A stretch of DNA of 64,000 nucleotides from Branchiostoma floridae (lineage: Eukaryota > Chordata > Leptocardii > Amphioxiformes > Branchiostomatidae). The position numbers and the translations under genes were made by a program. The notes beneath the pieces are model-generated. The model was not told the DNA's origin. It saw only the letters and a program-made list of their open reading frames with translations, and searched no databases. Location: NCBI RefSeq assembly GCF_000003815.2, contig NC_049980.1:17165912-17229911 (forward strand), given 5' to 3'. This document shows positions 1 to 64,000 of the stretch, one piece after another (the first letter of the stretch is position 1; each line of letters begins with the position of its first letter).

Positions 1-266
1 CGTTCTTTGTTCCTTTTACCAAGGAGTTCTATCATAGCTTTTATCACTCATTCGGAGCAGTGAGTCAGTGAATGTTGTGGCTCAGTATTACAAAGGAGTA
101 TAATGAATTTGGTTCTCTCAGAGACAATTTAGTCGAAAAGCTAACTTAAAGGTGGAAAATGTTCTAAAATAATAACTCATGTACATTTCCACTTAGATTA
201 GATGACCATATGGTTTTTCAATCTGCCTGCTATCATGACAGCTATGTTAATGTTACTTCTACACAG
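1..266 (+). other. Intron of GBA1
   Basis: Noncoding sequence running up to the acceptor CTACACAG at 266. Nothing else is recognised in it. Confidence 0.7.
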
Positions 267-625
267 ACTACGACGTTTGGACCGTGATGAAGAACATAAC
301 ATACCAGAAGATCAAGGGATTTGGCGGTGCCTTCACTGATGCTGCGACTATGAACATCTTGAGTCTATCTGAGGGCGCACAGAAGAACCTCATCTCTGCT
401 TACTTCAGTCCGACTGAAGGTGTGTGAGCAGCATATCCTGTCAGGCATCAGGCACACCTTAGATTAACGGCCTGATGATCGTCTTGCTAAGATGCATTTG
501 CCATTAAATATGATAGCAAGTGACCACGTTCATATGCAGTTCTCACTACATTTCTTCTAACATGATGCTGGTTTGTCAATGCAATAGTCTGATAATGATG
601 CCATAAGGTATATGCAATGTATATA

Positions 626-663
<38 letters not shown>

Positions 664-3600
664 ATATATACATTAATCATTATTCAGGTATCGAGTACAC
701 ACTTGGCAGGGTGCCAATGGGAGGCTGCGATTTCTCCACCAGGGAGTACACGTATGACGACACACCAGACGATTTAGAACTCACCAAGTTTGCTCTGGCT
801 GAAGAGGATATGAAATACAAGGTGTGCAAAATCATGTTACTGTTGTCCCCAAGAGTATTAAAACACATGTTCTCTCAATTGATGCTATTGTTTCCCCAAC
901 AAATAATGTTAGTTTTTACTACTGTGGTGAATGAACAATGTACCTGGCTGTCTAAGAGCGGTACATGTAATATATTCCATTGCTGCCATTAGATGCAGTT
1001 GTTGCCTTCCTTTTTGTTGACTTCTTCTGTTGTACAGATTCCAGTTATCAAGAGCGCCATGCAGATGAGTGAGAGGAAGATCAATCTCTTCGGAAGTCCG
1101 TGGACAGCTCCTGCCTGGATGAAGACCAACAACAATGACACAGGTAAAGGTACCCTGAAGGGGAAGGCTGGAGACCCCTACCACAAGGCCTGGGCCAACT
1201 ACTTTGTCAAGTGAGTATTTTCAAGTGAGTATGTGCCTGTCACTTTGATGGTATTACAATGCTAACTGGAATATACTCACTGTTCCAGGTCACCACATGC
1301 TCATGTGAACCGTACTTTGCCATACCTCCTCTAGGTTTCTAGATGAGTACAAGAAACAGGGTGTGGACTTCTGGGGTCTGACAGCACAGAATGAACCGAC
1401 AGATGGAGAAATCACTCACTTCCCATTCCAGTCCATGGGATGGACAGCAGGTAAGGCATCACTTAAGTGCATCGAAATCACTCCTGTGACTAAGACAAGT
1501 GACTTGTTGCTTTTAGCCAAAACACGAAATAAAGCACACGTTGCATTGCATTGCAGCAACACTGAACTGGAATAACATTGAACAGCTAAACCACTTACAC
1601 ATCATTCATAATCCTGCAGAACCCTTACAATGTAGGCATACCCTAAACTGAAATCCACAAGTCAAACAACACGAGACACGTACATAGGAATGCCTAAAGA
1701 TAATTCTTAAATTGACACACTGTATTTTCAGTTAATCTGTTTCCTCCATTTCCTTCAGAGTCCCAGCGAGACTGGATCTCCAGTGACCTGGGTCCTGCCC
1801 TGGACAAGGCTGGCTACGGTAACATCAGCCTCATGATCCTAGATGACAGCCGGCTCTGGCTGCCAGGCTGGGCTACTTCGGTAGGTTCCCTCTTTCTAAA
1901 TGTTACAGTTCAGTTTAGGTTTCCTCTTTCTAAATAATAAGTAACTATTGTAGTGTGGCATTCATTAAATAAGATAAGCAAGGTCATAGCAAGTAATGGC
2001 AATTTATTAATAGGTAATGTGTGCATGATGCAGCAAGACACGTTGGACTGAAAGTAATTTTTGAAGGGGTATGATATCAACAGGTCCTGAACAATGGCAC
2101 AATGGCGGCAAAGTATGTGGATGGTATAGCTGTCCACTGGTACCTGGACCAGTTTGTTCCTGCTAATGTGCTGTCCTTCACCCATGATGACCTGCCAGAC
2201 TACTTTGTGCTGTCCACTGAGGCCTGCCAAGGCTTTTTTCCGTGGGAGGAGAAGGTTCTGCTGGGCAACTGGAACCGGGCGGTAGAGTACAGCACAGATA
2301 TTCATCAGGTAAGGTTATCCCATCCCCAAAGTTTCAAGCAGCCACGCAAAAGTCTTATGGTTTTTCTATGCAAATATTGACCTTACGGACCTCCCTTCGT
2401 GTCACTACTGCCAAAGTAAAAGTTTCCTCTTAATGATGACAAAATTTGATTTTCAGGTTTTCTTTGTCCAAGCGTAAACCAATGCTCTCTTAACCCTTAA
2501 ATCAGATATCCTCTGCCCCCAGCTACTGTTTTTAGTGCATTAAAACTTCTAGTAACTTTATTCTGAGATCATGCGTGTAAGCTCCTTTGACAGTTTTGTT
2601 GCAGTTCAAAGTTGCAAACAGTACACGAGAATAAAGAAAATTTTCTCATCATGGTCTTAATCAAGAAAATTCCCGTCAGATATGTTGATGGCATATTAAT
2701 GAGGAATCTTACCCATCGGTTCTGTGTTCTGTAATGCTGTTCAAAGAACTTGAAACACTGGGTGGTCGGCTGGACAGACTGGAACCTGGCCTTGAACATG
2801 ACAGGGGGACCCAACTGGGCTAACAATGAAGTGGATGCCGCCATCATTGTGGACAGCAAGAAGGACGAGTTCTACAAACAGCCGATGTACTACATCATGG
2901 GGCACTTCAGGTTTGTACCCTGAAGATATTATAGCAAAATCTGCACTTGTGTGGGAAGATAATGAACATTGTGTTGGAAGTAACTAGCATTGTGTTGGAA
3001 GTTATGACTTACAATTACATTATAAGTAAGGTATCCAAAAGTATTGACCTCTTTAGCGGCCTAAAATTCAAACTACCTCGTTATATCCTCGAAACTTTAT
3101 ATAAATCATACATACGCCCCTGTCTTGAGTACGGCGACGTCATCTGGCACGGTACAACAGCCGAGGAAATTGAATGCATACAATATCACTGTGCCCTTGT
3201 TGTAACAGGCGCCATCAAGGGGTCTTCTTACTTGGCAACTAGGAATGAACTTGGTTGGGAAACACTGTCAGACAGAAGACACCTTCATAGATTATGTTTG
3301 TTCTATAAAATTGTAAATGGTCAAACCCGAAACTACCTGTCTCTACTAGCACCCACACCTATCCTCTCATCATGTTCATATGAATTGCGTAATAGGATGA
3401 ACTTAAAACCTCTAAATTATTCAACTAATCGTTTTGCCAGGTCCTTTGTTCCGTACTCGACGCACCACTGGAACAAGCTTGATTTGTCAACTCGCTCTTT
3501 AAACTACTGTCAATTTCGAACTGTTCTCCTAAAAACCATACGACCTGTTAAGCTCAACTATCTTAGTCATGGCCCTCGCCTTTCCTGTGTTCACCTATTA

Positions 3601-4897
3601 CGCCTTCGTATTGGCACCTGTAGTTTAAACCACAGTCTCTTTACTCGAGGATTGCTAAACAGCCCAGCATGTAACTGCGGGTGCCAACGCGAAACAGTAC
3701 TACATTATTTACTCCACTGCCCTATGTACAATGCCCAACGCTCAACCCTCCTCGGCAAACTCTCCAGGCTCTTAGGACACACCCTCAACCTCTCATCACT
3801 ATCGGACAACGCTAAAGTTTCCATTTTACTCCGTGGTAGTCCTTTACATTCATCTGTTGTCAACTCCAATATTCTATTAACAACCCAAAACTTCATCACT
3901 ACAACTAAGCGTTTTTAAAACACAGTTGTCCTGGCATTTTTTGTAATGTGTCCAATTTTTTCATCAGTGGGTGGGAAACTGGACTTGGGCTTATCCTTTC
4001 TTGTTATATTAAGTACAATGTATTATTTTCTGTCTGATGTGATTTTCCTTTGCTTTTCATTTGTACTTGTTTTCTCTCTGTAAAATATGTATGCTTTTTT
4101 ATGTAAGGGGTAGCGTCAAAATAAGTCTTGCACTTGAGTGCGCCCCTTTTTGTCACTCTGTACTTCTGCTTAAATGTTTGAATAAAAAAAAAAAAAAAAG
4201 TTATGGCCTGCATTGTGCACTAGTCAAGATAATAGAAAAGAACTTTATTTGGACTTTGAAGCTCGAAGTAGCTACCTACTTTGAGTGATCACAAGAGGGA
4301 AGGTTTGGAACATTGTGCATGCGTGATGCTGTTTTCTTCGCCTTTGTTCTCGTCAGCAAGTTCCTTCCAGAAGGCTCTGTTCGTGTGGAGGTAAAAGGGC
4401 CATATGAGGATGATGAAGACCGATGGATGATGGCTTTCAGCTTACCAGATGGGTCAATGGTAGCCATTATGTAGTGAGTATTGCTTATCTAACAAGTAAA
4501 CTGGCCAGATACCAATTCAAATTAGAAAATTTCAATCAACCAAAACCAGCAATGTAGGTAATAATGACTGACCAGCACAATATAGTGAAGTTGATATCCC
4601 TGTGTTACAGTTAGACTGATATCCAAACCGATTTTAGCTTCTTAGTCGCTTCTGTCCTCTCCGCACTGGACAGAATACACCATGGAGCTATAATAGGTTA
4701 TATCAGGCTATGTTGTAGTTTGTCAAGTAAAAGAACTGTTACCTACATGTAGTTCAATTCTAAAAGCATTTCTGTCACCTCTTATCTTTTCTCACAGCGG
4801 TGAGTTTTATGATGTTCACCTCCACGACCCTGATGTTGGGTTCATCAACTTCCGACAGTTCGAGGAAGGCATCACTACTGTGCAATGGTGGCCATGA
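267..4897 (+). CDS. GBA1: Lysosomal acid glucosylceramidase (GBA1), 3' nine exons, N-terminus off the left edge
   Basis: Glycoside hydrolase family 30 enzyme that cleaves glucosylceramide to glucose and ceramide in the lysosome. Exons, joined in phase: 267-419, 688-821, 1038-1210, 1335-1450, 1759-1880, 2084-2308, 2747-2910, 4357-4473, 4798-4897 (stop TGA 4895-4897). Visible family landmarks in order: [33 protein letters not shown], the acid/base Glu in TAQNEP (codon 1393-1395), GIAVHWYLD, the nucleophile Glu in STEACQG (codon 2219-2221), WTDWNLALN and [15 protein letters not shown]. The C-terminus ends in a short tail after [16 protein letters not shown], as in the human enzyme. Signal peptide and first exons lie left of the window. 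All introns are GT-AG; the 2911-4356 intron hosts a LINE. No frameshift or lost catalytic residue is seen, so the gene looks functional. Confidence 0.95.
619..670. repeat. (TA)n microsatellite
   Basis: About 50 bp of alternating T and A with two interruptions, inside a GBA1 intron just upstream of the exon at 688. Confidence 0.95.
3007..4199 (+). mobile_element. 5'-truncated non-LTR retrotransposon (LINE) in GBA1 intron
   Basis: One open frame (about 3007-3918) encodes the end of a LINE reverse transcriptase: a thumb segment with the [11 protein letters not shown] signature, then a C-terminal zinc-knuckle-like motif [19 protein letters not shown] ~270-bp 3' UTR follows and ends in a 16-nt poly(A) run (4184-4199). 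AAGTTATG occurs immediately before the element (2999-3006) and again overlapping the poly(A) end (4198-4205), which is a plausible target-site duplication. The 5' end is truncated, so the copy is dead for transposition. It lies in the same orientation as GBA1. The clade is not certain; a CR1/L2/jockey-type element is most likely from the C-terminal motif. Confidence 0.85.
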
Positions 4898-5066
4898 CAT
4901 TCAAACAAGATGGCCAAGAGAATGGGCCACATGTGCAAGAGAAGTGGGGTGCTTAGTATCATTGGAGGCACTCCCCCTTGTTATTTAGCATGGAGCATAT
5001 TCTTTAATGATAGCAAGGATATACAAATGTATGGCACATGGACCAAGTAGGAGCCAACTTGTTTCA

Positions 5067-5123
5067 AATAAAACATTAATCGTGTAATAACCAAGCTTAA
5101 AAATGCATCTCAAGTTCAATAAA
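5067..5123 (+). terminator. GBA1 poly(A) signals
   Basis: AATAAA at 5067-5072 and again at 5118-5123, 170 and 221 bp after the GBA1 stop. Either could end the transcript. Confidence 0.7.
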
Positions 5124-5378
5124 TGTATTGCTACAATACTGTGTGGTGAGGTTCATCTTTGGACAAGTTGTTCGAAACATTGTAGACACCAAAATTCTTT
5201 TTTAACATTAAACGTTTTAGTAGCAAAGGCACACTTGTGATCTGTTATAACATAGGGCAGTGCAGTGATACAAAAAAAAAGAGGAAAATGAGAATAGAAA
5301 ATTTTAAAGTATATTTGGTCTGAAGGTGATCTGAATACTATAAGATTGAAGACAATGCTACACAAGTCTTTAAAAAGT

Positions 5379-7073
5379 TTTATTGAGAGTGTAAACAGTT
5401 GGTCTCATCAATATTATATATCCATTCTCCCCATCCCTTATTCTACCTTACTGTATCATAATCATAACACTAATATCCAGCAATGTGCAATTCTTCACCA
5501 TCTGCTTCTGGTACTTATTCTGATTTAGACTATGCGACTCAAATTCCAAGTACAACAGCCTCTATCGCTATTTTCAACATTCATTATCCAAGCAATGATG
5601 ACAATGCAAGGTCAAAAACATGACTTGTCCACCACGAATCAATGGCACAAACTATAGTCTAAATGCAAATGGATACAAACAACAGTGAAATACATGTAAA
5701 AAAACCCAGCTGATACAGTCACTGCCTGTCATTGCAATTGGTTGAAATTCTCAGCAGTTCCTTCCAACTTCTACTTACATGTACCACTTTTATCATACAA
5801 TTAAAATGATTAATTCGATATGGAATCACCAAAAAAACTCAAAAATTGTCAAATTTACAATCTACTGTACACATAATGCAGCAATAAATTACATCCAAAA
5901 TCAACAGCACAGTTCCCCACAGCAGCAGTTACTTACTACTGATGTGAGAAGGCAACTGCTGAGTTAATTTGCTGACAAGTAAGCAATGGTTCATGTTAGG
6001 GAGACAATTTTACTATCGATTATCGCCAATGTCTTCCTATACAGACTCTTTGTAACAGACTAAAACAACTAGGCCTAACAATGTTTTGTAAATGTTGTCA
6101 GCATTTGTTTGCCTTTAAAAGAAACTGTCACATGTTTTATATATATATATATCCTGAACCAAACCCAACTTTGCAACATTCCTCTGCCAACTAGACATCT
6201 GTCATCTAACATTTAACCTTCTAAATGTCTGGATACCGGTTATTATTTTTAAGTAGTAAATATTAACCAACCTTAAACTGTACTTTGACCACTGGACATG
6301 TGGACCAGTTTATGAGGTAGCTGTCGTGTTATAAACTATGCCTGACGTTTTGCTTTTGGACACTGGGGTGGATGTCTGTTCGAGTATGATGACATTGATG
6401 TATCTTAACTACTCACTAACTACTTTAAACTACTCGTGATGCATTCAACAAACAACGGTAGTCAATGAACACTACAAAATCAGCTGTAGACTTGCATTAA
6501 GAATCTTATTTGGATATAATTATTGGTTTGCTACCAACATAAAAGCAAGAGGTGGACAGCAAATGCTAGAATTCATCATCATCCCACAAAGTAAAAGCAT
6601 ATTGACCTGTGAGGTTTTCCACTTGTCATAGTGTTATCTGGATGGTACACTGGCACACCTTTTTTGGCAACAGAGAATTCTGGCCATCAGCTGGCTCCTT
6701 TTCTCTATAGAAACTACATGGCAAGTATAAATCACATGGCAGATATTAGAGTCAATGGTAAGAACAAACAATTGCAAAAGTCAGTTGGTTTGCTCAAATG
6801 TCCGGAGGAAAAAGTCCAGATCCAGCTCCAGTAATATTGCTGTACTACAAAATAGTCATCTGGAGGTGTGAGTATATTTGTTACATGAGTATTGTATAGG
6901 TGTGTGGAGCTGTTGTCAACCCAAAGCCACAGCTCCAATGTAGAGATGAAAGTAGGTAGTGAACTTATTTGTAAGAATTCTGGTGGACATGGATATGCCA
7001 TGTACATTGCTATTTTGGCTCCTGAGGTTGCTGCTACAGGGAACTGAGCTGTGTGTACAGTTAACAGCCGATG
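5379..7073 (-). other. Probable CHSY1 3' UTR with poly(A) signal at 5379-5384
   Basis: Minus-strand sequence from the CHSY1 stop codon down to an AATAAA (TTTATT on the plus strand at 5379-5384). I saw no other canonical signal on this strand in between, so a 1.7-kb 3' UTR is the simplest reading. No convincing ORF lies here. A short TA-rich run is at 6140-6152. Confidence 0.5.
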
Positions 7074-8207
7074 CTACCGACTGTCATCAGGTCTCTGTGG
7101 ATGTCTGTCTAACCAGAGTTTGGATAGTGTGGCAGCACTGCCGTACGTGCCTGCCTTCGTGCCCAGGCACATCTGATATTGCTTTTCTTCCAGGTGTGTG
7201 TCGCAAGCCACTGAATGGAACACATGGACCACCCCGGGGTCTTTCACACGGAAAGTTTTTATGTCACTGCGTACAAACTTGTCAAAGAGATCCACGTCTT
7301 CCATTCCCCAACCCTGGATGGACGTGTCAAACTGCCCCACTCGAATGAAATCGGCAGCATACAGAGATACAGTGCCGAAACCGTAGAATCGCCAGTACCC
7401 AGTGTCTTTGGTGAGCAGGAAATTGTTCCTGATGGAAACGGAGGAGTTCCGATGAACAACACTAGGATCGTATTGGCTGAAGACTATAGGATAGTAGGCC
7501 TGTTGACCAAGTATTGTCTTAGCTCGTATACGCTGTAGTAAAGACTGCTGGAATACCAGATCTACATCACAGAAGAATAGGAGTGAGGTGTTAGTGAACT
7601 GGGAAACACCGAGTTCCAATCCCAGTCCACGGGAAAACTCTCCAGCTACAAATAGTATTCTTAGGTGGGCTGTGGGATACATGTCCTGATACTGTCCCAC
7701 TAGTTTCTGGATTTCTGAACTTTGGTCTTGTTGTTTGTGTCTACTCTTGAACAGAACTATCAAGAGTTTTACCTTCTCATTTGTTCTCAAGCAAGTTCTT
7801 TCATAATTTTCCAGAAACTGTTTGAGGGTCTGCAGCCTCCCTACAAGGGGGATAATGAAGTGCACGGTTTCAGTGTCAATACTACTGAGATCAGCAGTTC
7901 TGCTCTTATCCACTAGATGGCGCTTTTGCACATTCCCCAGTGCAGCCCTGTCAGGTTGGCTGCTTCTGCCCTTCATGATTGTCTCCTCCTCCATGAACTG
8001 GATGTGGCTGAAGGCCTGCTGTAAGTAGGCATGTCTCCTCACAGGAACATTAATCTTCTTCCCCTTGTGTTTGCGGTACAACAGCAGCAAGTCCAGCACG
8101 TACTCTGCACCGTACATGGGGTTCACCCGCCAGTAACCGTACTGGATGTCCTTGTAATCGATGATACGACCTCGAGTTCGTGAGTGACGATTTATCATCT
8201 CCATCAT
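7074..8207 (-). CDS. CHSY1: CHSY1 exon 3: C-terminal (GT7-type) domain
   Basis: 377 codons plus stop. It opens with MMEMINRHSRTRGRIIDY straight after acceptor TTCTAG; that Met is internal, not a start. The DVD metal-binding motif is at 7560-7568, within LLFFCDVDLVF. VLGQQ, PIVFSQYDP and SIQGWGMEDVDLF are family landmarks of the beta-1,4-N-acetylgalactosaminyltransferase domain. The C-terminus is slightly shorter than in human CHSY1. Confidence 0.95.
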   Translation of the reverse strand: MMEMINRHSRTRGRIIDYKDIQYGYWRVNPMYGAEYVLDLLLLYRKHKGKKINVPVRRHAYLQQAFSHIQFMEEETIMKGRSSQPDRAALGNVQKRHLVDKSRTADLSSIDTETVHFIIPLVGRLQTLKQFLENYERTCLRTNEKVKLLIVLFKSRHKQQDQSSEIQKLVGQYQDMYPTAHLRILFVAGEFSRGLGLELGVSQFTNTSLLFFCDVDLVFQQSLLQRIRAKTILGQQAYYPIVFSQYDPSVVHRNSSVSIRNNFLLTKDTGYWRFYGFGTVSLYAADFIRVGQFDTSIQGWGMEDVDLFDKFVRSDIKTFRVKDPGVVHVFHSVACDTHLEEKQYQMCLGTKAGTYGSAATLSKLWLDRHPQRPDDSR

Positions 8208-11200
8208 CTAGAAGGAAAGAAGCACTCGGTAAATCCACATCCCAAAATAAAGTATCTGAGATGATCATAGAAAACTTTGATAGACAGCTTTAAAAAAAAC
8301 AAGTGACCGTAGGTAACATAGTCTGTGACGTCGGTCTGGTATATGTTGGTTGTTTTGTCTTCTTTGGTGTGTGACGTTGTGCTTATATCCTATATGATTC
8401 TTTTCATGGTGTTAGATATATCGTTGTATCTAAAGTTGCCTAATATTTCTGTGTCATGTGAATCTTACTAAACAGGTATGGATTGTGAGATAACATGTGG
8501 CCAAAGTCAAAAAGATATGGTGACGATAAGTTACCGGATGGTCTACTCTAATACACAGGCACATTCACACACAGACACACCTACAAGACCGACAGGCAGG
8601 CTGACAAACGCACCAAGTATTAACATGTTTCTGTTATGGACGTAATAAGTATGAAGCACGGAATAGGACCTTGATGTTTCTTAGTCGAAGTCAGGGAATA
8701 TAATATGGCTAAACTTCATTTGGGACGAGAATTCTTACACGCTTCATTGCAAACGGCGACAGGAGGTATTTGATTGACAGGGTCATTAGTGGAACATTAG
8801 ATGTCGGTTCCCATGTCCCACATAAGATAACACACAGCTGTTGATGATGAACTGTGCGATAAGTTTTTAACTAGTGTGAAGCCATAAGGTAGCATGACAC
8901 AGTGTTAATGGGTGAATCCCGGGGTCCATGATGCTGGTACATAAAGTAGTACGGATAAACTTGTTGAATAAGAGGTAGAAAGCAAACGCGCGTAAAATTC
9001 TTGCACATATCGCGCATCTGCTTAACTATACCCAATTACCTCAACGGGCACCATATGCAGACATGGGCCAATACACTGTGAAACGTACAATTTGCAGGGG
9101 TGATTTCTGAAATTATTACATACATAATAAAAACAGCTGCCGAAAAAATAAAACACCTTGCATCATCGTCCAACTATGTGTAGAGAACCTGCCAAACCAC
9201 AAACGTATGCGACAACGGGAACATGCAGATATAGATGCGAACGCGCGTTACATTGACGACCAGAGAACATCACGCATCTGCTTGCAATATCTCAATTACA
9301 GCATGACCCATATACAGGGGATCTGGACTAATACACCGAAAGATGAACATTTTGTAGGGGTGTTATTTTTATTGCGTCCCTAATAAAACCAACTGCCGCA
9401 AAAACAAAAAAAAACAAAACAACGTGCATCATCGTCAACCTCAGTGCAGATGACCTGCCAAACAACGTACGTATGCGACAACGGGAACATGCAGATACCG
9501 ATGCGAACGCGAATAACTTTGACGATCAGGTAACACCACGCATCTGCTTGACAAATTCCAATGACACCATGACCCACATACAGAGGATCTGGACCAAAAC
9601 ACCGCAAGACGAACAAATTGTAGGGGTGTTATTTTTATAAAATCCATAATAAAACCACCTGCCGCAAAAAAAAGTTCACGTGCATCATCGTCAACCTCAG
9701 TACAAAGGACCTGCCAAACCACATAGAATTCAGACAACGGGAACATACAGATACAGCTGCGAACGCGCGTAAACGTGACAAAACTAAAAGTCTGTCGACC
9801 AGAGGGTCTGGTCACAGACTAATATTCAACATTATGCTTCAACCTATATCAACCATGGAAAGGGAAAGGCCATATATGGGGAAGTCACTATGGGTAACGC
9901 TTTTTCATTCCACTCTATTTATTGGTGTTGATGTTTCCAAATATTAAAGTTAAAGATCTATTCTACTTGTGAATACATGACAAACCTGCATGATGATGTC
10001 ATCTAGGCCTGCTCTAAGTGCCTTCGGGATAGCCTGCCTGGGCTGTAGGTCCTTAGCTGCGTACACCTGTCTATTGTTCAGGTACTGCCAGGTCAGCACC
10101 TCCGCAGTCTCACGTGGGGTGAAGTGCATGAGGGACGGCACATCGCCCAGCTTGGCGTCCATCTCTGTGGCATCCTCCAGCAGCAGCTGACTCATGACTT
10201 TGACCTCCCGGTGCATGTTGAGGGTCCGTTGGCGCAGGTTGTGCATGCGCTGGCTCAGGAGGTAGTTGTGGAGGCGGTACTGGTATGGCGGGTGTTTGTT
10301 GGGATGCATGGTGATAGCACGCTGCACGCCCACGGTGTGAAGGTTCTCAATTCTGCCCTTCTTGTCGTTCTTGTAATCGTTGAAGAACAGGTGTTGGCTC
10401 TGCAGTGAAACAGAGAAATCATCACTGTGGAATAAAGACTAACATCAACAAAGACCCGTTAGAGTTGTTTGCATTAATGATAGTATCTTGCAGTAATATA
10501 ATCTTAGTATCAAGTGGAGTATCACACTGTACTTTGCACAAGACACAAAGATGGCCACTCTTTTCTAATCTGGCACCATCAGCTGAATAGACAGTAATGG
10601 TTGTCGGTGCCAGAGCATATAACATGACATGGTGATGTGACCGAAAACATGTTGAATGAAGTTCATACTGAAGCATATAAGGCCAAAGCTGGTCAGTGGT
10701 CAACATGACCTTCTGGTCTAATTTCCCCTCTCAAAGTTGCTACCTACATGTATATCTACAGCAAAATGTTTTGGTCAAGCAAAAACGTTTAGTCACAAAA
10801 GACTCTCATCTTCACTATCTACTATATAATAGTCCTTCCAAACAAATGGATCAAGGCATCCTTTTTTATTGAATTTCACCCTCTATGGCATCTGTTGAAA
10901 AGGATGTTACAAACCAGTGGCAAAGATCTCCTGGCGTGTGTGTATACATGCACATGTATGTGTATCTAAATAGCTAGGAGTGACCTGGCAACTGAACAAT
11001 AATAAACACACCAGTTACCAATCCAAAGGCCTTAGTGAAATTGTTTACAAATAGACACTCATCTTCACAACACTGCAAGCTGCAAGCAAAGCACATGCCC
11101 CAGGAGTATAGGTCTGGTACTTTGCTTGTGCTGACACAACATGAGATTACTACATGCATTATTGTAATACTGTAGTGCCCCTTGTGTATGTCTGGTTTAT

Positions 11201-14200
11201 CCTCCTAACTACAAATTACCATGACATGAGATAACCTGATTTCAATCAGTATAATTAGTGTGCTCAAGATGCACAACATCCCAAACATAGATGGGACAGT
11301 GTTAAGCTTAATAAAGTACTGTTGTATTCTCTAAGTACTGCAAAAGAAGGGCCTTTATAATGGTAAAGTAAATCTGTATCTGATTCAGGTATAAGACATG
11401 TTGTAGACAGTGGAACAACGAAGTGGGCACATCTGTAGAGTGTGGAGAACATGTATACAGTCAAGATTTAACAAAGATTAGACTGTTCCTGCCCTTCCTC
11501 TTGGTACCTGGCTAGCATCAGTATGTAAGGAATGAACATGAGCCAGTATTAACATTGGCGGCATTCCTGGGACACAGGATAGGGCAGGACCAGTCCTGAG
11601 GCTAAGTAGGCAGAAGAAGTGTGCAGTATGAGGTGCCCAGTGTCAGGCAACAAACCATGTACACATGAGATGAAGTCATGGTTTCATGTTCCTCCAAAGT
11701 GCTTGTTGGGAGCAAGTTGTGTCTGGAAAGTGTTCAATCTTGAATGACAATCAGGTAGTGAATACAGGCTCTCAGACAGTTTTCGTCCATCATTGTTACC
11801 TAAAATTCCTGACTAGTACAATTCCATAACATGCAATTGTTCTGGATGACATTGCACTTCCTACCCATCCAAGCCCTGGTCTATGCTACATCTGAAATCT
11901 GTAAATTTGACTCAATACTATTTTACTTCTTTAGACTACCTACGGATACCAGTACTGAGCCAGAGAAATATCCCTGTATAGCAAGAAGTAACTGTCAAGA
12001 GCCAAGAGAAGACATTGTGACTTGAAACAATGTAATCATTTTATCTACCCTTTGCTTTAGCTATCTTGTCCACAGCTGCAGACTGCAAAACAGAATAAGA
12101 GTAGAATTCATCTTGTAATCTCATCATCACTAAGGTTTGGCTGGGAATGACTAGTCTGACTGACCCTCCATGCATGGGTGACCAGTGATAAACCCTGGGC
12201 TGAGCTCATTGAGATATGACAACAACAGAGACAATGCCACATTACTTATACCATTTAACCTGTCGACCTTGACAATAAACAGAAAAACATGGCTGAAATA
12301 AAATCCCTGGATGGATCACGCACCTCCTCTGTCTGTTTACCAGTTCTTGCCCTTGAGTGGATAGGATGATGGTCTTAAATGTCTACGGTCAGACGACCTC
12401 AGGATCAACCCTGATTGCCATGTTTATCCCAAAACAGGAAATTTCAGACATAAGAGAAGGACATGAAAACATTCAAACATCCAGCGGAACTGGACGCAAA
12501 GGGTATTTATTTGGTAAACTCCTGAAGTTCAGAAGTATGTGCAACTCAGATGGTTTACCCTTGACAGGTATGAATATAAATGATGCTGCACATCCTTGGG
12601 CTGCCATGGGACAGTGCAGAGACAGTCTCCAATCCTCAAGCACCTTGTTTTGTCTAGCTAGGCTAGGAGTGTGTTGAAAGGCACACAAACAGAGACTACT
12701 TCAGCTCATGCAAGGACCAATGTTAGATGGTCTGCATGGGGGGATCCTGACAATGCTCAACAGTAAATTAAGGATTGCCAGTAACACTTAACGGTAAATT
12801 CAGAGAGGATGACAATGCTTAGTGAATTCAGAAGCTACCCAATGCATTCTTTAGCATTTGACTTTTGCATCAAACATCATTTTAAACCCAGAGTGTTCAG
12901 CAGTATGATGTTGGAAGAAATGTTTGCACACTTCTTTTGATAGCGGTAGAAAAGGCCATTAACCATCCATTGTAAGATGTCGAACAATCCAACAGCTGGT
13001 CACTAAGGTCTAGTTGTATATGACAGCGTAGAAAACGTCCTAAGTGGATATTCAATGCTGAGGGCATGCACAATCTAGGGGGTCCAGGTATACTCCCCGG
13101 GAAATTTTGAATTTTCCGATGCTGTGATGCAATTTCCTGCATTTTGAGAGGCAAATTTTAGGGAGAAAAAAGAAAAATAAAGAAAAAGAGGTGAATGTTC
13201 CAAGAGCAATCTGATGTCTACCTTTGCATGCCTAGATGTTACAAAGAACTTCTCCATTTGCTTAAGACTGAATTTAAGATAACAAATAATCCGCTCTGTA
13301 GTACTAATTGAAATGACTGATAACGCTTCATGAACAAGATAACAAAAAAATGCTTAACGCTGAAGTACAGCAGGATGGCTACTAGTACTATTGATGGTGA
13401 ATCAAAATAGCTCGTTAAGCCCAATGGAACAGGGCATGCAGACCCTCATCTTAACTGGCCTCCTACTGCTACAGTTTGATCCTTGTCATTGACCTAGCCC
13501 TTAAAAACAAAAATCTATTTTTTGCTGACGTGCAATGTGGTCTGGATTAAAAATATATATATATCTGTATAAATTCTTTTTCCTTCCAATAGGTCAGGCT
13601 GATTACTAGTATACATGTGGGGCTGTAAACTGCTCAACTATAATATGCCTGCATCCTTTCCACGGAATATCGCAAGGTGGGGAACTTGAGGTGTTTCTCA
13701 CTGCTACACATGTACACAAAGTTTCATGCTTGTTTCACAGCTGATAGTTTCTGTATTTAGGGATCCAATATGACAAAAGTTTACATCAACTAACAGAGCA
13801 TGATGAACCTACACAAAAAGCAAACTTTATAAATGTGGCAATTAATGAAACCAGCGGATCACTTGTACACTGTACTCTTGTCTGTCTCTTCCAATTCACC
13901 TTAGACCCATTAAGACTGGGGCTACATAGGAACAATTTGCCTTGGGCAAAAGTTCTGAGGGAACTAGAACTTAGAAGCAATAGGAACCATTTTCAGGAAC
14001 TAAGAGGACTGAAAAACTGAATATCATTATCCGTAAATAGTTTCATCAGGTTGGTAGATCAATCAAACAAAGTCTTCTTGGTTTCACAACCTTCTTCTAA
14101 TTTTTCCGTTTCATAACGTTCTTTTAATTCTTACGGAAGAAGTTTAAAACTTTCTACTTTTTTGGCAATGAATACACTAACATCATGTGGAATTCTGAGT

Positions 14201-17200
14201 AGTATCCTTTGACACTTTCCAAAAAGTTGAAGACTCTCCTTTCCACAACTGATGTCCTGATTGGGAGGATACTGGCAACACTTAACGGTAAGTCTAAAGT
14301 ACAGGTAACGCTTAATGCTAAATTCAGAAAGAACAACAATGCTTATAATGGTAAATTCTGAAGCATAGTAAACTATTAAGTAAACATATTCTGCAATCAC
14401 CTACATGTAAATGTAACAGTGGAACTTTTGCATCAAAACTGTTGATTTAACAGGTGTTGAGCCGGTGACAATATCATCTTGAACCCAGTGTATTCAGTAG
14501 TATGATCTCAATATCTGATATTGCCTCCGCAAGTTACCGCAAGTCTATTCATCATGAAGAATATACTGATAACACATTGAATTGGAGTGGCCCGGCTGTA
14601 GTAGCTGGTAAGCATGCAGACCCTCATATTGAGTCATAACTTTCAGGAGTAGATGGTGCCTATACATCCTCTCCCACCTATGCAATGCAAGTAGGTTGAA
14701 TGTGTAAGAAGATGGATGAGTTTCCTTCCTGCACCTGGCACCTAGACATGAACCCCAGACTTCCTGTGTTCCACCTGTGACCAGGGGATGGCCTCCCACA
14801 TGGAGGCTACCCAGGAGGAAAACCTTGTGTGACAATACTGGTGTTTGGTCCCCTGCCCTCTGGAAATTGGATTTCATAATTGGAATATATTGCATGAAAA
14901 CAACACTTACAAAACTCTTAAAATGTGTTCTTTACCTACATAAAAATTATATAAATTCATTGAGTGATTTGCCAAATCTGCAGTTGCTCAGTGGTCGCTG
15001 TCTCTACTAGGATCCCATTCACACACAAAAAAAATGGAGTGAAACAAAGAACCGATTAATATTTTTCTCATTTTTAGACAATTGGATTAAACTCAAACTT
15101 GCGACTGCGACCACCCTGAGTCGGAATGGCATTGCGCTTCCAAAATGTTGCCAAAGACTACCTCGTGATTTCCAAGGGTAAAGTGACATCAATTTTTTCA
15201 TGTTAAGGCCAAACCAACCTTATTTGTTGCTTCTCGGATTCTGCTGTCAAATTTTTCCAAATTTGAAAAAAAAATTGGCTACACCTTCCGTTGACAAATT
15301 TTTACTGCCTCTCCTGACAAATAAACTATGGCTATTATGGGCGTCACATTTCAGTGCTTGTACGTGGATAATTTAAACAGTATGTATATTATTTTTTTTA
15401 AACTGGGGCTTCGCTAATCAGGGACCACCCTACATATTGATTTTTTTTTTCAACCTGCCGGTCTAATTTTTTTTCTGAAAAAATCAGAGAAGCAACAAAT
15501 GAAATTGGTATGGCTTAACTGTTGGGAAATCGGTCAGGTTGGGTTACATTTTGACACATCAACGGTTGGCAAGACACTGAAGAAAATGGTGCTTGTGAGG
15601 TCATACGGATCATTGGGATAGTCTATTGTACTGAGGATGGAAATGTTGCCTTTGATGTACTTATACGCCCAAAATCAATTGGATTAGGAACATTCACACT
15701 CAAAAATTGATTTGGATCAGGTAAGTTTTAATTGGATTTGACACATAACTCACTTCCTGTTTTTTTTAATGTGAATAGTGAGTGAGTGTGTGTGTGTGAA
15801 TGGGGTCCAAAAGGTGGTATAAGATAAGCAAGTTATATTGAGTTAAAGACTTGTATACAATTTTATTCTTACTCTCGTGTGCCTTATGAAAAAGTCATAT
15901 GATATCTGATAGAAGGCACATTGACTGTATTGTATTGAGAAACCTTTAGCTTTGCTAGGCTTCAAAGATCACATTACACTTTGAGTAAACATCCGTGCTT
16001 TTGCAACAACATTCTTTCAACAACTCTGACCATGATTGTAAATTGGATTTGATGGAGGTTTGACCATATACAATAAGTTTCTGGACAATGATACTTAGAA
16101 ACAGAATTGTCAGGAAAGGGGATTATGGTCTAACTTTTTTGCACTACTTTTGTGGGTTCTTCTACCTTCTGATTTATAGATGACCAAGGCTAACCACAAT
16201 GTTGATGTGATGTTGGGAAGCTTCCAAAACTACTAAAAAATTTGTGATAGCACACAATCAGATCTAGCGTTCACGTGGGAAGATGTGACACAGCCTGTTC
16301 TCTTGCCATGTGTGGTACATCTGCTTTGTAGATATGTCTGTCTTTCCGGGCAATACCCATCTCTTTAAATGGTCGGACCTTGGCTATAGTCCCAATCCCT
16401 AAGACATTATTTCCCAGATCATGAAAGAACATCTTTTTAAGAGTCAAAAAGAATGGGGACAGATAGATAGGTTGTAATAATTGTAATAGGTTGTTAGATG
16501 TCATTTTTCGAACACCATAAACATACATGATGTACATGAGTTTGTTCACTCCTGCACTTGGAAATTATTGAGTTACAAACTCTACAATATGAATGGTCTT
16601 GACAGCAGCACTGTCAAGGAACAGCAGATACAGCTGGAAGGACACACTTATGAAAAGCAGATCTTCTGAACTACTGTCTGTAGTGTATGTTGTACACACT
16701 CCAATACAGAGTAAAGAACATTGCATATCAAAACAAAAACATGCTTTATCTTATCAACCACTTTGCAAGGTCAGTTTACAGAGTGTTCTGATAAAATAGT
16801 GTTGGAGGAATGCTAAACAAATCACACCATCAAGCCAGGGAGACATTCTGACAATGTGTCAGCAACAAATTGAAATAAACATTTTTCTTAAATGTGACAA
16901 AATAGATCAATCAGTCTGATATGACACAAACCTGTTCAAATATTGATATTCATTTACATATGAATAATCACCAAACATTTGTGTGTTCTTAGACACTTGT
17001 AATAATATTATCATACTATATATATTATATTGCTTATCATTGCTATGAAGATTGCTATACATTATACATTATCCTTGTCAAGTGCTATCTAGTCCCTATA
17101 TGTAGGGTATAAATACGAGGGACCCTGCATTTATACCCATTTATATGCCTTCCCCCAACCCAGGCCAGGAATGTCAGGTATTCTCAAGGTCCAGACGGTT

Positions 17201-20200
17201 TTCTCTCTCAGTCCCTCCAGTTGAATACAACAGCATCAGCCTTAACATGTTCAAGTCACAGGCAGTTGAAATCATATACAGCCTGACAAATACCTCCTTC
17301 TGGAATAGCTATATACAGTGTGAGGCACTACAAATATAGCGCCCACGGGACCAAAAGTGGTGCACCACAATGCTATATTGATTTATGAAGTCCAGGAAAT
17401 AATAGCACTTATTCTAGTCACTAGTGTCAGACAGAGGACAACCCCTCCTGACCTACAAGCAGCATTGACTACAGTTTGATTCACCCCTGAATAAATACTT
17501 CTTGTAACATTAACCTTTTATACATGAGACACTTCAAAATAAAGTCACAATTTTCTGCACTCTAGTATGCTGTGAAAGAAGTCTCTGAGGAAAAATCCAT
17601 CCTGGGCAGGCAATGAAAAAGGGAAACGTGGCATGCAAATCTGGCTATGACCCAATTTATGGGACAGGGTCTGGCCCCTATAGGAGAACAATGATTGTAC
17701 TTTCAAAGCCCAATCTAAAGTAATCAAGAAAGGAAAGGCCAAGCATTAATTCTGATGTCCAAACAGTCATCCATCAATGGCTCGGTCATTGTTGAAGAGA
17801 CGGGGTCAAACAGGTATTAATAAGATTACAATGCATAATGAAAGAAACTGAAGTACAAAAGGAAAGATAAAGGATAAAATTGGGAAATTAAATTCTAACA
17901 AAAGAGTAAAGCAATACAAACGGAAGGTAAGGAAATGACTGAAATGAAAAGAAGGAAAGAAAAGAAACCAAACTGGTACAGTGAAAAAGAAGAAACAAAC
18001 TAGTAAAAGATGAGGAGGTAATATCATTAGAGTGTAGGTATGGTGTGCTCCGCATTCACTATATATCTTTCCTGTTTTCAGTTTGTTTATGATCATTGAC
18101 ATGGCCAACAACCTTCCACAGAGCAAACCCAGGGCACTTACTGATAACACCAAGACCTCCAAACAACACTGTAGGATACACATGGACTGATAGTGGAAAC
18201 AACAACACTGAGGATCTCTAAAACATCAGGCCTGCTCACACTCCTTTGCCCCACAGAGTCAGAGACATATTCCCTCATAAATTCCCTTGAGAAAATGACA
18301 ATTTCTTGTTAGCATTGTTCTAAAAGTGGCAACATTTCTCATGGTCCACCTCTCACTAGATGTTTTATATTTTTCTTTTTTTTTACAGTTAAAAAATGTC
18401 TGGAACAGTACTAACCATTGCACAAAACTTTTACATGGGAAACACAAAGTGTTATTGAAGTGACAGAACAATACCACCTGTACTGGCTGTAGTCTAGACT
18501 TTCACAGACTGCCCCAGCTGGAATATAAACAACTGGCCATTCACCAGCATTTTTAGCTGCTTAATCACCTGTACAGCCAATTAAGCTTGCAAGGTACATG
18601 TAGTCAGACTGCAGAGTGAAAACTTGAAACTGTTGCATCTATTGTGTATCATGGAAGATCTGATTAATACATACACTACCACAGCATTTCCTTTAGGACT
18701 GCAAGGAAAAAAAATCATCTTTTTCTTGGCATGAGTGCTTACAGACAGTAGATGTGTAATTCTCAAGAATTCCATGGAAAGTTTGAAATTTTGAGTATCC
18801 GGACCACAAAGCCTTACAGTACATTTATCATTGGATTCAAGAAGCAACCGAAAGAGTTTAGTATATTGACATATCAGGGTAAGTGGATTTATGACCTTGG
18901 TCTTGGACACTTTGACAGACCTGAACCCCGGCTATTTCTCATGAGTAAGAATTCTTTTGCTTTTGTAATTGTTCAACACAGCTATCTTGCAAGGCCAGCC
19001 CATGGAAAATTAACTCATGATCTGTGATAAGACAAGACATTTATAGTTTTAAGGCGACAGTCCTCCACAAGGACAAGCCTAAAAAGTTGCACTTATGTTT
19101 CAAACTGCAATATCAATGTATGATGACCATAGGAAATTTGAGTACAAAATTTATGTATCAGCTTTAACAATGTTAAGAAAGAAGTCTTTAATCAGATATA
19201 CTGATAATTTTATGCAAATGAAGTCTCATTTGCATAATCAATATTCAATGACCTTCACCTGTACATAACTTCAGATTTGCATATTAATATTTGATTACAT
19301 GAAGCATCACTTTAAGCTATCTACATACCAGAAAAATTATGACGAACCGTCAACCTCTTCCTGAGCTATTCTCTTTCAAATTCTGACACTAAACTGGCCC
19401 TGCAGTTAGAAAACAAGCCATTAGGGGGCCCAAACCTATACAACTTACATGTACCCATACCACTCTTGACCTCAAGAGCTGTCTTAGTGTCTATCACTCA
19501 AAAATCATAGCTATAGCATGTAAAGAACTAAAGATATCAAACCCAGAAGTTCCTCTGCAGTACCGCAAGAAGTCACAAGAGGGCCCAAAATCTAATCGTT
19601 TCCAGATCTCGTCAAGACCAACACACATACCGAATATCAATACATGCATTCAACTAGATGCAAAATGTATATGCAAACAAGTAGGTATGGACTGACATAG
19701 ATAGGCAATGACCCTTGTTATCATAAGCTGAAGGACCTCATACTGGCAGAGCACATTGCCCATTACCCTGTAACCATGCTAACTTTATGGGATTGTTTAT
19801 GGGCCTGGTTTTATAAAGAAGGGATGACAACATCTGAAGGGGTAATCATGTTGCATTAACGTTTCCACAATAATAAATTTGAATTTGTCTGTCAGTCTAT
19901 CAAAGTAAGTACCAGGCAGTATACATATGTACATATGCATGCACATCAAACCTATTTCTTGAATTTCATTTTAAATGCAGAAAATGAACATTCCCTCACA
20001 TGTGAGGTGCAGAATGCATACATCTCTTATTTGGTAAAAGGGATTAGGGTTTACATCCCAGAATACCTCTAAAAGTGATAAACTTTAAAAAGGTCCTTTA
20101 CTTTTATGAAGACTCCTCCATAAAACAGCTGCTTGGAGGGGTTTGGAATAATTAGTCCCCTACCTTGAGGGAACACCCTGGCAGTAAAAACTAGTCCTGG

Positions 20201-21118
20201 TGATAGATTAATGACCAGGTCCCAGTGATTTAACGAAGTCGAAATAGACCTTCAGTAGGTTTCCAATAACGAGGTGGTGAATGGACGGATTAGCTACCTT
20301 ATTCTATGATGAAAGCAATAACACTTGATAACTTATAATCATGGTAGTTACTACAGTATCTAGTGGTGGAAAACATGGTTTCACTTCGGTTGGCACAAAG
20401 TAGGACAACCTGGAAGAAATTTTATAATATTATTCTAGATCTAGTCACCATTGGAGGAGATAGAATTGTTTACAGTTATTGTTTACTGTACCTGTACCTG
20501 AACAAACTAAACACTTTCCTGCTACATCCCATGGCAGAGATGGCAATTTTTTTTATACTTCAGGATTTTACTTACAAATAATATCTTACTATGTACAATG
20601 ATGACAATTTACCAATTAATAGTACAGTTGGTTACTTGTATTTCTCTCTTGCCATGGCTTCGCGAATAGCTCACAGATAATTGATCATACATATCTAGGT
20701 CTTGGTCCAGGTCTGGACCTGTACCACTGCTTTACTTGTAGAACTGTACCATACCCCTTATCTATATATCTACGTCATAGCAGTATAAATAAAAAGTCAT
20801 TTCAATGTTATTTCAACAGAACTAATAGTAATACGAATAAACAGCTTTTTGTTAGTTCAATTGTTTTGAAGGAATCTGCATTGCCCTTGTGAGTAACCTT
20901 GCTCTGAAAGCAAAAGTCAGATACACAGACATGCAGCAGCCTCCATAGCAGGCTCGCTGGGCCTTTTATCGGGCCCGGCAGTACCCAGTAACCCAGTATA
21001 AAAAGAAAAGGCCAGCAAAAGTGTATTATGAGCCAAAAGACGAAAAAAGGCCCAGAGGGCCTGCTATGGAGGCTAGACATGCAGACACATACACGCGTGC
21101 GCGCACACACCTACAAGT

Positions 21119-21155
<37 letters not shown>

Positions 21156-24100
21156 CACACACATGCATTAATGCAAACACAATCGAATCTTATGCTTTTC
21201 AAAATATCGTGTTCATAATCCAACTAAAGCTGCTGCAAATATATTCACCTCCTTGGCAGAGGTGGTGCAGGAAACCAAAGACCTAGTGATTAGATTGGGT
21301 TTGACCATATCAATCAACATCCTACTTGGCTGTAAACAAATACTGAAGGACATGGTCTTGTCCATTTGCCATGTTGGTAACAGCTCAGGTCACATCTATC
21401 CAGGCCAAGTTACAGCTGTTACAACAAACCTATGTCCACATGTAAGCACAGGATTTGGCCCAGGCTGTTTCCTCTTAACTACTTATTCACCAGGCTGTTG
21501 GCACGTCCACTGTCAAATCTCTGGTAGGACATGAAGTGTTCCAATCAGATTCATGATCAAGGGCACAAGTTACAGAAATACTCCATCCATGCCAATACAA
21601 TGTCATTCATACCATTTTGTGAAATGAACACTGGCAAGGGGAGAGCAAAATGTCATCACTCCACAAAAAGCCTGACACAAAGTCTCCAGATAACCTAATG
21701 GTGTAGGCTGGGGTGAGGGTCAAGTGACTGCCTTAAATTTGTGTCAGGTGACTGTTTACATACAGTATGGCTTGCTCTTGGTCTCATTCACAAAGGTCTG
21801 TTCCCTTGATTGCTACCTGGATGTTTTAAAAGATGAAACCTGACCCTTTCCTTTCAGAGGAATGACAGATTCCACACATCTAGAATAGACCAGTCTAGAC
21901 AAGAGCCAATGACCTGCCCCCCCTGAGATCTGGGAATGATTAGGCCAAGTTGAGTGGCAGGATCTACATTGCCCTGGCAGGTCTGCATGCCAATCTTTCA
22001 TCTGCCATTAATACTTTTAATGTACTCTCATTTCATCCACTAGAAATACAAAACATTTAGCTTCATAGATAGAGACTCATGTCTCCATTTCTATCATTAA
22101 TGGCATCTCATCATGAAGGACAATGTGTGTATCAAATACGTGGCTGTCTGTAGCTTTTAGATTTTGTCTGTCCCACTGATTGTTTGTTCGCCCATGTTGT
22201 TGATGTTATTTTGAGCTCATAAAACCTTTGCAATTGTGCGCTGGTGGGGGAGGACGTAAATTTGACCAGGAGAACAGGTTCATTTCAAAATTACAATATT
22301 CTAGGATTACATTTTGAGTAGACTTGTGTGTACAAGCATCATCCATGCATCAGAACTGCCAGCCAACACATTTCAATTATTATTTGTGGGTCATTCTGTA
22401 GTAATTTGTCCATATTAGATAGAAGAATGGTCCATAAAAAGTGACCAAATTTCTGTGTTTTAAGGGTCGCTATAGGCTTCAAACTTTTTGTGCACCTTTC
22501 TAAATGTCCAATAGTCCATTTACCACACTGATTAGCTTAGGGACTCTACTGTTAGCAAGAAATTGTGCCCGATGTTGGTCACACAAGCAGTTTTGGCACT
22601 GCCATTTTACATTGACCTACTTTCAAAGTCTTATACTTAAGTGCCGAAATCTCTCTATCCCATGATAAGATAGTCTTCAAACTTTTTTTGTATATCCCTA
22701 AAATTAGGCTAAATGTGTGATAGTCACTTGACTGCTTTGTCAAGCTTATCCCGACTACTGTTGGTGAGAAAGTGTGACGGTAGTTGCAAAATCATATACG
22801 GCGCAGTATATTAGAAGCGGGTCTGTATGCGGGTACTTGAATTTTGAAAAGGATTATTGTCAAAAAGACAAATGAGGTAACTTTGCAAAAAGTCGGGTGC
22901 ATATGTCACCCCAGAAATATCATCTAATAGACTATCAAAAAATAACACTCTCTTCTGGAGTGGAACTGTGGACTGGCAGGGGTGATGAAGTGAACAATGT
23001 ACCATCAAACCGAGAAGATGACCTAAAAAAGCACTTCCCAAGATAAGAGGGTATAACTATAACCCATCATTATCATGATATGCACATTCCTTTCATAACC
23101 ATTTAGACAATATTTAACAACCAAATTTTTGACAGTTTATAGAGAAGTTTAACTTGACCCCTACTGGTATTCTTGACTTAGATGGATAAATCCCATCTGA
23201 AATGAAAGGAATAACTAATAGGCAGCACTGCAATGGATAATTTATTACTTACCACGTTGTTACAAGTTAAATCTTCTGCTAAGACTGGCCATGATGATGA
23301 TGATGATGATAATAATGACAATGATGGACTATATCGATCTGGCAATTATAATAGATGTACTAATAGGTACCATCCCTGTCAACAAAGTGGCAACTATGCC
23401 AGCACCAAACGATTTTGATTTACAGTGACACCTTCATTCATAACATGTGTTTTGGCAGGGAGGTTCAGATGCTCCAAGTGGGAGGATAGGTCAAAGGTCA
23501 AGGTCAAGCAGCCATGAAGGGTGTCAGCCAAGTAACACAGAAACAGCTGCATATTCATGAGCCAAGACGCCTTTCTTCCGACTGAAAGAAGGAAAACTCA
23601 CCATCTTGCTACCCTGAGCTCACCATGATCTCCTTGCATGTGACCCCTTCACCTGTACTCTTGTGTCACCAAGTCTGCCAGACAGTCTGACAACACCCCT
23701 CTGTAGAAACAGCTGTAACCCCGCAAGGTAACTAACCTACAAGGTTTGTTCTTGACCACATTGGTGTGCTCTGTGCCAAGAGGACATGCCTCCCAAGAAT
23801 CCAGTCAACTGTGGGTTGTGCTGTCAGGAGGCAGGAAAGACCAGGGAACTGGAGAACCCACAGCTGTGTCATGCAAGCCTGAGGACCAACAGTTTGACCT
23901 GGCTCAATGCTAAAGCACAACAAATGGAAAAATACTGCATAGAACTACACAAACAGGTTGTTTTTCAGTATTCATGGACCAGTCCTATATACTGCACATC
24001 TAGAAAACCAACTCTACCATGAAAAACTATCTTCCAGCAAAAGTTTAGTTTTTGATAAACTTGGATATGTCTACATGTTGAATGCTTTTAGTGTCATGTA

Positions 24101-27100
24101 CGCATTAATACCATTGTAATTATACCATAATAACAAAAGCTAAGTTCATCCCCTATTACAACAGAAAGAATACACACGCCTCCTCAAGTTACCCTCCTGA
24201 GGCCAAAGGTCATACAAAGCTGCCCAGGGGGACAAAGGTCAAATGTTTAATGTGACAAATTGGTTTTCCAATTCAAGTTGATGATGGGAAAGACTATTAG
24301 TTCCAAGTAAATAGTTCTATTTCAGTCCAGTTAACATTCTGGAGACCTTAATCAATGGATGTAAATAGCAATTTCACAATAACCCCATCACATTTTGACA
24401 GATCGAACTATCAAACTTTGATTGAAAGGTATTGATCTTTATTCCTCCATGTACATCAAATGAATCAAATACAGAAAACACGTATTCCGTTTATCATGTA
24501 AACTCATACATTACATGCCATAATACATTATAAATGATAGGATACTAACACTAAATATGACCATTGAATAGTCTGGCTGTTTGAATAATACTCAATGACT
24601 TACCTGATTAAAGGTGATGCCTGGAAAAGGTTACTATATTGTCTGGGAATGTGAAGTATTTCCTCTAAGAATTTGATCAGGAGCATGAAAGAATAATTAC
24701 ACAAGTTCCTTACCTTCCTGGAGGAATAGACCTGGCAGTGATCCATGTATTACTAAGAATAATGTTCATGTCTGTCTACATCATGATTCAAACTTAAATG
24801 CTTTGAATTCGTCCTTGCCCTTAAATACTCTTTCTAATGAGTCACAAACAACAGCCCAAATAAACGTCACTTCAAAATAAACAAGCTAAGTAAATCAGTG
24901 AGCGGTAACTTTGTTACTACATATTATGGTTAGGTCTCTTTTTATACGTCATGAGCTTTTACAAGGTTACATCCATGCACTTCTGAGTCCTTTGTAAATA
25001 GGATTAGATACATCTTGACCTTCAAACTAAAAGTTGTCATGACATGCCTATTTAAGCTCTCGCTATAGTAAAGCCTTTGCTTTCAAAATCTTTATAAGAA
25101 GCCTTTGGCTAGCTATATGTAGCAAACTGTTTCTTCTTCTAAATACATATAAATTTTTGCTTCAGGAAAAGAAGGACAGAAGACCTTTTAGGCTGGGTAT
25201 ATATGAATCAACGGCAGGGGGTACATTTAACAATGAGGTAGAAATGTACAGTTATACCGTTAAAATTACAACATGCAGAGGAAAGTTGAAAGAAAAATAA
25301 TACATAATTATTGGAGCCTGAAAGATGCACTGACAACTTCCTCCATGGTCAGTGTCCCTAGCTACAGTTGATGCCTATCCATCCCATCTCCTGTGTGGGT
25401 GGGAAGAGGAAAATCCTGTCTCCCCATACATCAATTCCCTAAGGTCTCCGTTTAAGTGGTAATGGAAACAGGGATCTTACATAAGCTGTATTATGTCTCT
25501 GGAAAATGTAGATACTTCTATCCGCTAGGTCATGAAAAATGTAGATGTCTGGCACAGACAAGAAGTACTAAATGCTCTTTTGAGACATTCATGATTTAAT
25601 ACAGGACTGATCTAATGATTATTTCATTGATTGATTTTCAAGCTACAACATGTTGACATATTTATGTATCTTCTTGCACATTTCGTAGTATTGGTTCTGT
25701 ATCTGTATCTATATAGCCCGTATAACACACCAGCTTAAGGACCTACAAAGTTACCCCTCATTGATCTACTTACCACAGTCAAAGACTCAAACCTGTCTAT
25801 AGTGGCCACTCAAGGGACTGGAGGAATTTGGCCACAACAGACAGGTTGCCACTATAGAGAAAATGTTGATCAATTGACCATGATCAATAAGTTACACATG
25901 TTTTCAGTACCCACTAATCTTTCTCACCAAATAGCATTGTCTTGTTGTCTCAGAATTAAACTGACCCTGCCAAAGTCAAACCTACCGAAAATGATTGATA
26001 TTGCCATGAAAATGATTGATATTGCCATGCGGAATGTTGGTAAATTCAACAACAAAGACTTGCACTCTAACATTCAAGGCATGCATACCTTCCGCTACTG
26101 GCAAAATGACCCTGTCTGGAACTCCAATTCCTCGCAAACTACGATTTTAACCGGGACGCACGGTGACATACGACCAGTGTATGGTCGCAGTGTTTCTATA
26201 TCTACAGGACCGGAAATCGTGTGGCCATGGCCGCGTTGTACAGGTGGCTGCTATAGATTATTTCTTAATGCTTAGGTCAATGGGAAAAATCCAAGGGACC
26301 GACAAAAAGTGACCGCATGGCCAGGTGGTCGCTATGTAAAGGTGGTCGCTAATACAGGTTTGACTGTATATAGCTTGACTGTCTATTTTACTGTGACAAT
26401 TATTTGGGCTGTTGCTTGTGATCTTTAGAAAGGGCAAGGACAAATTCAAAACATTAGTTCATCACAGTACAGGTAAGAAAGCAAGGTACATGTATCATTT
26501 TAGGAAACAATTTTTCTGAATCATTTCCGTTTTATTCTACTAGTACAACACCTTGTCTACAGAGAGGATAATACAAGATGTTTGTATATGGAAGTAGGTC
26601 AACTTGTTTACTTCCACTATTTAGGTAAGAAAGACAGAACACAGTCCTCCTTCAAATAGCCTGTCAGGAACATGAAAGATAGGACTGACTGGGGATGGTG
26701 TGCTGATTTAACAGTAAAACCATCCTGTCACTGAAGAATTTGAATATCACCCCTATCATGTATACAACCACCTGCACTGAGATATATGTCACAGCAATGT
26801 CCTTTTTCTTACCAGCTATTTCTTCATCCTCTCTTACTTCAAGATTGGCCAGTTTATTATTGTAACCTGTCAGTAATTAAGGATACCTTAACAATACAAA
26901 CAATACAGAAGCAATGTTTGACATGATGTGCTCACAATTAACACACCATACATTTGTATATGTACTAAATAGCACCCTCAAGCCATCAGGGAAGAGTTCA
27001 ACTTCAGTCTATCCCAACTTTCCTCTCATGTGCCAGATGTAGACTTCCATCATCAGATCTCTTGACCTGCTAAAGAATGCCATTTGACTCATGACACCTG

Positions 27101-30100
27101 AACCATTCTTGGTCCACAGTCCAATCCAAGTTGTTCTGTGATGCTTTAGTGCGTCAGCAGGCAGTCTAGTCTAGACTGGGATTATAGTAATAAATGGGAA
27201 CAAGTTGATGATTATTCATGCAACCTGTAACACAATCTAGGTCATCTACAGTTTCCAGTATAATGAAAAGTGCAGTCTGACGTCATGAGTCTGCAACAAC
27301 AATACTCTCCTCTAATTAGATTTCTACTTTTCCTTTCTTCCGATGGCGACAAAAACACAAATATGGTTCTTACAGTACTTTACTGCTAACAAACCCTTAA
27401 CTTGCTTAAGTGTAGTACACCAGGAAAAACGTTCTAGAGTTTTCTCTCAATATTAGTGCAAGATGCCATATTTCTTCAGATCTGTCCAGTCCAAGAAAGT
27501 GACTCATCATCAGGAGATTAGAAGGAGACTGATTGAATCTTGTCTTGTGGACAGGTGGTACTACTGACTTTTATGTCATTGGGGAAAATAATCAAAGGGA
27601 CCACCAAAAAATGTCAATGGGACCACCAAAATTGGTCATATTGGCCATGTGACTCATTGGAAAAAATAATCCAAGGGATCACCAAAATTTCTTGTACAGT
27701 TTACTTGTAGTTGTACAGGTTTGACCATATTCTTGATTAATACACTAATCGTGAAATGTATAATACATATCAGGTAGGTCCTATTCGTAATATTTATTAG
27801 TAGAGTTTGTCGCAGTGCACAATTCTTTGATCATAAAAAGGTAGTCAAAACTCTTGATGTACGGTGTTAAAATGATGAGGGGGAAATGCTGTTGAAAGGT
27901 CTGGAACAAACAAGTTACAAGTTCAATTCCATTTGATGTAAAAACAGGATCTAAAACTAGCCAATCATGACCTGAAATGGCATTGAGGCATCAACTTTTG
28001 ATTTTGTAGGTCTTTAAATTGTACTAAGTGCAACTCTGGACTTTGGCCAAGTCTACAAATAGATTGCTTAGTGGTCATGGCAAGTCCCAAGGTCAGGGTG
28101 GATTTTGCCTCCTTAATCATAGTGAATCAATAATGTCAACAACCAATGGATAACACACAAGAGAATTGAAATGTAACTAAAGATTACCGACAAATGAGTA
28201 ATGTCTTGGTTTGGTTTGAGTAATGTCTTTATCATTTAGTGTCAAGAGCTTCTGTAATGAAAGCTATTATTGAAATAGCTTCCCAACCCCATCCAATACT
28301 TTGCTATAAGAAAATAACAATACTTCTCCATTCTTGTTGGACTAAATGGCTAGGAGAGTGATACTGGAATGTTGTAATGCATTGCAATTCAGTATTCAAT
28401 AGTCTGGGATTGGTAGATCTACACTTGCCATTTTGAAAATTATATCACTCTAATATAACGTCTGCATAAGACATACTGTCACATACACAAGAATGCCCAT
28501 GAAATGTCAGAGAGCTTGATGGACAAGCATACAGACATACCATGTCATGGAACAATTTTCCAGTCAATTGTGCATGGAACACCTAGGGTAACTCACAGAA
28601 ATGGGTCTCTAGATCATGTGCAAATGAGCACTGACTTTCGTGCCAACTACTAAGTCTTTTGTATCCTAAAATAGTAAGTTTAGCTCACCACAAAAAGCAG
28701 AACTGTTCCAATTCAGAATCAGAGAGCATCTAAACCACTGACTATGACTGCATGAGTTTAGCCCTGAGGATTGTATGTGTGGTTACCTCTTTAAAAGCCC
28801 AGTTGCAAATCTCCTTTGGGTTTAGCATGACACAAAAGGATATGATAGTTTTTCCCATTGCCCTGCTAGCAATGCATAAGATGGCCCTGGTCAAACCGGA
28901 CACTAGGCAGCTTGTTTACATGACACCCTACATTACGCGTGTGTTTGGGTACACCTTAGAGGGATTGGTTCATCTAGATACACCTGTGACACCCAAGTAC
29001 AATAGGTGAAGAAATGTTGCATGACAAAAAAGGTGTTTACTGTCTCATCAAGTGCTGTCTGGAAAGAGACCTGAATAAGGGTAAATTATATTCTCCAAGC
29101 AGAGGTTTGGCTCTGACTTTTTTTTGGGGGGGGGGGACGTATTTTAGGAATTTTTGCTTTTGATTTTGTACCGTTTGTGGCCAAACAAAACATAAAAAAC
29201 AGTACAAAATAGAAAGCCCAATAAAAACGCCTAAAAACATAAAAAAACAGCTGGAGCCTAATCTCTCCTTGGAGAGTAAGTAAAAGATACTAAATGTACA
29301 ACCTCCATAATGATTCATATTTGCATTCCTATTTTCACATTTCCAATTATGGCTATGTTGTTGTACCAAACCTTTGTCCATCTTTGCCTTGCTTTTTGAT
29401 TCCCTTAAAAGTTAAAGATTGTGGAATTTTCAAGCCATATTTCTTCTACTGGCAGCTTGATTAAAAAAGAGGCCATTATCATTTCTAAGGCAAGGTTTAA
29501 CTCCCTGCCAGTATGAGCAGACCACATCTCAACACTGTATTCCTTAAGACTTGATGTAGCATATCTGTGTCACACAATGTAGCATTACAGTTCACCTCTA
29601 ACGAACATTGTGGAATCCCATCCCAAGAGGGTTTACAGTTCAGACAGGCAGGCTACAGCTGTTGTAAAGAGGTTAGTAAAGAGGAGGGGGATTTTACCTG
29701 ACTCATACAGAATGACGTAACAGACAAATGGAAAAAAAAAATTTGAAAAGGTAGAATTGCTTCGACAAAAATCATACAATAGCATGGTATACGACTTGTT
29801 TTGAAAGCAATGACATGCAACATCCCTGTTGGATGGTTACAATAAATTTTGTACATTCAGACCATGGTAAACCCAATTCAAAATCAAACATCAGTATTCG
29901 TAGCAAAAGCCAAAGGAAGGAAAGATACAAACTTTTCAAAAAGGATGGAGCTGCATCTGGCAACAACAAGGAAGGATGGAGCCAGGCAAGGACTTTTCAG
30001 AATTCAGCCTGAGTTTCTTATTTGTTTCAGGATCATTTATGATTCTGAACAAATAAAGTCAGGCTGGATTTTGAAATGTACTTCCATGTTTACAAGAGCA

Positions 30101-33100
30101 GAGAATGGGTCATGAGATATCTTTCTACAAGGTTTCCATGTGGCAACGAAAAAAGGCATGCAATGTCACAAGCAAAATGTCCTGGTGACAGTCATTGCAC
30201 CACATGAATGATGAAAGTGTTGCTATTACTATTAAACAAAAAATTGTCCTTGTTTTGTCAAGTCAGTATATTATATACACATAAAACCTGTGAGTGTTGT
30301 TATGACAAGCCTTTATAGATTGTGTTCTACAATAGCACACTTGATCCTTTCCTTTGTGAAGCAAATACAGGGCAATTCACATGACATAATAAACTGCAAA
30401 AGCTTTAATCCCCATACAAAAGGGCCCATAATCAGTCATCATTACTGTGTGTGAAAACCAACACTTGATAAGATTGGACTAAGAGTAAAAAGGGGGGGGG
30501 GGGGGTAAGATTATGATATATGAAATTCTGAACTAGTTGTTCTTCAGGTTTGCCAAATTATTACAATACTGGTGGGGAAAAAAACTAAAATCCAGAAAAA
30601 GAGTCCTTATAATTGGCACATTTGCAACTGTTTTTAGAGGTCTTCAGGTTTATCCCTTTAGTTTACCACATGATAACAACCTGATAATTGATTCTATGTT
30701 ACAGCAATTTCTCTGTAAAAAGGGGTGTGATTCCCACCAGTCCCAACCCGGATCTGTTTCTCACAACCATTAGTGGACAAGTTGTCTGTACTCCAGACAA
30801 ACACTTCCTGTTATGTGTACTTAGTGCCACAATAACCCATGTGTCTGTACCCTATCATGCTATATTGAATTCCCCCTTGACAAGCCAACTGAAGGATGTC
30901 CTCCAGCCTTCTTGTTCTCTCCTCTGGCTCCCAAACATCCCAAAGTATACTAGTACTCTTTGTAGCTCACACAGATCTTGCCATCAAAGCCTTCCATCTA
31001 AAGGAAAAAGTCTAGACTACACAAAATACCTAATCCTCATAGTCCTACTCATATCATAGTCATGTACTACTAGTGAAATCGTGTTAGCAATATTGAGGTC
31101 AGTTATAGCCCTTAGTCCTTTGATCCACTTTATGTATTCCTGCAATCCTACTTGAATACCCAGTACTTCCTGAAAACAACCCTAATCTGCATGTCACCCG
31201 ATCCATTATCTTCAGCTCTTGAGTTAGATTAAACCATAGCAGGTCCAACCATAGCATCTTGTTCATAATCAATACTTCAGGTAGATCATGCCATAACATC
31301 CTGATCACAACAACACTTAAGGTTGGTTGGACCATAGAATCTTGATCAAGATCGACACTTCAAGCATATCTTACGAGAGCAACTTACACCTAACACTACA
31401 GCAATGAACCCTGATTACATATAGGATAATCATATAATAATGCATATAAATGGTGGTTCTAACACATTTTGCTTATACTAGTTTTTATTTCTGTCATATA
31501 TATGTACCATTTACAAAGAGATATATAACTTTGTACAGTACCAGGAAATTAACCAGTGAGGAATGACCTTCTTACACAGACTAATTTGTTCCCATCCCAC
31601 ATGCCAAGTAGAGACACTGACAGGCAGGACAGGGGGAGGGGCATCAACTGCATACTGTAAATGCAGAAATGTTAGCGGTGGATTAATGTTCGCGGTTTTC
31701 GCGGTGACCACTTCACCGCGAACTTAAAACTACCGCGAATATTTTTCTATTATGGTATTAGACTGCAGTCTATGGTGTTACCGCGAAATTAAATCCACCG
31801 CGAAAAGTCCGTTCTCCCGCTACCGCGAAATTAAATCCCCGCGAACTTAAATGCATTTACAGTATTTTCCATTTAAATTTATCCTGTCTAGCGTATATAT
31901 TTGAGATAATCGGCATTGGGATGTAAAATTTAAACATGTTTCAAAACGAATCAATCAGCCAATGTTGTGTTTACTCTGCAAAACCAAAAGCCTGAACTTG
32001 TGATGTACAAGCACAAAATGTGGGGTTGGTACCAGGTATTCTATAAATCCAAGTTATAACATGGATGTCTATATTTCATATGTATTGATTACTGTTGATT
32101 TTTTATGTATATTTCAAGTTATCAATAAATCTAAAAAAATACTCTATAAACATACATTAGAAATGACTGTGCCTTACAGTCACTTCCAAAACGAGGCTCA
32201 GGCCAAGGAAACAGATCACGTAGCACAGAAATATTACCACACTGATATTGCATGGGATTACTTTGTAATGAAATCTGCATGTGACTATAGCAGGTTTGTT
32301 TACTCACGTTGGTTGCTGGGGTCATATGTATTAGAGCACACGCTCAGTGTATAACCAAGTTCAGGAGGGTGCCATTTTCAAGATGCCTGACTTGACACCA
32401 TGACAGCTTCTGTATAAACTGAGAGGATGAATGACAGTGAAAAGTGGTTCACATCTGCCTTTTTAGCACCATACATTTAAATGGGGGTCTGATCTAGCAT
32501 TTCCCAGGTACTATTGGGACACAAACAACAAACCAGGCACTGTTATCATTTGTACATTGTGACTCCTCTCACATAATGGGCAGGAGGTCACAGAACAGTA
32601 CTGTCCAGTATGTCCTGGATAAGGCCTTGGCAGCTGCTACCCAGGGGGCAAAAATGTGCTGGAAATAACTTAAGTTCACAACTTGATCTGGGACTTCACT
32701 GCCAGGAAATAAGGAGTAACAGGCAGGCACCTATTTCCAAAGTGATCCAAGGTAACACGCACATCCTATCAAGGCTGACTGGCCGACAGTGTCATCTGGT
32801 CAGAGATGATCTCTACCTTCTTGCACTATGTGAACCTCAACTTAAGTAAATTTCATGCAACATCCTGTGCATATCAGCCCAGCAGCACACAGAATATATT
32901 ATAGAATATCAATAGCTGGCAGACAGCCTAATGGGACATGGACACTAGTCAGCCCTGAACAGTGAGTATATACAAAAACTGGAGGGAGGATTCAACCCTG
33001 CCAATGACCTTCAAATATTTATCATCACTACCAAGCACCATAGCAGATGTCCCGTCATTCTTGGCATTTTAAATTACTCCCTTGTAGATCAGTCAAAGTG

Positions 33101-36100
33101 GTCTTTGTTCAAAAGAGTTTGCTTCTCTATGCTACTTTTCAACGTATGATGTCCAAAGGGACATCATGTGTTGAAAGCCAGCATATAGCAGATGGACTCC
33201 TTACCAGTGGAGGTTTCAATCCAGGAGAGAAACATTATTTTGTCAAAAACCCTGGAGGATCTAATGACTCAAAGCAATGGCGGGCTTGGAAGTCATTACA
33301 GAGAGACAGCTCTGGTTTCCAATTAACAGTTAAGTACGTTTATCAAGGATGGAAACAAAAACAAATGATTCCTCAGTTGTACAGTTTTAGAATCTTGTAT
33401 CTATATTACAAAAATAAAAGGTGCTTCCAAAGGGAAGCTTGAGCAAAAGTAAGCGTGTAAGCAGAAAACAAATGATAATAAATAATCACACATAATTTTC
33501 TTTTTCAAGTCAAATTTGCTCCCAGTTTAGACACATTTCAGAGGAGTGATGTGTTAATGTTTATGATTGACTGCTTCATCAACCACTCACAGAAATAGCA
33601 GGCAGTGACATTCAAGGGCCTGGAGGTGAAAGGTCAGGGGTTAGAATGTCTGCAAGGGAGATGGCCCCTTTGGGCCCTGTCCCATTGATGTAACAGTTAT
33701 TAAACTGGGTATGAACAACTTATGGCCAGACCTATGATAGCAATGATGTTCACTTGTCATAAATACTAATAATACATCTGCTGTATCATTTGCAGCCAGT
33801 AGGTACATACCCAATTTTTCAGTAATGAGGCTCCTCGAACATGGGATCCCCGTTTTATGTTCCTTCTGAAAGACGGATTTGTGAATTCTGAAGATCTATA
33901 CTTGGACAGACATTTTCTACATACACAAGCACCAACATGAAACATATATACACAATCACACATGCACTGTAACTAAAAGAAAGAAGCTATGCAACCAGGT
34001 CACGTCACAGGACTGGAGCCACCAGTAGTTAATGCCACCAGAACCACAGAGTTTACACCAAAATAGGCTAATATCTTTTTGATGTCATTAAATAAACACT
34101 TGAGAAAAACAGGACAAGGGAAACCGCCCCCACAGAACAGCTGTAAGTATGGTACAAACACGAAGACAAACGCGTTAAACAAACAAGATAGTTTACTCTG
34201 AAGATTCACTATCTTCATTAGCGTAGCCAGACTACGTCAAGATATCCTTGTGATATAAAACTGCTTAGAAGAACAGATAGTTACTTCCTGTCATTATCTG
34301 ACAAAACCAACTGATACATGTGGGCATCTTGTTCTATTCTCACAATGCTGAAGGCTAACAAAACTTGTGTGCAGATGCTGAAAATGAGACATAATATTGA
34401 ACTTATTGATAAAGAAAATGTCGCTTTATCTGAGGTCTGAAGACACTTATTAAACACTTAGGAAAGACAGGTATATGATAGGTATTAGATTAGCTTCCTT
34501 CAGAATCAATTATGGGCAAACATATCCATTTACTTAGGCACAAAAATGAATTGTTCTACAAATGTCCTGGTCAATTTGAGCCCAGAAATTTCTACTTCAG
34601 TCTGAGATTCCTGCTGAAAATGAAACCCTTGGATGGACATTCTTTGTCAATTAAGCAGACAAAGTGGCATTCCCTTGCCTTCAGGCAATTTCGGCACATT
34701 GTTCTCATAATACCTTCAATTGTTGTTTCACTCACTAACAACTGCTGGAATATACACGACTCTCTGGGATAGGGTTCCAGTATCCCAACACATCAGAGCG
34801 ACAACAACAACAAATCAAGGTGAATTCCGAGTGGGGAAGGTCATGTGTGGTATTTCCACTTCCCTCCCGTTCAGTTGGTAAGTTGCACACCAGGTGCAGG
34901 GTGTCCTCTAGGTGCCAGTCATTCTGTGTCACCTGCTTGACCCCACTGGCTCCTGTTTGGTCAGGGGAGACTCTACCAAAGGGTTATGAACCAGTTCCTC
35001 TAGTTTGTTCTACTAGCTGGGCGGAAAATTGCCTCAGTGAGAATTCTACCAATGGATAAGCCTTCTTAGGATACACATGTCAAGATGGAGCTCTAGACGC
35101 CCTGGCATTTAGACCAAGCTCTGCATGGCACCTATCATTTTATACCACACATACCTACAGGTCAAAAAGGCAGTTAGTTTTGCCTTGGGCTGAGTCTGTT
35201 CTTGTTGAATGAATGAATACCTTTAATATACATTTTGCTGTGCAGACTGAGAGCTTAGTACACAACTAAAAGATTCACACTTACAAAGTTAGATACAGAT
35301 GGACTTTTCTCCTCCTTTTACCTTTTTCAAAAAAAAAGTATAAGTAACAGATAATGGACGTTTATAACAGAGAGTGAATAAGTAACCTCCTTAAAAAGTT
35401 TATTGAAGGGATAATGTTGCAATTTTATACAAGTCCTTCCTGCCAAGAAACAGAAGCAGATGTGAGGTGCCCTGGGCACATTCCACAGTTGGCCATAAAT
35501 CTTTGGTTTTGTCACCTCAAATTGTCTGGTCTTTCCAATGCAACACTGTATCTATGTTTCTTTCATTCCTTAAAACTAGGTCTTAAAGACAAGTTGGCAT
35601 GATGAGACAAGATAATCTGATTTTCAGATTGAACGAAGAACTTGTTCAATTCTTACCTCATATGCCCATGTGCAGGCTACCCCGGTGAACTTCTGAATGC
35701 AGCGCCCAATCTCTACATCTTCATGTGTGGTGTACAGGTGCTTCAGACACCATGAGATGTTGGGTACCATCCTCCTCAGCGTCTCTCGACTCATGATCAT
35801 CCCCGGCCCCCCCATGCAGAAGTTCTCGCCCGCGTCCAGCGACAGGCGTCCAAACTCTTCCGGACTGCCCAGCCCTGTCTGTCCGATGTACAGTGGCCTG
35901 GTGGAGTTCACCCCCCTGAGGAATTTCTCTAGTTTGTCCCCCTTGATGTATACATCATCATCAGCCCTCATGAACCAGTCATACTGGTCCAAGTAATGGT
36001 CGTGCATGTACTTCAGCATGAGGAAGGACTTCTTCTGAGGGGGATAGGCGTCGTCAACCCCCGGGATGTTAACTCGGGACAACCCGTCTGGAGAGAAGCC

Positions 36101-36463
36101 GTTGGGATCGTAAGCGGAGTAGAATTCAACCTTGCCGGGAATATGCTTCTGCCAGGTCTCGTAAGCGGCTACCGCTCGGGAGTCCAAGTATTTTTTGGCC
36201 GTCATCACCCCGACGTACACGAGATTCTTGCCCCGCTCAGGGCCGGCTGACTCCTTCTTGGGCGTACTCGCCGGTCCGCCTGGGTCGCCCGCCCCGCTGG
36301 ACAGCAGCTCTGCAGCCGTGGGGTCCCGTCTGCATCCCACTCGGGTCCCGAGACTCCCTCCTCTAGGCGGGTCGGCCCTCTGCACCACCAGCCAGCTGGC
36401 GAGCGTGAACCCCAGAAACAGTCCCGCACATAGCCCGACCACCATCCTGGCTCGCGCCGTCAT
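7074..36463 (-). CDS. CHSY1: Chondroitin sulfate synthase 1 (CHSY1), complete three-exon coding gene
   Basis: Bifunctional Golgi glycosyltransferase that polymerises chondroitin by alternating addition of glucuronic acid and N-acetylgalactosamine. Coding exons on the minus strand: 36463-35657, 10399-9986, 8207-7074 (stop 7076-7074), about 784 codons against 802 in human CHSY1. It is a type II membrane protein: short cytoplasmic N-terminus, signal anchor VVGLCAGLFLGFTLASWLVV, then a stem. The N-terminal domain has the family block VGVMTAKKYLDSRAVAAY and a DDD metal motif; the C-terminal domain has FFCDVDLVF with DVD and WGMEDVDLF. Intron positions, after WAYE and after DDIIMQ, match the three-exon human gene. 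Start choice: Met at 36463 aligns with the human start; in-frame Mets at 36487 and 36553 would add 8 or 30 residues. Confidence 0.95.
8208..9985 (-). other. CHSY1 intron 2
   Basis: Intron of 1.8 kb, GT-AG on the minus strand. Apart from the tandem array at about 8986-9780, no feature is recognised. Confidence 0.9.
8986..9780. repeat. Tandem array, about three units of ~260 bp
   Basis: The word CGCATCTGCT recurs at 9013, 9273 and 9539, and CCTGCCAAAC at 9188, 9453 and 9710, giving unit lengths of 257-266 bp. Units are about 80% alike by eye and include shared phrases such as GACAACGGGAACAT and GCATCATCGTC. Spurious minus-strand ORFs across it repeat the same peptide words. It lies in CHSY1 intron 2. 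Confidence 0.9.
9986..10399 (-). CDS. CHSY1: CHSY1 exon 2: linker between the two catalytic halves
   Basis: 138 codons, phase 0 at both ends (acceptor CTGCAG, donor GTTTGT). It begins SQHLFFNDYKNDKKGR and contains AITMHPNKHPPYQYRLH, a strongly conserved CHSY block. It ends LDDIIMQ, exactly where human exon 2 ends. Confidence 0.95.
12776..12912 (+). repeat. Dispersed repeat, copy 1
   Basis: Shares ordered words with 14274-14506: ACACTTAACGGTAA, CAATGCTTA, ACTTTTGCATCAAA, and CCCAGTGT/CCAGAGTGT followed by TCAG-AGTATGAT. Copy 2 carries an extra ~90 bp. Family unknown. Confidence 0.65.
14274..14506 (+). repeat. Dispersed repeat, copy 2
   Basis: Partner of 12776-12912 in the same orientation and word order, with insertions. 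Another shared word, GCATGCAGACCCTCAT, appears near both copies (13434 and 14610), so the repeated unit may be longer. Confidence 0.6.
15010..15808. mobile_element. Nested inverted-repeat elements (MITE within MITE)
   Basis: Outer arms: GGATCCCATTCACACACA at the left against a GTGTGTGTGAATGGGGTCC right end, with further inverted similarity inside (ATTGGATTAAACTCAAA against TTTGGATCAGG / ATTGGATTTGAC). Inner arms: GGCCAAACCA then TTTGTTGCTTCTC at 15207-15235, mirrored by GAGAAGCAACAAAT and TGGTATGGC at 15486-15514. The inner pair is bounded by TTAA at 15203-15206 and 15515-15518. No coding capacity. Confidence 0.6.
19211..19236. promoter_or_regulatory. Palindrome of two octamer (POU-factor) motifs
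   Basis: An 11-bp perfect inverted repeat, TATGCAAATGA / TCATTTGCATA, with a 4-nt spacer. Each arm contains ATGCAAAT. A further ATTTGCAT occurs about 40 bp downstream, followed by ATTAAT. Regulatory meaning is inferred from motif identity only. Confidence 0.4.
20937..21074. mobile_element. Short fold-back element with 10-bp target duplication
   Basis: About 30-bp inverted arms: 20938-20967 (AGCCTCCATAGCAGGC then CTGGGCCTTTT) and 21045-21074, two mismatches. AGACATGCAG lies at 20927-20936 and again at 21075-21084, directly flanking the arms. The length of the duplication is unusual for Tc1/mariner or hAT and closer to Mutator-like elements. Confidence 0.75.
21121..21164. repeat. (AC)n microsatellite
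   Basis: Thirty bases of uninterrupted AC, then an ATGT interruption and more AC, immediately right of the fold-back element. A purine-pyrimidine alternating GCGTGCGCGC stretch precedes it. Confidence 0.95.
23291..23325. repeat. (ATG/ATA)n microsatellite
   Basis: Trinucleotide run of GAT units decaying into AAT and GAC units. Confidence 0.9.
25775..26370 (+). mobile_element. MITE family A, full copy
   Basis: Terminal inverted repeats: left CAGTC-(short insert)-TCAAACCTGTCTATAG and right TACAGGTTTGACTGTA. Inside are repeated GTGGCCACTATAG-like words and, at 25989-26030, a 21-bp tandem duplication (AATGATTGATATTGCCATG). TA bounds the right end, consistent with a Tc1/mariner-type 2-bp TA duplication. 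Noncoding. Confidence 0.8.
27550..27729 (+). mobile_element. MITE family A, partial copy (3' end)
   Basis: Contains AATAATCCAAGGGA, GACCACCAAAA and a terminal TACAGGTTTGAC, matching the right half of the 25775-26370 element. An internal ~60-bp segment is duplicated in tandem. No left end is present. Confidence 0.65.
30492..30505 (+). repeat. 14-nt G homopolymer
   Basis: Fourteen consecutive G. A second run of about 11 G after a T run is at 29118-29137. Length in the assembly is likely unreliable. Confidence 0.9.
31653..31864. mobile_element. Palindromic MITE with TACTGTAAATGCA ends
   Basis: Left TACTGTAAATGCAGAAAT and right AACTTAAATGCATTTACAGTA are inverted copies flanked by TA. The interior is an imperfect fold-back built from repeats of ACCGCGAA, TCGCGGT and AATTAAATCC. 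212 bp, no ORF. Confidence 0.85.
35657..36463 (-). CDS. CHSY1: CHSY1 exon 1: anchor, stem and N-terminal (GT31-type) domain
   Basis: 269 codons ending TGGGCATATGAG before donor GTAAGA. It encodes the signal anchor, a Pro/Gly-rich stem and the beta-1,3-glucuronosyltransferase-like half. The DDD motif in WFMRADDDVYIKG is at 35954-35962. Conserved SYPPQKKSF-like and MLKYMHDHYLDQYDWF blocks follow the family closely. The GC-rich start region fits a CpG-rich promoter. Confidence 0.95.
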
Positions 36464-36537
36464 GCCGGCCCGCCGCGTCCACAGCATCACTCTCGGGTTC
36501 GTCAGCAGGCCCAACACACTGTTTCGTTGATGACTAC

Positions 36538-36740
36538 ATGTCTTGGTGAGCACTGGGTCCTCTCTGTAGACAGAAAGATCGACATTAGTGAGTATCTCAG
36601 CCTGACCGAAGCTGCAGGTTCACCAGTTCGGCCGCCATCTTGTTTATTCATGACGTCACATGCACAACACCCACGTGGATCCTCCACGCAGATACTCCTG
36701 ACATCATTTGTAGCGCTAAGGAACCTGATAAGCACATAAG
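36538..36740 (-). promoter_or_regulatory. CHSY1 promoter / 5' UTR region
   Basis: Upstream of the CHSY1 start codons. It contains a GCCGCCATCTTG YY1-type motif (36631-36642), a consensus cAMP-response element TGACGTCA (36651-36658) and a CACGTG E-box (36672-36677) within 47 bp. No TATA box was seen. Transcription start not determined. Confidence 0.55.
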
Positions 36741-37620
36741 ACCTGTGGGACAAAAAATTTAACGTTCCATTAGGCAGAAATTTAACTACATTTCAAATTC
36801 CTTGAATAATTTCATCAAATCGGTAAAGGACTGAATAACAACCAGACACCACACCAAGCCAGTGCAAAGTGAACCAGTGCAAAGTGAACCAGTCAGTATT
36901 GCCTTGAGTGACAGACAGATGGTCACCGAAACGTTAACTGTTTTGCTACTCAGCAGCTACTAACTGAATAAAAACTTTGTTATTTCTACTCAACCGAAAA
37001 GCTCTTTTCTACTCTACTCTACTCTTCTCTACTCTACTCTTCTCTACTTTACTCTCTACTTTACTCTGCGCCTCCTCCATCCGCGTGATATTCCTACTAG
37101 GAAGTTTGCGGATTACGAACTATAACTAGAACTAGAACTAGTCTACTACATGTAGTACATTAATCTCGTGCGTACTAAAAGGTAGACTGCAAAGACCAGG
37201 AACCTCAACCTTAACCTGGTAACCGTAGTAGATCTCAGTACACAGGATGCAATATATAACGTTATCTAGCAAGAGCTAGGGTATTTTTTTTCTTTTTCCC
37301 TTTTCTAAGGGGACGCTGAAGAATGATTTTTTCTGTATACATACATGATTTCACTCGCCCCAACAGATGGAAGTTGTTTATCGCTCACAGACGCCTCTGG
37401 TCTTTGACTACAAAACTGCACCCTAGGCCTGACGGCGAGTGGCTGATGAATGAAGAGACAGTCGACGATCTCATAAATGGATTGACTTGCGGGAGCAAGA
37501 CAGGTCGTGGCATCGATTTCACTTGCTTTTAAATTTACACTAAACTAGAAAGAATGGGATGGGGCGGTGTCAACAACTCGATAACGACATTATGACTGAT
37601 ATATACCAAGGAAAATCAGT
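36741..37620. other. Intergenic DNA between CHSY1 and the receptor-like gene
   Basis: Contains a 16-bp tandem word (GTGCAAAGTGAACCA twice, 36862-36893), a pyrimidine-rich CTACT/CTTCT simple repeat (37001-37066), and a 21-codon open frame at 37366-37425 with no recognised family. No clear gene. Confidence 0.6.
37001..37066. repeat. Pyrimidine-rich (CTACT)n simple repeat
   Basis: Imperfect 5-bp units CTACT/CTTCT and ACTCT over about 65 bp. Confidence 0.9.
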
Positions 37621-37629
37621 TGGAGCTTT

Positions 37630-37983
37630 GGAAATCAGTTACCACTGAAGGGACCACCATCAATTCATTAACGTCCTCCGCGATAAAAAGTACGTTTTTA
37701 AAAACGTCAATTGTCATTGTCCTCTTTTTGTTTGGCAAATGCAGACGACCTAGTTGGATGGACAGTACAGGGCGAGTAATGGCCAACCAATCAATCAACG
37801 AGAAAGTCGGTCTTTGCAAGTACAAGCCCACCTGCAGTCCAACGGAACAATGGGTAGAACTTAGGAGAAACATGTGCGTGCCTCTTGAACCTGTCCAGCA
37901 GTGCCGACGTTCCTGGGTGTGTTTTTTCACCCACGCTGGCATTTCGTTCAGACTAAATGGAGGATTCAGCAGTGTTCGGGGAG
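37630..37983 (+). CDS. Candidate Cys-rich exon, unconfirmed
   Basis: Open frame of about 118 codons ending at a near-perfect donor GAG|GTAAGA (37983/37984). It holds a hydrophobic stretch TSIVIVLFLFG, then seven Cys including CSPTEQWVELRRNMCVP. The C-x5-W arrangement resembles the start of single-module TNF receptors, but the following Cys do not fit that fold well. No in-frame ATG precedes the hydrophobic stretch, so an upstream exon would be needed. The opposite strand is also open here, which weakens the case. Its outgoing phase (1) matches the stalk and transmembrane exons of the downstream receptor-like gene. Confidence 0.25.
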
Positions 37984-38398
37984 GTAAGAAATGGGGACCA
38001 CTGGCGAAACAAGTCACAACACAGGCAACATTAGCACGTCAAAGGACGTGGGGAGAAATTCCCTAGCTCCAAGGGCGGAAATACCATAGACTGTGTGTGT
38101 CCTGAGTTACGCTATAAGCTGGAGTAGCAGGTGCGGGTATGGGGGGACTATTCAGAATTAGAACCGTTACACATGTTGGATTTTGTTCACGATAAAAGTG
38201 TCCCTTCAGCTTAGCTCCTGGTAATGAATGTCCCTAAACATTTAAGTCACTCGTGGCTTTTCCAAAATTTCAAACCAATGAAAGCCCTAGTAGCAACTTT
38301 TAATGTTGGTAGCCGCGTATGGCATAACGTAGGGTGTTCGAAGGGAATACAAACTGTGTGGCTGCCTTGAATTAATATCCCGCCAGAAATAGATCCGC

Positions 38399-38453
38399 TA
38401 TGTCAACAAATCCTGTCAATATTCATATGTCAACAAATCCTGTCAATATTCAT
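38399..38453 (+). repeat. Tandem duplication, two ~27-bp units
   Basis: ATGTCAACAAATCCTGTCAA followed by TATTCAT, present twice head to tail, just upstream of the CRE/TATA pair. Confidence 0.9.
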
Positions 38454-38473
38454 CCTTGTCGTAATAATTCTGA

Positions 38474-38508
38474 TGACGTCAGTCTTGTTTTATAATTGCC
38501 CTATATAA
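38474..38508 (+). promoter_or_regulatory. Candidate promoter: CRE plus TATA box
   Basis: A perfect TGACGTCA (38474-38481) sits 20 bp upstream of TATATAA (38502-38508). A start site near 38535 would place the first in-frame ATG of the receptor-like gene (38607) about 70 nt downstream. A 7-codon upstream ORF starts at 38594. Confidence 0.4.
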
Positions 38509-38606
38509 CAGCAACGGCAAACAAGCCTTGTAAAATATTCTATCCAGCAACGCGCAACAATCGACTTGAAAACGTAGCGAGCGACGAGGAGATATGGCCA
38601 AATCTG

Positions 38607-38674
38607 ATGCAAGATAGCACCCCGTACATCACTATATGCTTTATGTTATTCGTTATCATACTCATAATCTCTTG
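38607..38674 (+). CDS. Receptor-like gene, candidate signal-peptide exon
   Basis: ATG followed by MQDSTPYIT, then a hydrophobic core ICFMLFVIILIIS, ending in a weak donor TG|GTAGTC. It leaves two bases that, with the first T of the next exon, make Cys. It sits at the expected distance from a CRE/TATA pair. The weak donor makes this the least certain exon. Confidence 0.3.
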
Positions 38675-41600
38675 GTAGTCCTTCGGTATCGAAGATGACT
38701 CGTCAGGTGGCTCGTCAGCCGGGGGTGAACACTCATATGGCTCCTTTAGTCTGACCGATCGACACAACAACGCATCAGAGATAGTCAAAGTCACTACGGT
38801 CAAACAGCCTTGATGTGGGGCAGAATATCTCTCGGACGCACGGATCAAGAGGGCACGCTAGCTGGGGCCACTGTCCTGATTCATGCTACACCATGTGGGA
38901 TGAGCACTCCCTGTGACTCAAGCTGACGGTAACCTGACAAAGAAGGTCCAGAATTCTTTACTGGTGGAGAGTGCAGTATCCACTAAAATAAAATGACAAA
39001 CTGCCCACCATCTGCTATTCGATGACAGCCATTGCCATGGAGAAAAGTACAAAACAGCCATTATACATAACTCATGTAGCTGTGGCAGGTAGTGCCTCTC
39101 TTAGCACCGCGATGACAGTTTTTCAAGTGAAACGATGCTAGAGTGGTCCGGGCAGGTACGATTCATGACGACACTAGAGAGATATCCATCAAAGCAAGAA
39201 GAATTCAAATCCTGCTGAAGTAAATTGTGCATAAATAACACAAACACACCTGATTTCCCCACCGTACTTGGGCCTGACAGTATGAAACTCCTGAATGCCC
39301 ATTGATCCGACCCTTCTGCAGACAGTGTACGTGTACGTCGTCCCCAACAAAAGTCAGGCGTAAAAATGTGCCTAATTTTGGATGAGGTATGTACAGCACA
39401 AACTACCGGAGTTGATTACGTTGAGAAGTCAGCGTACGCGTGAAGAAGACTATAATAGTATAATGCCTGCATACTCTATGACATAGCACTATTCCAATAC
39501 CTGGTGTTTGGACTATGTCTACAGAGTCTATGCCGGCGTTCTAGCCGCATGGTTGTGCTCAAAAAGGAAGTGACGCAACGTTTAGTAAATACGCTCTGCT
39601 GCTTGGAGGGAAGAAACGTCACGATAACAGCTGCGACAGGAAGGGGAGTGTCAAGCAAACGTACGGTGGCAAAACTTTAAGTTTATCAGAGTCGAAAAAA
39701 ATATAGCACACATCGTGAAATAGCCAATTCATTCCTGTTCTTTCGAGGAATGGTCACTGATATTGCACTTTTTAAAATGAAAATGAAAATGGAAAACTCA
39801 TGAAAATGTGTAGCCAATATAGGTGGTGCTTTTTTGACATTTTGATTTGATCATTTACCTTAACTTGGGTGTCCCTGGATAATCAAATCGACAAGAACAT
39901 TCGTCGTTGACAAACTATTTTTCGGTGAAACCTAATACATAACATACAATGCACTCAGATCATGAAGTCTTTACGTTCATGCGGATGTACAGCATTTGAT
40001 ATGAAGTGCACGGACTAATCGGTAGAAGGCGTTAGTGTACATTTGAAAAAGTCATGTCATGTCACTCATTGATGCTTTTGGGTCGAGTAATCACATGCTT
40101 GCACTGAATTAATAATCATCAATACAATATTCATTATTGTTGAATGCATGCTTGTTGAATATGTATATGACGTGACCTAATATCGGAAATAAGTCTTTGG
40201 TTTCGAATATACACGAATTCAAATTGTTGAATCTGGACTACAATATATTACGTCAACTTCTGAACCTGGCGAATGTAGTACTACATGTATATGGGGCAGG
40301 AGCACAAGTAACCGTAACTTAGTAAGGGACGCAATCTCTGTGAGGTCGATCAACAAACAACCAGCTAGAATGCTAGAATGTGTTTCCTTAGCGATGATAT
40401 GTTTGTTCACAGCTAGCTAGCCAAATAAGTCAACGTACATAACGATATTCTTCCGATGATGTGACGCATCATAGGAAAGGGACTAGTCCTTACCAACCCC
40501 GTTCACACTCAAAAAAATGAAGCGGCTTCAACGTGGAAGCCGCTTGATCCGGATCGTTTTCTTGAGTGTGAACGCTCCAAGCGGCTTGGATTTTCACCGA
40601 TCCGGCTCGTTTGCAATCCATCCCTGGGAGGTAGTTTGAGACACTTGTGAACAAGCCGCTTGGCTGAAATCGCGAGTGTGAACGCAACGCGGGATAGATT
40701 CTATGCAAATTTCCGATTTGCCCCCTGTTGGAGGTTATATATCCAGGTATCGGGAGCAGGAACACACGCCACGCTGACAGGTTTGCTCACGTTACTGATT
40801 TTTGAGCCCAATGATAATGTCTGGAAAGAAAAAAAATCGCTGTAGGGTCAAGGCAAGTGGAATGGGAAGCAAACAAAGCTTTTTTTATCACGCGAAGAGA
40901 GAGGAAACACAGCAAGCTAAAAACAAATCACAAAAAACAAGCATATCTTTGAACAGCTTTCTCTCTGGATCATGATGTAAGACTATTAAGGGTGGGCTTG
41001 AGAAAACCTACAAACAATGTTGTAAAAAGTACCTGAAGTCCAGGTACGGAATTGTGTGCGATTAATCGGATTGTCTGAACTAAGTGTGAACGTAATTTTT
41101 TTGAAGCGGCTTGCACGTTCAAGCGGCTTCCACGTTCAAGCCGCTTCATTTTTTTGAGTGTGAACGGGGTCCTAGAAAGCCAACGGAGCACACTTTTATA
41201 CTACTCTTTTTAGGAAGATCAAATAAACACGTTTGCATTACATTACATATTGCCTTACATATTATATTATAGTACGCACACATTTTCCCCAATTCAGGAA
41301 CAACACAAATCTATGATGCCAACGAATCTGAACCTAAGGCAGGAATCACTCTCGTGGGTGTGCAAAGCTGCCATTTGAAGACCAACGTATGACAGGCGTA
41401 TTGTATGCCATAGAAACTGAATACTATATATATTCTGCCGCAAAAGAGGAAGGGAAGTCCACTAATGTGTTTATATAAGGTAGCATTGGCACACAACAAT
41501 AAGTGTTGATGTTACCCAGTCGGACAGTGTTAATGTTATCATGTGCGAGCATGATAGATCAATAGCTGAATGATGAATCAGAAAGAGACAAAATGATAAC

Positions 41601-44600
41601 GACCCAAAGGACTAGTTACTCGTACCTTCACCGATCGAGATGGTTGTATCAACTTTCATGAAAATAAGGGAACGTAGGGAGCCGTTTGTGCGTCTTCTTC
41701 CTTGCGATTCAGCAATATCCCAATAATGTTTCCAGTGATGGTGATGATACTTATAAGGCGTTATAGACCTAATCGTCGAGCTCGAGGTCAATTTTGGACC
41801 TTTTAGTACTAGTGGTCGACCTTGATACTATAGCAGGACTTCCGGATTTGAACCTCTGGTCCTGGACATAATGTGGTCATGATTTTTTTCTGGTAGGTAG
41901 TTCTTGTGCAATGGATGAAGTGACATAGCGATATAGCACTGACAGCACTGGACCCACTGGCAGATTCCTGTTTATTGGCAGACTTTGAAACAAAATGCCT
42001 CTGGTTGTTGGATCCTCCGGTCTGTAGATAGCTTAACTTGATTTACAAAGCGACCGCAGCCAAAATCTAACAGCCTATTAAGAATTTATCTAGAGATATT
42101 TACAAAACATTCTGTTGATAAAGTTGGTATTTTTGCGTATGGTGTTGATGGAGAAAACAATGCCAATATGACCAGATTCTTAACGTTCACTTGTTTGGTG
42201 ACCGACCTTTCGTGGTTGTTTGCTTGTTATTACATTGTGAATTTTTGACATTCAAAAGAAAATCACACTTAAGGTAANNNNNNNNNNNNNNNNNNNNNNN
42301 NNNNNNNNNNNNNNNNNNNNNNNNNNNNNNNNNNNNNNNNNNNNNNNNNNNNNNNNNNNNNNNNNNNNNNNNNNNNNNNNNNNNNNNNNNNNNNNNNNNN
42401 NNNNNNNNNNNNNNNNNNNNNNNNNNNNNNNNNNNNNNNNNNNNNNNNNNNNNNNNNNNNNNNNNNNNNNNNNNNNNNNNNNNNNNNNNNNNNNNNNNNN
42501 NNNNNNNNNNNNNNNNNNNNNNNNNNNNNNNNNNNNNNNNACTTACCCTACAGAAACTAAATGAGCTAAGATAGCTTGAATGTCCTTTGTCACGTTGTAA
42601 AGTCTTTATGAAATATCTGAGGATTTTGAAAACATGTCATCTGCTTTCTACAAATATACATACACATGTGATTGTGTCTTGTAAACGGCCGATTTGTGCA
42701 TATGTTTTAGTTTCAATCTAAGAAACATAGTGTATTTTGTCAGAAGCATCGCCGCATGTTTTGGGTCTTTACAACTTTCAAAATAAACCCACCGCCACTG
42801 AAGTCGACCAGAAACGTATAGAAGGATTGCAGATACTGTTGAACGACACAAACATTTCATATATGGTATGTTGAGGCGTGGCTTGGTTTATCCCACGATA
42901 TATGGGGTGGAAAGTAGAACGTTTCTTTCATAAGACATAAAAATATTTAGACAAAAGGGAAGGGAAGTATTCTTAACCGCATAACATCATTCGAGATACA
43001 AGTGTGATGCTTATGTAAAACGAAAAATACATTTTTATTTGTCCCCAAATGGTTACGTCCACAACACACCTCTGAATGGGTCCACATGGTATGTCTCCAT
43101 TTTCTGACTATGCAGAAGCTTATGGATAGTTCCTCAGTTTTGTAACCATGATGGGAAAGTGTCCGGAGAATTTCGGCTGGGACAGCGTCCTGGGGTGCCG
43201 CCCGTGTGTCATCTGTGTCAGCTGGCCAGATGACCCTCACTGTTGGGACTGTCCACTGCCTGGTAAGCGATTTATTTGCACACAGTCGGTATTGATAGAA
43301 AAGCGAGGGTTTCCGTAAAAGTTCAGGTTTCTTACCAAAAAAAGAGGTAATCGACCGAAACACAGGGAATCGTGTGCATTTTTCGACAAAAAAGGTCCAT
43401 ACCTGCAAAAATGTCTTTGAGCAATTAAGGCGTAAGTAAAGAAAGTACTAATGAAGAGGCTAAATCAAGATCAGCCATTTTTGAGCAAAGACGGAGGAAC
43501 ATTATAAGAAGTAGTAAGTGCTGTTTTGTCGCGAAAATGTTGTTTTATCCACCTATTTCTTTTGTGAGCTTGATAGACTTTGCCAGACTTCTTTCATCGG
43601 CACCATGTTAGGTGGCATTGCCGTTATGGGGGCAGAGGGAGAGGCTAATAGTAGCGTCCACCGCTTGGTGGCGCCTTTCGTGATATTCGAAAGCTACATC
43701 GGTTTTTGAGTCGGGAAAATATTTCAACAAGTGATATATTGAGTTAGATACACTAAGAGTGTTTAGTCTTTGGAAGATATAATTGGGGAAAACCCAACCC
43801 TCTCCCAGCTAGCTTTCGTTTTCCGTAACCTGATGTCAAAGTCTCAAAGAACAAAACAAAACGAGCTATTGAATAAAAAGTAGATATAGGAGAGTTGGCA
43901 CACTGAAATACAGAGATGATCTTAATGCCTAATCTACTGCTAAAATTTGAAGATGACCATGGATATTATCAAATCCAAATGTATCTGTTGCTAGGGAACT
44001 TCCCTGAATCAGGGATAATAGAATGAACAGTTGACAAGGAACTTTAAGTATTCGGGGAAGTCCCGATAAAAAACCGTAGTCGCCCTAATGGACCACAGAT
44101 ACATGGGATGAAGCAAATTTTAAATGAGTATCCTTTAAAAATAGAGTTCATATCTTCTATAATTCGATAGATTCAGTTTGGCAAGGAAATTTATCTTACC
44201 ACAGTATCTCGTTGCTGACTTGTTCTCAGCGAAATGTGTAAATAAGGGATTTTTGGTTCGAAAAATATATAAGGTCACACCTACATTATTGTGAATGAAG
44301 TTGTGTCAATTAACGATTGCCAGAATAACGGCTTATTTTTTTCGGTGCAATGCGTGTTGACTACGGGTAGTTGTAACATTCGTTACCGATAACAGCACAC
44401 TGAGTTTTTTCATCGAGAGACGTAGTAGCATATATACGGACAATAAGAAACTGGACAGCTTTCTTACACCAGGTCAAGAGAATGACGTAGAAAGCATCAA
44501 ACAAATCGATGATGATAAGGATTTCAATAAAGTAATAAACTAATAATGATTAACAGTGGATACAAACATCAGACTTTAAAGTGATACGGATAAAAAAACA

Positions 44601-47600
44601 AGTAGTTATATATATTTCAAGGTGACCCCATGCCTTTACATGTGACTTCCATGTGAATACAGCTCAAGAAGGTCAGAGAAAGCCTTATGAAATGTGTACT
44701 GACCGCGCCTTAGTGAAATCAGTAAGAAAAATAAAGCGAAAGAGGTCGACTCATCGGCTAAACAATCATTCTCAGTTTTGAGCTACTTGATGAATTCTAT
44801 CATCCTCTCAGGTGACAGTCGCTTTTAGCGGTGGAGTTCTACTGTGGTTATCATTTCTTCCAAGCTATCAACCAATACATGTACCTATGTTGTTGTGTAC
44901 GTGCATTGTTCGTAATGCATAATAAGTGTTGTGGGAAAACAAGGATGCTGCCCTTAATTTTGCCCATATAAAACTGTCGACAGCACTTTTTGCACATTTC
45001 ATGAACGAGCCTACTACATGTACGTGTACGTGCAGTGCGTTAACTCCATCTGTGAGATCTTTACATAAAGTAGAGGTTTATCGTGGATTGGGTTCGTGTC
45101 TTCGTTTGCCCATTGGGGTCAGTATGCATACTTTAAAATCTATATCAATTTTATCAANNNNNNNNNNNNNNNNNNNNNNNNNNNNNNNNNNNNNNNNNNN
45201 NNNNNNNNNNNNNNNNNNNNNNNNNNNNNNNNNNNNNNNNNNNNNNNNNNNNNNNNNGTCCGGGTTTAATTAAGAAAACGTGAATGTGCAATCTTTGGGA
45301 GCAACCCCCATGGCAATTATTACCTTATACATGTAAATGTATCAAAACAACTCGAGTATCAACTCGAGCAGAGTGTCAAATGTTAAAACGAGATCTTGTG
45401 ATCCGAACGAACAGAAACCACGACAGGGTACGCCGCTTCCGTGACTACTTCAGCAAGTTGGAGCAGTACTTCAGGTGGGCAGGAGGGGCTGTGGACTACT
45501 GTGGTAGCTGATGGCATCATCAGTACTGTCCGAGAGCTGCTTACTAACCTGCCCGGGCCGTCTACCGTCCGTGACACCCAGGAGATAGTAGTGGGTACGG
45601 CAGGACAACAGGGTAGGGTGAAGCACATATTCTGAAGCTTTATGAGATTTAAGGTTAAGATCGTGCACGTCTGGGTTTAGGCTACCCAATTTATAGATGT
45701 CTAAAACCTCAAATGCGATCCACACACCTATTCATAACCCCTGAATTTTCGTTCTCTTTAAACCCGGTTCCACAGACCCCTAAGACTATCACAAGAAATT
45801 GGGTTCAAGTACAAGTACTATAGGTTGGCTAGTTGATAGGCTCCGATTGATATAAAAAAAAAACTGTAGCACCAGGGCACTGGCTGTGCCTCACTTACGC
45901 TCCGGGTCCTTTCCACAAGACGGCGACCAAAATTGGATTTGTGTGACTCTTGACTTCATGAGTTGGAATATGATTTAAAAAGAACCGATGACTTAAATAA
46001 AAGACATCAAAACACACAAAACGTAAAAAAAATCGTTCTTTATCTATGAAATGTGTTGAGGTCTGAGATCTGTTGCTCAACGGTCGCAGCGCAGCCGAAG
46101 CCTCTAGAGGAAAAGGTGTGTAAAAAGGGTGTAAAAGGTATTTTCGAGTAAGAGAAATACCAATAAGATAGTGGAATACATGCAAAATACGTATGGCAGG
46201 GGCGTCATTTTTTAGATACACCGGAGTTTTATCTGTAAACACCTCCAAGCTAGACTGTTACTTCCCCTGGGACCGAATGACCTGTCCTAGCCACCTAGCC
46301 ACTGTGACATGGTAGCCTAAAGTACTGTGTTAAAGTTCTGTTTGAAGATAACTCTGACGATGATTTGACCGATTTCTGAATATATTGGGTCTTCTGACGC
46401 ACTGGCACATGAAACACATATTAATGTTATCTCCCTGAACTTAATGGCGTCATGAAACATTTACAGAAAAGTAACAAACATTACTCTTGTGTGAATTACC
46501 TTTCTTGATTTCTTTCCGAGCATTGCATCTTGCGAAAGGCTGACAAGTAGGATGCTGTTCACCAGGTTACTGTTTGCCTTCTCTCCGAGACTCTCGCCGC
46601 CTGTAGACGAGTGACACGTATGCACAAAATGTCTGCTACACAGACTCTTTCTGCAGTCACTTTTGTCAAACCTATTATTAGTGTCTCCGAAATTGGAAAC
46701 AAAGGCACCAAGATTGCATCTTACATCCTGGTTATTCGGTAAACAAAAGGCACCAATCAATAGCCTTTATTGCACATATTAGTTGGAGACTAACCTATGC
46801 TTGGAGAGTAACCATCTGTACCCGTATGGTGATGAACAGGTTTTGGGGAGGAGCTGACGTGCTCGGAGCTGACTGTGGTGGGCGTACTGAGCGCTGTGCT
46901 GACGTTCCTGTTGGTACTCCTCCTACTAAGCTGTGTTGCTTGCGGGGGGAGGGTGTGGCGTTGGTGGGACAGCGGGACCACCAGTGTTACCCTGAGGAAA
47001 TCCCCCAAGAAGTCACCTCTCAGTACGTACTATTACGAATCAGTCAAGTGACCACCTCTACATAAGGACCACCTGTCCAATCCACTTTCTCGTGGTCCCT
47101 TAACAATTTTTCCTTTCACACAACGGCAGAAAGAATCCGGTCTATAGTGACCATTGTTGTCAACATAGACCAGATTTTGGGTGCAGTTTTGACTATAACT
47201 TTTCATCATCATCATCAATTAAGAAAGTCCGGAAAAATGAAATTGGTGAGAATATGGATGTGACATTGGTAGTTGTGACTAAATAATGCAATGTAGGCCT
47301 CCTTTTGTCATCAAATATGTGACTTAGAGACATCATTGCTATTGGTAACTAAGTCGTAACTGAGTAGCATGAACTCTTCAAGCGCATCAGAAGCCATGTG
47401 CATGTCAGGAGCTTTCAATGTCAGTAAAAAATGGTACTAGTCATTTCCTTTATGCTTTAGGCCCCTTTGTACTAGAGGGCGATCGCTGAGGCGTATGGCG
47501 ACCAAAAATGCAGTTCATGGCTTTGTAATTGGAAAACGATGCAACATGTGAAATTATGACAACAAAACACACTAAAATGTCACAAAACGTAATTCGTAAA

Positions 47601-47770
47601 GACATTCTTTATCTATGAATTCCTTGGTCACTCAGTGGTCGCATGCAGCCTCTGATGGAAAGGGTGTGGTAGTAAACTACACATCACACATAATGTTTTT
47701 CAAGGTTGACACCGTGTATCTGTTCTTTTTTTCCCCAGGCGCCGGTGACTCCGCTACATTTGGGAGGTAG
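38607..47770 (+). CDS. Fn14/TACI/BCMA-like single-module TNF receptor (inferred five-exon gene)
   Basis: Inferred type I membrane receptor of about 197 residues. Proposed exons: 38607-38674 (signal peptide), 43138-43262 (cysteine-rich module), 45427-45612 (Ser/Thr-rich stalk; 45415 is an alternative start), 46840-47022 (transmembrane), 47739-47770 (tail, TAG stop). Total 594 nt, divisible by three; all junction phases agree (2, 1, 1, 1). In mammals such receptors bind TNF-family ligands (TWEAK, BAFF, APRIL) and signal through TRAF proteins. The cysteine module and transmembrane exon are the best supported parts; exon 1 and the last exon are weaker. I see no clear TRAF-binding motif in the tail, so the tail model may be wrong. 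No poly(A) signal AATAAA was found before 49 kb. Confidence 0.5.
40497..41171. mobile_element. Inverted-repeat element with CCCCGTTCACACTC ends
   Basis: Left end CCCCGTTCACACTC, A-run, ATGAAGCGGCTT; right end AAGCCGCTTCAT, T-run, GAGTGTGAACGGGG. Each arm is itself a series of AAGCGGCTT / AAGCCGCTT words separated by CACGTTC, so it can fold at many registers. GAGTGTGAACGC-type words also recur internally (40564 and 40674). About 675 bp, noncoding. No clear target duplication was identified. Confidence 0.8.
42278..42540. other. Assembly gap (263 N)
   Basis: Run of N inside the proposed first intron of the receptor-like gene; an exon could be hidden here. Confidence 1.
43138..43262 (+). CDS. 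Receptor-like gene, TNFR cysteine-rich module
   Basis: 41 codons between acceptor TTCCTCAG and donor GTAAGC. The module reads KCPENFGWDSVLGC, then RPC, VIC, an 8-residue loop, C, WD, C: spacing C-x11-C-x2-C-x2-C-x8-C-x2-C. Human Fn14 (TNFRSF12A) has the same spacing except x12 in the first loop, and the same Trp six residues after the first Cys. WDSVLG also resembles the DxL turn with which TACI and BCMA contact BAFF and APRIL. All six Cys needed for three disulfides are present. Confidence 0.7.
43263..45414. other. Proposed receptor-like gene intron 2
   Basis: No coding or repeat structure recognised, apart from the gap at 45158-45257. Confidence 0.5.
45158..45257. other. Assembly gap (100 N, unknown size)
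   Basis: Exactly 100 N, the usual placeholder for a gap of unknown length. Confidence 1.
45427..45612 (+). CDS. Receptor-like gene, Ser/Thr-rich stalk exon
   Basis: A symmetric phase 1-1 exon of 62 codons. It starts GYAASVTTSASWSSTSGG, rich in Ser/Thr like an O-glycosylated juxtamembrane stalk, and continues VRELLTNLPGPSTVRDTQEI. The donor is CAGG|GTAGGG. The acceptor (CGACAG, or AACAG at 45414) lacks a good pyrimidine tract. The frame is open from 45402. No domain is recognised; being symmetric it could be skipped without breaking the frame. Confidence 0.4.
45915..46115 (+). repeat. Dispersed repeat, copy 1
   Basis: Shares GGCGACCAAAA, CAAAACACAC, AAAACGTAA, CATTCTTTATCTATGAA-like and GGTCGCA words in order with 47480-47670. 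Orientation is the same. Confidence 0.65.
46840..47022 (+). CDS. Receptor-like gene, transmembrane exon
   Basis: Encodes FGEELTCSE, then a 25-residue hydrophobic helix LTVVGVLSAVLTFLLVLLLL-SCVAC, then a basic cytoplasmic start (GGRVWRWW, then VTLRKSPKKSPLS). Incoming phase 1 fits both the stalk and the cysteine-module exon. The donor is A|GTACGT. Without splicing the frame would run on to a TGA at 47049-47051 that lies inside a MITE copy, which argues for splicing here. Confidence 0.5.
47041..47199 (-). mobile_element. MITE family A, short derivative in reverse orientation
   Basis: Starts near CAGTCAAGTGACCACCT and contains GGACCACCTGTCCAA and GTGGTCCCTTA, the reverse complement of the family-A right end. 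TCTATAGTGACCA and TTTTGACTATA near 47140-47199 correspond to the left end. The copy is internally deleted. Confidence 0.5.
47480..47670 (+). repeat. Dispersed repeat, copy 2
   Basis: Partner of 45915-46115, beginning GGGCGATCGC. Both copies flank the transmembrane exon of the receptor-like gene. Confidence 0.65.
47739..47770 (+). CDS. Receptor-like gene, candidate terminal exon
   Basis: Preceded by an excellent acceptor (pyrimidine tract TTCTTTTTTTCCCCAG). In the frame set by the previous exon it encodes SAGDSATFGR and a stop. In a different frame the same acceptor opens a 57-codon ORF to a TGA at 47910-47912, so the true tail frame is uncertain. Confidence 0.35.
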
Positions 47771-48077
47771 CTCTTTTGACATTGCCGCTAGGTGGCATCT
47801 CAGCTCAGCTAACAGATTCCGTGCAGACTGCTTCAGTTCAGGTCTAGACGTAAAGATACCGCATGGAACCCAAGTAAAAATGCATATGCATACTTTGATG
47901 AAGGATCTGTGATGGGATTTAGCTAAGGAAATATGTTTTTGTTATCTAAGGATATAGGTCTATCTATTTTCGCAACATGAATCAGTCATGGAGTTTCTTA
48001 AAAAGCACATTGCAATATCACTACAAAGCTGGAATATATCTGGTTACTAGTAATTCTGGTCATACAAGTATAAAATG

Positions 48078-48177
48078 NNNNNNNNNNNNNNNNNNNNNNN
48101 NNNNNNNNNNNNNNNNNNNNNNNNNNNNNNNNNNNNNNNNNNNNNNNNNNNNNNNNNNNNNNNNNNNNNNNNNNNNN
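48078..48177. other. Assembly gap (100 N, unknown size)
   Basis: Exactly 100 N, abutting a hairpin. Confidence 1.
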
Positions 48178-48178
48178 T

Positions 48179-48221
48179 TTAGATTTCAAATTGTGCAATG
48201 GTTACACAATTTGAAATCTAA
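48179..48221. repeat. Perfect 17-bp hairpin at gap edge
   Basis: Arms TTAGATTTCAAATTGTG (48179-48195) and its reverse complement (48205-48221) around a 9-nt loop. May be the end of a larger inverted repeat lost in the gap. Confidence 0.9.
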
Positions 48222-48857
48222 CCAGTGCTGATTTTGGACGTGCCCATTTTCTGGCTGGTTGACTGAGACAGAAATAGACTGCTCCAATTGTTCATGGCTG
48301 AATTCCAGGCTAACTTGCCCAGGACCATGGAGATAAAATTGGATAGAAGTTACCCCCTTAATTGTAATACCCCAATAGCATCCATTCCCTACCCCAATAT
48401 TTACTAGCTAGTGGTTGTGGGACAAGCACTTTTGAGGCAGTACTAAACATGCTACATGTATTTACATCTTGACTTCTGCATTACAATACAGGGATGCTGT
48501 AACGGAAGCAAGAGTTCCATGAAATATCTTAATTATGCATTACTTCTTTGCATGATTCTGAACATCATTAACTTAGATACACGTCCAAAATATTATTGTC
48601 TCTCATCATTTGGATTAATTATGGCACTTACATATGATGTGAACTAGACCCTTATTTGCAAAACTGGTACCTGTTACAACTTCACTTGCCATAAATTACA
48701 TCCATGTATTACAGTCCTATTAAGGAAAACATTGGGACATAGAATGTTATTACAATCCTGGTGCAGTACGTAGGTCACATACTATGGAGCCCTAAATTCA
48801 CCTTGACCTTGGTCTTCTGAAGACCATCCCAGATACCAAATATCGTAATCCATCAAA

Positions 48858-49455
48858 CAGGGGTGCCTAAGCATTTGCACGAACCCTATGAAATTCGTAC
48901 GAATATTATGTGATACACACGAATCACTATGCAAAAACGCACGAATATTATGAAATTCGCACGAATCACTATGCAAAAACGCACGAATGTTATGAAATTC
49001 GCACGAATCACTATGTGATTCACACAAACCTTATGAGATTTGCACGATCCTTATGCAAAATTGCGCAACCACTGCCAGGGTCACGTGACAGACGGAGCGG
49101 GATTTTCAAGATGACGGCTTCGATCGGCGGCGACGGAAAATACAATGTAACACCCCGAAATGAAGCAAAACAGTAGCTCACAGGCTATGAAATACATCTT
49201 TGCGACGGTAAATGTCCATTTCATGCCTTGAAATATAAATATCACGGGTAGAAACGCTCAAAATCATGCCACCTCCCGGCCGACATTTTTGCATAAGGAT
49301 CGTGCAAATCTCATAAGGTTCGTGTGAATCACATAGTGATTCGTGCGAATTTCATAATATTCGTGCGTTTTCGCATAGTGATTCGTGTGTATCACATAAT
49401 ATTCGTACTAATTAAATTATTTCATAGGGTTCGTGCAAATGCTTAGGCACCCCTG
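48858..49455. mobile_element. MITE with long subrepeated inverted arms and 5-bp target duplication
   Basis: Ends CAGGGGTGCCTAAGCATTTG and its inverse. Right arm is about 168 bp (49288-49455); left arm is about 205 bp (48858-49062) because one ~42-bp subunit (CGCACGAAT...TATGCAAAAA) is duplicated. TCAAA flanks both sides (48853-48857, 49456-49460). The ~225-bp core is unique and noncoding. The open frame through the left arm encodes a repeated peptide and is a by-product of the subrepeats. Confidence 0.9.
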
Positions 49456-49894
49456 TCAAAAGGTTCTTTGAACATAGTAATGTCTACTTAACTGCCTCCC
49501 TCAAAATTACTAGTAAGGCCAGGTTTGATTATATGGATGAGAACCATAAAACTGATGCATGCAAATAAAAAAAAAGAGCTTGGCCTAAAAAAAAAAAGTT
49601 GTCTGTACTTCAGTAGTCAGGAAGGTTGAACAAATGACTCAACACACAGAGTATGTTATACCAAAAAATAGATTCTTCATTTTTGTTTTTTGCGTGTTTT
49701 CTTCTTTTACCTTGAAATTGACGTTATACAGTATAGTTGAAAGTTGATGTACATGCAGATGTCATCCATATAATCAAATCAACATGGCCTGATGACTTGT
49801 CTACAAAACTGCCCTCCCTAAGAAAACACTTCTTGCATGACCTGAACACAGACAGACAATAAAAAAGAACAAGAAAAACATGGGTAACGGATAT

Positions 49895-49900
49895 TTTATT
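49895..49900 (-). terminator. RPL17 poly(A) signal
   Basis: AATAAA on the minus strand, 46-51 bp after the RPL17 stop codon. Confidence 0.85.
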
Positions 49901-49945
49901 GGACTGTAGTTGGATTCAGTCTTGTCTATGGTGGTACAGTCGAGT

Positions 49946-52319
49946 CTATTCTCGCTGCATCATCTTCTGACGAGCAAGCTTCTTCTTGGAGACCTTCTTC
50001 TTAGACACCTCATCCTCAGACTTGGCAATGACCGTCTCCTGCTCACTCAAGATCATCTCGATGTGGCAGGGAGAGCTCATGTAGGCTGCAATGAATAGAA
50101 AGTTGTGTATCTTTCAGAGTGTTTCCTGGTTGCACAGAGTAAATTTAAAACTACTGAATATGTACATGTATACATTTTGTGTACTTGATTACAACTGAAC
50201 TATGTTGACATTCTCAAACTTATGAATACTAACAGCTCTACAATGTGCGTACAAAACAAAACAAAATAGAAGCAATGTTTGGAATCTACCAACCTACAAT
50301 GCCTTTTTGAAAAATGAAAGTGACCCAGTATTTTTTATACCATCATGTCACAAAATATCAATTCTATAAACTTTAAGAACCCTGACTTCTAAACCTGTTA
50401 CATCAATCAAAGAAATGTAACTGGGTGATTATGACATACAAATACTGTACGTACGATTGATACGGCCGTGGGCTCTGTATGTTCTGCGCCTCATCTTGGC
50501 AGCCCGGTTCACCTGGATGTGTTCCACCATCAGAGAATCCACATCAAGACCCTGCATCATGTACATACAAAGTCAACCATCAAGTTCTCCTTACGAGAAA
50601 TAAATTCTGAATCTGAATCATTAAATAAATATGTTACACACTCTTCTTTCCATAGCTGTGAGTGACATGGTACAGTACCTTGAATTCAGCATTGCTCTCT
50701 GCATTCTTCAGCAGTTGCAGCAGGAATTCTGCACTTTTCTTGGGCCAACGTCCCTGAGTCCAACGCCAGGCCTTGCACTACAACAAAGCATCACAACCAG
50801 AATTTCATTAACCCAGAAATGAAAAGGCCATAAACACAGAAACATCAGAAAAATGGAAGAAAAATAATACATGAATGAGTGACAAAAGTCAAAAGCACAA
50901 TAAATTACAGATTAAAAATGTATACATCTTGCCCTTCCAACAGCACCTATCAACATCAAAGCCAATTATGTAAGTTCTTTAAAGCTCTTACCTGTGCCTT
51001 GCGTCCCACACCACCATTGTACCTGCGGAAGGGCACAATCTGCTTTTTGGCAGTGACATCTTTCAGGAAACGGGTGGCTTTGCGGATGTGCATGCCCTTG
51101 ATTGCATTGGCCGTTTCGCGGGTATTCTGTTCATGGGAGCATAAGTAGGTATTTTATTGATGTGCAGGTGAATATGCTCAAAATTATTTTGAAACTTGCA
51201 GTCAGAAGACAAGGTTGCAGCTTTTTGTAACACTTCTGTATGTCAAACATGAGCATTTTACAAACATCAAATGGCACTAATATTGTATTGGTACACTGGA
51301 AAGTTGGTGAGCAAAACCTTAACCATTAAACTGCCAGAGTTTCAGCCTTATAAAATGCTATCAGTGCCAGGGTTGGCCGCTGACCTCCCCAAAGAAACCC
51401 CCGAACAAGGCCCAAGTCCCTAACTTCTGGGGTTCTTGCGCTACACGTGCGCAAAGCTGCTACTTCGGGGGAATACACTATCCCGGATATATCTGGGCAC
51501 AACACACAGGACATGTATATGTGTGCCGGATCGGATATATCCAGGTTTGGCAGTTTAAGGGTTAAGTTCTAGCTTCAAAGCTGATACAGCCTACAATGTG
51601 TTCTGTTAGTAGTTCCACGTAAGTTGATGGTGACTATGCAGTGATAATTATCTAGAAATGGCAGTATTTACCTTGAAGTGCACCCGCAAGTTTGAGCCAC
51701 GGGCTTTACATGCTGCAAGGAGGAAGAAATAAAAACTAAATGTTGGTTACTTATTACATACGTGACTGAATCAGTCACATTTTTTCATTTGCTGTATTTG
51801 TGTATATTTCTGTTTTGTTTCATCAGGGTAGCTCTCCTCAAGTATCTGAGCATTGATTGGCAGAGAGGCCCCAGATCATGGCTGGATACACACATACAGA
51901 CAACAATATATACATCACATATCTAGGCATCAAATTACATGTACAGCATTGTCTTCTATACTTCTGTTAGTAACCTATGCCAGATCCTAAGGTTTGGAGA
52001 TCAGAGGTCATTAACTACTCTTTCTTACAGCATTTTGAATGTTTGTATGATGGACGAGTGTTTTTTTACTACACCTCTATAAGCAACTGTTCTTTTGTCA
52101 CATTCTAGTTTCATTCATATGGTGTCGGGTTGAATATGCACAAGTTTTTGATGTTCTGCCAAAGAAGCTTAGGTACTGGGGTAGATTATCATACATAGAC
52201 CTGCAAATAGTTTGTAGAAGAATGCATTTAGCGGCATGACGCTAAATCTTTCCAGGCAAGACAAACTCAGAAGACTTACACTTGGTGGCATTCTCCGGGT
52301 CCAGTGAGTACCTGGTCAT
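49946..52319 (-). CDS. RPL17: 60S ribosomal protein L17 (uL22), complete
   Basis: Large-subunit ribosomal protein lining the peptide exit tunnel. Coding exons on the minus strand: 52319-52280, 51712-51672, 51126-50992, 50777-50679, 50551-50455, 50085-49946. They join to 183 codons plus stop (human 184). Start [13 protein letters not shown], then [85 protein letters not shown] and a Lys-rich tail ending MMQRE. All boundaries are GT-AG and in phase. The ATG exon begins at 52335 (acceptor CACAG), 16 nt before the start codon; a separate noncoding first exon is at 54698-54722. Confidence 0.97.
51318..51566. mobile_element. piggyBac-like MITE in an RPL17 intron
   Basis: TTAA then CCATTAAACTGCCA at the left, TGGCAGTTTAAGGG then TTAA at the right. 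TTAA duplication and a CCC/CCA-starting inverted repeat are piggyBac hallmarks. A GGATATATC word recurs inside in both orientations. Noncoding, about 249 bp. Confidence 0.75.
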
Positions 52320-52386
52320 GGTGATGGTCAGTTACCTGTGATTTAGAAATAAACAGCTGTCAAATTGTGGTTCATCGAGATGTCTG

Positions 52387-54057
52387 TACAGTCAAACCTG
52401 TCTATAGCGGCCACTCAAGGGACTGGTAAAAATTGGCCACTATAGAGAGGTGGCCACTATAGAGAATACGCTAATTAATTCACCACAAGCAATAAGTTAC
52501 ACATGGTTTTAGTACCCACTGATCTTTCTTCACATAATACAGTACTGTACATGTACTGCAATGATTTTTACACTATACGTATTAAGAAAACAAAAGCTAT
52601 AAAAAGTTTTAAATGTTCTACAGTTGATATTGTCTGGAGAGACCGGTACCGTCATATTTCTTTTATCTTTCGTCTTCTATCCTTTGATACTTCGCCGTCC
52701 GTGTGTTCCCGCTCGCGTTCACACGTCAGATTCGCCCATTATGCTAATGTGGTACTCACAAGAAAAGTAACGTCATTTTAGACTTATCTCTTAATAAATG
52801 TAAGAATAAAATCCACCATAGTCTGAAGTTCATATCATTTTGTCTTTGTAACAATTTATTTAGAAATTTTTGTGATGTAAATATTGGTGTCGTCTATTGA
52901 CCTTATATGACCTCATTTGTCAGCGGGTTTGGGTAGCGCCAGTTTACGAAGTTTTGTTTTGAAAATAAGTCAAAGAGGTTTTAAATCCGGCGTAGGGTGA
53001 CGATACGGCCGCTGTATATGGCCGAACGCGTGCCGAAACATACATCAGCGGTCCGCGTGGCCGTAATCACAGGATGTCACAGGATGATCCTTAACGGCAA
53101 GAAGAGCATGCAGCTTCAAATTTGCTTTTGCAAAAGCATTCCGACGCCACCTACTCTGATTCTAGGGGGGGAAGCAGTACCCGTCGTGGAGTCAGCTAAA
53201 GGTCTAGGATTCATCCTTGACAGAGGTCTAACCCTCAACGACCAGGTTACGTCGATGGTGACCAAGGGCTCACGCAGACTTTACTACCTACGTGTCCTAA
53301 CCAAACAAGGCATGTCGGTGTCCGACCTTGTACAGGTGTATACGGCCCTGGTCAGGCCCGTACTTGAGTATGGCCATGTTCTCTTAGTTGGTTGCACCAA
53401 ACAACAAGAACAGTTAATCGAGAAAGTGCAAAGGAGAGCACTAAAGATCATCTCTCTGGGTGGCAGGAGAAGTGTTCCGGATTTGCCCACACTCAAGGAG
53501 AGACGTGAACTCGCTGCCATTAAGCTACTCAAGCAAATGATGAACCCGGATCACCCGCTACATGACATGGTCCCTCCGGTCAGGTCAGAGGTCACTGGAA
53601 GGTCACTTCGAAGCTCATGTAGTATCTCCGTCCCAAAAGCAAGGACCTCCAGACTGCGCAACTCATTCCTACACTATACAATCAGACAGTACAACAAATC
53701 AATGACTGGTGCCTAAGTGTTTTATTTGTCCATGTACTGTGTATGTCATGCGTACTGTACATGTTGTCTAGTCGTTGTAAGTATTCACTCTGAGTCACAT
53801 TGTAAAGATCAACGGCATTCAGAGATGCTTCTGCTAAGAATTAATCTCTGTAAGGTTGATTTTAATGAATAAAGAAAGAAAGAAAGTAATCGGCAGTGTT
53901 TTTGTACCTGCGGGACCGGAAATCGTGTGGCCGTGTTGGACAGGTGGCCGGTAAGCCTATTTCTTAATCATTACGAATCCAAGGGACCGACAAAAAGTGG
54001 CCACTATGGGCAGGTGGCCATTATGCAAAGGTGGCCGCTAATACAGGTTTGACTGTA
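52387..54057 (+). mobile_element. MITE family A, composite copy carrying a LINE insertion
   Basis: Left TACAGTCAAACCTGTCTATAG and right TACAGGTTTGACTGTA are the same ends as at 25775-26370. Left interior words (ACTCAAGGGACTGG, AGTTACACATG) and right interior words (GGACCGGAAATCGTGTGGCC, CCAAGGGACCGACAAAAAGT) are shared with that copy, while the middle is interrupted by unrelated DNA and the LINE tail at 53083-53886. Confidence 0.85.
53083..53886 (+). mobile_element. LINE 3' fragment nested in a MITE
   Basis: Open frame to TAA at 53714-53716 encodes the end of a non-LTR reverse transcriptase: LNGKKSMQLQICF, LGFILDRGLTLNDQV, RRLYYLRVLTKQGMS, ALVRPVLEYG and VQRRALKII. The 3' UTR ends in an AATAAAGAAAGAAAGAAAG microsatellite tail, typical of CR1-like LINEs. 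It lacks the zinc-knuckle C-terminus of the LINE at 3007, so the two are different families. 5'-truncated and dead. Confidence 0.85.
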
Positions 54058-54697
54058 TCAACTTGAACAAGTCTAACACTAAAAAGGTACCATTATAGTT
54101 TGATCTAGTGACCATTCAATCATAAATTCCTTGCTATAGTCAACATTATGACATGGTAGGCAACGTACAGAGTTGACACAAATCAAAGATGTTAAGATGG
54201 TTCCAAGTGACGAGTATTTCTGGGTTTTGTTGGAAGTGTTATGCACCATCATGACCATGCATGGGTCACTTCACAACTCTCCACGTTGACACTAACACAA
54301 GTACAACTAACGTTACACCACAGTCCTGAAATTCTACAACTTGCGATTGAATTAAATGTTTTATGAACAGCTATCAAAAGATTGAAATTTCTGGTGTATT
54401 CATGCTTGGATATACGCTTGCAATTCATCCTCTGAGAATATCACCCAATTATTGGGTATAGATATATTTGTATCGGCCTAACAAATTTCTATCATGGCAG
54501 GAGCCCACGAAGGAAACATCGACTGCTACCAATGTGTGATATTTCCCCATGACAAACCGAGTTGATGCAACTTTGGTCTGAAACGATTCTAGAAAGTGTA
54601 AAGTAGATCTGAGTCAACGTTCTGAGTATGTATGTACAGAGAAAGGAGCAGGATGCCGTGGATTGTGAGAATGTTCACATTTCGTCCTCCATCTTAC

Positions 54698-54722
54698 CTG
54701 AACCCACCGACGAAAGAGGAAG
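54698..54722 (-). other. RPL17: RPL17 noncoding first exon with 5'-TOP start
   Basis: Minus-strand sequence CTTCCTCTTTCGTCGGTGGG followed by TTCAG and donor GTAAGA. It begins with C and a pyrimidine tract, the terminal oligopyrimidine motif that puts ribosomal-protein mRNAs under mTOR control of translation. Start site at 54722 is inferred from the motif. Confidence 0.8.
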
Positions 54723-55260
54723 TGCAGGGGATTGTGGGTATATTATCGGGGGACTATCACTAACTATCGGAATATGCAGGGTAAGGTTATTGTTTGCTAC
54801 TTGCACTTTAAAACCGCCTAAAATACTGATATCATGCGCATGATTGAGAATGAGTCTGTGGATCAGAGAAAGCCACAATTGCAAAGAATTTAATGGTTAT
54901 TTCTGAAATCGGCGAAGGTCCTATCAACTATATAATGAATTTTCCCTCCTAGCTGGCTTTTTCTTTAATCCCGAATGTGTTACACTGACTGACCGGTGAT
55001 TGGCTACTTGTATTGAAGATACAAATTTCATTGGTTAAAATTTTGTTCAACCCAAAGAACATTGGTTGAGAACTCTGTACTGATTAGCTAAAGCATATTA
55101 TGGGTTATGTGGGGGAGAAAGTGTCCGGATAGTCCCAGTCGGACGTTGGGGATGCTTGGGTGTCGTACTGGAGTCTACACTTTCTGCTGTTGTATCTGCC
55201 TGGCGGTATAGCGTACACCACACTGAAACACTGAACTAATTCTGTAAATTTGAAAGTGAA
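54723..55260. promoter_or_regulatory. Shared divergent promoter of RPL17 and MAP2K1
   Basis: 538 bp between the RPL17 TOP start and the MAP2K1 ATG. It contains three ATTGG (inverted CCAAT) motifs at 54999, 55030 and 55061. No TATA box is evident. The MAP2K1 ATG lies in an AAATGGCGG context resembling a YY1 site. Confidence 0.6.
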
Positions 55261-59955
<4,695 letters not shown>

Positions 59956-60037
59956 TGATGTCACAAGATGATATGGTATCTGTATCTGTAAAGTCAGTTC
60001 TACCACCCATTGGCATAACACACTAGCTCTGATGTTT

Positions 60038-60969
60038 ATAGGGCTTATTCAGTCACGTGATCCTCCCCCTAGCAACGAGCGAAGTCAGCCATTTTGGTGT
60101 ACCACAGTCAGCCCGCTTGCAGTGGGGCCCTATGCAACTCGCCGTAAAAATTGTAAATATTTCCCAAGCAATGCACCATTTCCGTTCAAAACGTTTAGTT
60201 TCACAATCACAGTGTTTTGTCTTGGCGTGGGATGTTAGTTCTGCATTGGTAAAGCGCACACAGATTGGGTAACAGTAAGATTTGCTTCGCGATTCTCTAG
60301 GAAAGCCGTGCGGGAATGAAAATACGAAGGGAAATTCCGAAAACAAACAGCGGAGTCCATAAACGACAACAGGAGCATGTCCCCTAGTTCTTTCATGAAT
60401 TTCCATGAAAAAAACCCACAATAGTACAAGATGCTAACTGTGTGTGAACAAAAACCGCAGCACAGGATACTATCCTGTGGTCGTCCGACTTCTGAATGTC
60501 GAACTTTCCCGATCACTACGTACTTCTTTGAACTAAATCTCATCCTACACTCCAGTATTTGTCCAGATACTACGTTGTCGCAAGGACTTTTCATCAAGTT
60601 GTTGTAAGCCTGGTACGTTTTTAACTGAGTGTGCAGAAAGTCGTTCACACTCACAGAACAAAATAACAAAGACAAGATCGATGGACTCCGCTGTCACCCT
60701 GTCACTGTTGCCGTGTTCGTAAAGTAGACTGGATCTCCGAAAACTTTCCCTCTCTGATGAAATATGGATAATTTCCATCCGATTTTTGTAGCGAAAATAT
60801 GACTTGAGGTTAGAAGCTCTTTGCATAGTCAAACAGCGTGCAAACGACTTCACTTTCCTCGGATTTAGAGACCTTCAGACACCGAGAATCTTCGCCGGGA
60901 CTGGTGGTACACCAAAATGGCGGCACACGGAGGGAAGGGGTGATGACGTCACGCGAATAAGCCCTATAG
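60038..60969. mobile_element. Inverted-repeat DNA element with GGGCTTATTC ends
   Basis: Left TATAGGGCTTATTC and right GAATAAGCCCTATAG; inverted similarity continues for about 65 bp and includes ATTTTGGTGTACCA / TGGTACACCAAAAT. TATA bounds both ends, a possible 4-bp duplication. The right arm contains TGACGTCA and CCAAAATGGCGGC. The interior is open in several short frames but shows no transposase motif. Confidence 0.8.
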
Positions 60970-61798
60970 TTCAAGGATGCATTTCAATTGTAGTTGGATA
61001 ACGTTAATGTTCCCAAATACTAAACATATATGAAGTACTCATACTCAGATGTACTCCATGTATAGTGCTTATTCCTCTTACCTGCACAGATTCATTTATG
61101 TGGTAAAGTTTTGAAGACTGTATGTCAGGTCTTAATGCTTTTCAGGTTTCTAACACCAGCAGGTGGATTTTTGTTTTGCTTTTGAGGACACCTGATACCA
61201 TAAAATGCAACTGGATATTTGTCAATTCTTTGTTTTCTTTGTTATGTTTCCTTGCCAACTTTACAATAGAAATTTCACTCTACTTTACAGTTATCCATAT
61301 AACAAAAGGTTCATAGTGTCCTCATGTTTTGACAAGGTCGATTTTCAAATTCCCCAGTTATCCTGGTCCAACTGGTGCTTGTGTTGTGAAGTACCTTTCA
61401 ACAGGAATTTTTACGTCCCCTTACTGTAGAACTTGTGACAGAACATCAGAAACCTCTTTTTTGTTTTGCTTGGTATCTTCAAGTGCTGGAAGGATCCTTC
61501 ATAATATATACTCCTAGAAATGTGCCCAATGCCTTGAAAGTTTCTTTGAAAAGTTATTGTCTACACATGTGTAAATTTTGTGCCAAACAGGAAATAAGAC
61601 CATGTATTACGGGCAAAGAGTTGACCTGTCATTGAAAAAATAACTTTAATCGATGAAGCAGGCATAGCAATATATATGCCCATGGTGCTAACCTTCATGT
61701 ACATGTTCACTTAGCAAGAAATACAATGTGATAATGCATACATGTCTTTTATAATTGGTGGCAGCATTGTTATAAGGATGAAAGCTATAAATGTTTCC

Positions 61799-62171
61799 CA
61801 GGGCTCGAAATTTATTTTTTGGAATAGGTGCACTGGTGCACCCAAATCTGAAAATTGGGTGCACCAAAATATTTTTGGGTGCACCACATAAAATAAAGTA
61901 GAATATCAGAAAAACATAATTGCAAACCTACTTATTATAATTAGTAATTTGAACGGAGCTCTTCAGAAATAGGAAGTACTATGACAGTCATTTTATTATC
62001 TTTGTAACAGATGTCAAGAATATGGTGTTTACTTTGTATGCTGACATCTTAGCATACATAAGCCTATCAAAATATTTGGGTGCACCCTGTGCACCTACAG
62101 AAAAAAATTGGGTGCACAGCTCCAATTTTGGGTGCACCTGGGTGCACAAAACCCCAGTATTTCGAGCCCTG
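61799..62171. mobile_element. hAT-like MITE with CAGGGCTCGAAAT ends
   Basis: CAGGGCTCGAAAT at the left and ATTTCGAGCCCTG at the right. TGTTTCCC occurs on both sides (61792-61799 and 62170-62177), overlapping the terminal bases; 8-bp duplications are the hAT hallmark. The interior contains about seven copies of GGGTGCACC or its complement. Noncoding, 373 bp. Confidence 0.8.
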
Positions 62172-63703
62172 TTTCCCGTAGTGTGGTTTTGTTTACATTT
62201 TGCCTAAATTTGGGACTAGAAATCAGATATAAACATTGGCTGCTTACTCCTATCATTGTATGATAAATAATGGTGAAATAACTGGTACGGAGGGTCTGAA
62301 GCACCAGTTACATGTATGTACAGAATACAAAAATAATCCATGGAACTACAGTATATGGGCACATTGTAACAGGTATGCTAGATCTATGCACCTTATCAGA
62401 AGCTTGATAATCTTTTCAGCTCTCCTTGGAACAGACAAACAAGAAAACAACAAGCAAACATCAGAGAATATCAGAAAAATTAACATTTGTATTGGAATTG
62501 AGATTATGATTATGAATAATTCTCAGTCACCATCTTAAAGTTTAAATATCTAAAAGGTATTGTAGTGAAACCAAAAGTGTGAAGCAGTGACTTAAAGACA
62601 TTTTGATGTAAGCCCAATTTGATGTTGTCAGCCTTGTACAATGTATATTATCAGTAGGGTCAGAGGTGTGACAAGTTTGTCTCTACCATAGCCCTGCAAA
62701 TTGTATTGGTAGGTGTTACAGTGTCACACTTACTCCAGCAAAGGGAATATTTGAGCTATGAAGTATTCATATGCGTAGCAGTGGATTGTGCTGGGTGTAG
62801 TGAAGTATGGCCTTGGGGTCATAAATTATGCATTGAAGATGCCCTTTTTATGTTCAGAGGGTTTGCTGCGAAGGCTTCAGACAGTAATGAAACACGAGGT
62901 CACCAAAGACTATTACTGTATGAGACAACTTGGTACAACTGTTATTCATATAATGTACATTCTAGACATATCATGAGAAATGGCCATGTGTTCTATGAAT
63001 TCCTCTTTTAGTTTCATTTTTACATTAGTTGTTCTCCTTGGTTGTTCCATCAAAAGGTATCACTTCTAATTCTATTTCTAATATTAACAGATGAGTGTGT
63101 TTCTAATCTGGTATAAATTGCTTTTGTTCAGTGACTTTAGTTTTGTTTATGGGAAGGCCAATGCCAGATTATTCTAGAAGACTGCATTGCTCTCACTGAA
63201 ACCTTTCAATAAGACTTGTGTTTTCCCCAAAGCTATTTGCTATCATAGGGTTGCACTGGCACAGTTTCAACTCGATGGATGTCATTAGAAACATGTTATG
63301 CCAGGAACAATTGGGGGCCTAAGGAAAGGGGATCCACACAATGTCCACCTGTATTCATGTATGATATTGTGCACAAATTCTGTAGAATCCTTTTTGGCAA
63401 CAACACATCTTTTTTTGTCCTGAATACGTCCTACTGTCACAGTCTTCACATTGAGTTTTAGAACGTTAAATTTCCCAAATCCATGCATATATTACAATTT
63501 CAGACCTCCTTGCCAGATGGATCTTATACAGTTTCAAATTATCCAGATTTGCGATTTGTCATCATGAACACAAAAATGGCGTAAATCTAGCGTACATAGT
63601 TTGTTGCATCACACAGGAAAATGAAAGTTATTTGCGTTGATTCAGATATTTTGGCTGTGTTTTTGACTTGTGTTTTTAAAATTTGTTTTAAAAGCTGCCA
63701 ACT

Positions 63704-63990
63704 CGAGTTCTCACTGGTCGACTGAGGAAACTGTGTCTGTTCTATTTGTGTCTGTTTCTTCTATTTGGGCAAGGAGCTTTATCAAAAGCTCCTTGATTTG
63801 GGTCAATTTTGAGGGGATCAGGAGATCCAGAGCCTTTATGGCAGATTTTGGAACAAATATCTATTGGAGGGCATGAGGGAACATGGCTTCAGCATGACAG
63901 CCATACAGTGCCGATCGAAGACCAAAAATCTGACGCAGAAGTACAAGGCTGTACAAGATCACAACATTATCATACCTTTTACACTGAACT
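63704..63990 (+). pseudogene. Frameshifted Myb/SANT-like (trihelix) domain remnant
   Basis: Frame 1 encodes HWSTEETVSVLF, the usual opening of a Myb/SANT-like DNA-binding domain. The rest is in another frame: GDQEIQSLYG, then GMREHGFSMTAIQCRSKTKN and LTQKYKAVQDHN, ending at TGA about 63991. The frames are separated by about 80 bp containing a stop and a GGAGCTTT/AAAGCTCC hairpin. Such domains occur in Harbinger transposons and in host genes derived from them. As it lies in a MAP2K1 intron and is broken, a dead transposon-derived copy is likeliest. Confidence 0.6.
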
Positions 63991-64000
63991 GAAATGGTTA

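Follow-up and report, generated by a model that had tools for sequence, protein, structure and literature searches.

A probable Fn14-type single-module receptor gene, with relatives in the same genome, in the lancelet Branchiostoma floridae

The receptors TACI, BCMA, BAFFR and Fn14 guide B-cell survival and the repair of tissue. Of these, Fn14 has a signal peptide, with a TRAF site in its tail, and BCMA has a signal-less start just upstream of its first cysteine. The exon described here bears on the question of whether the receptor module of these four proteins is a vertebrate invention or older.

A published structural account states that Fn14, BCMA and TACI engage their ligands with both halves of the module and that the main contacts are made by the tip of a hairpin (PMC8024323). 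The same passages compare the topology of Drosophila Grindelwald, an invertebrate TNF receptor with one CRD, with those of Fn14, BCMA and TACI CRD2; Grindelwald has eight cysteines (X2-C2), and its authors there call the sequence similarity and superposition poor (PMC8024323). For lancelets, the excerpts cited here name a TNFR-caspase (PMC2575513) and Bbt-TNFR1/2 (cited in PMC5752451), and one gives the number of B. floridae TNF receptors as 10 (PMC4979521). Among the literature matches listed, the excerpts hold no description of an Fn14- or BCMA-type receptor in lancelets; such genes may already be listed or annotated elsewhere.

A six-cysteine exon and its relatives

The window, which is the whole stretch of 64,000 nucleotides that was analysed (G000:C2:17165912-17229911, in an assembly of 513 Mb and 431 contigs), contains a short plus-strand exon whose frame, read via 43139 between the AG at 43136-43137 and the donor after 43262, is FVTMMGKCPENFGWDSVLGCRPCVICVSWPDDPHCWDCPLP (Table 1). 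Frame 1 from 43138 is not coding, because the exon carries one leading base. A sequence-only reading of this DNA had reported six cysteines spaced x11, x2, x2, x8, x2, and the translated plus frame bears this out. It had also likened the 41-codon exon to human Fn14 in all but one residue of the first loop, and the human structure 2kmz indeed has x12, x2, x2, x8, x2 with the Trp in the same place. Of the good splice sites that it described, the donor stood, ranking within the best 0.5% of the window's GT sites, and the acceptor at 43138 did not (score 3.3, top 18%). These scores come from a generic weight matrix. An alternative acceptor at 43116 scores higher (7.1); with it, because of an in-frame TAG at 43127-43129, the sequence preceding ATGATG would be untranslated. 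The exon is a GC island, at 0.58 versus 0.37 and 0.39 in its flanks. A looser cysteine pattern (x10-13, x2, x2, x6-12, x2) matches once in the window and once in 148 order-3 Markov windows.

Table 1. Features of the window (window positions) and related loci elsewhere in the genome.
Feature	Position	Strand	Remarks
CRD exon	43138..43262	+	coding from ATGATG at 43148: MMGK-CPENFGWDSVLGCRPCVICVSWPDDPHCWDC-PLP; ends in phase 1
ATG ATG, putative start without signal peptide	43148..43153	+	four and three codons upstream of Cys1
Possible optional exon, Ser/Thr-rich stalk	45454..45612	+	phase 1 to 1
Transmembrane (TM) exon	46840..47022	+	phase 1 in, (G)FGEELTCSELTVVGVLSAVLTFLLVLLLLSCVACGGRVWRWWDSGTTSVTLRKSPKKSPL
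Possible last coding exon	47739..47770	+	(S)AGDSATFGR-stop; weakest part of the gene model
Module tally (at least 14)			window 1, C13 1, C17 1, C5 6, C378 3, C8 1, C1 1
L005 (G000:C17:12976600-12986599)	4805-5305, 6429-6728, 6974-9496	+	module, TM-like segment, 840-residue frame
L007 and L008	G000:C5:19977675-19981321	-	neighbouring frames, each with three Fn14-type modules and a signal-peptide-like start

Searching the same genome with the window exon gave matches on contigs C13 (E = 1.0e-6) and C17 (E = 3.6e-4), each 50% identical. At least 14 modules spaced x11-12, x2, x2, x8, x2 lie on seven contigs, and since at least 13 of them are additional to the window module and lie on six other contigs, that module is not a product of chance. 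The nearest relative is on C13. Its cysteine spacing is identical to that of the window, and MSSRL precedes its first cysteine after an in-frame stop. It joins two more same-strand exons, in phase 1 at both introns, and the resulting 145-residue model has a single TM-like segment and a tail of about 59 residues, in which VVEES comes only near the TRAF consensus. Behind the module, the donors of the window, C13 and C1 are in phase 1, and that of C8 is in phase 2.

At the C17 locus, open frames follow a signal-peptide-like start and an Fn14-type module. They hold a TM-like segment and further domains, and the 840-residue frame matches ZU5 (7.4e-18), Death (2.2e-11) and UPA (2.6e-5, below its cut-off). 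The arrangement resembles a TNF-receptor module fused to an UNC5-like tail in what would be a single gene. Two frames on C5 pass the cut-off of the Pfam Fn14 family, stn_TNFRSF12A, with 40.6 and 36.9 bits versus 24.9. Below the cut-off, this family also matches on C3 and C378 and in 3 of 14 control genomes. With a C5 frame as the query there were 12 matches, which included new modules on C378, C8 and C1 and recovered the window exon in ninth place (E = 0.0122). Three low-complexity pattern matches on C3 (L010) were excluded from the module set, and C5-query matches at C2:23309183 (6 stops), C8:579576 and C378:177838, which contain no module fitting the cysteine pattern, also stand outside the 14.

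Start site and kinship of the module

A Met lies three to five positions upstream of Cys1 in the window, C13 and C8, and in the latter two it stands at a distance of four or five and comes after an in-frame stop. The main competing reading of this end of the gene is that the CRD exon is internal and that an upstream exon supplies a signal peptide as in Fn14, which would make the product an ordinary type I receptor. An acceptor is present at 43138, and the C17 and C5 frames start in a signal-peptide-like way (judged by eye), as that reading would predict. We scanned positions 37000-43137 for ATG-to-donor exons of 40-300 bases with a hydrophobic stretch and a donor score of at least 5. Neither of the two candidates ends in phase 2, as an exon joined at 43138 must, and both were rejected. 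Together with the stop-preceded Met of C13 and C8, this makes an upstream signal-peptide exon unlikely, although it keeps an appreciable chance, and we favour a signal-less start within the CRD exon itself.

Taken alone, the window module matches no Pfam family at E ≤ 10. The earlier reading had named poor scores against all TNF-receptor models as grounds for giving it up; the exon alone does score poorly, and this is overturned only because its relatives match, with 8 of 10 modules matching stn_TNFRSF12A at E ≤ 10 (best 0.0011). Among solved structures, the only match of the exon at E ≤ 10 is Xenopus Fn14 (0.13), and TACI, as a partly hand-entered query, matches the same Xenopus chain comparably (0.18). 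The window's score to Xenopus Fn14 was reached by 5 of 5000 shuffles in which the cysteines were held fixed. The corresponding counts were 6 for TACI CRD1 (hand-entered sequence), 82 for BCMA, 685 for human Fn14 and 947 for TACI CRD2, and none of the 5000 reached the window's summed score over five references.

Several profiles were built from the lancelet modules. The profile of the three members found without the Fn14 model placed Xenopus Fn14 first (0.012, the next match being 0.25). Human Fn14 received 7.0 bits from the profile of the window, C13 and C17, less than BCMA (8.7) and TACI CRD2 (8.1), and 3.6 bits versus 6.0 for BCMA from that of the window and C13. A ten-member profile matched Xenopus Fn14 (2.2e-7), TACI (1.9e-4 and 2.8e-4) and human Fn14 (0.0017 and 0.0018), with the next match at 0.49; below E 0.01 it finds Fn14 and TACI only among solved structures, a result that is partly circular because 7 of the 10 modules came through the Fn14 model or adjoin its matches. 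The C5 and C378 modules were not found with the window, and their profile gave the window 23.4 bits, a score reached by 2 of 2000 cysteine-fixed shuffles, and human Fn14 26.0 bits. From the C13 and C17 profile the window received 49.8 bits, which is not independent because these two were found with the window. The profile link to Fn14 thus goes beyond the cysteine pattern and is strong only for Xenopus Fn14. In our view, the chain that leads from the window through C13 and C17 to C5 and on to Fn14 suffices to assign module membership. The suggestion of an invertebrate relative of the single-module TNF-receptor group is in this way supported by paralogues in the same genome: the exon encodes an Fn14-type module of this family. 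The fold prediction is of low confidence (pLDDT 55.6, two short strands).

It is improbable that the window gene encodes a BAFF/APRIL-type receptor, orthologous to BCMA or TACI, whose ligand contact is made by a DxL hairpin. In the window this hairpin reads WDSVLG, and WDSVLGC resembles both TACI CRD1 and BCMA by the shuffle counts given above. The TACI likeness that had been noticed from the sequence therefore stands, and the DxL that was part of the same claim does not, since D-S-V occupies its place; D-x-L is also not kept across ten aligned modules. D-S-V in the hairpin means that BAFF/APRIL-like recognition is not supported. The signal-less layout and the higher score of BCMA than human Fn14 in two of four profiles would suit an orthologue. 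Against it, the loop is one residue short, the spacing after Cys3 is that of Fn14, and BCMA reaches at most 8.7 bits in the four profiles versus 13.2 to 33.8 for Xenopus Fn14.

Coding evidence and the rest of the gene

Between the window and C13 exons, 20, 20 and 8 of 31 codons are identical at positions 1, 2 and 3, with pS of 1.03 and pN of 0.36. Third positions are saturated, and first and second positions are conserved. Across six of the 14 modules, pN was below pS in 15 of 15 pairs. The comparison with C5a1 was less clear (17, 17 and 16 identical). This codon-position pattern supports translation of the plus frame. The CRD exon itself has a codon score close to zero (0.3), which is not the highest of the six frames; among stop-free frames there, the minus frame has a codon score of 2.3, and its synonymous score is -5.5 versus 3.6 for the plus frame. 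The longer minus-strand ORF that the sequence-only reading had seen overlapping the exon is present (42947-43447, 166 aa). We rejected it as a gene: it matches no Pfam family at E ≤ 5, and the codon-position pattern favours the plus frame.

That reading had missed a transmembrane exon that lies downstream in phase. Its hydrophobic segment, with a 19-residue mean of up to 2.83, is followed by Arg and Lys, and the exon's codon score, 24.2, lies above the 99th percentile (15.6) of the 976 stretches that were open among 4000 random ones of equal length. Of 432 acceptor-bounded open frames of 60 codons on both strands, three have a TM-grade segment (at least 2.5), and only the frame at 46840 among these has a positive codon score; the acceptor threshold in this filter was 2.0, just below the score of the 46840 acceptor itself, and strand, distance and phase were unfiltered. 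The splice sites of the exon are weak (acceptor 2.0, donor 2.4), and its joining to the CRD exon is a predicted gene model. It is very improbable that the CRD exon is a non-expressed relic or a chance open frame, as the weak splice sites and near-zero codon score might suggest, given the conserved first and second codon positions beside a saturated third and the in-phase transmembrane exon downstream.

The other parts of the model are candidates of lower standing. The possible stalk exon has a codon score of 15.9, between the 95th (12.0) and 99th (16.8) percentiles of open random stretches; a genome search at E ≤ 1 matched only its own place, and the C13 model has no counterpart of it. The acceptor of the possible last exon is the top-ranked one in the window (14.4) and is in phase with the donor at 47022, and beyond acceptor and phase this exon has no coding signal. 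Without the stalk exon, the modelled product would have 109 residues. We saw no canonical TRAF motif in the modelled tail (inspected by eye).

Against Pfam, the whole gene model matched only two unrelated families, both below their cut-offs. Against solved structures, the full model with its transmembrane exon matched NETO2 best (0.0034), and Fn14 came fifth of five (0.78). A degenerate LDL-receptor class A module in a NETO-like membrane protein, to which this top match and a Cys2-x5-Cys4-x8-Cys5 arrangement fitting the end of an LDLa module might point, is scarcely credible, as much of the NETO2 alignment is transmembrane, Pfam gave no LDLa match at E ≤ 10, two cysteines are unaccounted for and the 13 other modules keep the Fn14 spacing.

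Elsewhere in the window, exons of a chondroitin synthase-like gene (CHGN, Fringe) lie on the minus strand at 7074-8207, 9950-10438 and 35624-36619, so that this gene and the receptor gene stand head to head. Long plus-strand open frames at 2935-3918 and 52985-53716 resemble reverse-transcriptase remnants by eye; for the former, zf-RVT scores below its cut-off (E 0.0029), and for the latter there is only an insignificant match (0.18). Repeats 20-62 bases long, built around CGCACGAATATTATGAAATTCG and seemingly present in both orientations, form arrays at 48873-49406.

The predicted receptor and known systems

We consider it likely that the CRD exon encodes the sole cysteine-rich module of a small single-pass receptor of the TNF superfamily, with an Fn14-type module in a BCMA-like layout. 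That layout would comprise a Met just ahead of Cys1, no signal peptide, the transmembrane exon, basic residues and a short tail. In such a receptor, the hairpin preceding the second cysteine would dock onto a trimeric TNF-family ligand, the ligand would gather three receptors, and the receptor tail could then recruit an adaptor. The absent TRAF motif might be explained by an exon that the model lacks, by a partner chain or by a role as a decoy. Candidate ligands with a TNF fold are present in the genome, where PF00229 has 21 matches at E ≤ 0.001, three of which contain stops; the matches are pieces of fewer genes. TNFSF12-like and EDA-like ligands have been named for B. floridae (PMC8517431, PMC5316386).

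More tentatively, the single-module receptor group of Fn14, TACI, BCMA and BAFFR may predate the vertebrates, with an Fn14-type family radiating here, paired with TWEAK/EDA-like ligands. That family could, with similar caution, comprise signal-less single-module receptors, three-module genes and one receptor with a ZU5-UPA-death-domain tail. A family that keeps the Fn14 spacing and includes signal-less and death-domain versions makes the age of the module testable by ligand-receptor pairing in one animal.

Compared with described receptors, the module has six cysteines in Fn14 spacing, whereas Grindelwald has eight. The lancelet TNFR-caspase and Bbt-TNFR1/2 belong to the same superfamily, and the passages on them contain no Fn14-type single-module receptors (PMC2575513, PMC5752451). 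BCMA shares with the predicted layout a signal-less start near Cys1, and the TACI CRD1 hairpin, WDPLLGTC, resembles WDSVLGC in the window; both differ from it in spacing past the third cysteine, the strict DxL is lacking in the window, and BCMA stays at or below 8.7 bits. The modelled window gene shows neither the signal peptide nor the TRAF site of Fn14, a difference that depends on the exon model, and human Fn14 alone is no closer to the window than shuffles are. The first loop is x11 in the window versus x12 in human Fn14, with the Trp at the matching place. Fn14/TNFRSF12A (2kn0 from Xenopus, 2kmz and 2eqp from human) likewise has one module, its x2, x2, x8, x2 spacing is identical to that of the window, and Xenopus Fn14 is the closest solved structure to the window exon.
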